From Bacteroidales bacterium (GTDB lineage: Bacteria; Bacteroidota; Bacteroidia; Bacteroidales; Paludibacteraceae): a stretch of 60,890 nucleotides of DNA. The position numbers and the translations under genes were made by a program. Within the stretch, counting starts at the first letter, position 1. The number at the start of each line of letters is the position of its first letter. The notes beneath the pieces are model-generated. The model was not told the DNA's origin. It made no database searches and worked only from the letters and a program-made list of their open reading frames with translations. Below are positions 1 to 60,890 of this stretch, piece after piece. The stretch spans positions 1-60,890 of the forward strand of contig JAJFVH010000161.1 in the NCBI GenBank assembly GCA_021371875.1. Direction: 5' to 3'.

Positions 1-75
1 AACCCCGAAGATGAAACTGACATCAAACGCAAAGCACACAAGAGTATCGCCACGAGCATGTACATGAAATTTTAA
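1..75 (+). CDS. C-terminal end of an unidentified protein
   Basis: An open frame enters from the left edge and stops at TAA 73-75, leaving 24 codons. The tail is polar and basic (it includes DIKRKAHKS) and ends YMKF. It is too short to assign a family. It lies on the same strand as the GH3 gene 57 nt downstream, so it may belong to the same carbohydrate locus, but that is only positional. Confidence 0.5.
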   Translation, partial: NPEDETDIKRKAHKSIATSMYMKF

Positions 76-132
76 ACTTTTCTTTGCGTTTTGTAAAATA
101 CTGAATACTATATAAATAATAATTATAAACAC

Positions 133-2331
133 ATGAAAAGAATAAGTATAATTTTCGTATTTGCGATGCTTTTATGTACTGTATTTTCGCAAAACAAGCA
201 ACTGCCTCTTTACAAGAATGCTACTAAACCAATTGAAAAAAGAGTAAACGATCTTGTTTTGAGAATGACATTGGAAGAAAAAGTTATGCAACTGAACCAA
301 TATACGCTTGGACGCAATGATAATAAAAACAATATCGAAGATGTGTTGAAGCAAAAACCGGCAGAATTAGGTTCTGTTATTTATTTCAACAACGATCCCA
401 AACTTCGTAATGAGGTACAACGTCAATCTATTGAAAAGTCACGCCTGGGAATTCCAATGATATTCGGCTACGATGTAATCCATGGTTACAGAACCGTTTA
501 TCCAATTCCTTTGGCACAAGCTTGTTCCTGGAATCCGGAATTGGCCCAAAAAGCATCAGCTGTGGCTGCTCAAGAAGCAAGAATGTCGGGAGTAGACTGG
601 ACATTCTCGCCCATGATTGATGTGGCACGCGATGGCCGTTGGGGGCGTGTAGCCGAGGGATACGGCGAAGATTCATATACTAATGCCGTTTTTTGTGTGG
701 CGGCAGTAAAAGGCTATCAGGGAGACAATATGGCTGATAATAAAAAAATAGCAGCATGCCTGAAACATTATGTGGGCTATGGAGCATCGGAAGGAGGACG
801 CGATTATGTATTTACCGAGGTGTCGCCTCAAACACTATGGGACACATATATGTTGCCATACCAAGAGGGTGTTAAAGCTGGTGCTGCAACGCTAATGAGT
901 TCTTTCAACGATATTAGCGGGATTCCCGGAAGCGCAAATCATTATACAATGACAGAAGTTTTGAAAAAACGCTGGAAACACGATGGATTTGTGGTTTCTG
1001 ACTGGGGGTCAATAGTACAGCTCATAGCACAGGGAGTTGCAGTAGACAGAAAGGATGCTGCACTCAAGGCATTTAAAGCCGGAGTTACAATGGATATGAT
1101 GAATGGCTGTTATGATAAGTATTTGGTAGAATTAGTGAAAAAAGGTGAAATTTCGAAGAAAGAATTGGATGATGCTGTAAAACGGGTATTGCGTGTAAAA
1201 TTTCGGTTAGGTCTTTTTGAAAATCCATATACTCCTCAAACTACTGAAAAAGAACGTTTTTTATTGCCTGTAAGTTTGAAAATTGCAGAGCAATTGGCCG
1301 AAGAATCAATGGTATTGCTTAAAAATGAAAATAATACGCTGCCATTGAAAGCTCATTCGAAAATAGCCGTTGTAGGCCCATTGGCAAAAAGCAAATGGCA
1401 TTTGCTGGGGTCATGGGCAGCACATGGAAATACGGACGATGTGATATCAATTTATGATGGGCTGGAAGCTGAATTGGGAAAAGACTCGCAATTGTTGTAT
1501 GCCGAAGGATGCGGATTTGATGGAAATGATACATCAAAATTTGCCGAAGCGTTGAAGACAGCAGCAACATCGGATGTAGTAGTAGTTTGTTTGGGTGAAA
1601 AGAAAGACTGGAGTGGTGAAAATGCATCGCGTTCTACTTTAGCATTACCTGAAATACAGGAGAAGCTGGTAGTAGAATTGAAAAAAGCGGGCAAACCGAT
1701 TATTCTACTCCTCTCAAACGGACGACCACTCGAACTAAACCGCCTGGAACCCTTAGTCGATGCCATGGTGGAAATATGGCAACCAGGCATTATGACTGGG
1801 AAAGCCGTAGCTGGAATACTTAGCGGACGAGTAAATCCTTCGGGAAAACTTGCCATAACTTTCCCTTATTCCACTGGACAAGTTCCGATTTATTACAACC
1901 AACGAAAGAGTGCACGACCCCATCAGGGTAAATATCAGGATATTCAAAATACGCCATTGTACGAATTTGGTTATGGTTTAAGCTATACCACCTTCGAATA
2001 CGGCGACATTAAAGCAAACTCCCAAAAAGTAAAAAAAGGAGACAAACTGGTGGTAGAAATTCCGGTAACCAATACTGGTGATAGAGATGGAATGGAGACA
2101 GTTCACTGGTTCATTGCCGATCCGGTTTGTTCAATTTCGCGGCCGGTAAAAGAGCTTAAGTACTTTGAAAAAAAATCATTAGCAAAAGGAGAAATCAGGA
2201 TGTTCAGCTTTGAAATAGACATTAACCGTGATTTCAGTTTTGTAGACGAATCAGGAAACCGCTTTGTGGAACCCGGCGATTTTTATGTGATTGTAAAAGA
2301 CAAGAAAATTAAAATTGAGCTGACAGATTAA
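133..2331 (+). CDS. bglX: Glycoside hydrolase family 3 beta-glucosidase (BglX-like)
   Basis: This is a secreted or periplasmic exo-acting beta-glycosidase that would release terminal sugars from oligosaccharides. The 732-residue protein starts with a signal peptide (about residues 1-19, ending VFSQ). It then has the GH3 N-terminal TIM barrel (about 35-350), with GYDVIHGYRTVYP and KHYVGYGASEGGRDY, and the likely nucleophile Asp290 in VVSDWGS. The GH3 C-terminal alpha/beta domain follows (about 385-610), then a fibronectin-III-like domain (about 640-725). Length and order match BglX. Unlike most downstream proteins it has no T9SS sorting tail, so a periplasmic location is more likely than the surface. 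The symbol rests on similarity of architecture; substrate preference cannot be read from the sequence. Confidence 0.92.
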   Translation: MKRISIIFVFAMLLCTVFSQNKQLPLYKNATKPIEKRVNDLVLRMTLEEKVMQLNQYTLGRNDNKNNIEDVLKQKPAELGSVIYFNNDPKLRNEVQRQSIEKSRLGIPMIFGYDVIHGYRTVYPIPLAQACSWNPELAQKASAVAAQEARMSGVDWTFSPMIDVARDGRWGRVAEGYGEDSYTNAVFCVAAVKGYQGDNMADNKKIAACLKHYVGYGASEGGRDYVFTEVSPQTLWDTYMLPYQEGVKAGAATLMSSFNDISGIPGSANHYTMTEVLKKRWKHDGFVVSDWGSIVQLIAQGVAVDRKDAALKAFKAGVTMDMMNGCYDKYLVELVKKGEISKKELDDAVKRVLRVKFRLGLFENPYTPQTTEKERFLLPVSLKIAEQLAEESMVLLKNENNTLPLKAHSKIAVVGPLAKSKWHLLGSWAAHGNTDDVISIYDGLEAELGKDSQLLYAEGCGFDGNDTSKFAEALKTAATSDVVVVCLGEKKDWSGENASRSTLALPEIQEKLVVELKKAGKPIILLLSNGRPLELNRLEPLVDAMVEIWQPGIMTGKAVAGILSGRVNPSGKLAITFPYSTGQVPIYYNQRKSARPHQGKYQDIQNTPLYEFGYGLSYTTFEYGDIKANSQKVKKGDKLVVEIPVTNTGDRDGMETVHWFIADPVCSISRPVKELKYFEKKSLAKGEIRMFSFEIDINRDFSFVDESGNRFVEPGDFYVIVKDKKIKIELTD

Positions 2332-2386
2332 ATGATTTGAATCAGCCGATTTCTCAAAAAAAAGAAATCACTTTAAAAAGTATAAT

Positions 2387-2887
2387 ATGAAAGAAAATCA
2401 CCTTTTGTCTTCTTTAATCATAGTTTTTATTGCTCTTTGGACAAATGTCCTGACAATACAAGCTTCAACAAACAGTGTTTCTGACGATGTTTGGGAACTC
2501 GAAATTGTGAAGAAAAGTACAAATGAAGTGGTCGTGAGTCGGGTTGTTGCAACAAATACATTTCCTTTGGAAGGATTGGAAGGTAACATGGAGTATTTTG
2601 CCAGGGTAAGAACAAAAAACTTTGTTTATTCCGAGTGGATAATATCGAATGTTTTCACGTATAATCGCGCAACCGGAATCACACCAAGTAATTTCAATCA
2701 GGAATTCGTTGCTCGTGCTGAAAAAGGATGCCTGATTATTTCTTCAACTGTTCCTCAGCATATTAATATATATGGTATTAATGGTTGTCTAATCCAATCT
2801 GTTTACGTTAAAAATGGAGAGACTGTAGTTGCCGGACTCGAAAATGGAGTTTATCTTGTAAATAACCGGAAAATTATCATGAAATGA
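2387..2887 (+). CDS. Short secreted protein: Fn3-like segment plus T9SS sorting tail
   Basis: The 166-residue protein has a signal peptide (about 1-26) and a segment resembling the Fn3-like stretch of its downstream neighbours (WELEIVKKSTNEVVVS, EYFARVRTKNFVYSEW). It ends in a T9SS type-A-like sorting domain (about 105-166; NIYGINGCLIQSV, then ENGVYLVNNRKI). It lacks the LamG domain that precedes this same tail in the genes at 5,401, 6,678 and 8,742, so it looks like the back half of that family standing alone. It could be a small surface protein or the remnant of a larger one. No catalytic residues are apparent. It lies 55 nt after the GH3 gene and is probably co-transcribed with it. Confidence 0.7.
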   Translation: MKENHLLSSLIIVFIALWTNVLTIQASTNSVSDDVWELEIVKKSTNEVVVSRVVATNTFPLEGLEGNMEYFARVRTKNFVYSEWIISNVFTYNRATGITPSNFNQEFVARAEKGCLIISSTVPQHINIYGINGCLIQSVYVKNGETVVAGLENGVYLVNNRKIIMK

Positions 2888-3005
2888 GATAAATGCCATT
2901 CTATTGTTATGTGGTAATCGAAGTATTCGTTGCTTTTTTGTCAATTATGTACAAACTGAAACTATTTCTGAATAAACCAATAACCTCGTACATTTATACT
3001 TCGGT

Positions 3006-3013
3006 TACTTTTG
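3006..3013 (+). promoter_or_regulatory. Possible -7 box (TAnnTTTG) of the 3,079 gene
   Basis: TACTTTTG matches the Bacteroidota -7 consensus TAnnTTTG and lies 65 nt before the chosen ATG at 3,079. No clear TTTG -33 element is seen at the usual distance, so support is weak. It favours the 3,079 start, because an upstream start at 2,893 would place the box inside the gene. Confidence 0.3.
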
Positions 3014-3078
3014 CAATATGGATGATCAAAATTTATCCATTCCTTAATTTTAGTACCGGTTTGAATTTGAATAAATTT

Positions 3079-5343
3079 ATGAAAAAGTATTGTTCCCTAT
3101 ATCTTATAATAATATTCGTATTTTCATTTATAACATCATCGATCCTCACGCTGCAGGCTGCAAATGATTTTCATGCCTACTTACTCAAAGGAGGACATCA
3201 GGGAATTTCATGCGACAAATTGTTGTTCACTGAAAAATCATTGACTGTAGAATTATGGTTGAATTTAGATGCCGGAGCCAATACCGATAAGGTCAATATT
3301 GCCTCAACCATGGGTGATGGGAAAACCGGGTTTATTTTGAGCATAAGGCAAAATACTGCACATTCGAATGCTTTGGAAATACGGTTTTTGGCAAAGACTC
3401 CATCACAGGCAACCATTCCTTTGTTTTTGCCAATGAATGAGTTTGTAGGGAAATGGGGACACATGGCTTTTGTAATTTCCGAAACCGAAGGCAAAGCATA
3501 TTCGTACCTGAACGGGGAACTTTATGAAACTATTGATGCTGCAGGTGGATGGATCGGCAATAATACAACCACAAATCTGGAAATTGGTAACTGGTGGAGC
3601 GACCCGAAGCCACACGGAGGCATAGCTGATTTTCGCATTTGGAAAACTGCCCGCACAGCTTCGGAAATAAAAGAAAATTTCAATAAACATCTGACAGGCA
3701 ACAATCCGGGATTGTACGTCAACTATACCTTTTCAACTTATAACCGGACCGTAGCAAATGAGGCTGGTTCGGGAAACCCCGGGTTATGTAATCCTGAGTC
3801 CGGTTGGCAAAATTATTTTGGAATCGAAACCCTTGCAAAAGCACCGGCTAATATTTCTGTTAATCAAAATGTTCTGTCCTGGCAAGGTGGCAATACAGTA
3901 ACGGCAGACTCAGGTATTTCGGGTAATTATGTGATGAATATCGAACCCGAAGCGCAAAAAATGTATCGTAATCCGCTGAATGGATGGGTTATTTACGGTA
4001 ATGCAAACGTAGCTACAGATTTCTGGACAAAATACGACAATATGACTGTAACCGGACTCAATGAACTTGTTAGAGTTTCGGATTATGCTACAACACTTTA
4101 CATTCGTTGTAGTTGGACTTCGCTCAATCCCACGGAAGATGTTTATTCCTGGGATGCCGACGATAAATTGAAAAATTTAATTGCTCAGGCGCAGCTCAGG
4201 GGCTTGAAACTGGCTTTCAGAGTAGTAGTTGACAGTAGAGATAAAAGTTCCGATTTTTCACCGGCGTATGTAAAAGCAGCTGGTGCACAGGGTTTCACTT
4301 CCGGAACTAACAATGCCCGTTGGACACCCTATCCTGATGATCCCGTTTTTCAGGAAAAATACACAAAATTTTTAAAGGCTTTTGCTCAAAAGTTTAACGA
4401 TCCTGATGTGGTTGAATTCGTTGATGGTTACGGACTTGGGAAATGGGGCGAAGGACATTCCATGAAATACATCAATAGTGCAAATCGTGAAAGTGTATTC
4501 AAATGGATTGTAGACTTATATGTTTCCGAATTCACAAAAATTCCTCTGGTAATAAATTATCATCGCCTGATAGGAGCCGAACTTGAATGGGGGTCGGCCG
4601 ACACCAAGTCGGAAACTCTGTTAGATTATGCTGTGAATAAAGGCTTTAGTCTCCGCCACGATGCTTTTGGTATGACAACCTATTATGGAGCTTGGGAAAA
4701 ACAATACGCCGCAAAATGGAATTTCAAACGCCCGATAATCATGGAAGGTGGTTGGGTTACTGCTCAGCACGATATTACAAAGGATCCACGTAATTATCAA
4801 ACGATAGCAGATGTAAGAGTCGGTGAGTACGATGATTCGCGGGAAGCGAAAGTGAATATGATGGATTTTAGAATTAACGAAACCGGCTCGTGGTTTAGCG
4901 ACACTTATTATCTTGTCAACAACTTTATTGCCGATGGCGCTTATCGGTTATATCCTGACAAATTATCACTTCCAAAGTTAGTTTCAAACGGTTCGCAAAT
5001 ACAGATCACACATCGCTGGAATAATTTGGGTTGGGGATATTGTCCAACTAATATTCCTCAATGGAATCAAAAATATAAAGTTGCTTTCGGTTTATTAGAT
5101 GTAAACGATAATGTGATTGCCACTTTTGTTGATGACCAGACCGATTTGTCGAAATGGATAAAGGGAACTCCGGTTTCATACCTGTTTAATCCACAAATAA
5201 ATGGAATTTCTACAGGCAAATATACCTGGGCTGTGGCCATTGTTGATAAATCCAAAAATAACGAAAAAGGTATTGACATTTCGGTTCAAAAAAGCATGAC
5301 CGCCTCCGGTTGGATGAAACTTTTTGAAGTAAATGTCAGATAA
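3079..5343 (+). CDS. Secreted LamG protein with GH42-like/DUF4832-type domain
   Basis: The protein probably binds and hydrolyses a polysaccharide outside the inner membrane. ATG 3,079 is preferred over an in-frame ATG at 2,893, because a signal peptide begins here (MKKYCSLYLIIIFVFS, cleavage near LQAA), giving 754 residues. A LamG/concanavalin-like domain follows (about 28-235; SLTVELWLNL, ADFRIWKTARTASEIK). Residues about 290-750 resemble the DUF4874/DUF4832 glycosidase-like families: YRNPLNGWV, a TIM-barrel-like stretch, VDGYGLGKWGEGHS with a candidate acid/base Glu, and a C-terminal beta-sandwich. It ends in MKLFEVNVR without the T9SS tail of its neighbours, which is odd for this cluster. 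The LamG and signal peptide calls are firm. The enzyme class is an inference from motif resemblance. Confidence 0.75.
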   Translation: MKKYCSLYLIIIFVFSFITSSILTLQAANDFHAYLLKGGHQGISCDKLLFTEKSLTVELWLNLDAGANTDKVNIASTMGDGKTGFILSIRQNTAHSNALEIRFLAKTPSQATIPLFLPMNEFVGKWGHMAFVISETEGKAYSYLNGELYETIDAAGGWIGNNTTTNLEIGNWWSDPKPHGGIADFRIWKTARTASEIKENFNKHLTGNNPGLYVNYTFSTYNRTVANEAGSGNPGLCNPESGWQNYFGIETLAKAPANISVNQNVLSWQGGNTVTADSGISGNYVMNIEPEAQKMYRNPLNGWVIYGNANVATDFWTKYDNMTVTGLNELVRVSDYATTLYIRCSWTSLNPTEDVYSWDADDKLKNLIAQAQLRGLKLAFRVVVDSRDKSSDFSPAYVKAAGAQGFTSGTNNARWTPYPDDPVFQEKYTKFLKAFAQKFNDPDVVEFVDGYGLGKWGEGHSMKYINSANRESVFKWIVDLYVSEFTKIPLVINYHRLIGAELEWGSADTKSETLLDYAVNKGFSLRHDAFGMTTYYGAWEKQYAAKWNFKRPIIMEGGWVTAQHDITKDPRNYQTIADVRVGEYDDSREAKVNMMDFRINETGSWFSDTYYLVNNFIADGAYRLYPDKLSLPKLVSNGSQIQITHRWNNLGWGYCPTNIPQWNQKYKVAFGLLDVNDNVIATFVDDQTDLSKWIKGTPVSYLFNPQINGISTGKYTWAVAIVDKSKNNEKGIDISVQKSMTASGWMKLFEVNVR

Positions 5344-5400
5344 TCACAATGTGGATTTTTTTGATTTAAATGTAAAAGTATATTCATTAATTTTTGTGTC

Positions 5401-6603
5401 ATGAAAACTAATAACTCTTTTTCTTATTTCATTTTAGTCGTTTCGTTTTTAACAACCAGCCTTCAGTCTTTTGGTGCAAAAGGCGATTTTGGTGCATGGG
5501 AACTCAAAAGCGGACATGGTGGTATGTCATGCGGAGTAGTTGATTTTACTGAGAAATCAATAACAATAGAATTCTGGATGTATTTGAATTCAGCTGATGT
5601 GGAAAAGATTACTATTTTAGGTACTTCCGGTACTGATGCTGGATTTTTAGTCAGTGTCAGAGCAAATTCAGCCAATACAGGTGCTTTGGAGCTAAGATTA
5701 TTTGCAAAAGACACCCAAAAAAACACAGCGCATTTTTATATTCCCCGCGAATACTTTGTAGGTAAATGGGTACATATTGCCTACGTTATTTCTGCCGAAG
5801 AAGAAAAAGCGTATGCCTACGTTAATGGAGGCTATTTTGGCGAAAAAAATGCTTTAGGAGGTTATTATGGTAACAATACAACAGCACTTGGTATCGGGCA
5901 ATGGTGGAGCGACCCAAAACCTTACGGAAAATTAGCAGATATCCGCATTTGGAAAATTGCCCGTTCAGCAGACGAAATAGCCCAGAACTATAACAAACCC
6001 TTAACCGGAACAGAACAAGGATTATACGCTTACTACAATTTCAATGACTTCGCCCAGATTATAACAAATGTGGCGAATCCTGGTACTAATAATGGTTCAT
6101 TAGCTCCATCAGCTACCTGGAGCGATGTGCATGGCTACGAAGTGCTTTCAGCTATGCCAACAAACGTGGTATTAACAGGTAATACACTTAGCTGGAGTGG
6201 TGTGGCAGAGAGTTTTGAATTTGAAATCATTGAAAAAGAGACCGGTAATGTTGTGAAAACTGATGTTTCAACCGGTAATTCTTATTCACTAGCAAACCTG
6301 AGTCTTGATGGAAACAAAGAGTATTACGCAAAGGTAAGAGCAAAGAATACACTGTTTTATTCGAATTGGGCTACAACAGATTCGAATATTTCGGGTGTCG
6401 ATAATCCGGGCATCCATAGATTAACTGTACACACCGACAATAATTCCATTTTTATTAATTCAGATGTTGCCCGCAGTCTTAATGTATTTTACATGGATGG
6501 ACGACTGGTACGCTGTGTTGATTTATCGGTGGGTGAAAATGTAATTGACAATATGTCAAAAGGAATATATCTGATTGACAAACAAAAAGTAGTAGTTTAT
6601 TGA
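5401..6603 (+). CDS. Secreted LamG/Fn3-like protein with T9SS sorting tail
   Basis: The 400-residue protein has a signal peptide (about 1-25, ending QSFGA) and a LamG-like domain (about 28-225; SITIEFWMYLNS, KWVHIAYVIS, ADIRIWKIARSADEIA). An Fn3-like segment follows (about 255-325; EYYAKVRAKNTLFYSNW), then a T9SS type-A-like sorting domain (about 335-400; LNVFYMDGRLVRCVDL, SKGIYLIDKQK). No catalytic module is visible, so it is probably a surface-exposed carbohydrate-binding or scaffold-like protein. It is the simplest form of the paralogous family here and is very close in layout to the protein at 8,742. The post-LamG linker (NVANPGTNNGSL) is shared with the 6,678 protein, pointing to recent duplication. 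Confidence 0.78.
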   Translation: MKTNNSFSYFILVVSFLTTSLQSFGAKGDFGAWELKSGHGGMSCGVVDFTEKSITIEFWMYLNSADVEKITILGTSGTDAGFLVSVRANSANTGALELRLFAKDTQKNTAHFYIPREYFVGKWVHIAYVISAEEEKAYAYVNGGYFGEKNALGGYYGNNTTALGIGQWWSDPKPYGKLADIRIWKIARSADEIAQNYNKPLTGTEQGLYAYYNFNDFAQIITNVANPGTNNGSLAPSATWSDVHGYEVLSAMPTNVVLTGNTLSWSGVAESFEFEIIEKETGNVVKTDVSTGNSYSLANLSLDGNKEYYAKVRAKNTLFYSNWATTDSNISGVDNPGIHRLTVHTDNNSIFINSDVARSLNVFYMDGRLVRCVDLSVGENVIDNMSKGIYLIDKQKVVVY

Positions 6604-6677
6604 GTTGTTTGTCATTTAGAAAATTGAGACAAAATGCGTATACACGACTTCAAATTAGATACTTAAAAAAAATAAAT

Positions 6678-8693
6678 ATGAAAACATTGAAAATAAAACT
6701 TCTACCTCTATTTCTATTTCTTTCACTTTGCTTTACAAGTTATGCCGAAACAATTAAAATTTTGGCTATCGGGAACAGCTTTTCCGAAGATGCAATTGAG
6801 AATTATTTGTACGAACTTGGAAAAGCAGATGATGTTACTTTAATTATTGGCAACATGTATATTGGCGGCTGTAGCCTGGAAACACATTGGAACAATGCCA
6901 ATAATAACAATGCAGCCTACGAATATCGCAAAATAGTGAACGGAGTAAAGTCGAACACAGCGAGTACAAAGTTGGAAACAGCAATTGCCGATGAGGATTG
7001 GGATTACATTACTTTTCAGCAAGTAAGCCAGAATTCAGGGATGTACAGCACCTATTTTCCATACTTAACTAATTTGTTGGCTTATGTAAAATCGAAAGCT
7101 ACTAACCCGAATGTAAAATATGCATTGCACATGACCTGGGCTTATCAGCAAAACTCTACCCACTCAGGTTTTGCCAATTATAATAAGGATCAAATGACAA
7201 TGTATAATTCAATACTTGATGCAGCAAACCGTGCCGCCACAGCTGAAAACATCAGTATTATTATTCCTTCGGGAACAGCTATACAAAATGCACGTACCAG
7301 TTTCATTGGCGACAATCTTTGTCGTGACGGATACCATTTGGATTATAACATTGGGCGTTACACAGCTGCATGTACATGGTATGAGAAAATAACCGGAATA
7401 AATGTCCTCAACAATACTTATGCCCCTGCAAGCCTATCAGCTAAAAGCATTGAAGTAGCTCGCAAGGCAGCACACAGCGCTGTGCAGAATCCAACAAGTA
7501 TTACAGATGTTATTGTTGAATTAGAACAGCCAACAGGTAATTTTAATGCATGGAACATTACCACTGTAGGTCATAATGGGCTTAATAGTGGCATTCTTGC
7601 ATTTCCTGAAAAAAATATGACTCTGGAATGCTGGCTTAATATTGATGATGCAAGTGGTACCAATAGTGCGGGTGTAAATATAATATCTAACCGGCATAAT
7701 GGAAATCAGGGCTTTTCGGTGAATTTGGCAAACAACAGTGCAACCAGTAAAGAAGATGTACGATTTGTTTTTAAAAACACAAAAATTGATGGAACTTCCG
7801 ATCAAGCTTTTGCACTTTTTCTACCTCGTACTGCATTTTCGAATCAATGGGCGCATTTAGCTTTTGTAATTTCTTCGGATGAGCAAAAAGCCTATGCTTA
7901 TCTGAACGGCGAACTGTACAGCGTAATTGAAGATTTTTATACAAGCTGGGTAGGAAATCGAGTGACAGATCAGTTGTGGATAGGACGCTGGTACACGAAC
8001 AGTCCAACATTTTATGGCAAAATGGCGGACATCCGTGTTTGGAATGTAGCTCGAACGGCAGATGAAATAGCCGAAAACTATAACCAACGCCTGAAAGGAA
8101 CAGAAACAGGCTTGTATGTCTATTACAACTTCGATAATTTCGATCAGTCCATCATTAATGTAGCTAATCCAGGAACTAACAATGGTTCTTTGCTTCCGGC
8201 TACTACGTGGACAAATATGCACTCTTACGAAGTACTTTCCCAAAAGCCAGTAAATCTGGCTATTGCAAACAATCAGCTTACATGGGAGGCCGAAGGTGAA
8301 AGCTGGGTGGTGGAGTTTGTTGAAACAGCCAGTAAAACGGTGTTATTGAGCGAAGTGGCTGAAAATACTTCGTTCTCACTCCAAAATCTAAACTTACCAA
8401 CAGCTTCTGAGTACTTTATAAGAGTGAGAACTTTTAACAATGATGTATATTCAGATTGGGCTTCAGTAGATGTTAGCATAACCGGCTTGTCCGGAGTAGA
8501 ATCAGAAAAAATGACTATTTCGACAGAGGGGAATCGATTGATTGTTAATTCCGAAATAGCTCAACCTTTTGATCTGTTCGCTATTGATGGTCGTTTGGTA
8601 CGTTCGGTAAATTTAATTGCTGGCAGAAATGAAATTAACGGTCTTGCAAAAGGGTTTTATTTGGCAAAAAAGCAAAAAATATCGATAAAATAA
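6678..8693 (+). CDS. DUF4886 SGNH-hydrolase-like + LamG protein with T9SS tail
   Basis: ATG 6,678 is preferred over an in-frame codon at 6,600 that overlaps the previous stop, because it opens a signal peptide (LLPLFLFLSLCFTSYA). The 671-residue protein has an N-terminal DUF4886 domain (about 24-270). This is an SGNH-hydrolase relative: block I is ILAIGNSFSEDA and the Asp-x-x-His pair is in DGYHLDYN. A LamG domain (about 285-490), an Fn3-like segment and a T9SS sorting tail (about 605-671; LFAIDGRLVRSVNL) follow. It may remove ester groups such as acetyl from a polysaccharide held by the LamG part. Esterase activity is inferred from the fold; the exact reaction of DUF4886 proteins is not known to me. 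Confidence 0.78.
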   Translation: MKTLKIKLLPLFLFLSLCFTSYAETIKILAIGNSFSEDAIENYLYELGKADDVTLIIGNMYIGGCSLETHWNNANNNNAAYEYRKIVNGVKSNTASTKLETAIADEDWDYITFQQVSQNSGMYSTYFPYLTNLLAYVKSKATNPNVKYALHMTWAYQQNSTHSGFANYNKDQMTMYNSILDAANRAATAENISIIIPSGTAIQNARTSFIGDNLCRDGYHLDYNIGRYTAACTWYEKITGINVLNNTYAPASLSAKSIEVARKAAHSAVQNPTSITDVIVELEQPTGNFNAWNITTVGHNGLNSGILAFPEKNMTLECWLNIDDASGTNSAGVNIISNRHNGNQGFSVNLANNSATSKEDVRFVFKNTKIDGTSDQAFALFLPRTAFSNQWAHLAFVISSDEQKAYAYLNGELYSVIEDFYTSWVGNRVTDQLWIGRWYTNSPTFYGKMADIRVWNVARTADEIAENYNQRLKGTETGLYVYYNFDNFDQSIINVANPGTNNGSLLPATTWTNMHSYEVLSQKPVNLAIANNQLTWEAEGESWVVEFVETASKTVLLSEVAENTSFSLQNLNLPTASEYFIRVRTFNNDVYSDWASVDVSITGLSGVESEKMTISTEGNRLIVNSEIAQPFDLFAIDGRLVRSVNLIAGRNEINGLAKGFYLAKKQKISIK

Positions 8694-8741
8694 TCTGGAA
8701 AAGAATCATATCTAATTAATAATAATTTAAAATTTCGTATT

Positions 8742-10022
8742 ATGAAAAAAATGTACTTTTTTAATCGTATGTTATTGCTGGTTTCGGCAATATTAATGAC
8801 GGGTGGACTTTATGCACAAACCAATTCTTATGCGTGGGATATGTCAGCAACAAGACCTGGGGCTACCGATGGAATATCTTGTGGAACGCTTGGATTTACA
8901 GAAACAGATATTACGATAGAGCTATGGCTTAATATACCAACTTCCAACTTCAATAATGGAGTAACAATTGCTTCAACAAGACATGATGGAGTGAAGGGAT
9001 TTAGCCTTGATGTGACCAGCGATGGCAAACTAAGGGGCTTTTTCCGGAATGACAATGGTGATAAACTGAATGGCAGAACTGATTTTGTTTTTCCGTTTTT
9101 CTTTGAAAAAGCAGATATTGTTGATAAATGGGTACATATTGCGATTGTTTTCTCGTCGACGAATAATATCGCACGTAGTTATTTGAACGGGGAAGTTTAT
9201 CAGGATTTGGTAAAGACCACAGATCCGTATGAACCTTATAATATTGGATGGATTGGAAACGGCACGGGTGCCTTACGTTTAGGATACTGGTATGCTGCAA
9301 GTGCAAAATTTTATGGAAAAATAGCCGATTTCCGTATTTGGTCTGTGGGTCGTACAGATGCAGAAATCAAAGCTAATTATAATAAAAACCTGACGGGCAC
9401 TTCTGAAGATAATCCGGGATTATACCTTAATTACAGATTTTACACTTACGAACGTGGCTTTATTAATGATGCAAACCCCACTGTTGCTACAAACAAAGGC
9501 TGGTGTAATCCTGAAGCTGCCTGGAACACTTATTACACGCGTGAAACACTCTCTTTGCAACCACAAAATCTTTCTATCGCTGACGGATTGCTTACCTGGG
9601 ATACAAGTACTGGAGCTTGGGAAGTAAATGTATATAAAGCAGATGACAACACCTTGGCTTTCTCTGATACAATCAATACAAACTCACTATCGCTTAATAG
9701 TATTGAAGAATTATCAGAAGGAGTTACATATTTTGCAAAAGTAAGAACTCAAAATAACGGTTTTTGGTCAGGGCAAGTTACTTCAGAACCATTTACAGTT
9801 ACAAAAATATCAACGGGTGTTGATAAAATTGAGCAACAAACGACTGTTCGTGTAAGCAATGGCTCATTGATTATTAATACTGAAAATTCTCAAACTGTCA
9901 ATATTTATGCTGTTAGTGGACAATTGATCCGACGTATTAATATAGTTGCCGGAGAAAACATCGTATCAAACCTTCCTAAAGGCATATATTTGGTTGATAA
10001 TCAAAAAGTAGTTGTCAGATAA
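8742..10022 (+). CDS. Secreted LamG/Fn3-like protein with T9SS sorting tail
   Basis: The 426-residue protein has a signal peptide (about 1-25, ending GLYAQ), a LamG-like domain (about 30-245; DITIELWLNIPTS, KWVHIAIVFSS, ADFRIWSVGRTDAEIK), an Fn3-like segment (about 285-350) and a T9SS sorting tail (about 365-426; VNIYAVSGQLIRRINI, PKGIYLVDNQK). No catalytic module is seen. Its linker after LamG (GFINDANPTVATNKGWCNP) is nearly the same as that in the 16,241 protein, so these two form one sub-branch and the 5,401/6,678 pair another. Likely role is carbohydrate binding at the cell surface. It is followed by an intrinsic terminator. Confidence 0.78.
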   Translation: MKKMYFFNRMLLLVSAILMTGGLYAQTNSYAWDMSATRPGATDGISCGTLGFTETDITIELWLNIPTSNFNNGVTIASTRHDGVKGFSLDVTSDGKLRGFFRNDNGDKLNGRTDFVFPFFFEKADIVDKWVHIAIVFSSTNNIARSYLNGEVYQDLVKTTDPYEPYNIGWIGNGTGALRLGYWYAASAKFYGKIADFRIWSVGRTDAEIKANYNKNLTGTSEDNPGLYLNYRFYTYERGFINDANPTVATNKGWCNPEAAWNTYYTRETLSLQPQNLSIADGLLTWDTSTGAWEVNVYKADDNTLAFSDTINTNSLSLNSIEELSEGVTYFAKVRTQNNGFWSGQVTSEPFTVTKISTGVDKIEQQTTVRVSNGSLIINTENSQTVNIYAVSGQLIRRINIVAGENIVSNLPKGIYLVDNQKVVVR

Positions 10023-10048
10023 TAAATAGTTGCTTTCTGAAAAAAATA

Positions 10049-10085
10049 CAATGGGGCAAATGAAAAATAATGCCCCATTGTTTTA
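10049..10085 (+). terminator. Intrinsic terminator after the 8,742 gene
   Basis: CAATGGGGCA (10,049-10,058) pairs perfectly with TGCCCCATTG (10,071-10,080) around a 12-nt loop and is followed at once by TTTTATT. This is a classic Rho-independent terminator. It splits the secreted-protein run, so the gene at 10,097 either has its own promoter, within or just upstream of the hairpin, or depends on read-through. Confidence 0.8.
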
Positions 10086-10096
10086 TTCAATAACGT

Positions 10097-12067
10097 ATGG
10101 AAAAAAAAGGTACACTTCTTTATTGGCTATTAATCATAGTAATAAGTTCTCTGAATTTAATTCCGGCAAAAGCAGGTAGTGGCGATTATGGCGCATGGAA
10201 CCTAACTACTGATCACAATGGTATGAACTGCGGTAATCTGAATTTTACCGAAAAAGAACTTGCTGTAGAATTCTGGATTTACATTGATGAGCAAGATGGA
10301 AAAAACACAGATGGAACAGCTATCATAAGCAACAGGCATGATGGAAATTATGGATTTACCGTCAGCCTGAATAAAAATACCAATAATCAAAATAAAATTG
10401 ATCTTCGTTTTTGGTTTAAAACGGTCAATGATGCCATCTACGCCATGTGGATACCTCGTGAAAATCTTTCAAACAAGTGGAATCATATAGCCTTTATCAT
10501 TTCATCAAAGGAAAAAAAGGCATCAGTTTATTTGAATACGGAACTGTTTAGTACAATCGATAATTTCAATGGGGACTGGAAAGGAAACATCAAAGCGGAT
10601 GGTAGTAATGTGGGTAATTTATGGTTGGCTTCGTGGTATACATCTCCAAAGCTTAATGGTAAATTAACCGATTTCAGGGTGTGGAATAAAGTAAGAAGTA
10701 TTGACGATATTAGGGCTGACTATAAAGAAGTACTAACAGGAACAGAACCCGGATTGCAAAAATACTATACTTTCGACAATGAAATATTTGCGCAAAAGCC
10801 AGTAAAACTTGTAATTGAAAACGACCACCTGACATGGACTGCCGAAGGTGAAAGTTGGGAGGTAGAAGTACGTTCATTGATCGACAACTCTGTTTTGAAA
10901 TCGGAAACCGTATATGAAAAATCGTATTCGTTGGTCGGTTTAGCTCCAAACAGTATAGTGTATGTGAGAACATTCAACAACGGATTTTATTCGGGTTGGG
11001 CATTTAAGTCGGACATTATTAAGGTTGGTTGTGTGGGCGATAGCAATACTTATGGAGCGGAAGCCACCGACCGGTCACAATATGCGTGGCCCGTACAAAT
11101 ACGCAGTATGTTGGGAAATAAATACGAAACCCGAAACTTTGGGGTTAACGGAGCACTTATGATGAACCACTTAAATGACGCATGGAAGAATAAAACTGCT
11201 TACAGCGACAATAAGTCATACGACCCGGATATTATCGTAATAGCTTTAGGTACAAACGATTCCAAGGATGGATATTGGGATGCCGTTAAGTTTAAAAATT
11301 CATATATTGATTTAATCGATGAGTTTAAAAACTACTCCGCAGAACCCGAAATTTACATGGCAATTCCCATTAAGGCGTATAGCAAATCATGGTCAATAAA
11401 CGATCAAACAATTCGCGAGCAAGTAATTCCAACCATGAAGGAAATATCAAAAGAAAAGGGTCTTCCTCTTATTGATTTATATTCTGTAACAAATAATATT
11501 GCAAATTTAATGGCTACGGACGGAATTCATCCGCGCGATGAAGGATTACGGATTATGGCACGTAAAATTGCAGATATTATGCAGCTGAAGAAACCGGTAG
11601 TTGAAACAAACAGCAGTACATCAACAACTATTTATGCTGACTATTATTGGTATAAAGACAATACGTTGATAAGTGGAGCAAATGCCAAGAGTTATACAGC
11701 AACCGAAATCGGAAATTACAAAGTTGCCATTAAACTTACAAACACTACCGAAGATGTTATCGTATCTGAACCAATTGTGGTTAACCAAGCTAATACAGTA
11801 TTGTATGCAAAAGGCGATTATCCCACATCGGTTGGTTCAACGCGTAAATCTGATAATCTGACAGCTATTTCTTCCTTTAATTATATTCAGGTTACCAATG
11901 GATTAGGCGCTACACTGTCGCTTTACGATATTGGAGGTCGGCATATAAAAGATGTAAGACTAACATCAGAAATAGAACTAATTAACACCTCTTCGCTGCC
12001 CAAAGGCTTGTATTTGTGTAAAATACAGAAGCACGACTCGGTAGTCACGACTAAAATACTAAAATAA
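10097..12067 (+). CDS. LamG + GDSL/SGNH esterase with T9SS tail
   Basis: This is a probable secreted carbohydrate esterase. The 656-residue protein has a signal peptide (about 1-26), a LamG domain (about 28-230) and a short Fn3-like stretch (about 240-305; WEVEVRSLIDNS). An SGNH hydrolase domain follows (about 310-495), with all four blocks visible: GDS with nucleophile Ser316, Gly in NFGVNG, Asn in ALGTNDSKDG, and Asp475/His478 in TDGIHP. A short Ig-like segment and a T9SS type-A sorting domain (about 590-656; SLYDIGGRHIKDV, PKGLYLCKIQ) complete it. The SGNH block lies after LamG, the reverse of the 6,678 protein. It precedes the large GH3 gene by only 18 nt, which suggests joint expression and action on the same glycan. 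Confidence 0.85.
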   Translation: MEKKGTLLYWLLIIVISSLNLIPAKAGSGDYGAWNLTTDHNGMNCGNLNFTEKELAVEFWIYIDEQDGKNTDGTAIISNRHDGNYGFTVSLNKNTNNQNKIDLRFWFKTVNDAIYAMWIPRENLSNKWNHIAFIISSKEKKASVYLNTELFSTIDNFNGDWKGNIKADGSNVGNLWLASWYTSPKLNGKLTDFRVWNKVRSIDDIRADYKEVLTGTEPGLQKYYTFDNEIFAQKPVKLVIENDHLTWTAEGESWEVEVRSLIDNSVLKSETVYEKSYSLVGLAPNSIVYVRTFNNGFYSGWAFKSDIIKVGCVGDSNTYGAEATDRSQYAWPVQIRSMLGNKYETRNFGVNGALMMNHLNDAWKNKTAYSDNKSYDPDIIVIALGTNDSKDGYWDAVKFKNSYIDLIDEFKNYSAEPEIYMAIPIKAYSKSWSINDQTIREQVIPTMKEISKEKGLPLIDLYSVTNNIANLMATDGIHPRDEGLRIMARKIADIMQLKKPVVETNSSTSTTIYADYYWYKDNTLISGANAKSYTATEIGNYKVAIKLTNTTEDVIVSEPIVVNQANTVLYAKGDYPTSVGSTRKSDNLTAISSFNYIQVTNGLGATLSLYDIGGRHIKDVRLTSEIELINTSSLPKGLYLCKIQKHDSVVTTKILK

Positions 12068-12085
12068 ATTTCGTCAAACTGTTTT

Positions 12086-15000
12086 ATGAAAAAAATTATA
12101 CTTGTTGTAGTAATTCTATTTGCTACATTAAATACCTATGCTCAATCATTGTTGGATAAGCGCATTGATGATTTGGTAAATTCCATGACTGTTCAGGAAA
12201 AATTAGAACAGATGTATACTAATCGTACCAGCTTTGGAGGAACACTAGCCAATTTGCGGCTTGGAATACCGGGCTTTGTAATGGGCGATAGCCCTCACGG
12301 AGTTCGTCTTACTTCCGATCGTTATAATCGTTCAGCTACCGCTTTCCCAACCGGAATAGCTATGGCAGCCACTTGGGATGAGAATGTGGTTGGCAAAATA
12401 GGCGAATATATGGGACTGGAATTTTGGTCATTCGACCGTCAGCAGGTATTAGGTCCATGTCTCGATTTGGTACGCGATTCGCGCGGAGGACGTACAGCCG
12501 AGGGCGGAGGCGAAGATCCTTATTTGGCAGGCCATTTGGCAAAATCATTTACTATTGGTATGCAAAAATATCCGGTAATTGCCACTCTAAAACACTTTAT
12601 GGGCGAAAGTATGCAGTCTAACCGTTTAAAAATGGATGTGATTGCCAGCCAACGATGGTTGATGGATTTTTCTGGATACAATTTTAGAATTCCAATACAA
12701 GATGCCGGTGCTATGAGCATTATGGGATCATATAATAAAATCAATGGAGATAAAGCTGCCGAAAGTAGTATATTACTAAAAACAGTGCTACGTGAACGTT
12801 GGGGATTCCCGTTTTATGTGGTTTCGGACTGGGCTAATATTGATGATGCTCGAAATGCTGTACGTGCCGGAACCGAAATATGTATGGGTTCATCTATTTA
12901 TGAGGCCGACTTGCCAGCTTTGGTAGAAAATGGGCACGTAACTATGACACAAATTAACAATGCGGTAAGGAACATATTGCGGACTAAAATACTGAATGGT
13001 ATGTTGGATTATTATCCGGCAGGTAATGAATCGAATGCAAAATCGGATGAAATTACTAGTTTGAACCTATTGGCCGCTCAAAAATCAATCATATTACTTA
13101 AAAATGAAACTTCAGGTGTTAATCCCATTTTGCCTCTTCGAAAAACAGGAATTAAGATAGCTCTTATCGGGCCTAATGCGATAGCCGAAAACCTGAATTG
13201 TTCCGGAAGTAGCGCTACAAATCCACCTTATGCTATTAGTGTGAGAAAAGGTTTAGAAGATAAAATTGGGAGTTCCAATATTGTTTATACTAAAGGTTGC
13301 GATATTAACTCAACATCTAAAACCGGTTTTGCTGAAGCAAAAGCTCTTGCAGCTGATGTCGACTATGTAATTTTTGCCGGAGGGTTGGATAATACACAAG
13401 AAGGCGAGCAGAGTTTTGGCCCGCATAACGACCGCGTTGGAGGTTCATTTGCATTACCAGCTATACAGCAAGAACTGATTAACGAGTTGGCAAGTGTGAA
13501 TCCAAACCTGATTGCAATAATACAGAGTGGCGGTGTTTGTACTTTCAACGATTGTTTGTCTAATATTAAAGGATTTATATATTCATTTTATGCGGCTCAG
13601 GAAGCCGGACATGCTATTGCCGATGTCGTTTTCGGAGATTACAATCCAGCTGGTAGGATGCCACTTTCAATGCCTATGCAGGATAGTGATTTCCCTGAAT
13701 GGAAAGAAGAAGTATTCCGTAAATTTGAGCTGAATTTGGATGGTGGTTACCGTTGGTTAGATGAAAAAGGTATTTCGCCCCGTTATGCATTCGGATATGG
13801 TTTGAGTTATACTACTTTTGCCTATTCAAATCTTCAAATGCCTACGGAAATAATTGCGGGACAACCTTTTAGCATAACTGTTGATGTGAAAAATACGGGT
13901 TCACGAGCAGGTGAAGAGGTAGTTCAAGTTTATTTAAGTGCACCAATGGACAAAGTGTGGATGCCAAAAAAAGAGTTGAGAGGCTTTAAACGTATAAAAC
14001 TAGAGGCTGGTGAAACTAAATCAGTTACATTTAATTTTTGTGCCGATGATTTTTATTATTGGAATCAAACCGGGCGAAAATACGAAGTACAAACAGGTAC
14101 TTATACTTTCCGTGTGGGTAGTTCCTCCGATAATTTGCCGCTTTCGCAACAGTTAACGTTTAAGTCTGGAACAGGAAAGCCTGATTTGCGCGTTACTCGT
14201 ATATATACAATGCCGCGCTATCCACTTATTGGACAAAAAGTGAGTTTTTATGCCTTGGTTAAAAATCAAGGAAATGCGGCGACCACTTCAACTACAGCAT
14301 ATTCGATTTTATTTTCTGTTGCAGGGCAACAAGCAGCAACTACAGGTCAGACTAAGACAATTATTGCTCCGGGGCAAGTTCAGTTGATTAGCTCTGAAGG
14401 CGTTTGGACTGCAGAAACAGCCGGCAAAATGCAAATGCAAGCTCAGCTATCATTTGTAAATGGAAGCGTGGAGTGGGACATAAATAATAATTTATATACA
14501 ACGGATGTCGAAATTTTCGATCCGGTTGATGTTGCATCTCAATATAAAAATCTGGCATACCTGAAAGATGTTACGGTTTCTTCCGAATCAGGAAAGTATT
14601 TTGGAAAACAACTGGTTGATGGCGATTTGTCTACCCGCTGGGATTCGGGAAACAGCGTCGAAGAATCGACAGTTGTAGATTTGGCAGCTTCGTGCGATAT
14701 CGATAAAATAGAGTTGTTTTGGGATACTGATTATGCAAAGCAATATGTCCTTGAGAAATCTATGGATGGATTGAATTGGACCGAATTAAAAAAAATCACA
14801 ACTGGTGCAGGTGCGGCAGAATATCATAGCTTTGACCATTTTGATATGCGTTATATCCGTATTCGTTTTACGGAGAGAAAATCAGGGGCAAGCAAATACT
14901 CTTTACGTGAAATACGAGTATTCGGATATGAAAAAGAAAAAATGCCAATTGCGAGAGTGATTCTACAAGAAAAGACTGTGTTGCTCCCTCATGCTAAAAC

Positions 15001-16171
15001 TTATGTAGATGGAACTGGTTCAGCTAATTCTATAGATGGTGAACTTAGCTTTCAGTGGCAACAAGTCAGCGGACCGGTACAGGCAACAATATTATCTCCA
15101 AATTTGCCATTGACCGAAATAACTTTCAATACAGAAGGCACTTATGTGTTTCGTTTAACTGTGTCTAATGGCATTAATATCGCTTTCAAGGATTTCGCTA
15201 TTGCTGTATGTTATCCTACCGCATCCAACGATTTGGCACTTAAAAAAACAACTTCCGCATCGTCTTCAGAAAAAATAAATATGTATCCGCAAGCAGCTGT
15301 TGATGGCAATGATAACACACGTTGGTCATCGGCACAAAAGAACGGAGAATGGTGGCAGGTTGACTTGCAACATCAGGTTAAACCTAGTCTGATTTCTATG
15401 CTATGGCATAATGAGTATGCAAAAAAATATAATATACAAATTTCTATTGATGGTAATACATGGCAAAATTATGCCGTAAACGATGCATTTGCCGGAGGCA
15501 CTTCGACTAATAGCAACTCAGGAGATGTGGTCGGACGTTATGTTAGAGTAAATTGTGTTGAACGGTCGGGCCAATGGGAAGCCTCAATAAAGACATTTAA
15601 TTTGTATGGAACCTTCTTTACAAATGACAATCAAATCCCGGTAGCCAGAGTTCGCCATTATAAACAGGATAATTATTTTATGCTAGATGCACAAGAGAGT
15701 TCGGATGCTGATAATGATGGTTTAACTTATGCATGGTCACAAATAACGGGTCCCACTTTTGTAACAATTGAGAATCCAACTAATTCTATTGCCAAAATAA
15801 CAGAGTTACAGCCCGGCTCTTACTTTTTCAAAGTAACAGTAGACGATGGAAAAGATATAGATTTTAAAATACTACATGTTGCCGTCGGAAAAAATGAAAC
15901 ACGAATAGTTTCAACTGCTTCTGATAATGACTCTAATCGGTTGTCGATTTTTCCCAATCCGGCAAAAGATCATATATCTATTAGTGTAATTGGGGCAACG
16001 AATGCTTTAATCAAAATTTTAGACATTAATGGAAGGGAAATTCTTCAACAGAATTATAGTGAAAATAAAACTATTGACATAACAGAAAAAGGTTTGTTCC
16101 GTTCAGGTGTTTATTTCGTAAAAGTAATAGAGCAGAAAGGTATTTTAGTGAAAAAATTCATGATAAATTAG
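12086..16171 (+). CDS. Large multi-domain GH3 glycosidase with CARDB, F5/8C and PKD-like modules and T9SS tail
   Basis: This is a secreted family-3 beta-glycosidase carrying binding modules. The order in 1,361 residues is signal peptide (1-20), GH3 N-domain (about 25-310; likely nucleophile Asp248 in VVSDWANID), GH3 C-domain (about 330-560), Fn3-like (about 600-690), CARDB-like (about 697-800), discoidin/F5-8C (about 820-945), PKD-like (about 953-1040), second discoidin (about 1048-1175), second PKD-like (about 1181-1270) and T9SS type-A sorting domain (about 1280-1361; SIFPNPAKDH). It is almost twice the usual GH3 length. The two discoidin modules imply tethering to polymer. The canonical PNP sorting motif differs from the tails of the LamG paralogues. 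Substrate is not readable. Confidence 0.9.
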   Translation: MKKIILVVVILFATLNTYAQSLLDKRIDDLVNSMTVQEKLEQMYTNRTSFGGTLANLRLGIPGFVMGDSPHGVRLTSDRYNRSATAFPTGIAMAATWDENVVGKIGEYMGLEFWSFDRQQVLGPCLDLVRDSRGGRTAEGGGEDPYLAGHLAKSFTIGMQKYPVIATLKHFMGESMQSNRLKMDVIASQRWLMDFSGYNFRIPIQDAGAMSIMGSYNKINGDKAAESSILLKTVLRERWGFPFYVVSDWANIDDARNAVRAGTEICMGSSIYEADLPALVENGHVTMTQINNAVRNILRTKILNGMLDYYPAGNESNAKSDEITSLNLLAAQKSIILLKNETSGVNPILPLRKTGIKIALIGPNAIAENLNCSGSSATNPPYAISVRKGLEDKIGSSNIVYTKGCDINSTSKTGFAEAKALAADVDYVIFAGGLDNTQEGEQSFGPHNDRVGGSFALPAIQQELINELASVNPNLIAIIQSGGVCTFNDCLSNIKGFIYSFYAAQEAGHAIADVVFGDYNPAGRMPLSMPMQDSDFPEWKEEVFRKFELNLDGGYRWLDEKGISPRYAFGYGLSYTTFAYSNLQMPTEIIAGQPFSITVDVKNTGSRAGEEVVQVYLSAPMDKVWMPKKELRGFKRIKLEAGETKSVTFNFCADDFYYWNQTGRKYEVQTGTYTFRVGSSSDNLPLSQQLTFKSGTGKPDLRVTRIYTMPRYPLIGQKVSFYALVKNQGNAATTSTTAYSILFSVAGQQAATTGQTKTIIAPGQVQLISSEGVWTAETAGKMQMQAQLSFVNGSVEWDINNNLYTTDVEIFDPVDVASQYKNLAYLKDVTVSSESGKYFGKQLVDGDLSTRWDSGNSVEESTVVDLAASCDIDKIELFWDTDYAKQYVLEKSMDGLNWTELKKITTGAGAAEYHSFDHFDMRYIRIRFTERKSGASKYSLREIRVFGYEKEKMPIARVILQEKTVLLPHAKTYVDGTGSANSIDGELSFQWQQVSGPVQATILSPNLPLTEITFNTEGTYVFRLTVSNGINIAFKDFAIAVCYPTASNDLALKKTTSASSSEKINMYPQAAVDGNDNTRWSSAQKNGEWWQVDLQHQVKPSLISMLWHNEYAKKYNIQISIDGNTWQNYAVNDAFAGGTSTNSNSGDVVGRYVRVNCVERSGQWEASIKTFNLYGTFFTNDNQIPVARVRHYKQDNYFMLDAQESSDADNDGLTYAWSQITGPTFVTIENPTNSIAKITELQPGSYFFKVTVDDGKDIDFKILHVAVGKNETRIVSTASDNDSNRLSIFPNPAKDHISISVIGATNALIKILDINGREILQQNYSENKTIDITEKGLFRSGVYFVKVIEQKGILVKKFMIN

Positions 16172-16240
16172 CTTTAATGACTCCATTGAATATTTTGTGA
16201 TATATAAAAGTTATGTTTTAAATTTAATAAATTATGCTTT

Positions 16241-18886
16241 ATGAAAAAAGCCAGTTTTCCATCCCGTATGCTGCTAATTTGTTTAGTAGTATTTTTAATA
16301 AACACGTTTGATTTGTATGCTAATGAAGATTTCAAAGGCTGGGAATTCAAAACCGGACATACAGGTATGGCTTGTGGTAATCTTACTTTTACCGATCATT
16401 CACTTACTATTGAGTTTTGGATAAATATGAACCAATTAGCTGCAACCACTGAAAGTACGAATGTTATTGAAACCTTCGGTGACCCTTATGGATTTATTAT
16501 TAATATTCGGAAAAACTCAGTAAATAACAATGCATTGGAATTAAGATTGTTTGCTAAAGACCGTCAGGCAACTCCCGGAACTGTATATTTTTTTATTCCT
16601 GCTGATAAATACACTGATAGATGGGCTCATATTGCCTTTGTAATATCAGAAGCAGATCAAAAAGCATATGCTTATGTAAATGGAGTTCTCTACGGCACGA
16701 CAAATGCTGTAGGAGGATATTACGGAAATTACAAATCTGATGGAACTACAACCAGAGCATTAAATGTGGGAGGAGCATTTTGGAGTAGTCCAAAATTTAT
16801 TGGTAAGCTGGCAGACTTAAGAATTTGGTCTGTTGCGCGTTCAGCTCAACAAATAAAAGACAACTATAACAAACATATCGAAGGTTCAGTAACCGGTTTG
16901 TTTATAAATTACAAGTTCTTAACGTATGAACGGGGTATTATTAATGATGCAAATCCATTGGTTACGACAAATAAAGGTTGGTGTAACCCTTCTACGAACT
17001 GGAGTACTTATTATGCAACTGAAAGTTTGTCGGTATATGCCAGAAACTTATCGCTATCGAATGGATTATTGCAGTGGAATACAAGCGCAGGAGCCTGGGA
17101 AGTGGCTGTATTTAAGGTAGATGACAATACAAATGTTTTTACAGATACAATAGCCACCAATTCAATTTCTCTGAGAGATATTGCTGAGTTGGGTGTGGGA
17201 CTTTCTTACTATACAAAGGTTAGAACTCAAAATAACGGATTTTATTCTAATTGGGTAACAACCGAAAATTTTTCAATTGACAGGTATTACAGATTCAGTG
17301 GAAACGGAGCGTGGAATGACCCATCTAATTGGGAAAAGTCGTATGATAATGTAAATTGGATAGGTGCTGATGTGGTTCCATCATCCGCTTCTGCAACAGC
17401 AATTACAATTCAGAACGGTCAGTCGGTTGTTGTTAATAATGATATGACAGCCAATAGTGTGACAGTTAAAGCAGGTGGAAATCTGACTCTAAACGAAGCA
17501 GCCAATGTGAATATCAGCTCGTTGACACTTGAAAGTAATAGTGGTGCAACAGCAACTTTGCTGGATAATTATTCCACACCAACTATTAGAGCTACCGTGC
17601 AACAATACGTTGACGCCGGACGCAACTGGTATGTCAGCTCTCCGGTAAGTGTTGCGTCTTATACTGTTTTGGACAAAGGGACATCAGTTGTTGAATTCAA
17701 TGAAGTGACAAAAAACTGGGACCCTGTGGCTTCCGGAAATCTTACTCCGGGTAAAGGGTATATTCAGGTAGCTTCTGCCTCACAGCCAGGTTCTTCGGGG
17801 ACTATTGTTTTTGCCGATAAACTCACCAACTCAGGCGATATTACTGTACAGCTTACTCGCACAGAATCAGGAAGTAGTAGAGGGTTTAATTTAGTCGGGA
17901 ATCCGTATCCTTCCTATTTGGATTGGTCGAAAGTAGCCGCAGCAAACCCTAACGTATTGCCTACGGCCTGGTTTCGCACAAAAAAAACAGTTGAAGCTGG
18001 CGGGGGATACACTTTTGCAACCGTAAATGTCAAAAACGAAACTCCGATTATTGTAAATGGAGATGCTAACACCGCAATCACCAACTATATTCCGCCTATG
18101 CAGGCGTACTGGGTACGGTTAGTTGAAAATCCGGTTTCAAACAACTTTACGGTCACTAATGCCATGCGTGATTATCCTGACAACACCGAAAACAAACTTA
18201 AGTCACCGAGACAAAACAATATAAAAATGATTCGCTTGCAAGTTTCAAATGGAAACTCTACTGACGAAACCGTACTGTATTCCACATCTGCTGCCTCCGA
18301 TAGTTATGATAGATACGATTCTCCGAAAATGAGCAACACTTCTCCTTCTGTCCCTGAAATTTTCACACAAATAGGTTCAGAAAAACTTGTTATAAATGGT
18401 ATGAATGAAATAAAATACGATACAGAAATTCCACTTGGATTCAGCACATTGCAAGCCGATGACTTTAGTATTAGAGCTTTTGAGCTCAATAATTTTGATA
18501 GTAATACCATAATTGTACTTAAAGACAATGATCTGAAAACCGAACAAGACTTAACCAATGGCACAACATACAACTTCAAATCAGGAATAACAAATACCGC
18601 TTATCGTTTCAGTTTGATTTTTAGAGTTAAGGGTACAACTACTGAAGTAACCAATAGTCCAGATAAAATAGATGCCCGGGTATTTGTGAATACACAAAAT
18701 CAGATAACCATAGTTGGTCCTGAAAAATGCATATATAGAGTTTATAATACATTGGGACAGAAACAGCTTGATGGCATACTCAAATCCACAAATCAGTGTA
18801 TTGACAAGCTTAATGTTTCAGGAGTTTACTTTGTTGAATTATCCACAAATGGTCATAGAAAAACTATAAAAGTAGTAATCCATTAA
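16241..18886 (+). CDS. LamG protein with long adhesin-like region and T9SS tail
   Basis: The 881-residue protein has a signal peptide (about 1-28), a LamG domain (about 30-240), an Fn3-like segment (about 275-345), then a long beta-rich stretch. That stretch opens with FSGNGAWNDPSNWEKS and continues through VNNDMTANSVTVKAGGNLTL (about 395-415), a motif type common in large Bacteroidota surface proteins. It ends in a T9SS sorting domain (about 815-881; YRVYNTLGQKQLDG, VSGVYFVELSTNG). There is no recognisable catalytic module. Its LamG and linker are closest to those of the 8,742 protein, with a new C-terminal part added. The likely role is surface attachment or polysaccharide binding. It closes the secreted-protein run; the 235 nt after it contain nothing I can name. 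Confidence 0.75.
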   Translation: MKKASFPSRMLLICLVVFLINTFDLYANEDFKGWEFKTGHTGMACGNLTFTDHSLTIEFWINMNQLAATTESTNVIETFGDPYGFIINIRKNSVNNNALELRLFAKDRQATPGTVYFFIPADKYTDRWAHIAFVISEADQKAYAYVNGVLYGTTNAVGGYYGNYKSDGTTTRALNVGGAFWSSPKFIGKLADLRIWSVARSAQQIKDNYNKHIEGSVTGLFINYKFLTYERGIINDANPLVTTNKGWCNPSTNWSTYYATESLSVYARNLSLSNGLLQWNTSAGAWEVAVFKVDDNTNVFTDTIATNSISLRDIAELGVGLSYYTKVRTQNNGFYSNWVTTENFSIDRYYRFSGNGAWNDPSNWEKSYDNVNWIGADVVPSSASATAITIQNGQSVVVNNDMTANSVTVKAGGNLTLNEAANVNISSLTLESNSGATATLLDNYSTPTIRATVQQYVDAGRNWYVSSPVSVASYTVLDKGTSVVEFNEVTKNWDPVASGNLTPGKGYIQVASASQPGSSGTIVFADKLTNSGDITVQLTRTESGSSRGFNLVGNPYPSYLDWSKVAAANPNVLPTAWFRTKKTVEAGGGYTFATVNVKNETPIIVNGDANTAITNYIPPMQAYWVRLVENPVSNNFTVTNAMRDYPDNTENKLKSPRQNNIKMIRLQVSNGNSTDETVLYSTSAASDSYDRYDSPKMSNTSPSVPEIFTQIGSEKLVINGMNEIKYDTEIPLGFSTLQADDFSIRAFELNNFDSNTIIVLKDNDLKTEQDLTNGTTYNFKSGITNTAYRFSLIFRVKGTTTEVTNSPDKIDARVFVNTQNQITIVGPEKCIYRVYNTLGQKQLDGILKSTNQCIDKLNVSGVYFVELSTNGHRKTIKVVIH

Positions 18887-19121
18887 AATCTAAATAGAGT
18901 TTGTTTATAAAGTCCTATATTTTTTGTTCGATTATTACAAAACCGATTTTTTTGAACAGTTTTCATTTTTTAGAATTCACTTTTTGTAGTATTGAACTTA
19001 CTCATGCCGGGTAATTTTCAATTTTATACATTTATTAATATAATTTTACTAAGTTCTTTGACGTCTTGACACACCAATCCCTATGTTGATTCTCATTATA
19101 AGGCTTTGGAAGAGGTTTTCC

Positions 19122-20441
19122 CTATTCCAACATCCTGTTCACCATTACTCTCAGATTGTATCCCAATACACTCCAGGCAACTTTTGAACAGAATTTTTCA
19201 AACCCTTCCCATAATACTCTTTGCAGGTCGAATCCTCTTTTGAGGTTGGATATGACCGCTTCAGTGGTTCCTCTCCACTTTTTGAGCATTCTTTCTATTT
19301 CCGGCGAACTGACAATGTTTTGCAAACTTTTGGTTACTTTGGTAAATACGATATTGGTTAGTCCCAATTCTTTGCATTTTTCAAGGTTTTCCTGGCTGCA
19401 AAAGCCACCATCGGCGGAAGAACTTTCGGGGATACGAGTATAATTGGTTTTAATTCTTGTAATACTCGGAACAAGCAGACCTTTGTCGCTTGGATTACCT
19501 TCAAATACATCATGATCTAATATCATGCAACTTGAGCCCCTTGAAATCAATACTTTATGACCAAACTCGACCTCTCTTTGACCTTTCACCAGTATATCGG
19601 TATGGGTTTCGAACACCGAAAATACTTTGTCGGAATTCGCAACCTTTTCGCCTTCTATCTGGAGTTTATAGGCGTTTCGATACACTTTTATCATCAGTGG
19701 TAAAAATGCTTTCAATTCGGGTTTTGCCTTGATAGGGGTTGAACTGTTTCTTACGGCTGCGAATGATTCTAAAATAAGACGCTTCAAAGTCTCCAAATAA
19801 GGATCAAACAAACTTGGTAAATTTTCTTTCTTACTGTTGTTTATTTCATAATTGAGTTTCTTGGCTGCTTTGCGTTGCTCATCCAATCGGTCATTATCAT
19901 CTTTTTTATCTTTTTTGATCCGTTTCAACAAACGGGTAGCGGTTTCAATACAATCAAGCACTAAACTATTGTTGGTCGGGTAATGAACGTTAGTCTCTAT
20001 ATTGGTGGTATCGGTACTTATTTTATCTACTGTTTCAATACCCTCTGATATGGCTATGTTATTGATTTCTAAAATAATTGATTTGATTGATTTTTCACTT
20101 ATTTTCGATATGTATTTTTGCATGACACAATAACTATAACCTTGATTATCTTCCAATCTCAAAAACATGGAGCATATTTTTGAATCATACATATCTACTT
20201 CTAATTCCCTGTATGTAAGACGTTTTATCTCCTTGTATATGGCAGCCCGCAGCACTTGTTCCACCGTAGGTGAATCTTTGCGACCAAAATTGCTATCTTT
20301 GATGCCGGAAAGAACATCATGGCTGACCAATTTTACAAAATGAGGGTTTTTGTCCAACAGTATGTCGAAAAGGGCTAATTCGGGATGTAAACCCCAAATA
20401 GGCGTGTCGAAACGGAGCTTCAATTCATTGTATAGTTTCAT
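19122..20441 (-). CDS. ISNCY-type DDE transposase
   Basis: This is the transposase of an insertion sequence, full length at 439 residues. Diagnostic features are TDTTNIETNVHYPTNNSLV (about residues 142-160, holding the first catalytic Asp), SADGGFCSQENLEKCKELG (second Asp region) and a C-terminal RGTTEAVISNLKRGFDL block with the likely catalytic Glu. The order and wording of these blocks match ISNCY-family transposases as I know them. There is no internal stop, so it may be active. I could not define terminal inverted repeats with confidence in the flanks 18,887-19,121 or 20,442-20,606, so the ends of the element are not stated. It is the only convergent gene in the first 55 kb, consistent with insertion between two operons. 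Confidence 0.82.
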   Translation of the reverse strand: MKLYNELKLRFDTPIWGLHPELALFDILLDKNPHFVKLVSHDVLSGIKDSNFGRKDSPTVEQVLRAAIYKEIKRLTYRELEVDMYDSKICSMFLRLEDNQGYSYCVMQKYISKISEKSIKSIILEINNIAISEGIETVDKISTDTTNIETNVHYPTNNSLVLDCIETATRLLKRIKKDKKDDNDRLDEQRKAAKKLNYEINNSKKENLPSLFDPYLETLKRLILESFAAVRNSSTPIKAKPELKAFLPLMIKVYRNAYKLQIEGEKVANSDKVFSVFETHTDILVKGQREVEFGHKVLISRGSSCMILDHDVFEGNPSDKGLLVPSITRIKTNYTRIPESSSADGGFCSQENLEKCKELGLTNIVFTKVTKSLQNIVSSPEIERMLKKWRGTTEAVISNLKRGFDLQRVLWEGFEKFCSKVAWSVLGYNLRVMVNRMLE

Positions 20442-20606
20442 ATAGAACTAATTTTTAGCTAAGATAACAAATATCAATGACATATACAAATTTTTTAAAC
20501 AACTTTTGACTAAAAAAACATACTCTAATTAGAGGATTGACACGATATGAAAGATGATGAAAGCTAAAACTTCAATTCAAAAAAACGTGTTGACTTAAAG
20601 TTGATA

Positions 20607-20767
20607 GAGGTCGTATCAAAAGAGTTTTTTGAACGCAAATTACGCAAATTTCCACAAATTACACTGTTTCTTATTTGGATATTTTACTGAAAAATAACCA
20701 TTTATGATTTGTGTAAATTTGCGGTTGTTCGTGTAATTTGCGTTCTTCTTGCTTTTGATACGTCCTC
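20607..20767. repeat. MITE-like hairpin element, copy 1
   Basis: The ends are near-perfect 16-nt inverted repeats: GAGGTCGTATCAAAAG at the left and CTTTTGATACGTCCTC at the right. Inside, a second pair of arms built on GAACGCAAATTACGCAAATT and its complement makes most of the 161 bp one long imperfect hairpin. No coding capacity is seen. A second copy in opposite orientation lies at 38,553-38,731. It occupies the gap 20,442-20,899 together with the promoter of the next gene; the rest of that gap holds nothing recognisable. Confidence 0.75.
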
Positions 20768-20845
20768 TGTAGCATTTGCCACGATACCTAAAGCAGGCAT
20801 TTAACGACGACGAAAATCTGTAATATATGTAAGATTCTCTTGTTA

Positions 20846-20883
20846 TAGTGTAATGGTTTTGCTCTCAATTTCTCCCACCTTTG
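20846..20883 (+). promoter_or_regulatory. Bipartite promoter-like motif upstream of the 20,900 lipoprotein
   Basis: TAGTGTAAT (20,846-20,854), then 22 nt, then ACCTTTG (20,877-20,883), 16 nt before the ATG at 20,900. The same layout precedes the genes at 38,108 and 54,125. The right-hand box resembles the Bacteroidota -7 element. The left-hand box is offset from the usual -33 TTTG and may be an activator or alternative sigma-factor site. Confidence 0.4.
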
Positions 20884-20899
20884 TATAAAAACATTTATC

Positions 20900-21145
20900 A
20901 TGAAAAAGCTAAAAATCATTGCAACATTTCTATTCCTTTCAATGCTTATCGTCAGCATGACTTCGTGCGCTGCCAGGCTTCACGAAGATCATGGAAGACA
21001 CCGGGGTTGGTACAAAAACAATGACCATCGCGACCGCAAAGTTTATGTAATTGAACAGGACAATCACAAGCAACCAAAATCTACTCACAATAAAAAGGTG
21101 AAAGGCAAAAGTAGGGATAAAAACAGATGGGATGCAAAAAAATAA
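20900..21145 (+). CDS. Small basic lipoprotein
   Basis: The 81-residue protein has a lipoprotein signal peptide with lipobox VSMTSC (Cys about residue 23). The mature part is short, highly charged and basic (HGRHRGWYKNNDHRDRK, ending NRWDAKK). There is no domain I recognise; the His/Arg/Lys-rich mature part may bind polyanions such as LPS or metals, but this is a guess from composition. It lies 27 nt upstream of the coiled-coil gene and is probably co-transcribed. Its promoter-like motif is shared with two other small envelope proteins in the window. Confidence 0.75.
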   Translation: MKKLKIIATFLFLSMLIVSMTSCAARLHEDHGRHRGWYKNNDHRDRKVYVIEQDNHKQPKSTHNKKVKGKSRDKNRWDAKK

Positions 21146-21172
21146 AGATAACAATTTTAAAAAACTAAAACC

Positions 21173-21619
21173 ATGACATTAAAAACAGAAACAAAGCACC
21201 TCACTGTGACCGGATTTACGGGAGATGCAAAAACAACCGCCGCGTCGAAAGCAAAAGCCGGCAAGGATAATTTAAAGGAAGCCAGGGCAAATGTTATGGC
21301 AGCCAAAGATAATTTCAGCGAAGCTTTTGAAAAAACAGTCGGGGATTTCAAAACCGAAGCTGCTCTAAAGTTGAACGAAACGGAACATAAAATTGCTGAT
21401 TATAAAAAGAAAATAACAACGGCAAGTGATGAAATTGGAACAATATATCAGTATCAAGTGGATAAGCTGGAGAAAACCAAGATAGCATTAATGGCCAAAC
21501 TGGAAGAATATAAAGAAGAAGGCGAAGATAAATGGGATTCGTTTAAACATGAATTTACGGATGATTTGAAAAACTTTGAAAAATCAATAACAGATTTTGT
21601 AGAGAGTTTGAAAAAATAG
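21173..21619 (+). CDS. Helical coiled-coil stress-type protein
   Basis: The 148-residue protein has no signal peptide and is almost entirely predicted helix, rich in Lys, Glu and Ala. It has heptad-like spacing from about residue 30 onward (NLKEARANVMAAKDNFSEAF, YQVDKLEKTKIALMAKLEEY). It resembles the small coiled-coil proteins called sll1863-type stress-response proteins in other bacteria, but that label rests on general resemblance. It is probably in one transcript with the preceding lipoprotein. No enzymatic function is likely. Confidence 0.7.
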   Translation: MTLKTETKHLTVTGFTGDAKTTAASKAKAGKDNLKEARANVMAAKDNFSEAFEKTVGDFKTEAALKLNETEHKIADYKKKITTASDEIGTIYQYQVDKLEKTKIALMAKLEEYKEEGEDKWDSFKHEFTDDLKNFEKSITDFVESLKK

Positions 21620-21737
21620 AAACTACCCCTAAGCTCTCCCGACACGTCAAAGGCGAGGCGGGCTAAATTGCGGGGAACAATATTATAAATAAGCGACATA
21701 ATTTTTTTTACGTAGAAATAATGATTGTTTGCGATAA

Positions 21738-21766
21738 CCGTCCGACCGCTTTAAGCGGTCAGACGG
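21738..21766. terminator. GC-rich hairpin, possible terminator or REP-like repeat
   Basis: CCGTCCGACCGCT and AGCGGTCAGACGG pair over 13 positions with one mismatch around a TTA loop. No T-run follows directly, so it may act as a transcript-stabilising hairpin or an intergenic repeat rather than a true terminator. It separates the 20,900/21,173 pair from the GH130 gene. Confidence 0.45.
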
Positions 21767-21877
21767 ATTAACAATAATAAGCCTGTTTTTATAGTACAGT
21801 CTCCAAAAATACACGACGAAAGTAACTTAAACTCCCCATCAGTGGCTGGGGGCAATTATCGTAAAATAATCAGTATC

Positions 21878-22945
21878 ATGATAAAAGTAAAAAAAGAAGG
21901 AATTATCTTAGAAAAAAGAGACTTGGAATTTGAAAACGCAGGCGTGTTGAATCCGGCGGTCATAAAAGAAGGCGATAGCGTTCATATTTATTACAGAGCT
22001 GTACAGGATGGGAATTTTTCCAGCATTGGCTATGCCCGCTTGGATGGACCGCTGCACCTTGCTGAGCGTTGGGATAAACCGATTATGGAGGCTGAATTTG
22101 ATTATGAATCGCATGGTGTGGAAGATGCCCGGATTGTAAAAATTGATGATCTTTATTACATGACTTATACCGTTTACGATGGTATAAATGCACGTGGCGC
22201 ATTGGCTACATCAAAAGATTTGAAAAAGTTCAAGAAACACGGCATTATTGTTCCGCCTATTACGTACTCTAAGTTTGTATTCTTGGCCGAGTCAACCGGC
22301 AATGTGGACGAAAACTATTACCGCAATCATAAGTTCTATTATCAGGAAGCCGATCCTGAAAAAAAAATGTTGCTTTGGGATAAAAATGTGGTTTTCTTTC
22401 CACGTCGTATCGATGGCAAATTGGTATTTCTTCATCGCATTCGACCCGGAATTCAAATTGTGTCGGTAACAAGTTTAGATGAATTGACCAAAGAATTCTG
22501 GAAAGCCTATTTCCCCGACTTTCATAAGTACATCGTTATGGATCCTGTTTATAAACATGAATACGAATATATTGGCAGCGGTTGTCCGCCCATTGAAACA
22601 AAGGACGGTTGGTTGCTTATTTATCACGGCGTTGAATCCACCGAACGTGGTCTTGTGTATTCTGCCTGCGCTGCATTACTCGATTTAAATGATCCTTCGA
22701 AAGAAATTTCACGTTTGCCATATCCTTTGTTTTCGCCCGAGTTTTTATGGGAGCGGAGAGGCGAGGTTAACAACGTGGTTTTTCCCACCGGTACGGCGCT
22801 GTTTGGCAATACTTTGTTTATTTATTATGGCGCTGCCGATGAGCGTATTGGATGCGCAACAGTAAGCCTGTCGGCATTGGTGCAGGAATTGGTTCTAAAT
22901 ATCCGCAAGGATGAAACGAATATTAAAGTAGTGTCTTCGAGTTAG
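21878..22945 (+). CDS. Glycoside hydrolase family 130 (beta-mannoside phosphorylase-like)
   Basis: GH130 enzymes phosphorolyse or hydrolyse beta-mannosides in the cytoplasm. ATG 21,878 is chosen over an in-frame GTG at 21,842; it gives 355 residues with no signal peptide. Diagnostic parts are FENAGVLNPAVI near the N-terminus, the conserved GVEDARI with the likely catalytic Asp83, and the five-bladed propeller pattern through PTGTALFGNTLFIYYGAAD. The closest style is the PH1107-related subgroup, whose members act on mannosyl-glucose, beta-1,4- or beta-1,2-mannosides; which one applies cannot be told. It opens a cluster with two GT4 enzymes and a PIG-L deacetylase, so it probably trims or recycles the glycan made there. 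Confidence 0.85.
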   Translation: MIKVKKEGIILEKRDLEFENAGVLNPAVIKEGDSVHIYYRAVQDGNFSSIGYARLDGPLHLAERWDKPIMEAEFDYESHGVEDARIVKIDDLYYMTYTVYDGINARGALATSKDLKKFKKHGIIVPPITYSKFVFLAESTGNVDENYYRNHKFYYQEADPEKKMLLWDKNVVFFPRRIDGKLVFLHRIRPGIQIVSVTSLDELTKEFWKAYFPDFHKYIVMDPVYKHEYEYIGSGCPPIETKDGWLLIYHGVESTERGLVYSACAALLDLNDPSKEISRLPYPLFSPEFLWERRGEVNNVVFPTGTALFGNTLFIYYGAADERIGCATVSLSALVQELVLNIRKDETNIKVVSSS

Positions 22946-23013
22946 TATATTCGGGCTTTCCCGTTTTATGGAAACAACTATACGACTTTAATGAAAATAA
23001 TAAAAATACTTGC

Positions 23014-25359
23014 ATGAAAAACAATAAAGTAAAACAGCATGTTGGCAATAAGCCGGCATCTATGAATAATCCTTTGTTTCAGCCTGTTTTGACGGACAAC
23101 AAAACCGCTTCGGAAATCCGGTTCAGAAACAGGGAAACAGGAAATGACTTAATACTTCCCGAAGTATTATTTATCACTTCTTATCCTCCGCGCGAATGCG
23201 GCATTGCAACCTATTCGCAGGATTTGATTATGGCATTGGATAATAAATTCAGCAATTCATTATCCATTAGAGTTTGTGCCTTGGAAACGGGTGATGTTAG
23301 TTACGATTATCCCGATGAGGTGAAATATACGCTTAATGCGTCACAGATCGCTTCTTTCCTGGATTTGGCAAAAAAAATTAATGAGGACAATTATATTCAA
23401 CTGGTTCTTATTCAGCACGAATTCGGCTTCTATAAAGATCAGGAACAAGCATTTCTACAATTATTGTACGGACTTGAAAAACCGGCAGTGGTGGTTTTTC
23501 ATACGGTACTTCCAAATCCCGATGCACGGTTAAAATTGGAAGTGAGAAATATCGTGGCAGCCTGTCAGTCAATTGTTGTTATGACAAAAACATCGGCTGA
23601 TATACTAATGACTGATTATGGTATTGCTAAACAAAAAATATCGGTGATAGCTCACGGAACGCACTTGGTGCCTCATTTAAGTGAAAAGTTTCTGAAAAAC
23701 AAATACGGTTTAACCGGTCGTAAAGTGCTTACAACCTTTGGGTTGCTCAGTTCAGGGAAAAGTATTGAAACCACGCTGGAAGCGTTACCGTCCATAATAA
23801 AACAATGTCCGGAAGTAATATTCCTGGCAATTGGAAAAACACATCCCGAAGTGGTAAAAAACGATGGAGAAGTTTACCGCAAAAGTCTTGAACAGAAAGT
23901 AGAAGAACTTGGCATCCAAGACCACGTAAAATTTATCAACAAATACCTCGATTTGCCAACCTTACTCGAATATTTACAATTAACCGATATTTATCTTTTT
24001 ACCACCAACGATCCGAATCAGGCCGTGAGCGGCACGTTTGCTTATGCCATGAGTTGTGGTTGTCCGATTATTTCTACGCCCATTCCGCATGCCAAAGAAG
24101 TGCTGACGGAAGATACCGGAATCATCTTTGATTTTCGGAATTCGGAACAATTGGCTGAAGGCGTTAACCGCTTACTTAATGATTACCCCTTGCGTAAAAG
24201 CATTATCACCAATACGCTGCAGAAAATAGTATCTACCGCCTGGGAGAATTCGGCAGTTGCTCACGCCATGTTATTCCAATCGATATCCGGAAATAAAATC
24301 CGGATGCAATATAATCTACCGGTAATTAACCTGCATCACATAAAAGCAATGACAACCGAAGTTGGAATGATCCAGTTTTCGAAAATAAATCAACCGGACA
24401 TCAAGTCAGGTTATACCCTCGATGATAATGCCAGGGCGCTTGTTGCCAGTTGCATGTATTTAAAATCGACCGGCGATAAAACTTGTATTGAAGATATAAA
24501 AACATACCTTGATTTTATCCGGTTTTGTCAGCAGTTTGAAGGAGATTTTTTGAATTATGTAGATCAGAAAAAGAACTTTAGCGGCCAAAACCAGGAAGTG
24601 AATTTAGATGATTCAAACGGAAGAGCTGTCTGGGCATTAGGTTATTTGATATCACTAAAAAGTAAATTGCCCAAAGAAATTGTATTGGAAGCCGAAACTA
24701 TTTTTCAAAAATCGTTGAATCATATACGTACGGTTAATTCAACACGTGCGATGGCTTTTGCTATAAAAGGGATATTTTATTATCATGAAGCGGTAAAATC
24801 CCCCGAAAATATTGACTTGGTAAAAACCTTAGCCAACCGGTTGGTGCAAATGTATAAGCACGAATCGAGTACAAAATGGGAATGGTTTGAAGGATACCTG
24901 ACTTATGCCAACAGTATTTTGCCCGAGGCCATGTTGTATGCCTGGTTGATGACCGGCGAAAGCATTTATAAAGACATTGCCCGAACATCATTTAATTTTT
25001 TATTGTCACATACTTTTAACGAGAATGGAATTGAAGTGATTTCGAACAGAGGTTGGTTTCAAAAAGGCCAGGAAGAAGGACATTTTGGCGAACAGCCTAT
25101 TGATGTTGCCTACACCATTATGACCTTGAGTGAATTTTACGATGTATTTACGGACGAAGATTACCACCAAAAGATGGAAACATCATTCAACTGGTTTTTG
25201 GGTAACAACCGATTACATCAAATTATTTACAATCCATGTACAGGTGGTTGTTATGACGGATTGGAAGAAACACATGTGAATCTCAACCAGGGCGCCGAGT
25301 CGACCATAAGCTATCTACTGGCACGCTTAACTGTAGAAGAATATAAAAATGAACAGTAA
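23014..25359 (+). CDS. GT4 glycosyltransferase fused to an (alpha/alpha)-barrel-like C-terminal domain
   Basis: The 781-residue cytoplasmic protein has a GT4 (GT-B fold) N-terminal half (about 48-430). It begins LFITSYPPRECGIATYSQDL, with GLLSSGKSIETTLEA at the donor-binding domain and VSGTFAYAMSCGCPIISTPI near the usual C-terminal motif. The classic Glu-x7-Glu pair is not obvious here. The second half (about 440-775) is helical and resembles a six-hairpin glycosidase toroid (YTLDDNARALVASCMYLKS, KWEWFEGYLTYANSILPEA). Fusion of a transferase and a glycosidase-like domain suggests a glycan-length-controlling or processive enzyme, as an inference. Its stop overlaps the next start by 11 nt. The donor sugar is unknown; mannose is plausible given the GH130 neighbour. 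Confidence 0.82.
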   Translation: MKNNKVKQHVGNKPASMNNPLFQPVLTDNKTASEIRFRNRETGNDLILPEVLFITSYPPRECGIATYSQDLIMALDNKFSNSLSIRVCALETGDVSYDYPDEVKYTLNASQIASFLDLAKKINEDNYIQLVLIQHEFGFYKDQEQAFLQLLYGLEKPAVVVFHTVLPNPDARLKLEVRNIVAACQSIVVMTKTSADILMTDYGIAKQKISVIAHGTHLVPHLSEKFLKNKYGLTGRKVLTTFGLLSSGKSIETTLEALPSIIKQCPEVIFLAIGKTHPEVVKNDGEVYRKSLEQKVEELGIQDHVKFINKYLDLPTLLEYLQLTDIYLFTTNDPNQAVSGTFAYAMSCGCPIISTPIPHAKEVLTEDTGIIFDFRNSEQLAEGVNRLLNDYPLRKSIITNTLQKIVSTAWENSAVAHAMLFQSISGNKIRMQYNLPVINLHHIKAMTTEVGMIQFSKINQPDIKSGYTLDDNARALVASCMYLKSTGDKTCIEDIKTYLDFIRFCQQFEGDFLNYVDQKKNFSGQNQEVNLDDSNGRAVWALGYLISLKSKLPKEIVLEAETIFQKSLNHIRTVNSTRAMAFAIKGIFYYHEAVKSPENIDLVKTLANRLVQMYKHESSTKWEWFEGYLTYANSILPEAMLYAWLMTGESIYKDIARTSFNFLLSHTFNENGIEVISNRGWFQKGQEEGHFGEQPIDVAYTIMTLSEFYDVFTDEDYHQKMETSFNWFLGNNRLHQIIYNPCTGGCYDGLEETHVNLNQGAESTISYLLARLTVEEYKNEQ

Positions 25360-26140
25360 AACTCTGAAGTCAATCGCTGTCATTGTGGCACATCCCGATG
25401 ATGAAACATTGTGGGCGGGAGGAACAATACTCGAATATCCAACGAACAATTGGTTTATCGTTTGTCTTTGTCGTGCAAGCGATACCGAACGGGCGTCCAG
25501 ATTTTATAACACTTTAAAATTATTGAAAGCGAAAGGTATTATGGGCGATCTAGATGACGGACCAGACCAATATCCGTTAGACGAAAAGAAGTTGGAAGAT
25601 GAAATTTTGCGGTTATTGCCCGGCACCCATTTCGATTTGATTATAACCCACGATTCAGCCGGTGAGTACACGAAACATCTGCGGCACGAAGAAGTGAGCA
25701 AAGCAGTCGTAACGCTCTGGCACGATGAAAAAATAACAGCCAATGAACTCTGGACATTTGCTTATGAGGACGGTAATAAAACTTATTTTCCACGAGCGAT
25801 AGAAAATGCTGATATTTTTGAATCGCTTCCTGAAAAAATCTGGTTGAGAAAATATAAATTAATTACCAAAACCTACGGCTTCAAGGAAAATAGTTGGGAA
25901 GCCGAAACAACACCATTAGCCGAAGCTTTCTGGCGATTTAAAAAATCATATCACGCTATGAAACCGGAAAAGAAATTTGATGATGATATAAAGGTCTCTA
26001 AATTATCTATTTTCAAATTATTATATAACGATTGTTTTATTCATACATTTGAGAAACAAAGCTGGGAAGCCGAAACAACGCCATGGACAATAGCTTTCCG
26101 GCGATTTAAAAATTCACTTAACGTAGAAAATAAATTATGA
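25349..26140 (+). CDS. PIG-L family (LmbE-like) N-acetyl-sugar deacetylase with repeated C-terminal tail
   Basis: PIG-L enzymes are zinc hydrolases that remove N-acetyl groups from GlcNAc-containing molecules. The motif IVAHPDDETLWAGG (His15, Asp17, Asp18) is at the N-terminus, and KHLRHEEVSKAV supplies the remaining metal-binding His. The catalytic domain is about residues 5-185 of 263. The tail is unusual: SWEAETTPLAEAFWRFKKS is repeated 56 residues later as SWEAETTPWTIAFRRFKNS. The gene overlaps the GT4 before it (11 nt) and the small gene after it (ATGA), so all three are translationally coupled. A role in deacetylating a product of the neighbouring GT4s is likely. Mycothiol- or bacillithiol-like chemistry is possible but not supported by a BshC- or MshC-like gene here. 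Confidence 0.85.
   Translation: MNSKTLKSIAVIVAHPDDETLWAGGTILEYPTNNWFIVCLCRASDTERASRFYNTLKLLKAKGIMGDLDDGPDQYPLDEKKLEDEILRLLPGTHFDLIITHDSAGEYTKHLRHEEVSKAVVTLWHDEKITANELWTFAYEDGNKTYFPRAIENADIFESLPEKIWLRKYKLITKTYGFKENSWEAETTPLAEAFWRFKKSYHAMKPEKKFDDDIKVSKLSIFKLLYNDCFIHTFEKQSWEAETTPWTIAFRRFKNSLNVENKL
25895..26116 (+). repeat. Direct repeat inside the PIG-L gene tail
   Basis: Two 54-nt copies (25,895-25,948 and 26,063-26,116) start TGGGAAGCCGAAACAAC and align without gaps, about 45 of 54 positions identical by hand count, with a 168-nt period. A weaker third copy lies in the next gene (GAAGCCGAAACC at 26,242), in a different reading frame relative to the PIG-L gene. Confidence 0.7.
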
Positions 26141-26400
26141 AAACAGAAAAAGAATTGAGTATATTCCAAACTCCAAGCATTGAGATGTTGAAATCGCTCT
26201 ATTATAGAAGTAAAGCCTATGTGCTTGATAAGAGTAGATTTGAAGCCGAAACCAATTGTTTTACAAAGGTTTCGACACAAATTATTGAGCCGATTGTAAA
26301 AAGATCGTGGAATAAGATTGAAAAAGAATTGAAAATTTTCAAACAAACAACGATAGAAACCCTAAAATCATCGTATTATGAAAGTATTGGTATTGTATGA
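26137..26400 (+). CDS. Small protein built of the repeats found in the PIG-L tail
   Basis: The 87-residue protein begins at an ATGA overlap with the PIG-L stop and overlaps the next GT4 start by 23 nt. It contains two copies of a motif, EKELSIFQTPSIEMLKSLYY and EKELKIFKQTTIETLKSSYY. Between them is SRFEAETN, matching SWEAET in the PIG-L tail. It therefore looks like a continuation of the same roughly 56-residue repeat, shifted into another frame. There is no signal peptide or membrane segment. It may be an adaptor that links the deacetylase and transferase, or a by-product of repeat expansion kept for translational coupling. The family is unknown to me. Confidence 0.55.
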   Translation: MKTEKELSIFQTPSIEMLKSLYYRSKAYVLDKSRFEAETNCFTKVSTQIIEPIVKRSWNKIEKELKIFKQTTIETLKSSYYESIGIV

Positions 26401-27520
26401 ATATCCGCCAACCCCGGGAGGATTAGCTACACAGGGAGATTTGTTATACAAAGGACTGTTGGAACTGGGTATTGACGCGCATGCCGTTCACTTCGAATCG
26501 GCTCAGGAAAAGGAATGGTATTACCGCTGGTTCAAACCTGATGTGGTAGTTGGAGTTGGCTATTGGGGCTACACGCCTCATTTGATTCTTCATCCGTTGC
26601 GATACGGTGTTCAGCCGGTTCCCTGGCTGGTAGCCGATGGTTATATTGCCAATTACCAGGAAGTACTGAACGCGCTTCCGCTTATTTTGGTAACATCCAA
26701 TTGGGTAAAAGAAATGTATGTCCGCGACGGAATTGATGGGAGTAAAATCGAAGTATTACCGGTGGGTTGCGATACTGACTCTTTCAGGCCATTCAGCAAG
26801 GATGATCCGAAAATTATTGCCGTACGCGAATCATTAGGCGTTGCCCCCGACCAGTTAATGATACTGACGGTAGGCGGTGATGCCGCTTCAAAAGGAGCGC
26901 AGGAAGTAATGCAGGCGATGGCTATTATCGATAACCGGGCACCCGATTGGAAATATGTGTGTAAAGTATGGCCGCAACCACGCACCAAACTTCAAAACCT
27001 GTCCGACCTGGAAATGGCGACGCATCTGGGTATCGAAAAAAATGTAACCTATGCCACCAATACTATTTCACGAACCTTTATGCCTTATCTGATCGGGGCT
27101 TGCGACATCTATGCAGCGCCATCCCGACTGGAAGGTTTCGGAATGCCGCAAGTGGAAGCCGGAGCCTGCGGAAAGCCGGTTCTGAGTATTAAAGCAATGG
27201 GAATGCTGGATACGCTGATTCATGGCGAAACCGCTTTTCTGGCTGAAGTGGCAAGGAAAATTGTGGTCAACGAAGTAATGCTTGGTGGCGAATCGGGATT
27301 TGAAGAACATCATAAAGTAGTATTCAATACACCGCGAACGGTAGATTACCGGGCAAATGTACAAGATATTGCCAAGTATATGCTGACCCTTATGAACGAT
27401 GCACCCTTACGCGAAAAGATGGGAAAAGCCGGACGCGAACGCGTGGTAGCCAATTTCGACTATCGCGTGGTAGCTAAAAAGTTTGTACAGATAATGAGTG
27501 ACAAATTGGGAATAAAATAA
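26378..27520 (+). CDS. GT4 family glycosyltransferase
   Basis: The 380-residue retaining GT-B glycosyltransferase has N-terminal MKVLVLYEYPPTPGGLATQG and a donor-site region starting MILTVGGDAASKGAQEVMQA. The hallmark Glu-x7-Glu is in LEGFGMPQVE (Glu252, Glu260). The protein is cytoplasmic with no membrane segment. It starts inside the end of the preceding small gene, so it is translationally coupled to the deacetylase pair. It is not an obvious BshA, since the acceptor-side loop differs from what I would expect. Donor and acceptor are unknown. Together with GH130 and the other GT4 it suggests synthesis of a mannose- or hexosamine-containing glycan. Confidence 0.85.
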   Translation: MKVLVLYEYPPTPGGLATQGDLLYKGLLELGIDAHAVHFESAQEKEWYYRWFKPDVVVGVGYWGYTPHLILHPLRYGVQPVPWLVADGYIANYQEVLNALPLILVTSNWVKEMYVRDGIDGSKIEVLPVGCDTDSFRPFSKDDPKIIAVRESLGVAPDQLMILTVGGDAASKGAQEVMQAMAIIDNRAPDWKYVCKVWPQPRTKLQNLSDLEMATHLGIEKNVTYATNTISRTFMPYLIGACDIYAAPSRLEGFGMPQVEAGACGKPVLSIKAMGMLDTLIHGETAFLAEVARKIVVNEVMLGGESGFEEHHKVVFNTPRTVDYRANVQDIAKYMLTLMNDAPLREKMGKAGRERVVANFDYRVVAKKFVQIMSDKLGIK

Positions 27521-27725
27521 TTCTACTTTGACAGATTAATTATATGTCGTCCCTCCGGGACTTTAAGGGTTATTTGTCTCCCTGTTTTTATCAATATGCT
27601 CGTGCCTACGGCACTTTTTTAACCTCGTAGAGGTTTGCTATTGGTAAAAAATAAGTACAATTTCTACATACAAAGTCCCGTAGGGACGTGATATATCTAT
27701 CAATTTCTAATCTATCAAAGTAGAA
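27521..27725. repeat. Nested palindromic intergenic element
   Basis: The outer arms TTCTACTTTGACAGATTA (27,521-27,538) and TAATCTATCAAAGTAGAA (27,708-27,725) pair with one mismatch. Inside are four short palindromes: GTCCCTCCGGGAC (27,549-27,561), GTGCCTACGGCAC (27,602-27,614), AACCTCGTAGAGGTT (27,621-27,635) and GTCCCGTAGGGAC (27,675-27,687). Three of the four have a GTA or TAC centre. It fills the 257-nt gap before the DUF6496 gene and could serve as a transcript end for the GT4 operon. Confidence 0.65.
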
Positions 27726-27777
27726 ATAAGGTGCTGATGAGGTGATTTTAAAATTGAAACTAATTAAAACTACAAAA

Positions 27778-27948
27778 ATGCCACTAAAAAAAGGAAAGTC
27801 GAAAAAGGTGATTTCGGACAATATTGAAGAGATAATGCACAGCTATCACGAAAAGGGAACGATAGGAACATCAAGCCCTGCGTCGAACGAAAAAGCACAG
27901 AAACAGGCTATAGCAATAGCTTTCAGCCTGGCAAAAAAGAAGAAATAA
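27778..27948 (+). CDS. DUF6496-type small basic protein
   Basis: The 56-residue protein starts at ATG 27,778 (MPLKKGKSKKVISDNIEEIM); an in-frame GTG at 27,742 is less likely. It ends KQAIAIAFSLAKKKK. The N-terminal PLKKGKSKKVIS with a C-terminal QAxAIA helix is the DUF6496 pattern, a small protein widespread in stress-related loci. Its function is unknown; its charge suggests nucleic-acid or ribosome contact. It precedes the glycosidase gene by 10 nt and is probably co-transcribed with it. Confidence 0.75.
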   Translation: MPLKKGKSKKVISDNIEEIMHSYHEKGTIGTSSPASNEKAQKQAIAIAFSLAKKKK

Positions 27949-27958
27949 ATTGATAGTT

Positions 27959-29155
27959 ATGAAAGCAACTGACTTACAAGAAATTGAAGATGCAAAAAAA
28001 GTGGCGCTCGAAGTGTTGCTCCACAATACACACGGGCCATTTATGGGACTTCCACGTACGGCAGGTTGGGGTTATCCCGAACCTTACACGCGCGATTTGA
28101 TGTTTTCCATATTGGGAATTGCTGTTACGGGAAATAGAGTATTGCTGGACAGCATCCGGAAAGTATTGCAAACATTGGCTGAAAATCAAACGGAACGAGG
28201 TCATATTCCTTCGCTGGTGCACGATAAAGAAGACCGGGGATCGAGCGATACTACGCCTTTGTTTTTGCTGGGTACAGCTATTTTCAGGAAAGTAACGGGC
28301 GAAACGGAATTTCTGCATGAAGCTGTTGAAAAAGCGCTTACGTGGATGGAATACCAAAGTCCGTCGGATCGTTATCTGGTGGCGCAACAACCCACCAGCG
28401 ACTGGCGCGACGAACAATGGGTAACCGGTTACGGCTTGTTTGTGAATACCATTGTGTACAGCTATCTCCGGTTGTTGGGAAGACACGAAAGAGCCGAAAG
28501 CGTACATCGCGAAATGAGCCGGTTTACCATAACCGGAGGAACCATTCATCATCACGTCCACGAAGGGCTGGTGGTAAAACACAAGCCCTATTATGCATTC
28601 TGGTCGTACAAAGTGCACAGCAGCGAACGGTTCGATTTGCTGGGAAACAGTCTGGCAATTCTTTCGGGAATAGCTTCACCTTCGCGGGCAGACGAAATGG
28701 TTTCGTGGATTGAAGAAGAATGTGCAGCTATGCAAAAACGGGGTGATCTGGCCGTTGATTTGCCGCCCAATTTCTTCCCCTATATTAATCCCGAAGATCC
28801 CGACTGGCATCCGCGATATGCCCAATTTAATAATCCGGGCGAATATCATAACGGTGGTATCTGGCCATTTATTTGCGGATTTTACGTGGCGGCATTAGTT
28901 GCGGCAAAACGGTATACGCTTGCCCGAGAAAAACTGGTGGCGCTAACCCGATGCGTAAAACTATCCATTTCGGGGAAAGTTGAATTTGGTTTTAATGAAT
29001 GGATCAAAGCACAGGATGGGAAACCCATGGGGCAGGACTGGCAAACCTGGAGTGCAGCGCTTTACTTGTATGCTGCTAAATGTGTGGAAGAAAAAAACAC
29101 CCCGTTTTTTGATGAGGTACGAGGCTATACATCTGATGCTGTAATTACGAAGTAA
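27959..29155 (+). CDS. (alpha/alpha)6-barrel glycosidase, debranching- or invertase-like
   Basis: The 398-residue cytoplasmic protein starts at ATG 27,959 (an in-frame TTG lies 9 nt upstream). Motifs typical of six-hairpin glycosidases are WGYPEPYTRDLMFSI, TSDWRDEQWVTGYGLFVN, YHNGGIWPFICGFYVAAL and GQDWQTWSAALYLYA. The pattern fits amylo-alpha-1,6-glucosidase (GDE_C) or GH100 neutral invertase relatives. Acidic residues in the DWRDEQ block and the Glu in GEYHNGGIWP are candidate active-site positions. Reaction and substrate are open. As part of the GH130/GT4 cluster it may release or trim the same glycan. There is no signal peptide. Confidence 0.75.
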   Translation: MKATDLQEIEDAKKVALEVLLHNTHGPFMGLPRTAGWGYPEPYTRDLMFSILGIAVTGNRVLLDSIRKVLQTLAENQTERGHIPSLVHDKEDRGSSDTTPLFLLGTAIFRKVTGETEFLHEAVEKALTWMEYQSPSDRYLVAQQPTSDWRDEQWVTGYGLFVNTIVYSYLRLLGRHERAESVHREMSRFTITGGTIHHHVHEGLVVKHKPYYAFWSYKVHSSERFDLLGNSLAILSGIASPSRADEMVSWIEEECAAMQKRGDLAVDLPPNFFPYINPEDPDWHPRYAQFNNPGEYHNGGIWPFICGFYVAALVAAKRYTLAREKLVALTRCVKLSISGKVEFGFNEWIKAQDGKPMGQDWQTWSAALYLYAAKCVEEKNTPFFDEVRGYTSDAVITK

Positions 29156-29195
29156 TCGCATTTTAAATAACCAAATAACAGTAAATTATGATATT

Positions 29196-29504
29196 ATGGA
29201 AAAATTAAACGAAAACAAATACCCGCTTGTCAGACAAAAAGGTAACGAAAAGAAGATTATTTTACCCGGATATCCAACCTATCCCGATAGTGAAGATATT
29301 TACAATCAAGCTAAAGAAGAAAAAGAAATTGATCCGGAAGAAATTTCCAAATTCAAAGAGGATGTTTCGGATGATGAATTGGATATACCCGGCGCTGAAT
29401 TGGATGACAAACAGGAAGAAATTGGAAGTGAAGATGAAGAAAATAATTATTATAGTTTGGGTGGAGATGATCATGATAATCTGGAAGAGAATTCAGATAA
29501 ATAG
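29196..29504 (+). CDS. Small acidic protein of unknown function
   Basis: The 102-residue protein is strongly acidic in its second half (DIPGAELDDKQEEIGSEDEE, then NNYYSLGGDDHDNLEENSDK). I recall near-identical C-termini in many Bacteroidota proteins without an assigned function. The N-terminus (YPLVRQKGNEKKIILPGYPT) is basic. It is probably disordered and lacks a signal peptide or membrane segment. It lies 40 nt after the glycosidase and is probably in its transcript. Confidence 0.7.
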   Translation: MEKLNENKYPLVRQKGNEKKIILPGYPTYPDSEDIYNQAKEEKEIDPEEISKFKEDVSDDELDIPGAELDDKQEEIGSEDEENNYYSLGGDDHDNLEENSDK

Positions 29505-29560
29505 ATTTTTCTTTTTCTTATATAAAAGTTCTGGAGAAAAGTTAAGTCATCTGATGACTA

Positions 29561-29668
29561 TCAAATACTTAATATTGTTACTACTCAGGATTTTCACTTC
29601 GACTAGTCGAAGTGAAAATCAAATAATTACAAAAATTGATGAGCGCTGAGTAGTAACTTAATATTTGA
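29561..29668. repeat. Nested palindrome with a perfect 32-nt core
   Basis: The core at 29,589-29,620 is a perfect 32-nt palindrome (left half GATTTTCACTTCGACT). Around it, arms TCAAATACTTAATATTGTTA (start of 29,561-29,588) and CTGAGTAGTAACTTAATATT (start of 29,646-29,668) also pair, with a few extra bases on the left. It sits between the acidic-protein gene and the universal stress protein gene and could form a large RNA hairpin or a cruciform. Confidence 0.7.
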
Positions 29669-29699
29669 TTTGTGGTTAACAATTTAATATTCAACGATA

Positions 29700-30155
29700 A
29701 TGAAAACGAACAAAATGAATAAAGTTTTGATTGCCCTTAGTTTTGATCCTACTGCTCTGAGAATTGCAGAAGTAGGTTCTACGTTAGCTCACAGATTAGA
29801 CGCCGAATTGGTTTTACTTCATGTTATCGAAGACATGGCTACATACACTTTAAATTATCAGATGATGGGTCCATTTCAGTTGGATAATGTAGTAGAAGTG
29901 AAACAAGCATCTCAAGACTTTCTTGATAAAGTAAAACTTCACCTTGGCGATGAAACAATACTAACCGTGATAAAAGAAGGCGATTTTGCTGAAGATATTT
30001 TAGATACAGCCACAGAATTAGATGTCGATATAATTGTTATGGGTTCTCATAGTTCTAAATGGTTAGGAAATAATAGGTTGGGAATTGTATCTGACGATGT
30101 CATACAAAAAACAACTATATCGCTTTTTATCATTCCAACAATAATGAGAGATTAA
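29700..30155 (+). CDS. Universal stress protein (UspA family)
   Basis: The 151-residue cytoplasmic Usp domain runs the full length. It opens KVLIALSFDPTALRIAEVGS, has LVLLHVIED after the first helix, and IIVMGSHSSKWLGN toward the end. The nucleotide-loop pattern (Gly-2x-Gly-9x-Gly) is only partly kept, so ATP binding is uncertain. Usp proteins aid survival under energy or oxidative stress. It is a single-domain, single-gene unit bounded by palindromic elements on both sides, next to phosphoketolase and the oxidative-stress genes. Confidence 0.88.
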   Translation: MKTNKMNKVLIALSFDPTALRIAEVGSTLAHRLDAELVLLHVIEDMATYTLNYQMMGPFQLDNVVEVKQASQDFLDKVKLHLGDETILTVIKEGDFAEDILDTATELDVDIIVMGSHSSKWLGNNRLGIVSDDVIQKTTISLFIIPTIMRD

Positions 30156-30190
30156 CAGGGATACAAATGCTTCTTTTAAAAAACAAGAAG

Positions 30191-30254
30191 TTTCATCCGC
30201 CAATCGGGCGATGAAAGGGTTATGCACCTAAAATCCTGTAGGGATTTTAGGTGC
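30191..30254. repeat. Two adjacent hairpins after the Usp gene
   Basis: First, TTTCATCCGCC pairs with GGGCGATGAAA (30,191-30,216). Second, GCACCTAAAATCCT (30,224-30,237) pairs with GGGATTTTAGGTGC (30,241-30,254) around a GTA loop, with one G-T pair. The second belongs to the GTA-centred palindrome set. They may terminate the usp transcript. The remaining sequence to the phosphoketolase start at 30,418 shows nothing recognisable. Confidence 0.55.
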
Positions 30255-30417
30255 TACGTAACCAATGAAGTGCATGGATTCTCAGCACTTGAATTGAAAA
30301 CACCTTGCATGAGAAATTAGAAATACGGATTTTAATATACGAATAACCAGTAATATAACAGTTTTTCTTGCAAATACTTCTATATAAATTCTACTTCTAA
30401 AACAGAATCATTAAAAG

Positions 30418-32793
30418 ATGGAAACAAAAAACAAACCTTTATCGCAGGAACTTCTGCGAAAGATGCATGCCTATTGGAATGCTGCCAACTATTTATCAGT
30501 CGGACAACTTTATCTCCATGATAATCCGTTACTACGGAAACCGCTTGAACAATCGCATGTGAAGTCAATGTTACTCGGCCATTGGGGAACCACTCCCGGA
30601 CAGAACTTTATTTATGTGCATTTAAACCGTATTATCAAAAAGTACGATCTGGATATGTTCTACATTTCGGGTCCGGGGCATGGTGGTCCGGCATTGGTGG
30701 CTAATACCTATCTCGAAGGAACGTACAGTGAAATTTATCCAAATATCAGTCAGGACGAAGCCGGACTGAAAAAATTATTTACGCAATTTTCTTTTCCCGG
30801 CGGAATACCAAGCCATGTTTCACCGGAATGTCCCGGATCGATTCACGAAGGTGGTGAATTAGGTTACTCGCTCAGCCATGCTTTTGGAGCCGTGTTCGAT
30901 AATCCTGATTTGATTGTTGCCTGCGTAATTGGCGACGGCGAAGCCGAAACTGGACCACTGGCAACAGCCTGGCATTCAAATAAATTTCTGAATCCCATAA
31001 CCGATGGTGCTGTGTTGCCGATTCTGCATTTGAATGGTTACAAAATTGCCAACCCAACCGTATTGGATCGTATTCCGCAGAAGGAACTGGAACAATTGCT
31101 CCGGGGATATGGCTGGATACCTTATTTTGTGGAAGGTGACAAGCCCGAAAAAATGCATCAACACATGGCGGCTGCTTTGGATAAAGTTATTCCGGAAATA
31201 CATGAAATACAAAGCCATGCACGCAGGAAAAATGACACCAGACGTCCACTTTGGCCCATGATTGTGCTGAAGTCACCCAAAGGCTGGACAGGACCAAAAG
31301 AAGTGGATGGCATTGAGATTGAAGGAACATTCCGCTCGCACCAGATTCCTATTCTGATTGATTCGCAGCATCCCGATCATCTGAAATTCCTTGAAAACTG
31401 GATGAAGAGTTACAAACCCGAAGAACTTTTCGATGAAAATGGACGCCTTGTACCGGAGCTGGCCGAATTGGCACCTGAAGGCAACCGGCGAATGGGTGCC
31501 AATCCGCATGCCAACGGCGGTTTGTTATTGAAAGACTTAATCATCCCGGATTTTAAAAGTTATAAAGTGGATGTTCCATCTCCAGGGTCCGTTCAGGCTG
31601 CCGATACATATAAACTGGGGGTATTTCTTCGTGGTGTTATTCAACTCAATAGTGAACAACGTAATTTCAGAATTTTCGGTCCTGATGAAACTCTTTCCAA
31701 CCGGTTAAATGCCGTTTTTGAAGTTACCGACAGACAATGGGAAGCACAAACTAAAAAGAGTGATGAGTTCTTGGCCCCCGACGGTCGGGTTATGGAAGTG
31801 CTGAGCGAGCATCAATGCGAAGGTTGGCTCGAAGGATATTTACTTACCGGAAGGCATGGATTGTTCAACTGTTACGAAGCGTTTATCCATATCATTGATT
31901 CCATGTTTAACCAACATGCCAAATGGCTGAAAGTAAGTGCGGAATTACCCTGGCGAAAGAAAATTGCTTCACTCAATTACCTCCTTGCTTCACACGTCTG
32001 GCAGCAGGCTCATAACGGGTTTACGCATCAGGACCCCGGTTTTATTGATCATGTGGTAAATAAAAAAGCATCCATTGTCCGCGTTTATCTGCCGCCTGAT
32101 GCTAATTGTTTATTGTCGGTTTGGGATCACTGTTTGAGGAGCCGACATTACGTGAATGTGGTGATTGCCGGTAAATACATGGCACCTCAATGGCTGAACA
32201 TGGAAGATGCCGTTGAACACTGCACCAAAGGGATCGGGATTTGGCAATGGGCAAGTTGTGCCGGTGAAGCAGAACCTGATGTGGTGATGGCATGTTGCGG
32301 CGATGTTCCTACGCTCGAAACGCTGGCGGCAGTTTCCATTCTTCGGGAACATTTGCCTGAGTTAAAAATACGGGTGATTAATGTTGTCGATTTAATGAAA
32401 CTGCAACCGGAAGCCGAACATCCGCACGGGTTGAGTGATCAGGATTTTGATGCTTTATTCACCAAAGACAAGCCGGTTGTATTCGCGTTTCATGGTTACC
32501 CATGGTTGATTCACCGGTTGACCTATCGCCGTACCAATCACGAAAACATGCATGTTCGCGGATATAAGGAAGAAGGTACTATTACCACTTATTTCGATAT
32601 GACGGTTTTAAATGAACTTGACCGGTTCCATTTGGTACAAGATGTAATAAACAGGTTGCCACAGTTGAAAGAAAGCGGTGCAAATCTGAAAAAACTAATG
32701 CAGGACAAGCTTATTGAACACAAACGATTCATCGATAAGTATGGCCAGGATATGCCGGAAATTCTCAACTGGAAATGGAGTAACTCCCAATGA
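30418..32793 (+). CDS. xfp: Xylulose-5-phosphate/fructose-6-phosphate phosphoketolase
   Basis: This thiamine-diphosphate enzyme splits xylulose 5-phosphate or fructose 6-phosphate with inorganic phosphate to acetyl phosphate plus a sugar phosphate. The 791-residue length is normal for the family. Visible motifs are [20 protein letters not shown], the ThDP/Mg site [29 protein letters not shown], and [11 protein letters not shown] toward the C-terminal part. It is cytoplasmic. Acetyl phosphate could feed ATP production during stress or fermentation. It stands alone between the usp and bacterioferritin genes, in an island of oxidative-stress functions; this company suggests stress-linked expression rather than bulk pentose use. 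Confidence 0.95.
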
Positions 32794-32888
32794 ATAAAAT
32801 AATCAAAAAGCGGAACGACAGTCAATAAATGTGTGATTTATACAACTTTTCTCAATTATTATATAACACTTTCAAGATTATGTTTCTA

Positions 32889-32896
32889 TAATTTTG
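32889..32896 (+). promoter_or_regulatory. Likely -7 box of the bacterioferritin gene
   Basis: TAATTTTG followed by C matches the Bacteroidota -7 consensus TAnnTTTG and lies 59 nt before the bfr ATG. A clear TTTG -33 element is not seen at the expected spacing, so the call rests on the -7 box alone. Confidence 0.4.
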
Positions 32897-32955
32897 CTTT
32901 TCAAACTTAATAAAAATTGATTCGAAACTAATTATTCATATTAAAAATTACAACT

Positions 32956-33435
32956 ATGCAAGGAAATGAGAAATTAATTACAGTATTGAATTCGCTTTTG
33001 GCCGATGAACTTACAGCCATAAACCAGTATATGGTTCATTCGGAAATGTGCGAAAACTGGGGCTACGGAAAACTTCATGGAGCAATCAGGAAACAGGCAA
33101 TGGACGAAATGCACCATGCCGAATGGCTTATCGAACGCATTATCTTTTTAGATGGCGCCCCTACAGTGTCAAAACTTAATCCGATGAAGATTGGTAATAC
33201 TGTTTTAGAAATGATTAAAAATGACAATGGCGATGAACTGGATGCCGTTCACGCTTACAACGATGCGATTAAACTCAGCCGTGAAGTTGATGATCAGGGA
33301 ACAGTTGATTTGTTGACCAAAATACTCAAAATGGAAGAAGGTCACGTTGATTGGGCAGAAATGCAACGCGCACAAATTGAACAAATGGGCTTAGAAAATT
33401 ATCTTGTTAATCAGGTCGAAAGTTTTGCAAGTTAA
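32956..33435 (+). CDS. bfr: Bacterioferritin
   Basis: This is an iron-storage and detoxification protein that oxidises Fe(II) and stores it in a 24-mer shell. The 159-residue protein keeps the di-iron ligands Glu18 (LLADELTAINQY), Glu51 and His54 (DEMHHAEWLIERI), and Glu and His in MEEGHVDW. Met52, the haem ligand of E. coli Bfr, is conserved, so it is a true haem bacterioferritin rather than Dps. It is monocistronic by spacing. Placed between phosphoketolase and catalase, it fits control of Fenton chemistry under oxidative stress. The 233-nt gap after it holds only a weak AT-rich inverted repeat (ATATTTACATAG with CTGTGTAAATAT). Confidence 0.95.
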   Translation: MQGNEKLITVLNSLLADELTAINQYMVHSEMCENWGYGKLHGAIRKQAMDEMHHAEWLIERIIFLDGAPTVSKLNPMKIGNTVLEMIKNDNGDELDAVHAYNDAIKLSREVDDQGTVDLLTKILKMEEGHVDWAEMQRAQIEQMGLENYLVNQVESFAS

Positions 33436-33668
33436 TTCATAGACTTTTTTAATATTTACATAGGGATATTGTTTCTGTGTAAATATCTCTTGTTGTAGGC
33501 AGAAACGACTACCTGTAATTTTTTTTGTTTTGAAAAAACTGAGGAAAAAGATTCTGCAGTACAGATTTGAATCAGAAAATATCCACCAAAACCAATAGAA
33601 ATGCTATTCCGATTGAATAAATATAAAATTTAGTATTTTATCCCGCCGAATTAAAAAATCATAATCTT

Positions 33669-34571
33669 ATGCGCTACTTTGGAAACGATATCCGGATTTT
33701 TGTAAACAACCTGATGGTAAGTTACACCGATGAAGGAGCGGATGAAGCTCCTGTACTCATTTTTATTCACGGGTTTCCGCTTAATAAATTTTTATGGAAT
33801 AAACAAGTGGAAGCGTTAAAAGATAACTACCGTGTGATTGCATACGATATTCGTGGGCATGGGGATTCTGAAGCCGGAAATATAGAATTCTCCATTGAAC
33901 TTTTTGTAAACGATTTGATCTGTTTTATGGACGCATTGAAAATTGAAAAAGCCTCAATTTGTGGTTTATCCATGGGCGGATACATTGCCTTAAATGCTAT
34001 CGAAAACTATCCTGAACGTTTTGATGCACTGGTATTGAGCGATACCCATTGCATTGCCGATTCGTCCGAAACAAAAGAAAAACGGATAAAATCAATTGAA
34101 AGTATTAAGGAAAACGGTGTGGAAAAGTATGTAGAAGAGAGCATAAAATCTCTTTTTGCTTCCGAATCGTTTACAACAAAAGTACCCGAAATTGAAGCTG
34201 TAAGGGAAATGATATTAAACACCCCCGAACAATCGCTTTACAAAACTCTCCTGGCTTTATATGTGCGTGAAGAAACATGCAACATACTGGATAAAATAAA
34301 AGTGCCGGTACTTGTCATGGTAGGAGAGGAAGATAAAATCACGCCTCCTGGGGCGGCAAGGTTCATGCATGAAAAAATTCAGGATTCAACCTTGTACATC
34401 GTAAAGCATGCCGGTCATTTATCCAACATGGAAAGTCCGGATGAATTCAATGCACAACTTAAGATGTTTTTTGCGTCGGTTTATAAAAAGCCTTTAAGCA
34501 TTAGCGTATCCGATAACCATTCAATCGTAAAACAATTACAAAATCAGCTAAGTTTCTTTTTTAGCTTTTAA
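33669..34571 (+). CDS. Alpha/beta-hydrolase fold enzyme
   Basis: The 300-residue cytoplasmic alpha/beta hydrolase has a complete triad: Ser101 in GLSMGG, Asp222 in GEEDKI and His250 in HAGHLSNME. The oxyanion loop is in FIHGFPLNKFLWNKQ. It could be an esterase, lactonase or haloperoxidase-like hydrolase; the substrate is not readable. A C-terminal extension of about 25 residues beyond the fold (starting YKKPLSISVSDN) ends in a hydrophobic LSFFFSF stretch, which is unusual and may contact membrane. It lies only 11 nt upstream of catalase and probably shares its transcript. Confidence 0.85.
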   Translation: MRYFGNDIRIFVNNLMVSYTDEGADEAPVLIFIHGFPLNKFLWNKQVEALKDNYRVIAYDIRGHGDSEAGNIEFSIELFVNDLICFMDALKIEKASICGLSMGGYIALNAIENYPERFDALVLSDTHCIADSSETKEKRIKSIESIKENGVEKYVEESIKSLFASESFTTKVPEIEAVREMILNTPEQSLYKTLLALYVREETCNILDKIKVPVLVMVGEEDKITPPGAARFMHEKIQDSTLYIVKHAGHLSNMESPDEFNAQLKMFFASVYKKPLSISVSDNHSIVKQLQNQLSFFFSF

Positions 34572-34582
34572 ATCAATATAAC

Positions 34583-36070
34583 ATGGGAAAGAAAAAACTA
34601 ACTACCGCAAGCGGTCGGCCCTATTCCGAGTTTGAAAACTCAATGACTGTTGGCAGCCGCGGACCAATTCTGTTGCAGGACACTTTTCTGCACGAAGATA
34701 TGGCACATTTTAATCGCGAACGAATTCCTGAAAGAGTGGTTCATGCCAAAGGCGCGGGAGCATTCGGCACGTTTACCGTTACGCACGACATCACACAATA
34801 CACCAAAGCGAAAATCTTTTCTGAAGTTGGCAAACAAACACAACTATTTGCCCGGTTCTCACAAGTTGGAGGTGAAAAAGGAAGCGCCGATACCGAAAGA
34901 GATCCGCGAGGTTTTGCACTTAAGTTCTACACCGAAGATGGTAACTGGGATTTGGTAGGCAACAACACGCCTGTATTTTTTATAAAAGACACTAAAAAGT
35001 TCTCACACTTCATTCATACCCAAAAGCGTGACCCCAAAACAAATTGTAAAAGCCCTACCATGATGTGGGATTTTTTCAGCTTGAATCCCGAAAGTTTACA
35101 CCAGGTACTGATACTAATGAGCGACCGTGGAACTCCATTTTCCTATCGGAATATGCACGGTTTTGGAAGCCACACATTTTCGCTCATTAATAAAAATAAT
35201 GAAAGAATTTGGGTGAAATTTCATTTCGTGACATTACAAGGGGTAAAGAATTTCACGGGGAAACAAGCCAATGAAATGCGGGGCATTGATCCCGACCATG
35301 CACAACGGGATTTAGTGGAAGCTATTGAAAAAAAAGATTTTCCGAAATGGGCTTTAAAAATTCAGGTGATGACGGATGAGCAGGCAAAAACATTCAAATG
35401 GAATCCGTTTGATGTTACGAAAGTTTGGTTTCACAAAGAGTTTCCACTCATCGATGTAGGGATAATGGAACTGAATCGCATTCCGGAAAATTATTTTCGC
35501 GATGTGGAGCAATCTGCTTTTGCACCGGCTCATGTAGTAGATGGTATTGGTTACTCGCCCGATAAATTGCTGCAAGGTCGTTTGCTTTCTTACCCCGATG
35601 CACAGCGTTATCGCCTGGGGGTGAACTATGAACAGATTCCCGTAAACCAATGTCCTTACGCGGTGGCAAATTACCAACGCGACGGACACATGCAGACCGG
35701 CGAAAACGGTGGAGCAAATCCGAATTACCGGCCTAATAGTTTTGACGATATTGTGGTTGACGAAAGTTACAAGGAACCGCCTGTGCCATTGGACTCTGAC
35801 GTGGCCGATTGGTTCGACCGCAATGAAAATGACGACGATCATTTCACGCAACCGGGTTTATTGTATCGCAATGCTATGAATGAACAAGACAGGATTCATT
35901 TGATAAGCAATATTGTAAGTTCCATGAGTGACATTAGCGGAGAAAAAAAAGATGAAATTATGAACCGTCAGTTATGTCATTTTTTCCGTGCCGATGTTCA
36001 GTTAGGAATGGTGGTAGCAAAAGGATTGGGAGTCAGCATTGACGAAAAGGCAATGAACCATTCAAAATAA
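34583..36070 (+). CDS. katA: Monofunctional haem catalase
   Basis: The enzyme converts hydrogen peroxide to water and oxygen in the cytoplasm. The 495-residue length is typical of small-subunit (clade 3) catalases. The distal His54 is in RVVHAKGAGAFG, the Asn region in DLVGNNTPVFFIKD, the haem-access segment in RFSQVGGEKGSADTERDPRG, and the proximal Tyr337 in GRLLSYPDAQRYRLG. It forms a probable operon with the hydrolase before it (11 nt) and the alpha/beta hydrolase after it (27 nt). It indicates an organism that meets oxygen, even if it ferments. Confidence 0.96.
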   Translation: MGKKKLTTASGRPYSEFENSMTVGSRGPILLQDTFLHEDMAHFNRERIPERVVHAKGAGAFGTFTVTHDITQYTKAKIFSEVGKQTQLFARFSQVGGEKGSADTERDPRGFALKFYTEDGNWDLVGNNTPVFFIKDTKKFSHFIHTQKRDPKTNCKSPTMMWDFFSLNPESLHQVLILMSDRGTPFSYRNMHGFGSHTFSLINKNNERIWVKFHFVTLQGVKNFTGKQANEMRGIDPDHAQRDLVEAIEKKDFPKWALKIQVMTDEQAKTFKWNPFDVTKVWFHKEFPLIDVGIMELNRIPENYFRDVEQSAFAPAHVVDGIGYSPDKLLQGRLLSYPDAQRYRLGVNYEQIPVNQCPYAVANYQRDGHMQTGENGGANPNYRPNSFDDIVVDESYKEPPVPLDSDVADWFDRNENDDDHFTQPGLLYRNAMNEQDRIHLISNIVSSMSDISGEKKDEIMNRQLCHFFRADVQLGMVVAKGLGVSIDEKAMNHSK

Positions 36071-36097
36071 ATTCACAACAATTAAACACTTAAAATC

Positions 36098-36949
36098 ATG
36101 GATAAATTAATTGAAAAAACAAACTCTGTGTTAGCCAGAGCGGAATATATTGAAGTAGAACCCAATATACGCCTCCATATTACTGATGCCGGCGAAGGAC
36201 AAGTTATAGTACTCATACCCGGTTGGCCGCTAAGCGATGAAATGTACGAATATCAATACAACGATTTAATAAATAATAATTTTCGGGTAATTGGTATCAC
36301 ATTAAGAGGTTTTGGCAAATCGGATAAACCTTACGGAGCATACAATTACGATGTACATGCACTGGATATTAAACGGGTTTTAGACCGGTTGGATATAAAT
36401 GATGCTACATTGTGTGGCTTTTCAATGGGAGGAGCCATTGCTGTCAGATATGTGTCGGTATATGCTGCAGCTCATGTTTCAAAGTTAGTTTTGGCAGGCG
36501 CTGCAGTTCCCAGTTGGACGCAACGCGAAGATTTTCCGTATAATATTCCCCAAAGTGATGTTGATGATTTAATTGCATTGAACAATACCGATCGACCAAA
36601 GTTGTTATCCAATTTCGCAAAAATATTTTCTGCCACCGAAACAACCTTAAATGAAGGAATCGGCAATTGGCTGAATGTAATTAATTTAAGCGCATCTTCT
36701 TATGCCACAGGGAACTGTTTAATGGCTTTGCGCGATACGGACTTGAGAAGTGATTTAAAAAAAATAAAAATTCCGACCTTAATTCTGCACGGCAAAAAAG
36801 ATAAAATATGTTCGTTCGATTTGGCCGAACAAATGAAAGCAGGAATCGAAGATTCAGAGCTTGTTGCTTTTGAACATAGCGGCCATAGCCTGTTTTTGGA
36901 AGAAACAAAGAAGTTTAATGAAGAGCTGATCAAATTTACCCAGGAATAA
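36098..36949 (+). CDS. Alpha/beta hydrolase, non-haem chloroperoxidase-like
   Basis: The 283-residue protein has the triad Ser109 in GFSMGGA, Asp235 in GKKDKI and His263 in HSGHSLFLEE. The PGWPLSDEMYEYQ loop and LRGFGKSDKPYG resemble cofactor-free haloperoxidase/esterase families. It is cytoplasmic with no signal peptide. Next to catalase it may handle peroxide-derived or acyl stress products, but this is inferred from neighbours. It is a different subfamily from the hydrolase at 33,669, not a recent tandem copy. Confidence 0.85.
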   Translation: MDKLIEKTNSVLARAEYIEVEPNIRLHITDAGEGQVIVLIPGWPLSDEMYEYQYNDLINNNFRVIGITLRGFGKSDKPYGAYNYDVHALDIKRVLDRLDINDATLCGFSMGGAIAVRYVSVYAAAHVSKLVLAGAAVPSWTQREDFPYNIPQSDVDDLIALNNTDRPKLLSNFAKIFSATETTLNEGIGNWLNVINLSASSYATGNCLMALRDTDLRSDLKKIKIPTLILHGKKDKICSFDLAEQMKAGIEDSELVAFEHSGHSLFLEETKKFNEELIKFTQE

Positions 36950-37002
36950 GCTCTATCGGCGTCAATTTACAAAACAAACCCGAAGAAATTTTTAAAAACA
37001 TT

Positions 37003-37542
37003 ATGGAAAAGCAATTAAACAGGAAAAGAGTAGCCGTTATGGCTACCGACGGTTTTGAACAATCGGAATTTGAGAACCCAATAGAAGCTCTGAATAAAGA
37101 GGGAGTATCAGTCTATGTAATTTCATTAAAAGAAGGAAAAATAACAGGCTGGAAAGAAACAAAATGGGGGGATGAATTTAAAGTAGACCTTACTGTCGAC
37201 AAGGCGCTGCCAACTGATTATGACATGTTGGTATTGCCGGGTGGTGTGATAAATACCGATTCATTACGGACGAATAAACCGGCCATAAAATTTGTTTCCG
37301 AATTTTTGGAGTTAGGAAAACCGGTCGCTGCCATTTGCCATGCGGGTTCGATATTAATTGAAACCGGATTATTAAAAGGGAAACATCTGACATCTTATAT
37401 ATCTATTAAAACAGATCTGATAAATGCCGGGGCAGATTGGAAAGATGAGGAAGTAGTGGTAGACAATAAACTCATTACAAGCAGGTACCCAAAAGATCTT
37501 CCGGCTTTTTGCAAAAAAATAATTGAAGAACTGGAAAATTAA
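37003..37542 (+). CDS. DJ-1/PfpI family protein
   Basis: The 179-residue protein covers the whole DJ-1/PfpI domain. The nucleophile Cys112 with His113 lies in AAICHAGSILIETGLL, the assisting Glu19 in DGFEQSEFENP, and the LVLPGGVINTD turn is typical. Members act as glyoxalase III/deglycase-like or chaperone enzymes under carbonyl stress; the older protease label is doubtful. It is cytoplasmic. It ends the hydrolase-catalase-hydrolase group and is followed by a large palindromic element that may mark the transcript end. Confidence 0.88.
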   Translation: MEKQLNRKRVAVMATDGFEQSEFENPIEALNKEGVSVYVISLKEGKITGWKETKWGDEFKVDLTVDKALPTDYDMLVLPGGVINTDSLRTNKPAIKFVSEFLELGKPVAAICHAGSILIETGLLKGKHLTSYISIKTDLINAGADWKDEEVVVDNKLITSRYPKDLPAFCKKIIEELEN

Positions 37543-37570
37543 ATTGATTATCTGCAATTTAGCCTAATTC

Positions 37571-37748
37571 AGGGTTCGGTGCGCTGCACCTTTGTTTTGG
37601 GGTTTGATTATTTCTTACATATAGCAACGGGACTCTGTCCCTTAAATGTGTATACAGTATAGCATTCAGTTATTTAGGTACGTAGTACCGCTGCTATATG
37701 TAGTTAGCATTCATCATAGAGATGATAAGGTGCAGCGCACCGAACCCT
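37571..37748. repeat. Palindromic element with perfect 22-nt outer arms
   Basis: AGGGTTCGGTGCGCTGCACC plus TT (37,571-37,592) is exactly complementary to 37,727-37,748. Nested inside are ACATATAGCA with TGCTATATGT, and the short palindromes GGGACTCTGTCCC (37,629-37,641) and GGTACGTAGTACC (37,677-37,689). No coding potential is evident. It occupies the start of the 565-nt gap 37,543-38,107; between it and the promoter at 38,030 I see nothing else. Confidence 0.7.
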
Positions 37749-38029
37749 CTTTTTTGAAGTTTTAGGTGTTTTTGCGGATAATCATTAAAAACAAATAACT
37801 AATTCAACTTTGACAGATTTGAATTTAAAGACAGAATAACAGAATTTATAGAAAATATTTCTGTAAGAAAATCTGCATAATCCTATTTTTTGTTTACTTT
37901 TTTGTAAACTCATTTCAGAACTATACTATTTAAGTTTTTATGTTTCAACTGTTTTTTAGCTTCGTATTGAAATAAGGATATTGCCGATTTCAATTTTCCA
38001 GGTAGGAATTATGTAAATCATTTGTAGAA

Positions 38030-38067
38030 TTGTGTAACAATTTACGTCATCTTATCCTCTACTTTTA
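38030..38067 (+). promoter_or_regulatory. Bipartite promoter-like motif upstream of the 38,108 gene
   Basis: TTGTGTAAC (38,030-38,038), 22 nt, then ACTTTTA (38,061-38,067), 40 nt before the ATG. It matches the motif before 54,125 in the full left box and in ACTTT, with spacing differing by one. Confidence 0.45.
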
Positions 38068-38107
38068 CAACAATCAATTACATAATCAATTTAAAAACAT
38101 CAAAAAA

Positions 38108-38431
38108 ATGAAAAAAACTATCTTTTTTGCACTCCTGACGATATTTTCGTTAAGTGCTTCATCGGTATTTGCGACCAAAACAAATTCAACAAATACCACG
38201 GTAGCTCCGGCAGCAACAGAAAATAAATTATCTGAAGAAGAGATAAGTACGTTAACATCGCGTGTAAAAGAAATACGCGATATGGACAAATCAAATCTGT
38301 CGGCCAGCGAAAAAAGCGAACTCAAAAGCGAGCTCAAAGAGATTAAAGAAACAATTAAAAGTGATCCGTATATTTATATTGGTGGAAGTACACTTCTGAT
38401 TCTTATAATCGTATTGATCATTTTACTTTAA
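38108..38431 (+). CDS. Small secreted/membrane protein of unknown function
   Basis: ATG 38,108 is chosen because it opens a signal peptide (MKKTIFFALLTIFSLSASS); a possible TTG upstream falls in the promoter motif. The 107-residue protein has a charged helical middle (about 45-80; LTSRVKEIRDMDKSNL, SELKSELKEIKE) and a C-terminal membrane segment (about 88-107; GGSTLLILIIVLIILL) with no residues after it. It may be tail-anchored with the helix in the periplasm. I have seen such proteins widely in Bacteroidota without a function. Its promoter motif is shared with the 20,900 and 54,125 lipoproteins. Confidence 0.72.
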   Translation: MKKTIFFALLTIFSLSASSVFATKTNSTNTTVAPAATENKLSEEEISTLTSRVKEIRDMDKSNLSASEKSELKSELKEIKETIKSDPYIYIGGSTLLILIIVLIILL

Positions 38432-38552
38432 AAAAACATCCGGAATAATTATTGATTCATAATCCTGAGGATGTATAGTTTGTCTACTTTACGACTCTAT
38501 GTGTTATAAATGACTGTTAATTCTTAAATGGATCATGTTATTCAGGTAAAAT

Positions 38553-38731
38553 AGGACGTATCAAAAGCAAGAAGAACGCAAATTTAGCTACGCTAACCGT
38601 TGGTTCGCGAACAACCGCAAATTTACACAAATCATAAATGGTTATTTTTCAGGAAAATATTCAAATAAGAAACAATGTGATTTGTGGAAATTTGCGTAAT
38701 TTGCGTTCAAAAAACTCTTTTGATACAACCT
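38553..38731. repeat. MITE-like hairpin element, copy 2 (inverted)
   Basis: This is the reverse complement of the element at 20,607-20,767. It starts AGGACGTATCAAAAGCAAGA and ends AACTCTTTTGATACAACCT. It carries about 20 extra bases near the left arm (around AGCTACGCTAACCGTTGG) and a handful of substitutions. It lies in the 528-nt gap 38,432-38,959; the rest of that gap has no gene I can support. Confidence 0.75.
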
Positions 38732-38959
38732 ATTCTCAAATAAACTTCTGATAAAAGGGGTTGTCGGATTTTCATGTTTTTAGTGCCTCTCCCCTAAAAA
38801 GGGTTGAATGTAGTTCGAAAATTGCAAAAAAAACAGCCCATTTGTATTCTACAAAAAGTCCCGGCAATTTATTCCGCCTTGTCTTTGGCGGAGACGGGAA
38901 TGGATTTAAGGTTAGCCGAATTTCTAAAATATTTATCAACCCAATTTTATGTCTTCATT

Positions 38960-40099
38960 ATGAAAACCTATTTTAAAGTACTGGCAATTTTATTTGTAAT
39001 GTTGAACTTTTCCTGTACAAGCCAGAGGCAAGTTTCAGCGCAACAGGGATCTATGAGTTTTCAGGTTTTTTACGATGAGTTAAGTCCTTATGGTCAATGG
39101 GTGAATTATCCAAACTATGGTTATGTTTGGATTCCTGATGTTAATGCGGATTTTGCACCCTATTCTACCGATGGATATTGGGTTATGACGAATTATGGCT
39201 GGATATGGGCTTCCGATTACGATTGGGGTTGGGCTGCATTTCATTATGGCCGCTGGGATTTCGATAATTCTTACGGTTGGTTTTGGGTTCCCGGAAACGA
39301 ATGGGGCCCATCCTGGGTTATTTGGAGACAATCCGAAGGTTATTATGGTTGGACGCCAATGAAACCCGGAATGAATATCAATATGAGTTTTGGTAATGGA
39401 TACAGAGATGTTGATCGTTGGTATTTTGTACCGACAAGATATTTCGGCAGATCTGACATGAACCGGTATTATGTGGATAGAAATGTAAATAATGTAATTA
39501 TTATCAACTCAACCGTGATTAATAATACTTATATCGATAAAAGCCGTAACACGACTTATATTTCCGGTCCCCGCCGTGCAGATGTGCAACGAACCACCGG
39601 CAGAAGCATCAATAATGTTACAATCAGGAATAACGACAAACCCGGACAAAGACTGACAAACAATCAATTGCAGATATACAGACCCCAGGTACAACAAAAC
39701 AACGGAACAACCAGGAAGGCAACTCCAACCAGAGTAACAAACATAAAGGATGTCAGACCAACAAAAGACAGAAACACGTCCACTCAACCCAACGTTAGGA
39801 CTCCGAATCAAGACAACAACAGAGAAGGTCAATTGCCAGGTCAACAAAAAGAAATTATAAGACAACCTCAGCAGCAACAGCAGCAGAATCGTCCGGTAAA
39901 TGAGCAGCAACAACCGGCAGAACGTCAACAACAACCTGAACAACGTGTTCCGGAAAAACAACAGCCTACCCGTCAGGTAGAAGAACAAAAAAACCGGCAA
40001 AATCAAACCCAACCACAGAAAGTGGAAAAGGAACGACAGGGAAATAAAAACGAAGCTGATACTAAAAATAACAAAAGAAATGCCGACAATAGAAGGTAG
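38960..40099 (+). CDS. DUF6600-type lipoprotein with Gln/Pro-rich tail
   Basis: ATG 38,960 is chosen over in-frame codons upstream because it opens a lipoprotein signal peptide with lipobox LNFSC (Cys about residue 19). The 379-residue protein has a Trp/Tyr/Gly-rich DUF6600 domain (about 38-160) with repeating YGxW-type units such as GYWVMTNYGWIWASDYDWGW and FHYGRWDFDNSYGWFWVPG. A basic Asn/Arg-rich linker and a long Gln/Pro-rich low-complexity tail (about 280-379) follow. It is probably a cell-envelope structural or peptidoglycan-associated protein. There is no enzyme motif. Codon use in the tail is biased by CAA/CAG repeats. Confidence 0.78.
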   Translation: MKTYFKVLAILFVMLNFSCTSQRQVSAQQGSMSFQVFYDELSPYGQWVNYPNYGYVWIPDVNADFAPYSTDGYWVMTNYGWIWASDYDWGWAAFHYGRWDFDNSYGWFWVPGNEWGPSWVIWRQSEGYYGWTPMKPGMNINMSFGNGYRDVDRWYFVPTRYFGRSDMNRYYVDRNVNNVIIINSTVINNTYIDKSRNTTYISGPRRADVQRTTGRSINNVTIRNNDKPGQRLTNNQLQIYRPQVQQNNGTTRKATPTRVTNIKDVRPTKDRNTSTQPNVRTPNQDNNREGQLPGQQKEIIRQPQQQQQQNRPVNEQQQPAERQQQPEQRVPEKQQPTRQVEEQKNRQNQTQPQKVEKERQGNKNEADTKNNKRNADNRR

Positions 40100-40228
40100 C
40101 TGATGAATAGTTGTACAAAATAATACAAACTAACAGGCTGTTTGAAATTGACTGAATTTCACTACTTGGCGTTTTCTTATCAAACACTACATATTTCAAT
40201 AAACATTCCTTCAAAAAAAACATCAACT

Positions 40229-43228
40229 GTGAAAGATTTACGAAAACATGTAAGTACGAATAAATTAAAGCAGTTTTTACTGGTTTGTTTGATGGTAGTT
40301 GGAATGTTTCCAAAAGCTTTTTCGCAGCAATATTTTCAGCAAAAAGTAAATTATACAATTGATGTTTCACTGAATGATAAAAAACACGAACTAACTGCTT
40401 TCGAGAAAGTGGAGTATATCAACCATTCCCCTGACACACTTCAATTTCTGTATTTTCACTTATGGCCCAATGCTTATTCCAACAATAAAACCGAATTGGC
40501 TAAGCAACTATTCATGCAAAAAGGGAAAGAAAAGTTGTTCAACGATCCCGAATTGATGGGTTATATTGATTCATTGGATTTTAAAGTCAACAATCTCCCG
40601 GTTCTTTGGAATTTATTACCAAACCAACCGGATATTTGTAAAATAATATTGAATACAGCTCTCCTTCCGGGCGAAACCATAGTCGTATCTACTCCTTTTC
40701 ATGTTAAAATTCCGAAAGGAGTCACTTCCCGATTGGGTCATATTGACGAATCCTATCAAATCTCACAATGGTATCCGAAGCCGGCTGTTTACGACAAAAC
40801 CGGCTGGCATCAGATGCCTTATCTCGATCAGGGTGAGTTTTATTCCGAATTCGGGAGTTTTGATGTAAATATTACGTTGCCCGAGAATTATGTTGTGGGC
40901 GCAACAGGGAATCTTCAAAATATTCATGAAGCAGAAATGCTTGATACACTTGCAACTGATACTACGTGGAAAAGCATCTCCATGCTTGGAAAAGTGAAAC
41001 ATATACCATCATCCGTACAAACAAAAACGTTGCGGTATACAGGAACCAATATACATGATTTTGCCTGGTTTGCCGATAAGCAATTCAAGGTAATGAAGGG
41101 AAAAGTAATACTTCCCGAGTCGGGCAGAGAAGTGACAATATGGGTCATGTTTACGAATCGGCAATCGAGGCTTTGGAAAAATTCATTGGAATATGCGAAT
41201 CAGGCAATATTGGGTTTCTCAAACTTGATTGGCGATTACCCGTATTCCAGTTTTACGGTAATTCAAAGCGCACTAAGCGCCGGTTTAGGGATGGAATACC
41301 CTGGTTTAACAGTAATTGGACATACAAAAAATGCTTATTCCCTGGATAAAGTAATTGCACACGAAGCCTGTCATAACTGGTTTTATGCCGCTCTGGGTTC
41401 TAATGAACGCCGGTTTCCTTTTATGGATGAAGGAATTACAAATTCGTATGAAGTGAGATACCTGGCCGAAAGGTACCCCGAGAAAAAACTTTGGGAAATC
41501 TTTTTTAAAAAACAGAAACAGGCAAAATTCTTTCATGTAGATAAAATACCGGCACAACGAATGATGGAACTTGAATGGCTTCTTTCGGCACGCAGCAATA
41601 CAGAACAACCTGTAAACATGGCTTCAACCGACTATAATGTAATGAATTACAATCTTATTGTTTACAACAAAGCAGCTATCGGTTTCAATTACCTGAGAGC
41701 ATATCTTGGCGATTCCTTATTTGATTCGATTATTCATGATTATTATCGACAATGGAAATTTCGTCATCCGCAACCCGATGATCTTCGCCGTGTATTTGAA
41801 TCGCACACGGATAAAGATGTAAGTTGGTTTTTTGATGATCTGATGGGTACAACAAAGCGGCTTGATTATAAAATGGTTCGTTACCAAAACCGGCAATTGC
41901 TCATTCGGAATGCTGGTGAATTGACTTCGCCGGTACTTATTGCAGGGCTGAATAACGATTCGGTCTGTTTCGAAAAATGGGTGGACGGTTTTGCAGGGCA
42001 AAAATGGATAGCTATTCCGCCGGGTAATTTTACCGGTTTTAAAATTGATCCAAAACATGTCATGCCCGAGCTTTACAGGCTCAATAACAACATACGGGCA
42101 TCGGGCATTTTTCCGAAAGTCGATCCGGTACAACCTCAGTTTTTATTCAGTATTGAAGATCCGGAGAAACATTCATTCATGTATATTCCGGCCGTAAACT
42201 GGAACCACGAAAACGGTTTTATGGTAGGTGTGGCTCTGCATAACGGGTTCGTTACGCCCAAGCCATTTGAGTATTTTATTATGCCTTTCTATACTTTTAA
42301 TAATTCAATGTTAGCGGGCTTTGGGAGAATTTCGTACAATATAATTCCGTATAATAATTTCATTCGTTTGGCAACAATTACCCTTCAGGGAACTCAATTC
42401 GGCGCTCCGGGCAATCAAAGCTATCGTAAACTAATGGCGGGTCTGGATATTAATTTCAGAGCAAACAAAGTAACCAACCCCATCCGACAAAAAATATACG
42501 GACGATATATACTGGCTTCCGATCTTTATCAAATTGAGAATATTGAGCATGCAAACATGAATCCGTATATGCAACTTGGCTACAATTTGCAAAAAGCAAG
42601 TTTAGTGAATCCTTACAACCTGTTGGTTTCAGTTGAATCGGGAGAAACTTTTCAAAAAGCAGCGGTCGATTTTAATTACAAATTCAGCTACACGGGAAAA
42701 AACAACGGACTGGAAATTCGGTTATTTGCAGCAACTATGCTAAATAATACATCAACAAACAATTTCTACGCTCTGGCTCCAGGTGGACGGAGTGGTCGTG
42801 AACAATATCTGTACGAAGGCATTTATCCCGATCGTTTCGGCGTTTTTCCGACTTCATTCTGGTCCAGGCAAATGACTGTCTCGGAAGGTAGTCTGGTATC
42901 GCCTGTAAACGACAAACTCGGGTATAGCAACTGGTTGATTTCGCTTTCATTGTCGAGTAATTTACCCGGAAAAGCCGGTCGGACAGGAATAAAACCCTTT
43001 ATCAACTTATTATTAAACGATCACGGACTTGGTGTAAATAATAATTCGCCTTTTTTTGGTGAAGCCGGACTAAAAGTTGGCTTTTGGAATATTTTTGAGA
43101 TTTATTTTCCATTGCTGGTTACCGGTAATATTCAATCCATCACCGGATCGATTAAAAACCGGGTACGCATCGTGTTCAATCTTGATTTTTCCAAATCGGG
43201 AAAAATCGGTACGGGGATTGGGAATTAA
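40229..43228 (+). CDS. M1-family metallopeptidase with C-terminal beta-barrel-like domain
   Basis: This is a zinc aminopeptidase-like enzyme. The start is uncertain: GTG 40,229 directly precedes the signal peptide (LKQFLLVCLMVVGMFPKAFS) and gives 999 residues; TTG 40,142 is the alternative. The zinc site is HEACH (His378, Glu379, His382) with Glu401 eighteen residues on, and GLGMEYPG replaces the usual GAMEN motif. The peptidase part is about 25-620. Residues about 640-999 are rich in alternating beta strands with aromatic girdles (FMVGVALHNGFVTPKPFEYF, IYFPLLVTGNI) and end KIGTGIGN. This resembles an outer-membrane barrel, so the enzyme may be anchored in the outer membrane. Confidence 0.85.
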   Translation: MKDLRKHVSTNKLKQFLLVCLMVVGMFPKAFSQQYFQQKVNYTIDVSLNDKKHELTAFEKVEYINHSPDTLQFLYFHLWPNAYSNNKTELAKQLFMQKGKEKLFNDPELMGYIDSLDFKVNNLPVLWNLLPNQPDICKIILNTALLPGETIVVSTPFHVKIPKGVTSRLGHIDESYQISQWYPKPAVYDKTGWHQMPYLDQGEFYSEFGSFDVNITLPENYVVGATGNLQNIHEAEMLDTLATDTTWKSISMLGKVKHIPSSVQTKTLRYTGTNIHDFAWFADKQFKVMKGKVILPESGREVTIWVMFTNRQSRLWKNSLEYANQAILGFSNLIGDYPYSSFTVIQSALSAGLGMEYPGLTVIGHTKNAYSLDKVIAHEACHNWFYAALGSNERRFPFMDEGITNSYEVRYLAERYPEKKLWEIFFKKQKQAKFFHVDKIPAQRMMELEWLLSARSNTEQPVNMASTDYNVMNYNLIVYNKAAIGFNYLRAYLGDSLFDSIIHDYYRQWKFRHPQPDDLRRVFESHTDKDVSWFFDDLMGTTKRLDYKMVRYQNRQLLIRNAGELTSPVLIAGLNNDSVCFEKWVDGFAGQKWIAIPPGNFTGFKIDPKHVMPELYRLNNNIRASGIFPKVDPVQPQFLFSIEDPEKHSFMYIPAVNWNHENGFMVGVALHNGFVTPKPFEYFIMPFYTFNNSMLAGFGRISYNIIPYNNFIRLATITLQGTQFGAPGNQSYRKLMAGLDINFRANKVTNPIRQKIYGRYILASDLYQIENIEHANMNPYMQLGYNLQKASLVNPYNLLVSVESGETFQKAAVDFNYKFSYTGKNNGLEIRLFAATMLNNTSTNNFYALAPGGRSGREQYLYEGIYPDRFGVFPTSFWSRQMTVSEGSLVSPVNDKLGYSNWLISLSLSSNLPGKAGRTGIKPFINLLLNDHGLGVNNNSPFFGEAGLKVGFWNIFEIYFPLLVTGNIQSITGSIKNRVRIVFNLDFSKSGKIGTGIGN

Positions 43229-43229
43229 A

Positions 43230-43319
43230 ATGTCTAAATTGCAAGAACATCTGGATGAGATAAGAATTGAACTCAGAGCCATTAAAATAAACAATAAGAA
43301 ATGGAATCTGTTTAAATAG
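43230..43319 (+). CDS. Possible 29-residue small protein
   Basis: An ATG 1 nt after the M1 peptidase stop opens a 29-codon frame (MSKLQEHLDEIRIELRAIKI, ending NNKKWNLFK) that ends at TAG 43,317-43,319. It would form one amphipathic helix. There is no homologue I can name. It could be a translated small ORF coupled to the peptidase or chance. Confidence 0.25.
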   Translation: MSKLQEHLDEIRIELRAIKINNKKWNLFK

Positions 43320-43370
43320 ATAGGAGTTACTGGAAAAAGTTATAAATAAAATTAACTAAATAATAAAAAG

Positions 43371-44459
43371 ATGAAAGAATATAAATTATTCACACCTACA
43401 AAGTTAGGCGACTTAGCATTAAAGAATCGAATAGTAATGGCGCCCATGACACGCAGCCGTGCCATTGGCAATGTACCTAATGAATTGATGGCGGAGTATT
43501 ATGCTCAACGGGCAAGCGCCGGATTAATTATTACCGAGGGAACTGCACCATCGCCCAACGGACTGGGATATTCGCGCATTCCCGGATGTTTCAGCAAACA
43601 ACAGGCGGAAGGTTGGAGAAAGACCACATCGGCCGTTCATAAAGCTGGTGGAAAAATATTTATTCAGTTGATGCATACCGGGCGTATAAATCATTCGCTC
43701 AATTTGCCTGAAGGAGCACAAATAATTGCGCCATCGGCTGTGAAAGCCAATGGGCAAATGTGGACGGATGCGGAACAAATGCAGGATTTCCCTATTCCAA
43801 AAGAAATGAATGATGAAGACCTGTTACTAACATTGACTGAATATGTTGCATCGGCCAAACATGCTATTGATGCAGGTTTTGATGGCGTGGAACTGCATGC
43901 CGCCAATGGATATCTGCTTGAACAATTCCTGTCGCCGGTAAGCAATATCCGTACCGATAAATATGGAGGAAGTATCGAAAACCGTTGCCGGTTTGTATTG
44001 GATGTAGCAGCCGGTGTGGTAAAGACCATTGGAAAAAATAAAACAGCCATTCGGTTGTCGCCTTACGGAGTGGCGGGCGATATGCCGCATTATCCCGAAA
44101 TTGATGAAACCTATACCTATCTGGCCGAAGAGCTGAATAAACTGGGACTGGTTTACCTGCATCTGGTGGATCATTCGGCTATGGGTTCTCCTGAAGTGCC
44201 GGCAGAAATCAAGGCCATTATTCGCACCCGTTTTAAAAATACGCTTATTCTTTCAGGAGGTTACGACAAAGAACGGGCCGAAGCAGATATCGAAAGCGGA
44301 AAGGCTGATCTGATTGCATTCGGCCGACCGTTTATCAATAATCCCGATTTGGTGGAACGGATGAAAAACAATTGGCCGTTATCGCAAACACTCAAAATGG
44401 ATTTGTTTTACACGCCCGACGAAAAAGGGTATACCGATTATCCGGATTATAAGGTTTAA
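43371..44459 (+). CDS. Old-yellow-enzyme alkene reductase (NADH:flavin oxidoreductase)
   Basis: This FMN enzyme reduces activated C=C bonds or nitro-esters and helps to detoxify electrophiles. The 362-residue TIM barrel opens LFTPTKLGDLALKNRIVMAP. The substrate-anion pair His176 and Asn179 with Tyr181 lies in VELHAANGYLLEQFLSP, and Thr27 in MAPMTRSR matches the flavin-tuning position. The closest style is NemA/OYE class I. It is cytoplasmic. It lies 17 nt upstream of the cbpA gene, so it may be expressed with the chaperone pair in a general stress operon. Confidence 0.92.
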   Translation: MKEYKLFTPTKLGDLALKNRIVMAPMTRSRAIGNVPNELMAEYYAQRASAGLIITEGTAPSPNGLGYSRIPGCFSKQQAEGWRKTTSAVHKAGGKIFIQLMHTGRINHSLNLPEGAQIIAPSAVKANGQMWTDAEQMQDFPIPKEMNDEDLLLTLTEYVASAKHAIDAGFDGVELHAANGYLLEQFLSPVSNIRTDKYGGSIENRCRFVLDVAAGVVKTIGKNKTAIRLSPYGVAGDMPHYPEIDETYTYLAEELNKLGLVYLHLVDHSAMGSPEVPAEIKAIIRTRFKNTLILSGGYDKERAEADIESGKADLIAFGRPFINNPDLVERMKNNWPLSQTLKMDLFYTPDEKGYTDYPDYKV

Positions 44460-44476
44460 ACTAACCCGACGTACTC

Positions 44477-45355
44477 ATGACATTCATAGATTATTATAAG
44501 ACATTAGGAATCGATAAATCGGCATCGCCTAAAGATGTAAAAAATGCTTACAGGAAACAGGCCCGGAAATATCATCCCGATTTGAATCCTAATAATCAGG
44601 ATGCAAAAAACAGTTTCCAACAGATTAATGAAGCAAATGAAGTATTGAGCGATCCTGAAAAACGGAAGAAATACGACCAATACGGCGAAAACTGGCAACA
44701 TGCCGACGAGTTTGAAAAACAAAAACAACAGCAGTCGCAATCGTCCGCTTCAGGTGGTAGAGGTTTTACCGGGGGACAAGGTGGCGGCGATTTTTCCGAT
44801 TTCTTTGAATCCATGTTTGGCCGCGGAGCAGGCAGAGGCAGGCAGGCAAAATACAGGGGCGAAGATTATTCCACCGAAATTCATCTCGACTTACAGGATG
44901 CTTACACAACGCACAAGCAAACCTTAACGGTAAATGGAAAGAATATCCGCATTACCATTCCCGCCGGAGTTGAAAACGGACAAACCATCAAGATACCTGG
45001 ACATGGCGGCCCCGGAACGAACGGCGGTCCGAACGGTGATTTATACATTTCATTTTCAGTTGCAAATCATCCAAAATACAAACGACTGGGCAATAATTTG
45101 TATGCCACGGTCGATCTGGATATATACACCGCCGTGTTAGGAGGCGAAATTACCATCGACACCCTGGACGGAAAAGTAAAACTCAACGTAAAACCCGAAA
45201 CACAGAATGGAACGAAAGTGAATTTGAAGGGCAAAGGATTCCCGGTTTATAAAAAAGAAGGGTTAGCCGGCGATTTACAAGTAACTTATTCTATCAAAAT
45301 TCCAACAAATCTGACGGAAAAACAGAAGGAACTGTTTGAAGAACTGAGGAAATAG
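44477..45355 (+). CDS. cbpA: CbpA-type DnaJ co-chaperone
   Basis: This J-domain protein stimulates DnaK and, in E. coli CbpA, also binds curved DNA. The 292-residue protein has a J domain (about 4-70) with HPD at 33-35 (KYHPDLN). A Gly/Phe linker (SGGRGFTGGQGGGDFSDFFE) and two C-terminal substrate-binding beta domains (about 120-285) follow. No zinc-finger Cys repeats are present, which separates it from DnaJ. It sits directly before cbpM, its specific inhibitor, a standard arrangement. Confidence 0.93.
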   Translation: MTFIDYYKTLGIDKSASPKDVKNAYRKQARKYHPDLNPNNQDAKNSFQQINEANEVLSDPEKRKKYDQYGENWQHADEFEKQKQQQSQSSASGGRGFTGGQGGGDFSDFFESMFGRGAGRGRQAKYRGEDYSTEIHLDLQDAYTTHKQTLTVNGKNIRITIPAGVENGQTIKIPGHGGPGTNGGPNGDLYISFSVANHPKYKRLGNNLYATVDLDIYTAVLGGEITIDTLDGKVKLNVKPETQNGTKVNLKGKGFPVYKKEGLAGDLQVTYSIKIPTNLTEKQKELFEELRK

Positions 45356-45398
45356 AAACCTTTCAGGCAACGCCTGATTATGACAAACAAATAAAACC

Positions 45399-45695
45399 AT
45401 GCAAAAAAAATATTTAATAGCAATTGATGAATTCTGCATAAATCACAATATCGACGTTTCATTCATCAATTCGTTGCAGCAAACCGGATTAATAAAAATT
45501 ACAACGATTGAAGAATCGGGATTTATTGATGCCCGGCAATTGTTGGAACTGGAAAAATATGTCCGGTTTTACTACGAACTGGATATTAACCTGGAAGGCA
45601 TTGAAACGGTCACTTATTTGTTGCAAAAAATTAATGTATTGCAACATGAAATCGGAACACTCACCAACAGGCTGCGCCTTTATGAATCTGAATAA
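45399..45695 (+). CDS. cbpM: Chaperone modulator CbpM
   Basis: The 98-residue MerR-like small protein binds the CbpA J domain and blocks its contact with DnaK. Visible features are LIAIDEFCINHNIDVSFINS at the N-terminus, then LLELEKYVRFYYELDINLEG and a C-terminal helix (LLQKINVLQHEIGTLTNRLR). It lies 43 nt after cbpA, and co-expression is expected. The assignment rests on length, helical pattern and neighbour. Confidence 0.85.
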   Translation: MQKKYLIAIDEFCINHNIDVSFINSLQQTGLIKITTIEESGFIDARQLLELEKYVRFYYELDINLEGIETVTYLLQKINVLQHEIGTLTNRLRLYESE

Positions 45696-45743
45696 AACGA
45701 TTGAATTGACAATTGTGAAACGATTTTCTAAAACCACTATAAA

Positions 45744-46124
45744 ATGAAAGAGTATAAAGAATTGGGTGTTTGGATGGATCATTCAAATGCCATATTAATG
45801 GAGCTTTACAATCACACGATTGATTCAAAAAAGCTCATGATTAAACCTGTATTAAATGACGAAAACAAGGCGGATGATACACATGTAATTCAAAAACATT
45901 CGAAGGAACAACAGCAACATCAAGCTGCTTTTTATAAAGAAATAAGCGATATAATTAAAAATTACCAGAATGTCCTGTTGTTTGGCCCGACTGATGCCAA
46001 AAACGAATTATTCAACCTGCTGAAAGCCGATCATTCTTTTGATAATACCAAAATTGAATTACGAAATACGAATAAAATGGCGGAAAACAAAATATACGAA
46101 TTTGTTGTTGAGCGTTTTAGATAG
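45744..46124 (+). CDS. eRF1/Pelota-like small protein (host-attachment-type family)
   Basis: The 126-residue cytoplasmic protein begins ELGVWMDHSNAILMELYNH. It has a long polar insert and then NVLLFGPTDAKNELFNLLKA, the turn shared by eRF1 domain-3-like 'host attachment' or 'translational machinery' proteins. Function is unknown; relation to ribosome rescue is inferred from the fold type. It follows cbpA-cbpM by 48 nt, which again points to stress. The gene ends just before a 21-bp tandem array, and the opposite strand of its 3' end carries a spurious open frame. Confidence 0.72.
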   Translation: MKEYKELGVWMDHSNAILMELYNHTIDSKKLMIKPVLNDENKADDTHVIQKHSKEQQQHQAAFYKEISDIIKNYQNVLLFGPTDAKNELFNLLKADHSFDNTKIELRNTNKMAENKIYEFVVERFR

Positions 46125-46149
46125 AGAAGGCCGCTTTGATAAAAAAGAA

Positions 46150-46401
46150 GATAACTTCAGATAAGAAGTAGGCAACTCGATATATAAATCAGGCAACTCG
46201 ATATATAAATTAGGTAACTCAATATATAAACCAGGTAACTCAATATATAAACCAGGCAACTCAATATATAAACCAGGCAACTCGATATATAAACCAGGCA
46301 ACTCGATATATAAACCAGGCAACTCGACATATAAACCAAGCAACTCGATATATAAACCAGGTAACTCGATATATAAACAAGGCAACTTCACTTAAGAAGT
46401 A
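46150..46401. repeat. 12-unit 21-bp minisatellite
   Basis: Ten core units of the type GGCAACTCGATATATAAACC plus A run from 46,171 to 46,380, each 21 bp, varying at only a few positions (for example C/T at 3, G/A at 9). They are flanked by two related units at 46,150-46,170 and 46,381-46,401 built on AACTTCxxxTAAGAAGTA. There are no spacers, so it is not CRISPR. Because 21 is divisible by three, several frames stay open, but none has a convincing start. The array fills the 338-nt gap before the tamB gene. Confidence 0.9.
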
Positions 46402-46462
46402 GGCAAATTGACAAAAAAAAGACTAAAATTGATTTCCGATTTTTCCATTTTATAAATTTTAA

Positions 46463-49400
46463 ATGAATAAAACACGCTCCATTTTAAAGAAGACCCTGAA
46501 AGCCATCTTATGGGTGGTTGCCGTTTTCGTGCTTTTATTCCTCATTGTTGCCGGAATTATCCAGATTCCCGCTGTCCAAACCGAGATTGTGCACTATGCC
46601 ACCACCTTTGTCAGCAACAAAACGCATACACGCGTTGAGATTAAAAGTGTCAGCATTTCCTTTCCCAAATCGGTGGTTATCGAAGGCCTTTATCTGGAAG
46701 ACATGAAAAAAGATACCCTGGTTTATGCCGGTAAAGTGACGGCAAATATAGCTCTTTACAATTTAATTTTCAACAAGATAAATGTAAATTCAATTGCCAT
46801 TGAAAATCTGGATTTGAACTTGTACAGTACTAAAACGGATTCGCTTTTTAATTATAACTTTTTGATTACCACTTTTGCCGATACCACCCGGCAAGCTGCA
46901 ATGAAACCCGGGACTCCATCCAAATGGACATTCACGGTTGATCATGTGAACCTGAGAAATATCCGGCTTCGTTACGATGATGCATTCGGAGGAACGAATT
47001 TATCGGTTTCGCTCGGAAAATCGGAATTGAAGATGAATAAAATCGATCTTCCGAATTCCGTTTATAACATAAACAATTTGCTGGTCGAACGATTAAAAGC
47101 CACCGTGCTGATGACCGGGTCAGCCGGAAAACCGCCCAAGGAATCAACGGGCAGCTTACCCAAAATCACAGCCAATAATATTCAAATCAACAATTCCGTC
47201 GTGACGTACGGCGATGCGATAAGCAAGCAATCCTTATTGGCGGTTATTAAACGTTTTGAATTAAAAAAAGGAACGGTCGATCTGGGAAAAGAACGGGTAA
47301 CACTGGATAAAATTTACCTGACCGGAAGTGATATTCAGTACAAAACAATCGATTCACCCGCACCCGACCCGGCTATTAAGATTCCGGTTCCTTTCAAAAA
47401 TGAATGGAAAGTGACCATCGCACAAATTGAACTGGAGAATAATTCACTCACGTATAAGGTAGGGAATAAACCGGCAACCGGAAATGCATTTGATCCCGAT
47501 TTCCTGAAGTTCCATCAGCTGAATCTTGTGGCCTCCGGTTTGTTTTACTCTGCGGATATGACAAAAATGTCGGTGAATAAATTCAGCGCTATTGACCAAA
47601 ACCACTTTGCCATCACCCGTTTCGAAACCGGTTTCAGTATGGATGCCCATTCTGTTAGTGCAAAAAAAATAATTGCTAACACAGCTAATTCTACTCTGGC
47701 TGGAGATGTGACCCTTCGGTTTGAATCCTTACAATCCCTGAAAGATTCGTTGCCCTTCCTGGGTTTGAATGTGAATCTGAAAAAAGCCGTCTTTACAAAC
47801 TCCGACATTCTCTATTTCAGTCCACAGCTTGGTACGCAGGAATTTTTCAAAAACAAAAGAAACAAAACCGTCATTTCCGGAATACTATACGGGCAGGTGA
47901 ATAACCTGAAAGGGAAAAACCTGGTGATACGAACCGCCGGAAAAACGGTGTTGGAAACCGGTTTCACAATTACCGGTTTGCCCGATGTACGAAATGCTTA
48001 TTTTGTTTTTCCTGATATGAAACTGGTTTCGGGCAAACAGGATATTGAAATGATGGCCGGCTCTTCCATTCCGCAAAGCATAAACCTGCCTGAAGATATC
48101 ACAATGCTGGTCAATTTCAAAGGAAAGATGAACTCTTTTGAAGCAATGCTGTCCCTAAGCAGCAGTTTTGGCGGGGCTACCCTCTCGGCAACGGTTGATC
48201 CGGACGAAAATTTCAATGTCAACCTGGGCATTACGGATTTCGATCTGGGGAGTTTGATGAGAAACAGAACAATGTATGGCCCGGTATCCTTAATTGCTGG
48301 CGTAAACGGCCACGGGCTGAATGCAAAAACCGTAAAGGCGCAAATCAAAGCGAATGTTTCGCAGGTTTACCTGAACCAATATTTATATCATAATCTGGTG
48401 CTGGATGGAACTGTCAGCGGAAAAGTATTTACCGGACAAGTGAATCTGAATGATAAAAACGCCATGTTGGGTTTTGATGGATTGGTGAACATGACTCCCG
48501 GTCAGGAAAAATACAAGTTCCATTTAAATGTACAGGGAGCCGACCTTCAAAAACTCAATTTCAGTACCGGTGATCTGCGTATAGGCTTGGATGCTACTGC
48601 CGATTTAAGAGGCGGAACAATTAATAACCTCAATGGGAAGGCCGGAATTACCAACCTTATACTTACTCGTAACGGTAAAAAGTATGCGCTTGATTCAATT
48701 CAGGTAACATCGGTAAACGAACCGGGTAAGAGTGAGTTTAATTTCAGCAGTGCACTAATCGGGTTGAAGTACAACGGAACCGGTTCGCCCGCCGCATTTC
48801 CCGGAGTGCTCCTCCGGTTTATGAATGCATATTTCCCGTTTACTCATATCAATTCCCCGGAAAAGAACAGTGAACCGTCGACGTTTAATTTCGAAATACA
48901 ACTTCACAATCATCCCCTGTTGTCGGAAGTACTTTTGCCTCAGTTAAAGGAATTTGAACCGGGAATTATTACCGGAAGTTTCGATAGCCGGAAAAACGAA
49001 CTGAAACTAAATGCCACAATGAAACAGATACTGTATGGAACAACCGGGATAAACGATCTGGCACTGGATGTGAATTCCGATTCCACGGCATTGAATTACA
49101 AACTTTCAAGCTCCGGCATTTCCAATACGCAAATCGACTTTGCCAACTTCCTGTTGGCCGGAAAACTGGCTGATAAAAAAATAACGGCTACCGTTTCGTC
49201 CGTTGATAACACCGGGAATAAAAAGTTGTTGGTTCAAACACAGATTACCAGGAATAAAGACAACTACAAGCTGGCATTTGATCCGACCAATTTCTATTTG
49301 ATGAATAATCGTTGGGATATTGCTGCCGATAACTATATTGAGTTCGGAAAACAGGGTTTTCTGATTCATCATCTTTTCATGCAGAATGTCCAGAGCCAGG

Positions 49401-51427
49401 TGAATATTGCCTCGGTAAATGATAAGTCTAACGACGACTTGAACATTGTCATTAAAAACTTTAAACTGGAAGATATTTCCCGGATTGTAGAGAAAGACAG
49501 TAGCCTGGTGAAAGGCGATGTGGATGGAAATGTATTGCTGAAACGGGCAAATAATTCCTACGGAATCATTGCTGATGCAACTATAAACAACCTGTTTGTA
49601 CGGAATGTACCCATTGGAAACTTAGCGGTAGAAGCTGAAAATCCAACCGGCGAGCGATTTGATATGGATGCAACACTTTCAGGTACCGACAACAATCTGA
49701 CAGCAACAGGTTATTTTATCCCGAACGGAGGTAACAATTCATTGAATATAAAAGCCGGTATCCAATCGCTCTCTATGAAAACCGTGGAAGCCTTTTCGAT
49801 GGGGCAAATCACCGAAACATCCGGAACCGTAAGCGGAAACTTTCTGTTGACCGGAAAAACCGATGCACCTGACGTGACAGGAGAACTTACATTCAACAAT
49901 GCCTTTATGAAGCCGGCTTATTTGAATAACCGCCTGGAATTAAAACATGAAACAATTCAGTTGAAACCGGATGGAATCTATTTTAGTTCTTTTACCCTTT
50001 TAGACCCGAACCAACATACGGCTGTAATTGATGGAACCGTTAAAATGAAAAGATTCTCGGACTTTATGTTAGGGTTGCATGTCAGCACGAAGGACTTTTT
50101 ATTGTTTAACACTACAGCGGCGATGAATAATAAAGAATTTTACGGACGAATGATTATCGACAGTAAAATTGATGTCAACGGGCCCATGACTCTTCCGGTT
50201 ATCAATGCCCGGGTAAAAATGAAAAAAGGATCGAGTTTTACCTTTGCCGTTCCCGAGGACAAACTTACCAGCGATAAAGGAGAAGACATCGTGGAATTTA
50301 AAGATTCAACGGCACTCAATTCCATTCTGTTCCGGAACGGGGAAAAAGTGAAAGCGAAATCAAGCCTTACAGGATTCGATCTCTCTTCCATTATCGAAAT
50401 CGATAAAGAAGCATCACTTCGGTTATTAATGGATCCTGCCTCCACCGATTCATTGGTGGTCAGAGGCGATGCGGCATTAAGTTTCACAATGGACCGCAGC
50501 GGAAAAATGAGCCTGACCGGAGCTTACAATTTGAATGATGGAAGTTACCTGATTTCATTGGAATCGGTTATAAAAAGGAAATTTGATATTATTCCCGGAA
50601 GCACCATCCTTTGGAATGGTGATCCGTTGGATGCTAATATTTCTATCAATGCCACTTATTCTGTTCGCGCAGCGCCTTATGACCTTGTGGCCGATCAAAT
50701 GGAGGGTTTAAGTGATATTGAAAAAGGCGGTTATAAACAAATGTATCCGTTTTTGGTACTGCTGAAACTTCGTGGAGCATTGTTGAAACCTGAAATTAGT
50801 TTTGAAATACAATTGCTGCCCGAAGACAAAGGAATTATGGGTGGTGCGGTGAATCAAAAACTGCTTATGCTCAATGAAGATCCATCCTTATTAAACAAGC
50901 AAGTTTTTGCTTTATTGGTATTAAGCAGGTTTGTACAGGAAAATCCCTTACAAACCGAATCGGGCGGAACGTCCACCCTGATTCGTTCCACCGTAGGCAA
51001 TTTTTTATCGGCACAGTTAAACCTGTTGAGTTCAAAGGTGGTGAAGGGAGTTGATTTAAACTTTAATATTCAATCGTACGACGATTATCAGACCGGACAG
51101 GCACAAGGAAGGACACAAGTTGAAATCGGGTTGAAGAAACAGCTTTTTAATGAACGATTATCGGTTCAACTGGGTGGAACCGTTGACATGGAAGGTACAG
51201 CCGCGAAACAAAATTCGGCAAGCAACATAACCAGCGATATTACAATAGAATATAAACTGACTAAAGATGGCCGGTACCGGTTGAAAGGATTCAGGCATAA
51301 TTTATACGAAGGCGCCATTGAAGGCCAGTTAGTCGAAACCGGTGTCGGGGTAATGTATGTACGCGATTTCAATAAATGGAAAAAACAGCCTCCTACCTCC
51401 CCCAAAGGAATACTTAAGAAACCCTAA
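46463..51427 (+). CDS. tamB: TamB-like translocation and assembly module protein
   Basis: This is a large inner-membrane-anchored periplasmic protein that bridges to the outer membrane and takes part in lipid or outer-membrane-protein transport. The 1,654-residue protein has one N-terminal membrane segment (about 14-33; ILWVVAVFVLLFLIVAGIIQ), an AsmA-like start, a long repetitive beta-taco region, and the C-terminal DUF490/TamB domain (about 1,250-1,600; LSFTMDRSGKMSLTGAYNLN, PFLVLLKLRGALLKPEISFE). Its partner, the Omp85 TamL, follows after 70 nt. A minisatellite lies just upstream and may affect expression. Confidence 0.92.
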   Translation: MNKTRSILKKTLKAILWVVAVFVLLFLIVAGIIQIPAVQTEIVHYATTFVSNKTHTRVEIKSVSISFPKSVVIEGLYLEDMKKDTLVYAGKVTANIALYNLIFNKINVNSIAIENLDLNLYSTKTDSLFNYNFLITTFADTTRQAAMKPGTPSKWTFTVDHVNLRNIRLRYDDAFGGTNLSVSLGKSELKMNKIDLPNSVYNINNLLVERLKATVLMTGSAGKPPKESTGSLPKITANNIQINNSVVTYGDAISKQSLLAVIKRFELKKGTVDLGKERVTLDKIYLTGSDIQYKTIDSPAPDPAIKIPVPFKNEWKVTIAQIELENNSLTYKVGNKPATGNAFDPDFLKFHQLNLVASGLFYSADMTKMSVNKFSAIDQNHFAITRFETGFSMDAHSVSAKKIIANTANSTLAGDVTLRFESLQSLKDSLPFLGLNVNLKKAVFTNSDILYFSPQLGTQEFFKNKRNKTVISGILYGQVNNLKGKNLVIRTAGKTVLETGFTITGLPDVRNAYFVFPDMKLVSGKQDIEMMAGSSIPQSINLPEDITMLVNFKGKMNSFEAMLSLSSSFGGATLSATVDPDENFNVNLGITDFDLGSLMRNRTMYGPVSLIAGVNGHGLNAKTVKAQIKANVSQVYLNQYLYHNLVLDGTVSGKVFTGQVNLNDKNAMLGFDGLVNMTPGQEKYKFHLNVQGADLQKLNFSTGDLRIGLDATADLRGGTINNLNGKAGITNLILTRNGKKYALDSIQVTSVNEPGKSEFNFSSALIGLKYNGTGSPAAFPGVLLRFMNAYFPFTHINSPEKNSEPSTFNFEIQLHNHPLLSEVLLPQLKEFEPGIITGSFDSRKNELKLNATMKQILYGTTGINDLALDVNSDSTALNYKLSSSGISNTQIDFANFLLAGKLADKKITATVSSVDNTGNKKLLVQTQITRNKDNYKLAFDPTNFYLMNNRWDIAADNYIEFGKQGFLIHHLFMQNVQSQVNIASVNDKSNDDLNIVIKNFKLEDISRIVEKDSSLVKGDVDGNVLLKRANNSYGIIADATINNLFVRNVPIGNLAVEAENPTGERFDMDATLSGTDNNLTATGYFIPNGGNNSLNIKAGIQSLSMKTVEAFSMGQITETSGTVSGNFLLTGKTDAPDVTGELTFNNAFMKPAYLNNRLELKHETIQLKPDGIYFSSFTLLDPNQHTAVIDGTVKMKRFSDFMLGLHVSTKDFLLFNTTAAMNNKEFYGRMIIDSKIDVNGPMTLPVINARVKMKKGSSFTFAVPEDKLTSDKGEDIVEFKDSTALNSILFRNGEKVKAKSSLTGFDLSSIIEIDKEASLRLLMDPASTDSLVVRGDAALSFTMDRSGKMSLTGAYNLNDGSYLISLESVIKRKFDIIPGSTILWNGDPLDANISINATYSVRAAPYDLVADQMEGLSDIEKGGYKQMYPFLVLLKLRGALLKPEISFEIQLLPEDKGIMGGAVNQKLLMLNEDPSLLNKQVFALLVLSRFVQENPLQTESGGTSTLIRSTVGNFLSAQLNLLSSKVVKGVDLNFNIQSYDDYQTGQAQGRTQVEIGLKKQLFNERLSVQLGGTVDMEGTAAKQNSASNITSDITIEYKLTKDGRYRLKGFRHNLYEGAIEGQLVETGVGVMYVRDFNKWKKQPPTSPKGILKKP

Positions 51428-51497
51428 TCCATGAAAGAAAGAACCCTTATTCCTTAAAGGGGAACTAAATTAGCGCCGACTTCATAAAAAAAAGAAT

Positions 51498-53879
51498 ATG
51501 AAACTCAAATCAAAAATAGTATCCAAAATAAACTTCATTCCCCTTTTGGGAAGCTGGGGGGGTATTCTTTTCATTCTGCTTCTGGCAGCATGTAGCGGAA
51601 CAAAACATTTGCCTGCCGGCGAAAAACTTTATACCGGCGCTGAAATAAAACTTGAATCATCGGAGAAAGTGAACAAACGATTTATAAAAACGGCTGTGAA
51701 TGAGTCATTTCGGACTGAACCAAACAAGAGTTATTTCGGTATGCGTCCACAGCTGTGGCTCTATATGGCTGCCGGCGAAAATCCCGACAGTAAATTTAAA
51801 AAATGGCTACGGAAAAGGGGAGAAGCTCCCGTACTGATGAGTAATGTAAACCCACGGGCTACAGCTGCCGTGATTGATGCTCGGTTGTTTAACCTGGGAA
51901 TTTTCGACAGTTATACTGAATTTAAAATCGTTGAAAAGAAGTCCACAGCCTCGGTTATTTACAGTAGCCATGTTCATAAACCATACATCTTCAAAGATTT
52001 TGTTTATAATATTAGCCCCCTGAATCCCCTCTCGCCTGAAATCGGAACACAGCAGGGGAACTTAAAAAGTTTAAGCGATGTGATTCTTTCGGACAAAGGA
52101 AATTCATTCATAAAAACCGGTGAGGATTATAACCTGGATATTTTAAAAGCCGAACGGATACGGATCGATGCCTTATTAAAAAACAAGGGTTATTTCTATT
52201 TCAATCCCGACTATTTGCTTTTTAAAGCCGATACTTCAACCATACATCATACTATTTCATTGGAGCTGACTTTAAAAGATAGTATTTCCGCGAATGCGCT
52301 TGCCGTTTATCGCATTAATAAGGTGTTTATCGATCAGAATTATTCATTAAAAGAGGAAGCCCGTGATAGCACGAAAGATACTTTGATGGTACAGAATACT
52401 ATATTTCTGGGCAAAGAATCGGAAATGAATATCCATCCGAAAGTCATTTTACGTTCGGTTTATTTACGCAAACATGAAATATATTCCAGAGAGAATCATA
52501 ATATTACCCTGAACCGGTTGATGTCCATGGGTAATTTCAAGTTCGTTCAGCTGAAGTTTTCCGATAGTGATACCACTGCTTCGGGATATTTGGATGCAAC
52601 CATCCTGCTGACACCCATGACAAATCACACCTTCAGGGCGGAACTTGACCTGGTTTCAAAATCAAACAATTATACCGGACCGCGCATGAATTTAAGCCTG
52701 TTGAACAGAAATACATTTAAAGGAGCTGAACTTTTAAACCTGGCCTTGGCCGGATCGTTTGAAGCACAATTAAGCGGGGCAAACAAGAATCTTTTTTCTT
52801 ATTCCGTTAACCCGCAGATCGATTTGACTTTTCCACGCTTTCTGGTTCCGTTCAACATTAAACCCTCAAACAGTATTTATGTCCCAAAAACCACTTTTTC
52901 CCTTTCGTACAACTTCCTGAAAAGAGTCAATTATTTTGATATGAGTGTTTTCCAATTTACCTATGGTTTTAAGTGGAAAACGAATATCCGTACCGAACAT
53001 GAATTCAATCCCATAAGCATCGGTAATACATCTGTCAGCAATGAATCAACTTTATTCACCGCCTTGTTAGCTGCCAATCCTTTCCTGAAAAAAAGTTACG
53101 AAGAGCAATTTATTGCCGGTGGAAATTATTCATTTACCTATAACGAACAGGTAATTGCACAAAAGAAGATACAGTACTTTTTACATTTCACAGCGGAGAC
53201 AGCAGGGAATCTCTTTTCGTTGGCCGAATTGGTTGCAGGAAATAAACCTAAACAGGATAATCCTTCGACGATTGCAGGTTCCATCTATTCGCAATACGCC
53301 AAACTAAGTGTAGATGGCCGTGCTTACTACAATTTCAAAGATGATAATAAAATTGCTTTGCGGGTTTTTGCAGGAGTGGCAAATTCGTACGGAAACTCTT
53401 CCACATTGCCTTACAGTAAACAGTTTTTCAGTGGCGGACCGAATAGTATCAGGGCTTTCCGGATTAATTCACTCGGACCGGGAACCTATCTCCAGAATGC
53501 CGCTAATACTGGTTTCCTGCAATTGGGCGGTGATATAAAACTGGAAACGAATGCAGAATATCGCTTTGGGATATACCGGTTTCTGAAAGGAGCTTTATTT
53601 GTAGATGCAGGAAATGTGTGGTTGCAAAAATCAAATCCTTCCACTATAGGAACTCCGTTTGCTTTTTCAGGTTTTATGAATGAACTGGCAGTAGGAGCTG
53701 GAATAGGATTACGGGTTGATGTTTCGTTTTTTGCGTTGCGATTTGACGTAGCCATGCCTTTACGGAAACCCTGGCTGGAAGATAATCACCGTTGGGTGAT
53801 TAATCAGATAAATTTCGGGAATTCCATCTGGAGACGCGATAACCTGGTGTTGAATATTGCTATCGGTTATCCGTTTTAA
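51498..53879 (+). CDS. tamL: TamL-type Omp85 outer-membrane lipoprotein
   Basis: This is the Bacteroidota counterpart of TamA, an outer-membrane barrel paired with TamB. The 793-residue protein has a lipoprotein signal peptide with lipobox LLAAC (Cys about residue 33) followed by GTKHLPAGEKLYTGAEI. POTRA-like domains lie at about 40-370. The C-terminal barrel (about 400-793) carries the Omp85 motif GGPNSIRAFR in a loop and ends IAIGYPF with the terminal aromatic barrel signal. The lipid anchor is the feature that separates TamL from TamA. It is 70 nt from tamB and surely in the same operon. Confidence 0.9.
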   Translation: MKLKSKIVSKINFIPLLGSWGGILFILLLAACSGTKHLPAGEKLYTGAEIKLESSEKVNKRFIKTAVNESFRTEPNKSYFGMRPQLWLYMAAGENPDSKFKKWLRKRGEAPVLMSNVNPRATAAVIDARLFNLGIFDSYTEFKIVEKKSTASVIYSSHVHKPYIFKDFVYNISPLNPLSPEIGTQQGNLKSLSDVILSDKGNSFIKTGEDYNLDILKAERIRIDALLKNKGYFYFNPDYLLFKADTSTIHHTISLELTLKDSISANALAVYRINKVFIDQNYSLKEEARDSTKDTLMVQNTIFLGKESEMNIHPKVILRSVYLRKHEIYSRENHNITLNRLMSMGNFKFVQLKFSDSDTTASGYLDATILLTPMTNHTFRAELDLVSKSNNYTGPRMNLSLLNRNTFKGAELLNLALAGSFEAQLSGANKNLFSYSVNPQIDLTFPRFLVPFNIKPSNSIYVPKTTFSLSYNFLKRVNYFDMSVFQFTYGFKWKTNIRTEHEFNPISIGNTSVSNESTLFTALLAANPFLKKSYEEQFIAGGNYSFTYNEQVIAQKKIQYFLHFTAETAGNLFSLAELVAGNKPKQDNPSTIAGSIYSQYAKLSVDGRAYYNFKDDNKIALRVFAGVANSYGNSSTLPYSKQFFSGGPNSIRAFRINSLGPGTYLQNAANTGFLQLGGDIKLETNAEYRFGIYRFLKGALFVDAGNVWLQKSNPSTIGTPFAFSGFMNELAVGAGIGLRVDVSFFALRFDVAMPLRKPWLEDNHRWVINQINFGNSIWRRDNLVLNIAIGYPF

Positions 53880-54048
53880 ACCAGGCAACAATGAGTCAGT
53901 AATCAGTGTTCAGTTGATAGATGTTTTTATATACACGGTTCAAAACCTGGCAGTATCAAAGACCTGTCATTATTTAAAGCGAATAGCTGATAACTGAAAA
54001 TCAGGCTATGCTCTGGAGATGTGTGAATTATATAAATTATATACAAAG

Positions 54049-54087
54049 TTGTGTAACAGTTAGCATCCTAATATTACGCAACTTTGC
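54049..54087 (+). promoter_or_regulatory. Bipartite promoter-like motif upstream of the OmpA-like gene
   Basis: TTGTGTAAC (54,049-54,057), 23 nt, then ACTTTGC (54,081-54,087), 37 nt before the ATG at 54,125. The left box is identical to that at 38,030. The remaining gap 53,880-54,048 shows no other signal. Confidence 0.45.
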
Positions 54088-54124
54088 TATAATATTATTA
54101 ATCATTTAAAAAAAAACAGACAAA

Positions 54125-54922
54125 ATGAAAAAGATAAATTACGTTCTTTCATTCTCAACGTTGATTCTTTGCGTGTTATTAACTTCGTGCGGACCAAGTA
54201 AAAAACTGGTGGCTTCACGTGCTTGGGTAAATCAATTGCAAACCGATAGTGCCAATACACACAATCAATTGAATGATTGTAAAATGCTGGTTAAAAATCT
54301 CACCGACGAAAAAACGACATTGCTAACCGAAAATGCTTCGGTTACAAATGATTTGAATGCACTTTCTTCTTCCTCTAAAATGACCATTGCCGAACAGGCA
54401 AACCGATTGAAAACGCTCCAGAATATGCTGCAGGCACAACGGGACGTGATGAGCAACCTGAAAAATTCCATTTCGGACGCCTTGATGAAATATAAAACAG
54501 ATGAACTGTCGGTATATATCAAAGATGGCAGTGTATACGTTTCGCTTCAGGAAAAATTACTTTTTAAATCGGGTAGCGATGTGGTGAATCCAACAGGTGT
54601 CTCGGCACTTAAATCGCTGGCCCTGGTATTGAACAACACAAAAGATATCAACGTAATGATAGAAGGTCATACGGATAATGTCCCTATCAAAACAAAACTT
54701 TTTAAAGACAATTGGGATCTTAGTACGGCACGGGCTACATCGATTGTACGTATCCTTACGAAAGACAATGGTTTCGATTCGAGCCGTATTACCGCATCAG
54801 GCAAAGGCGAGTTTCACCCCTTGAAAGCCAATGATACAGTCGAAGGACGTGCCGGAAACCGTAGAACTGAAGTCATTCTATCTCCCGATTTGAATGAGCT
54901 TTATAAACTTCTGAATCAATAA
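54125..54922 (+). CDS. OmpA-family peptidoglycan-binding lipoprotein
   Basis: The 265-residue protein has a lipobox LLTSC (Cys about 21) and a helical coiled-coil region (about 35-120; KMTIAEQANRLKTLQNMLQA). A C-terminal OmpA domain (about 140-260) carries the peptidoglycan-binding motif IEGHTDNVPIK and GNRRTEVILSPD. It anchors the outer membrane to the cell wall. The layout (lipid anchor, coiled coil, OmpA domain) resembles Pal-like proteins of this phylum. It has its own promoter-like motif and is probably a single-gene unit. Confidence 0.9.
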   Translation: MKKINYVLSFSTLILCVLLTSCGPSKKLVASRAWVNQLQTDSANTHNQLNDCKMLVKNLTDEKTTLLTENASVTNDLNALSSSSKMTIAEQANRLKTLQNMLQAQRDVMSNLKNSISDALMKYKTDELSVYIKDGSVYVSLQEKLLFKSGSDVVNPTGVSALKSLALVLNNTKDINVMIEGHTDNVPIKTKLFKDNWDLSTARATSIVRILTKDNGFDSSRITASGKGEFHPLKANDTVEGRAGNRRTEVILSPDLNELYKLLNQ

Positions 54923-55077
54923 TAAACTTCGTATGGATAAAACGATATTCAGTAAATTATATATTTGAAAAATCAAAGCAATATGCTCTGATCAGCATAA
55001 AATTCATTGGGTGCGAAAACTATTCGTCTTTTAGTTATAAATGGTAAGAACATAATTTTATAAAATAAAAAATATCT

Positions 55078-55650
55078 ATGAAAAATCAAAACAAAAATCA
55101 ACAGGAACAAAACAGCTTACAAAAACAAGAAAATAAAGTTACTTTTAAGCAACGATTCCAACGTATGACTATAAAGAATCCCTTTGTTGTAATATTATCT
55201 TTAGCGCTTGTTATTATGTTTATTTGGTTTTCAGTAAAAATAAGTTCCGAGCGCAATACCTTCAAAAAAACCAAAAATGAACTTGTAACCCGATACGAAT
55301 ATCAATTAGACAGCGTTCATATTAAAAATATTGAGTTTGCAACCATGGTTTTTTCCTGGTCAGTTCGTAGCGAAATGTTAAGGGGCAATATCGACAACTT
55401 AAACCAACTGTTCAACGTTTTTATTAAAGATTCGGGAGTCTCTCTGATTCAACTCATAAATGCAGAGGATAATACAATACTGATTTCATCCGATAAAAAA
55501 TTTGAGGGTGGGAAATTTAAAATTCCGTCAGATATTAATTTGAACGTACCAACAACCGTCGCCGGCTCATCAAAAGTAATTGTATATACGCCTGTTATGG
55601 GTTTTAATAAAAAAATAGGGTTACTAATGGTTGAATCGTCAAGAAAATAA
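55078..55650 (+). CDS. Single-pass membrane protein with periplasmic sensor-like domain
   Basis: The 190-residue protein starts with a Gln/Asn/Lys-rich cytoplasmic stretch (KNQNKNQQEQNSLQKQENK), then one membrane segment (about 38-56; NPFVVILSLALVIMFIWFSV). A periplasmic domain (about 60-190) resembles the extracytoplasmic part of a Cache/PAS-type sensor (MVFSWSVRSEMLRGNIDNLN, VSLIQLINAEDNTILISSDK). No kinase or signalling output domain follows, so it would have to act through a partner. The domain resemblance is weak and inferred. Confidence 0.65.
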   Translation: MKNQNKNQQEQNSLQKQENKVTFKQRFQRMTIKNPFVVILSLALVIMFIWFSVKISSERNTFKKTKNELVTRYEYQLDSVHIKNIEFATMVFSWSVRSEMLRGNIDNLNQLFNVFIKDSGVSLIQLINAEDNTILISSDKKFEGGKFKIPSDINLNVPTTVAGSSKVIVYTPVMGFNKKIGLLMVESSRK

Positions 55651-55711
55651 ATAAACAGCGAAATACAAAGAAATCGGAGATCCCTACATCTACATTAGGA
55701 ACATTTATATG

Positions 55712-55748
55712 GTGTTTGCAAGAAAACTCAGTGTTTTCTTGCAAACGC
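55712..55748. repeat. Hairpin sharing its arm with the 56,622 element
   Basis: GTTTGCAAGAAAAC (55,714-55,727) pairs perfectly with GTTTTCTTGCAAAC (55,733-55,746) around TCAGT. The stretch AAGAAAACTCAGTGTTT is also present near 56,631. It may terminate the 55,078 gene or be a mobile repeat remnant. The rest of 55,651-55,889 has no gene. Confidence 0.6.
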
Positions 55749-55889
55749 TAAAATAGCCGATCGACTCAACGAATGTCGGTTTTTATGTTGAATAAGCAAC
55801 TAAAAAGAATTTCAATACCAAAACAGCACACCTTCTGATCAGGTATCAATATGATCTACCTGCACTTCGGAAAGAGAGAGGACATAAAA

Positions 55890-55917
55890 AAAGTCTTACC
55901 CTCCAGGGTAAGACTTT
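55890..55917 (-). terminator. Intrinsic terminator of the cold-shock gene
   Basis: AAAGTCTTACCCT (55,890-55,902) pairs perfectly with AGGGTAAGACTTT (55,905-55,917). On the minus strand the stem is followed by a T-rich run (complement of AAAAAA before 55,890). It lies 28 nt past the stop of the minus-strand cold-shock gene. Confidence 0.85.
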
Positions 55918-55945
55918 AAAATACGATTGCATTATATTTGATTAA

Positions 55946-56137
55946 CTAAGCTAGTTTCACATTTACTGCATTTAATCCTTTTTTTCCTTCTTCAATGTCG
56001 AAAGTTACTTCGTCGTTTTCTTTGATATTGTCGATTAAACCCGTCGAATGTACAAAATATTCTTTCGTCGAATTTGCGTCTTTAATGAATCCGAATCCTT
56101 TGGATTCATTAAAAAATTTTACTGTTCCGTTGCTCAT
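55946..56137 (-). CDS. Cold-shock protein (CspA family)
   Basis: This is a single cold-shock domain of 63 residues that binds single-stranded RNA/DNA and melts mRNA structure. RNP1 is KGFGFI (residues 13-18) and RNP2 is YFVHS (27-31). It has its own terminator at 55,890-55,917. The minus-strand leader from 56,138 on is AT-rich with a TATCTTGC box that may be its -7 element. It is transcribed against both neighbours, so it is an independent unit. Confidence 0.93.
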   Translation of the reverse strand: MSNGTVKFFNESKGFGFIKDANSTKEYFVHSTGLIDNIKENDEVTFDIEEGKKGLNAVNVKLA

Positions 56138-56365
56138 TAAAATGTTTTTTTAAATTATTGGCGCAAGATAGTCATTATTATTGGTATTTATTATATAATT
56201 GTAATTAATTTTTTGTTTTTTGGCTTTTTAGCTTACACTCATCTATTTTAATGATGTAAAATAGCTAACGCCTCATTACAATTACAATAGAACAAACCAA
56301 TATTCCGACGCTTTGACTAACCTGGCATCACTTTCATCAAAATAATACTGAAAAGATAATCAAGC

Positions 56366-56611
56366 TTATCGTCCTTCTTCGTTCAGGACTTTAGTTTTTA
56401 GTTTTAATAATTTAAGAACAAGATAGATTACTCCCGAAGCAATTGTTGCCCAACAAATCCAGTTCATATCAATCTGAAATCCATTATTTTCGATAGAATA
56501 GCCAATATTGTGAAACACAAAAAGCAGAACAAAAAACAAAAAATTTCCAATTATAATTATAATTTCCCCTGAAAAAAAACTGTATGTCGGTTGGATTTTA
56601 TACTTTTGCAA
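56366..56611 (-). CDS. Small two-helix membrane protein
   Basis: The 81-residue protein has two predicted membrane segments (about 16-35; IIIIIGNFLFFVLLFVFHNI, and about 49-68; ICWATIASGVIYLVLKLLKL) and a short charged C-terminus ending VLNEEGR. No family is recognised. It lies 228 nt upstream (minus strand) of the cold-shock gene, probably as a separate unit. It could be a small regulator of an envelope complex, but nothing shows this. Confidence 0.5.
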   Translation of the reverse strand: MQKYKIQPTYSFFSGEIIIIIGNFLFFVLLFVFHNIGYSIENNGFQIDMNWICWATIASGVIYLVLKLLKLKTKVLNEEGR

Positions 56612-56621
56612 GATTTTATTT

Positions 56622-56763
56622 AGTGCTTGAAAGAAAACTCAGTGTTTGATAAGAAAAGGTCAAGGTCAAGGTGCACGAAACAGCAAAAGGAGTCCCGATG
56701 AATCGGGATGAGTAGTTTTTGATGTGAGTGCAACGCAGAGATTGACGTTTTCTTGCAAACACT
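56622..56763. repeat. Palindromic element upstream of the GT2 operon
   Basis: The outer arms AGTGCTTGAAAGAAAAC (56,622-56,638) and GTTTTCTTGCAAACACT (56,747-56,763) pair at 15 of 17 positions. Inside is a TCCCGATGAATCGGGA hairpin and a duplicated GGTCAA. The left arm plus loop is shared with the hairpin at 55,712. The arm ends 17 nt before the GT2 start at 56,781, so it must lie in or next to the operon leader. Confidence 0.6.
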
Positions 56764-56780
56764 ATTTAAAAGAAAAATGT

Positions 56781-57524
56781 ATGCAGAGTGTTCAAAACCA
56801 CACAAAAGATTACCAGTTTTCTATCATTGTTCCGGTTTACAATGAACAGGATAATATGCTTGCGCTTGAAAATCGTTTAAGCAACTTTTTGTCTCATTCA
56901 TCTTATCCTGCTTGTGTTATATTTGTAAATGATGGTTCGAAAGATGAAAGCAGTAATTACATGCATGAAATATGTTCCCGTCGTAAAGATTTTTTTTATC
57001 TGGAATTTGAACAAAATGCCGGATTAAGCGCTGCAATCAAAGCCGGAATTGATTATTGTTATTCCGATTATGTCGGTTACATCGATGCCGATTTACAAAC
57101 TGATCCTGATGATTTCAACTTATTGCTCAAAGATATCCCTGATTATGCTATGGTGATGGGAATTCGGGCCAACAGAAAAGATTCTTTTTTCAAAAAGATT
57201 CAATCAAAAATTGCCAATGGATTCCGCCGGATGATGACTAACGATGGAGTGGAAGATACCGGTTGCCCGTTAAAAGTGCTGCAAACTGATTATGCCAAAC
57301 GTGTTCCGTTTTTTAACGGGATGCATCGTTTCCTGCCGGCACTGATTCAGTTGCAGAAAGGTGAAGTAAAACAGATTGCAGTCAGACATTATCCGCGTAC
57401 AGCTGGTGAATCAAAGTTTAATTTATGGAATAGGTTGGTTTCGCCTTTTTTGGATTGTTTTGCCTTTCGCTGGATGAAAAAAAGATACATCAACTACAAG
57501 GTTGGCGACAATAATTTATATTAA
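56781..57524 (+). CDS. GT2 glycosyltransferase, polyprenyl-phosphate sugar transferase-like
   Basis: The ATG at 56,781 is preferred over an in-frame codon at 56,724, which would lie in the repeat element. The 247-residue GT-A transferase has FSIIVPVYNEQDNMLALENR, FVNDGSKDESS, the metal-binding YIDADLQTDP and a C-terminal stretch (YPRTAGESKFNLWNRLVSPF) typical of the dolichyl- or undecaprenyl-phosphate mannose/ArnC/RgtE branch. It would load a sugar onto a lipid carrier. It ends just before the LAB_N gene and opens a four-gene operon. Confidence 0.85.
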   Translation: MQSVQNHTKDYQFSIIVPVYNEQDNMLALENRLSNFLSHSSYPACVIFVNDGSKDESSNYMHEICSRRKDFFYLEFEQNAGLSAAIKAGIDYCYSDYVGYIDADLQTDPDDFNLLLKDIPDYAMVMGIRANRKDSFFKKIQSKIANGFRRMMTNDGVEDTGCPLKVLQTDYAKRVPFFNGMHRFLPALIQLQKGEVKQIAVRHYPRTAGESKFNLWNRLVSPFLDCFAFRWMKKRYINYKVGDNNLY

Positions 57525-57525
57525 T

Positions 57526-58176
57526 ATGAGCTGGCAACATTTGTTCGTTTATAGCATTGGCTTTTTAGCCCAGATTTTTTTCTCGGGAAGAATTCTGTAT
57601 CAGTGGATTGTATCCGAAAAAGCTAAAAAAGTGATGGCTCCGCCCTTTTTCTGGTTATTAAGCATTATTGGTTCATATCTCCTGTTTATTTATGGTTTAC
57701 TGCGCGATGATTTTTCCATCATTCTTGGGCAAATTGTTTCGTATTACATTTATCTCTGGAATCTCAATATTCACGGGATTTGGTCAAAATTGCACAAAAT
57801 ACTCAAATTCATCCTTATTGCAACACCCGTGATTGCTTGTATATTGATGTTAAATAATCTTCCTGAGTATATTTCAAATTTCTTTAAAAACGAAAATATC
57901 CCTATATGGTTGGTCGTGTTCGGTTCTATCGGACAATTGATTTTCGCTCTTCGCTTTGTCTATCAATGGGTCTATTCATCTAAAAAACAGGAATCACTAC
58001 TGCCCGACGGCTTCTGGGTCATCAGTTTACTCGGTTCATTTATCATCATTATTTATGCAATAATTCGTAAAGATCCGGTTCTCATTTTAGGACAAGCATT
58101 TGGATTTGTTGCATATAGCCGAAATATTATCATAGGACATAATCATAAAACAAATGAAGTTACAAAACAAGAATAA
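57526..58176 (+). CDS. Membrane protein with two LAB_N (lipid A biosynthesis N-terminal) domains
   Basis: The ATG at 57,526 lies 1 nt after the GT2 stop and gives 216 residues. Two copies of the LAB_N domain are present: about 5-85 (IGFLAQIFFSGRILYQWIVS, PPFFWLLSIIGSYLLFIYGL) and about 130-208 (FGSIGQLIFALRFVYQWVYS, PDGFWVISLLGSFIIIIYAI). LAB_N is normally a single unit in LpxB or stand-alone proteins. The protein may act with the GT2 and GT83 in moving or using a lipid-linked sugar, inferred from neighbours. It overlaps the next gene by 23 nt. Confidence 0.85.
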   Translation: MSWQHLFVYSIGFLAQIFFSGRILYQWIVSEKAKKVMAPPFFWLLSIIGSYLLFIYGLLRDDFSIILGQIVSYYIYLWNLNIHGIWSKLHKILKFILIATPVIACILMLNNLPEYISNFFKNENIPIWLVVFGSIGQLIFALRFVYQWVYSSKKQESLLPDGFWVISLLGSFIIIIYAIIRKDPVLILGQAFGFVAYSRNIIIGHNHKTNEVTKQE

Positions 58177-59719
58177 TTATCTGAATTTAATCTGGTTTAT
58201 TGCCCTCTTGCCCATAATACTTTTTCGTGATTATACGCCAAGCAATGAATTGAGATATCTGAGTATAGTTGACGAGGCGCTGAGAAACGGCAGCTTATTC
58301 ACATTTAGCCATCAAGGAGTGCCATACGCTGATAAGCCACCGTTCTTTTTCTGGCTTATGATGGTTGGCAAACTGATTTTGGGCGGGCACTATATGTGGT
58401 ATTTGTCGTTGCTTTCATTTATTCCGGCAGTCATTATTCTGATGGTGATGAATAAATGGATAAGAAATGAATGTGATCAGAAAGATATAACGGTTGCACA
58501 ACTACTGCTGATGAGTTGTGCGTTATTTATAGGTTCTGCGCCTATTGTACGGATGGATATGCTGATGACTATGTTTATTGTACTTGCTTTGTACACTTTC
58601 TTTAAAATTTATTCTGGCGCTTCCACCAAAAAAGACACCTATTTATTTCCAGTTTATGTATTTTTGGCGGTATTTTCAAAAGGACCAGTAGGTTTACTGA
58701 TGCCGCTTATCTCCACATTGGTTTTTTTAATCTTCAAAAAGCAGATCAAGTCGTGGAAAAAGTATTGGGGAGGCAAAACGTTAATTATTTTGCTCGTTCT
58801 TTTCGGCGTTTGGTTTACAGGTGTTTATATAGAAGGTGGAACGGATTATCTGAACAATTTGGTATTTCATCAAACCGTAGGCCGGGCTGTGGATTCATTT
58901 CATCATAAAGCTCCATTTTATTTCTATGGAATTTCTATCTGGTATACCATAATTCCGTGGTCATTTTTGTTCGTTGGGTTATCAGTAGCAGGATTATATC
59001 AAAAAAAGATAAAAACTGATATTGAGTGGTTCTTTTTAATAATAATTGTCTCCACTTTTTTGATGCTTTCTTTTTTCAGTTCAAAGCTTGCTATCTATCT
59101 TGTCCCGATCCTACCCTTTCTCGCTTATTTCTCAGCATTACAACTTCGAAAATACGAATGGAATAAATGGATTGGTCTTTCGCTGGCTATTCCCAGCATT
59201 ATATTCATACTGGCTCTACCGGCAATAATGTTTGTTACTTCCAATAACTCCGAACTATCTTACCTTCGATTACCGTTAATTTATGCAGGCGCCGGTATTT
59301 TAACTTTGACCGGAATATTCAGTATAGTATTAATATATAGACAAAAAGATATATACCGCACCATAAAAGCATTGGTTTTGGGATTATTCCTGACACTATT
59401 CGTAGTGGGTTGGTCAATGAAAGATATTAATCCTCAAATTGGCTTTGCTGATGTATGTAAGGAGGCAAAAGCCATTTCGGTAAAAGAAAAAACATTCGGA
59501 TATAATACATATAAGATAAAGCGGTCGGTGAGCATGGATGTTTTTTTAGGTGAAAAGGTTCAGGAAATTACAATAAGCGAATTATCTAAAAAACTCAATA
59601 CTAACGAATTACTTATTGTCGAACGTAAAACATTAGATTCTGACAAAGAATTAAATGCTATGATTGAGAACAAAGAGAGATACCTCTCTGTTAATTACTA
59701 CATTGTTGTTCTAAAATGA
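58154..59719 (+). CDS. GT83/ArnT-like lipid-linked sugar transferase
   Basis: This is an integral membrane transferase that moves a sugar from a polyprenyl phosphate to lipid A or LPS at the periplasmic face. The 521-residue protein has an early periplasmic loop DEALRNGSLFTFSHQGVPYA and DKPPFFFWLMM, the usual acidic/Pro landmark of the ArnT/PMT group. About a dozen membrane segments follow. The start overlaps the LAB_N gene by 23 nt. The C-terminal soluble tail (about 440-521) is short. Acceptor is inferred from family, not visible. Confidence 0.85.
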   Translation: MKLQNKNNYLNLIWFIALLPIILFRDYTPSNELRYLSIVDEALRNGSLFTFSHQGVPYADKPPFFFWLMMVGKLILGGHYMWYLSLLSFIPAVIILMVMNKWIRNECDQKDITVAQLLLMSCALFIGSAPIVRMDMLMTMFIVLALYTFFKIYSGASTKKDTYLFPVYVFLAVFSKGPVGLLMPLISTLVFLIFKKQIKSWKKYWGGKTLIILLVLFGVWFTGVYIEGGTDYLNNLVFHQTVGRAVDSFHHKAPFYFYGISIWYTIIPWSFLFVGLSVAGLYQKKIKTDIEWFFLIIIVSTFLMLSFFSSKLAIYLVPILPFLAYFSALQLRKYEWNKWIGLSLAIPSIIFILALPAIMFVTSNNSELSYLRLPLIYAGAGILTLTGIFSIVLIYRQKDIYRTIKALVLGLFLTLFVVGWSMKDINPQIGFADVCKEAKAISVKEKTFGYNTYKIKRSVSMDVFLGEKVQEITISELSKKLNTNELLIVERKTLDSDKELNAMIENKERYLSVNYYIVVLK

Positions 59720-59724
59720 ATTAA

Positions 59725-60762
59725 ATGAAAATTCTCGTAACCGGAGCAGCTGGTTTTATCGGACATAGTGCTGCCAATGCATTAACAGAAGCAGGATTTC
59801 AGGTAATCGGATTGGATAATATCAACGCATATTATGATGTAAACCTGAAATATGCCAGATTGTTGGAAGCTGGTATTTCAAAACACGAGATTAAATCCGG
59901 CGAATTAATTTGCAGTTCAATAAACAGTTCATACCGATTTTTACAACTCGATATAACAAACAGAGTTGCATTAGCTGCCTTATTTTCACAGGAAAAGTTT
60001 ACACACGTATTGCATCTGGCAGCTCAAGCCGGTGTAAGGTACTCATTAGAAAATCCTTACACCTACATCGATTCCAATATTGTCGGGTTTGAAAACCTGT
60101 TGGAGAACTGCCGGAATTTCGGAATAAAACATTTAGTTTATGGCAGTTCAAGCAGCGTTTACGGATTAAATGCTAAAATTCCTTACAAGGAAACAGATGT
60201 AACCGAAACTCCCGCAAGTTTATACGCTGCTACCAAAAAGGCAAATGAACTTATGGCACATGTTTATAGTAATCTTTTCTCAGTTCCTACCACCGGAATG
60301 CGTTTTTTCACGGTTTATGGTCCCTGGGGAAGACCTGACATGGCGCCTTCCCTGTTTATGAATGCGATAATGAACCAACAACCCATCCGGGTTTTCAATC
60401 ATGGTAATATGCAAAGAGATTTTACATATATTGATGATATTGTTGAAGGTATTCTGAAAATAGTTCCAACACCACCCGATAAAAAAATACCGTATGAGAT
60501 TTATAATATAGGTAATTCTCAGCCAATTGCGCTGATGAATTTCATTCAAATCATCGAAAAAACAACCGGAAAGAAGGCAATATTAGCCATGGAAGATATG
60601 CAACCAGGAGATGTTTTAGTCACTTACGCCGATACTACTCATTTAAAAAACGATTTCGACTATAAACCATCTACTTCAATTGAAACAGGAATCCGAAAAT
60701 TTTACGATTGGTTCGTTTCTTATTACAATCCAAATAACCAAATAAGAATCAATGTCGTTTAG
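59725..60762 (+). CDS. NAD-dependent epimerase, UDP-glucuronate 4-epimerase-like
   Basis: The 345-residue extended SDR has a GAAGFIG nucleotide loop and GLDNINAYYDVNLKYARL, the pattern seen in UDP-glucuronate 4-epimerases. The catalytic Ser is in SSSSVYGL, and Tyr and Lys in LYAATKKANELM. It would convert UDP-glucuronate to UDP-galacturonate in the cytoplasm, though other 4-epimerase substrates are possible. It lies 5 nt after the GT83 gene, so it is the likely donor-sugar supplier for this operon. Confidence 0.88.
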   Translation: MKILVTGAAGFIGHSAANALTEAGFQVIGLDNINAYYDVNLKYARLLEAGISKHEIKSGELICSSINSSYRFLQLDITNRVALAALFSQEKFTHVLHLAAQAGVRYSLENPYTYIDSNIVGFENLLENCRNFGIKHLVYGSSSSVYGLNAKIPYKETDVTETPASLYAATKKANELMAHVYSNLFSVPTTGMRFFTVYGPWGRPDMAPSLFMNAIMNQQPIRVFNHGNMQRDFTYIDDIVEGILKIVPTPPDKKIPYEIYNIGNSQPIALMNFIQIIEKTTGKKAILAMEDMQPGDVLVTYADTTHLKNDFDYKPSTSIETGIRKFYDWFVSYYNPNNQIRINVV

Positions 60763-60797
60763 TTAAGGATTAAGTTGTAATGAATAATGTAAATGGT

Positions 60798-60889
60798 TCG
60801 CCGTAGGCGATAAACAGCAATAGAAAAATGGTAAATCCGTTGTTGAATCTTTCCCCGTAGGGGATGAATTGTTTATCCCCTACGGGGAA
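60798..60889. repeat. GTA-centred palindromes after the epimerase gene
   Basis: TCGCCGTAGGCGA (60,798-60,810) is a short palindrome with a GTA centre. TTCCCCGTAGGGGAT (60,851-60,865) and its complement ATCCCCTACGGGGAA (60,875-60,889) form a larger hairpin around a 9-nt loop, each arm being a small palindrome itself. The window ends one base later, so the element may continue. Confidence 0.6.
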
Positions 60890-60890
60890 T

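Follow-up and report, generated by a model that had tools for sequence, protein, structure and literature searches.

The closest precedents for the locus described here are a beta-1,2-mannoside cluster of Thermoanaerobacter and the mannogen of Leishmania. The available sections of the report on Thermoanaerobacter sp. X-514 present the genes Teth514_1785-1796 as a beta-1,2-mannoside/GDP-mannose cluster, proposed to supply mannose-1-phosphate, and it resembles our locus in that GH130 beta-1,2-mannoside phosphorylases devoid of signal peptides are encoded beside a GT4 mannosyltransferase and a mannose-1-phosphate guanylyltransferase (PMC4264767). However, it has its own ABC transporter genes and a GH5 enzyme, and the same sections name no PIG-L, GH100-like or barrel-fused GT4 protein. 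Leishmania mannogen is a beta-1,2-mannan energy reserve that also involves GH130-fold enzymes and mannose-1-phosphate, but its eukaryotic GT108 proteins are both transferase and phosphorylase, and no GT4, PIG-L or GH100 partner is mentioned in the accessible part of the article (PMC8950772).

A GT4 transferase is also paired with a PIG-L deacetylase in mycothiol and bacillithiol synthesis (MshA/MshB and BshA/BshB), whereas in our case the scores are far under the cut-offs for these enzymes and a GH100-like glycosidase is kept in 14 out of 14 loci. The best fold match of this glycosidase is with the GH100 neutral invertases InvA and InvB (5goo, 5z73), a Glu of InvB being aligned with its E347, but identity over the fold is ~16% and nothing near the set indicates sucrose. 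We found no description of the set in the literature searched (open-licence papers and a few subscription journals, preprints excluded); in the available part of PMC9820247, GH130, PIG-L and glycosyltransferase occur together only as entries of a CAZyme table.

Gene content of the locus

The window (the whole stretch of 60,890 nucleotides analysed) contains, at positions 21878-29155, seven co-directional genes, all on the + strand. All were present where the sequence-only reading had placed them, with families by Pfam. We call the GT4-barrel and GH130 genes module 1, and GT4b, PIG-L and the GH100-like gene module 2. The features of the region are:

21173..21619, + strand: sll1863-family stress-response protein, upstream, non-core neighbour (NF052504, 40.6 bits, cut-off 35)
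21878..22945, + strand: GH130 mannoside phosphorylase-like enzyme, module 1 (Pfam PF04041 Glyco_hydro_130, E 1.9e-50; E-D-x-R motif)
23014..25359, + strand: GT4 glycosyltransferase fused to an all-helical domain ("GT4-barrel"), module 1 (781 aa; Glycos_transf_1, E 9e-20)
25349..26140, + strand: PIG-L/LmbE-type deacetylase, module 2 (PF02585, E 1.7e-10; HPDDE and HxxH)
26137..26400, + strand: 87-aa repeat ORF resembling the repeat tail of PIG-L, no family
26378..27520, + strand: GT4 glycosyltransferase "GT4b", module 2 (Pfam E 5.5e-22)
27778..27948, + strand: DUF6496-like 56-aa basic protein (22.1 bits, just below the Pfam cut-off of 24)
27959..29155, + strand: GH100/GH63-like glycosidase, module 2 (Pfam GH100, E 3e-12; GDE_C, E 6.4e-10)
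29196..29504, + strand: acidic 102-aa protein
29700..30155, + strand: universal stress protein (Usp), downstream, non-core neighbour (Pfam Usp, E 2.6e-21)

Adjacent genes overlap by 11 bp (GT4-barrel/PIG-L), 4 bp (PIG-L/repeat ORF) and 23 bp (repeat ORF/GT4b), and a 257-bp gap lies 3' of GT4b. The GH130 gene starts with ATG; an alternative GTG start at 21842 is possible. Since all seven proteins lack both a hydrophobic N-terminus and any clear membrane segment (the highest mean over 19 residues is 1.56), their sequences suggest that all of them are probably cytoplasmic. Among the loci searched, only those of the window's own genus yielded the repeat ORF and the DUF6496 gene, so that the wider core comprises five genes: the seven-gene system initially proposed holds for these five, which recur widely, but not for the other two.

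Predicted enzymes

The GH130 protein matched its Pfam family with 172 bits (cut-off 26) and scored 197 bits against the NCBIfam model for beta-1,2-mannobiose phosphorylase, below the curated equivalog cut-off of 450, and 107 bits against that for the beta-1,2-mannosidase BT3780 (cut-off 550). Its closest solved relatives are the beta-1,2-mannoside phosphorylases 9fj8 and 7fip. The E-D-x-R motif is present in every alignment row printed, and the YHG histidine and an arginine are kept. In the available text of PMC8950772 and PMC4599007, the activities given for GH130 concern beta-mannosides, with Uhgb_MS also listed with an alpha-1,2 product. The beta-mannoside chemistry previously suggested for this gene is supported. 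The portion of PMC4599007 at hand opposes the basic phosphate-binding residues of GH130 phosphorylases to a glutamate pair in hydrolases. The residue before "IG", basic in 7fip and 9fj8, is Tyr in the window protein, the printed rows having Tyr, Asn or His at this site; phosphorolysis is, therefore, not assured.

The AlphaFold2 model of GT4-barrel confidently shows two domains (pLDDT 90.7, pTM 0.89). It has the GT-B fold and the Pfam Glycos_transf_1 match of a GT4 enzyme, and its C-terminal half, unnamed by Pfam, is all-helical and probably an (alpha/alpha)6 barrel, the barrel type being our interpretation. An E-x7-E motif is typical of GT4. At this site the GT4-barrel family has Q336 (48/48 rows) and Y344 (47/48), and this replacement by Q-x7-Y means that the donor or the chemistry may differ. 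GT4b, which shares 81-93% identity with the 11 members from Bacteroidota it was compared with, has the E-x7-E motif (E252 and E260 in 9/9 rows). In Foldseek searches with GT4-barrel, PimA ranked first and PimB' second, other GT4s being nearly tied. Enzymes of the GT4 and PIG-L types act on lipid acceptors in the case of PimA, PimB' and PIG-A/PIG-L and, together with the first rank of PimA, these precedents would fit a role in building a glycolipid or surface glycan at the cytoplasmic face of the membrane. We consider this unlikely, as the recurring neighbours include no recognised flippase or glycan polymerase (most neighbours were without a family scan), the partners of phosphorylase or hydrolase type suggest intracellular turnover, and the seven proteins have no clear membrane segment.

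HPDDE and HxxH are the zinc residues of PIG-L/LmbE deacetylases and were conserved in 10/10 PIG-L rows. The top PDB matches of this protein were weak, namely PH0499 (E 0.0024), which we take to be a diacetylchitobiose deacetylase, and MshB. The N-acetylhexosamine chemistry proposed from the sequence agrees with these data. GT4b is distantly related to MshA/BshA and PIG-L to MshB/BshB2, and BshA and MshA profiles matched all 9 GT4b rows (best E 3.1e-20). They might, accordingly, make a low-mass glucosamine conjugate akin to mycothiol or bacillithiol, by GT4 and then PIG-L, to be completed by another enzyme. This appears very improbable: GT4b of the window scored 66.6 bits with MshA and 40 with BshA (curated cut-offs 462.5 and 273.7), PIG-L scored 25 bits with BshB2 (cut-off 195.25), and the glycosidase kept in all 14 loci has no place in thiol synthesis. 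The sequence-only reading would have been refuted by a BshA/BshB pair with bshC elsewhere, which does not hold here: we did not find bshC in the window genome (88% complete), in any of five same-genus relatives or in any of 15 archaeal and Patescibacterial carriers, 21 of 26 tested genomes in total. On this result and the low scores we reject bacillithiol or mycothiol for the window. The gene was present in 5 of 25 carriers or relatives (G746, G750, G877, G1087 and the genome of L074). These five, the Bacteroidota carriers tested outside the window's genus, have it elsewhere in the genome, which counts for the conjugate, and there a thiol route is only less likely.

The best Foldseek match of the GH100-like protein was the invertase InvB (E 3.5e-6, with a medium-confidence model, pLDDT 65). 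All 12 rows in the alignment of this putative glycosidase matched GH100 and GDE_C and conserved D46, D148, D151 and E347.

Distribution and linkage of the two modules

Retrieval by GT4b alone yielded 14 new loci belonging to Bacteroidota, Patescibacteria and one archaeal phylum, with module 2 intact in all of them. GT4-barrel was found in 12 of the 14 new GT4b genomes; G746 and G750, from one genus, carry GT4b without it, and in G1087 a long distance separates it from module 2. In the archaeal phylum (194 genomes), GT4-barrel occurred in 9/9 GT4b genomes versus 12/194 overall (centre included; p 4e-12 when it is left out), p values being only a guide because related genomes are not independent. 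In the Patescibacterial draw, module 1 occurred in 3/3 GT4b genomes, centres included. Concerning module 1 itself, GH130 and GT4-barrel were no more than 5 kb apart in 65 of the 80 named loci, which are the best-scoring 80 among 578 confirmed and are skewed to Bacteroidota. The Patescibacterial draw had 31 carriers; loci of 20 of them were compared, and 16 of these showed the same proximity. GH130 also lies next to GT4-barrel in culturable Bacteroidota such as Flavobacterium tiangeerense (L073) and Ferruginibacter paludis (L075). Among the 31 Patescibacterial carriers and the 12 archaeal ones, several have GT4-barrel only as a one-half match or with broken frames and, as only the best 2-10 candidates per genome were scored in the large draws, absences in them may be misses. 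A class-level search with GT4b retrieved its own genome only (1/295).

The modules are adjacent, with at most one gene between them, in L098, L103, L104, L107, L109, L142, L143, L159 and L163. In L159, a single run of seven genes comprises the two modules plus a further GH130 and a further GT4, and L168 has GH130, a deaminase, PIG-L and GT4b in a row. The set is, therefore, conserved far beyond the strain of origin, so that the other refuting outcome named by the sequence-only reading, a cluster confined to this strain, does not hold either, and this linkage and the lack of membrane segments favour the conserved, probably intracellular set suggested before. Its recurrence in unrelated, small-genome bacteria and archaea (some genomes keeping it measure only 0.6-1.4 Mb) indicates that the five genes probably constitute one undescribed pathway making and recycling an internal sugar compound with mannose and, probably, glucosamine.

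On plasmids, GT4-barrel was detected in 28 records, five of which were opened, and GT4b gave no match at 1e-20. The GH100-like protein matched five plasmid records (Deinococcus, Variovorax and Gemmatirosa; 27.6-30.6% identity) and one short piece (36%); two neighbourhoods were opened, the set being absent from one and the other having no annotation.

Stress genes surround the set within the window's genus, the window included, as well as GT4-barrel/GH130 on two sphingomonad plasmids, and in L105 GrpE-, DnaK- and DnaJ-type genes directly precede GH130. Usp relatives occur near the set in L030, L032, L033, L034, L158 and L160. Downstream of the set in the window, Pfam identified Usp, phosphoketolase, ferritin-like, catalase and DnaJ-type (CbpA) proteins, confirming the neighbours from which a link to stress had been proposed, whereas the stress role itself is suggested by these neighbours only. 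In the other archaeal and Patescibacterial loci scanned (unsystematically for stress genes), the neighbours were mostly involved in sugar metabolism. Stress genes at these sites, the absence of module 1 from G746 and G750, which do have module 2, and the distance between modules in G1087 would be expected if two unrelated modules travelled together in stress islands. That explanation seems to us quite unlikely, given that the modules co-occur in the archaeal and Patescibacterial draws and lie side by side in nine loci.

Proposed function

Outside Bacteroidota, GDP-mannose genes and those of a ROK kinase, glucosamine-6-phosphate deaminase and sugar-phosphate isomerases are among the neighbours. 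A deaminase gene is located within 3 kb of PIG-L in 5/9 archaeal loci (three above the NagB cut-off, those of L162 and L166 scoring under it) and was not found near the set in the other 4/9; the ROK kinase was found in 4/9 archaeal loci and in the Patescibacterial L143 but not in 5/9 archaeal loci, and neither gene was found near the Bacteroidota loci compared. A mannose-1-phosphate guanylyltransferase gene adjoins GT4-barrel on 2 of the 5 plasmids opened, one of them also with an isomerase and a phosphomannomutase, and L119 contains guanylyltransferase-like and phosphomannomutase-like genes. Such GDP-mannose synthesis genes adjoining GT4-barrel indicate synthesis. Mannose as a component is favoured by these genes, by the GH130 activities given above and by the PimA and PimB' ranks of GT4-barrel, and glucosamine by the deaminase and ROK kinase genes.

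Our preferred reading, to which we assign a probability of roughly 0.4, is that the two modules work as one system in the cytoplasm, producing and recycling a saccharide with mannose and, probably, glucosamine; we infer the sugar donors, acceptors, step directions, product and role (reserve or stress). In module 1, the GT4 half of GT4-barrel would make a mannoside from GDP-mannose, GH130 would reversibly add or remove beta-mannosyl units as mannose-1-phosphate, and the helical half, as a glycosidase-like domain, would act on the same product. In module 2, GT4b would transfer an N-acetylhexosamine, to be deacetylated by PIG-L, and the GH100-like enzyme would later release the sugar. In the archaeal loci, the freed sugar might enter glycolysis via the ROK kinase and glucosamine-6-phosphate deaminase. 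The saccharide would likely serve as a small internal reserve or protectant.

The same enzymes could instead operate only in salvage, degrading Man-GlcNAc-type saccharides, imported or derived from the cell's own glycans, with the GT4s as reversible phosphorylases or nucleotide-sugar synthases. In favour of this, archaeal and Patescibacterial loci have glucosamine-6-phosphate deaminase, ROK kinase, isomerase and glycolytic genes next to the set, an MFS transporter gene is located within the set in L107 and close to it in L167, PH0499 is the top PDB match of the PIG-L profile, and GT4 includes trehalose phosphorylases (PMC8950772, in the part available). However, of the 27 loci compared just two have the MFS gene, an AI-2E-type transporter occurs near the set in four loci, all from the window's genus, two GT4s are more than degradation would be expected to need, and GDP-mannose synthesis genes lie beside GT4-barrel, making pure salvage a possible but doubtful explanation.

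Patescibacteria and small-genome archaea retain few biosynthetic pathways. A five-gene saccharide system present in some of them and also in Bacteroidota would, on our two-module reading, indicate an internal reserve or protectant. More tentatively, bacteria and archaea might share a pathway for the synthesis and breakdown, inside cells, of a mannose-glucosamine reserve saccharide not seen before, using a GT4 in which Q-x7-Y has replaced the catalytic E-x7-E and which carries its own glycosidase-like barrel. The set provides defined enzymes to assay and a likely partner for many generically annotated GH130 and GT4 genes, some of which are paired on conjugative plasmids from environmental bacteria.

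The genes outside the core vary in arrangement. The DUF6496-like gene sits between GT4b and the GH100-like gene in L029, L030, L033 and L034 and was not found in L031. In L034 (genome G021, of the window's genus), the part matching the repeat ORF is fused to PIG-L in a 351-aa protein. The acidic 102-aa protein is also encoded downstream in five same-genus loci and, in L074, between GT4-barrel and PIG-L.

The gene set in the window

The genome holding the window (2.97 Mb, 88% complete) comprises 233 contigs, one of which is the entire window. Among the named genomes scanned, its nearest relatives belong to Bacteroidota, so its source is taken to be an uncultured member of that phylum. Its positions 21878-29155 contain seven genes in a single direction, and the gene families named for them in the sequence-only reading agreed with our family searches. 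Neighbouring genes overlap by 11, 4 and 23 bp. One gap of 257 bp lies between the unfused GT4 glycosyltransferase gene (GT4b) and the DUF6496-like gene; it carries inverted-repeat arms with GTCCC..GGGAC cores (27549-27689) that may represent a terminator or a small mobile element. These arms have three matches across the window with at most one mismatch, against 0.02 expected; two of the three overlap each other, one on each strand. Two further features were recorded elsewhere in the window:

19122-20441, minus strand: transposase-like ORF of 439 aa (Pfam DDE_Tnp_1_6, 25.6 bits against a cut-off of 25.1), separating a run of secreted-type genes from the stress and saccharide genes
46059-46391, minus strand: ORF built of a repeated motif (LPGLYIE...), probably a tandem repeat in the DNA and not a gene

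We give a probability of about 95% to the set being a conserved system, which we divide into two modules: a GT4 transferase fused to an all-helical domain (GT4-barrel) with GH130 (module 1), and GT4b with PIG-L and a GH100-like glycosidase (module 2).

Distribution of module 1

A search of 35 other genomes from the same genus gave close matches to GT4-barrel (62-91% identity) in 13 (G002, G004, G005, G008, G015, G016, G019, G021, G023, G024, G027, G029 and G032), some of them ending at contig ends, and G001 had a match at 36% only. PIG-L, GT4b and GH100-like genes were also present at the GT4-barrel loci of G016 (ending inside the GH100-like gene), G032, G027, G005 and G021 (with a split GT4b). 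PIG-L and GT4b extended up to the contig ends in G008 and G019, the G023 locus had PIG-L and small genes without GT4b, those of G024, G015 and G029 had only GH130 and GT4-barrel of the set, and those of G002 and G004 ended at contig ends. Because gene content varies in this way, module 2 is patchy even within the genus. At the G027 locus (L031, 4787-14850), GH130, GT4-barrel and PIG-L are tandemly duplicated, and what is left of a third GT4-barrel (115 aa) lies between the copies; at that of G005 (L033, 7768-8978), GH130 was not found ahead of GT4-barrel, although the locus has all the other genes of the set.

The GT4-barrel alignment, run against named genomes, gave 578 confirmed stretches. 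Among the best 80, which we analysed, GH130 lay within 5 kb of GT4-barrel in 65 and was not found at that distance in L054, L058, L063, L068, L082, L088, L090, L092, L094, L113, L115, L119, L120, L132 and L133, some of them near contig ends. In Patescibacteria, 31 of 379 genomes drawn had a GT4-barrel match, and GH130 was within 5 kb in 16 of the 20 carrier loci fetched (all except L180, L182, L185 and L190). The transferase and helical halves were separate, closely spaced matches in 13 of the 31 carriers (e.g., G385, G599, G650), some of which may be broken frames; in the eight fetched (L185-L192) they occupied separate reading frames, indicating that the two parts of the fusion also exist as separate proteins encoded side by side. 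GH130 also adjoined GT4-barrel on four of the five plasmids opened out of 28 with GT4-barrel records (Ilyobacter, Sphingomonas, Sphingobium and Rhizobium; L047, L048, L049 and L050), the Deinococcus plasmid being the exception. These four were typed as conjugative. GDP-mannose genes and chaperones were also present on the Sphingomonas and Sphingobium plasmids, and an AGE epimerase on that of Rhizobium.

Distribution and history of module 2

Among the same best 80 of 578 loci, all three module 2 genes were within 8 kb of GT4-barrel in six (L074, L098, L103, L104, L107, L109), and GH100-like occurred without the rest of the module in three (L101, L105, L108). To avoid the bias of loci found through GT4-barrel, we searched separately for GT4b around chosen centre genomes. 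Centres included, it was present in 3 of 379 Patescibacteria, 5 of 395 Bacteroidota and 9 of 194 genomes of the 'archaeon ARS1414' phylum. In all 14 new loci (L142, L143, L157-L168), PIG-L was within 1 kb of GT4b and GH100-like was present, in 12 at up to ~1.6 kb, in L161 at 2.5 kb and in L164 at 7.4 kb. GT4-barrel and GH130 were in the fetched stretch of nine (two GT4-barrel genes cut at its end); genome-wide, 12 of the 14 GT4b genomes had GT4-barrel, which was not found in G746 and G750. Twelve of the 194 archaeal genomes carried GT4-barrel (two with the transferase half only), including all nine with GT4b. Without the centre, 8/8 archaeal GT4b genomes had GT4-barrel versus 11/193 overall (hypergeometric p 4e-12). 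The corresponding figures were 3/3 in Patescibacteria (2/2 without the centre, p 0.006) and 3/5 in the Bacteroidota draw.

In the GT4b, PIG-L and GH100-like trees, the Bacteroidota sequences grouped together with full support, separately from those of archaea and Patescibacteria. Archaea were a single group in the GT4b and GH100-like trees, not in that of PIG-L, and Patescibacteria in that of PIG-L only. Identity to the window among Bacteroidota was 81-93% for GT4b and 36-77% for GT4-barrel where the locus has it. A single entry of module 2 into Bacteroidota as a unit, followed by spread, would fit these sequences, and strong constraint on GT4b would be expected to produce the same identity pattern.

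Structure and residues of the enzymes

No Pfam name was assigned to the C-terminal half of the 781-aa GT4-barrel protein. In its AlphaFold2 model (pLDDT 90.7, pTM 0.89), the top two fold matches of the GT-B half were PimA and PimB', with MshA, HepE, BshA and further GT4s scoring almost as high. The helical half, whose helices suggest an (alpha/alpha)6 barrel, matched by fold and by profile (E 1.8e-24) the Yersinia protein 7tem, named solely as a putative exported protein. The norm in GT4 is an E-x7-E motif; in place of its first and second glutamates GT4-barrel has Q in 48 of 48 aligned sequences and Y in 47 of 48, respectively. K249 and R289 are invariant, and D470, D471, D533, D748 and E762 of the helical half are kept in all 48.

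GT4b retains both E-x7-E glutamates (9/9 sequences) and PIG-L its HPDDE and HxxH motifs (10/10). The last gene of the set encodes a predicted GH100/GH63-type glycosidase with D46, D148, D151 and E347 in 12/12 sequences; its medium-confidence model (pLDDT 65) had GH100 invertases as first fold matches, and E347 aligned by profile with a Glu of InvB. The window GH130 scores nearest to beta-1,2-mannoside phosphorylases and lacks a basic residue that the solved phosphorylases 7fip and 9fj8 carry ahead of 'IG'.

Neighbouring genes and possible function

We clustered leftover genes within 7 kb across 27 loci and scanned selected neighbours for families. Glucosamine-6-phosphate deaminase family members, each within 3 kb of PIG-L, occurred outside Bacteroidota in L164, L165 and L168 (scores 241, 279 and 237.5, above the NagB cut-off of 236.9) and in L162 and L166 (135 and 142, below it); all five fit this family far better than 6-phosphogluconolactonase. 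The L168 run reads GH130, deaminase, PIG-L, GT4b. Other neighbours outside Bacteroidota were a ROK kinase (L143, L161, L162, L165, L166), phosphoglucose/phosphomannose isomerase (L143, L104), a mannose-6-phosphate isomerase-type cupin (L161 and, by BLAST, L165), phosphomannomutase/phosphoglucomutase (L165) and a GHMP kinase (L103, L161). Deaminase and kinase were each not found near several of the compared loci, nor near those of Bacteroidota; the window and its genus have stress-type genes as partners instead.

GH130 enzymes act on beta-mannosides and, in one case, also with an alpha-1,2 product, according to the available parts of PMC4599007 and PMC8950772. Given these activities, the GH130 scores and, in some genomes, GDP-mannose genes next to GH130 and GT4-barrel, module 1 would carry out mannoside synthesis and turnover, and we hold this mannose part of the scheme to be fairly probable. 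In module 2 an amino sugar is likely in view of PIG-L and the deaminase, with the chances of the glucosamine part evenly balanced. Use as a reserve or protectant is a more tentative proposal. The detailed scheme is weakened by the Q-x7-Y change in GT4-barrel, the basic residue missing from GH130, the two GT4b genomes without module 1, the loci (Bacteroidota included) without nearby deaminase or kinase, and an MFS transporter in two of the 27 loci (L107 and L167, outside Bacteroidota), which would suit a set that only degrades Man-GlcNAc-type saccharides. The closest arrangement in the accessible literature is a Thermoanaerobacter cluster (part of PMC4264767) and the closest role that of mannogen in Leishmania (part of PMC8950772). 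According to the available part of PMC7143001, a complete genome of Microgenomates (Patescibacteria) encodes two GH130 enzymes that lack signal peptides, for which it independently suggests a part in intracellular sugar metabolism.

Upstream of the set, relatives (L029, L030, L033, L037 and others) carry a trio of genes, for proteins of 113 aa and 128-132 aa and for an AI-2E-family transporter of 361-370 aa. This trio was not seen in the window, where an sll1863-type gene and one for a small lipoprotein-like protein take its place, as they do in L027. In L105, a 'bacterium' MAG with GH130, GT4-barrel and GH100-like, GrpE-, DnaK- and DnaJ-type genes directly precede GH130/GT4-barrel (4225-9974), recalling the chaperones of the sphingomonad plasmids.
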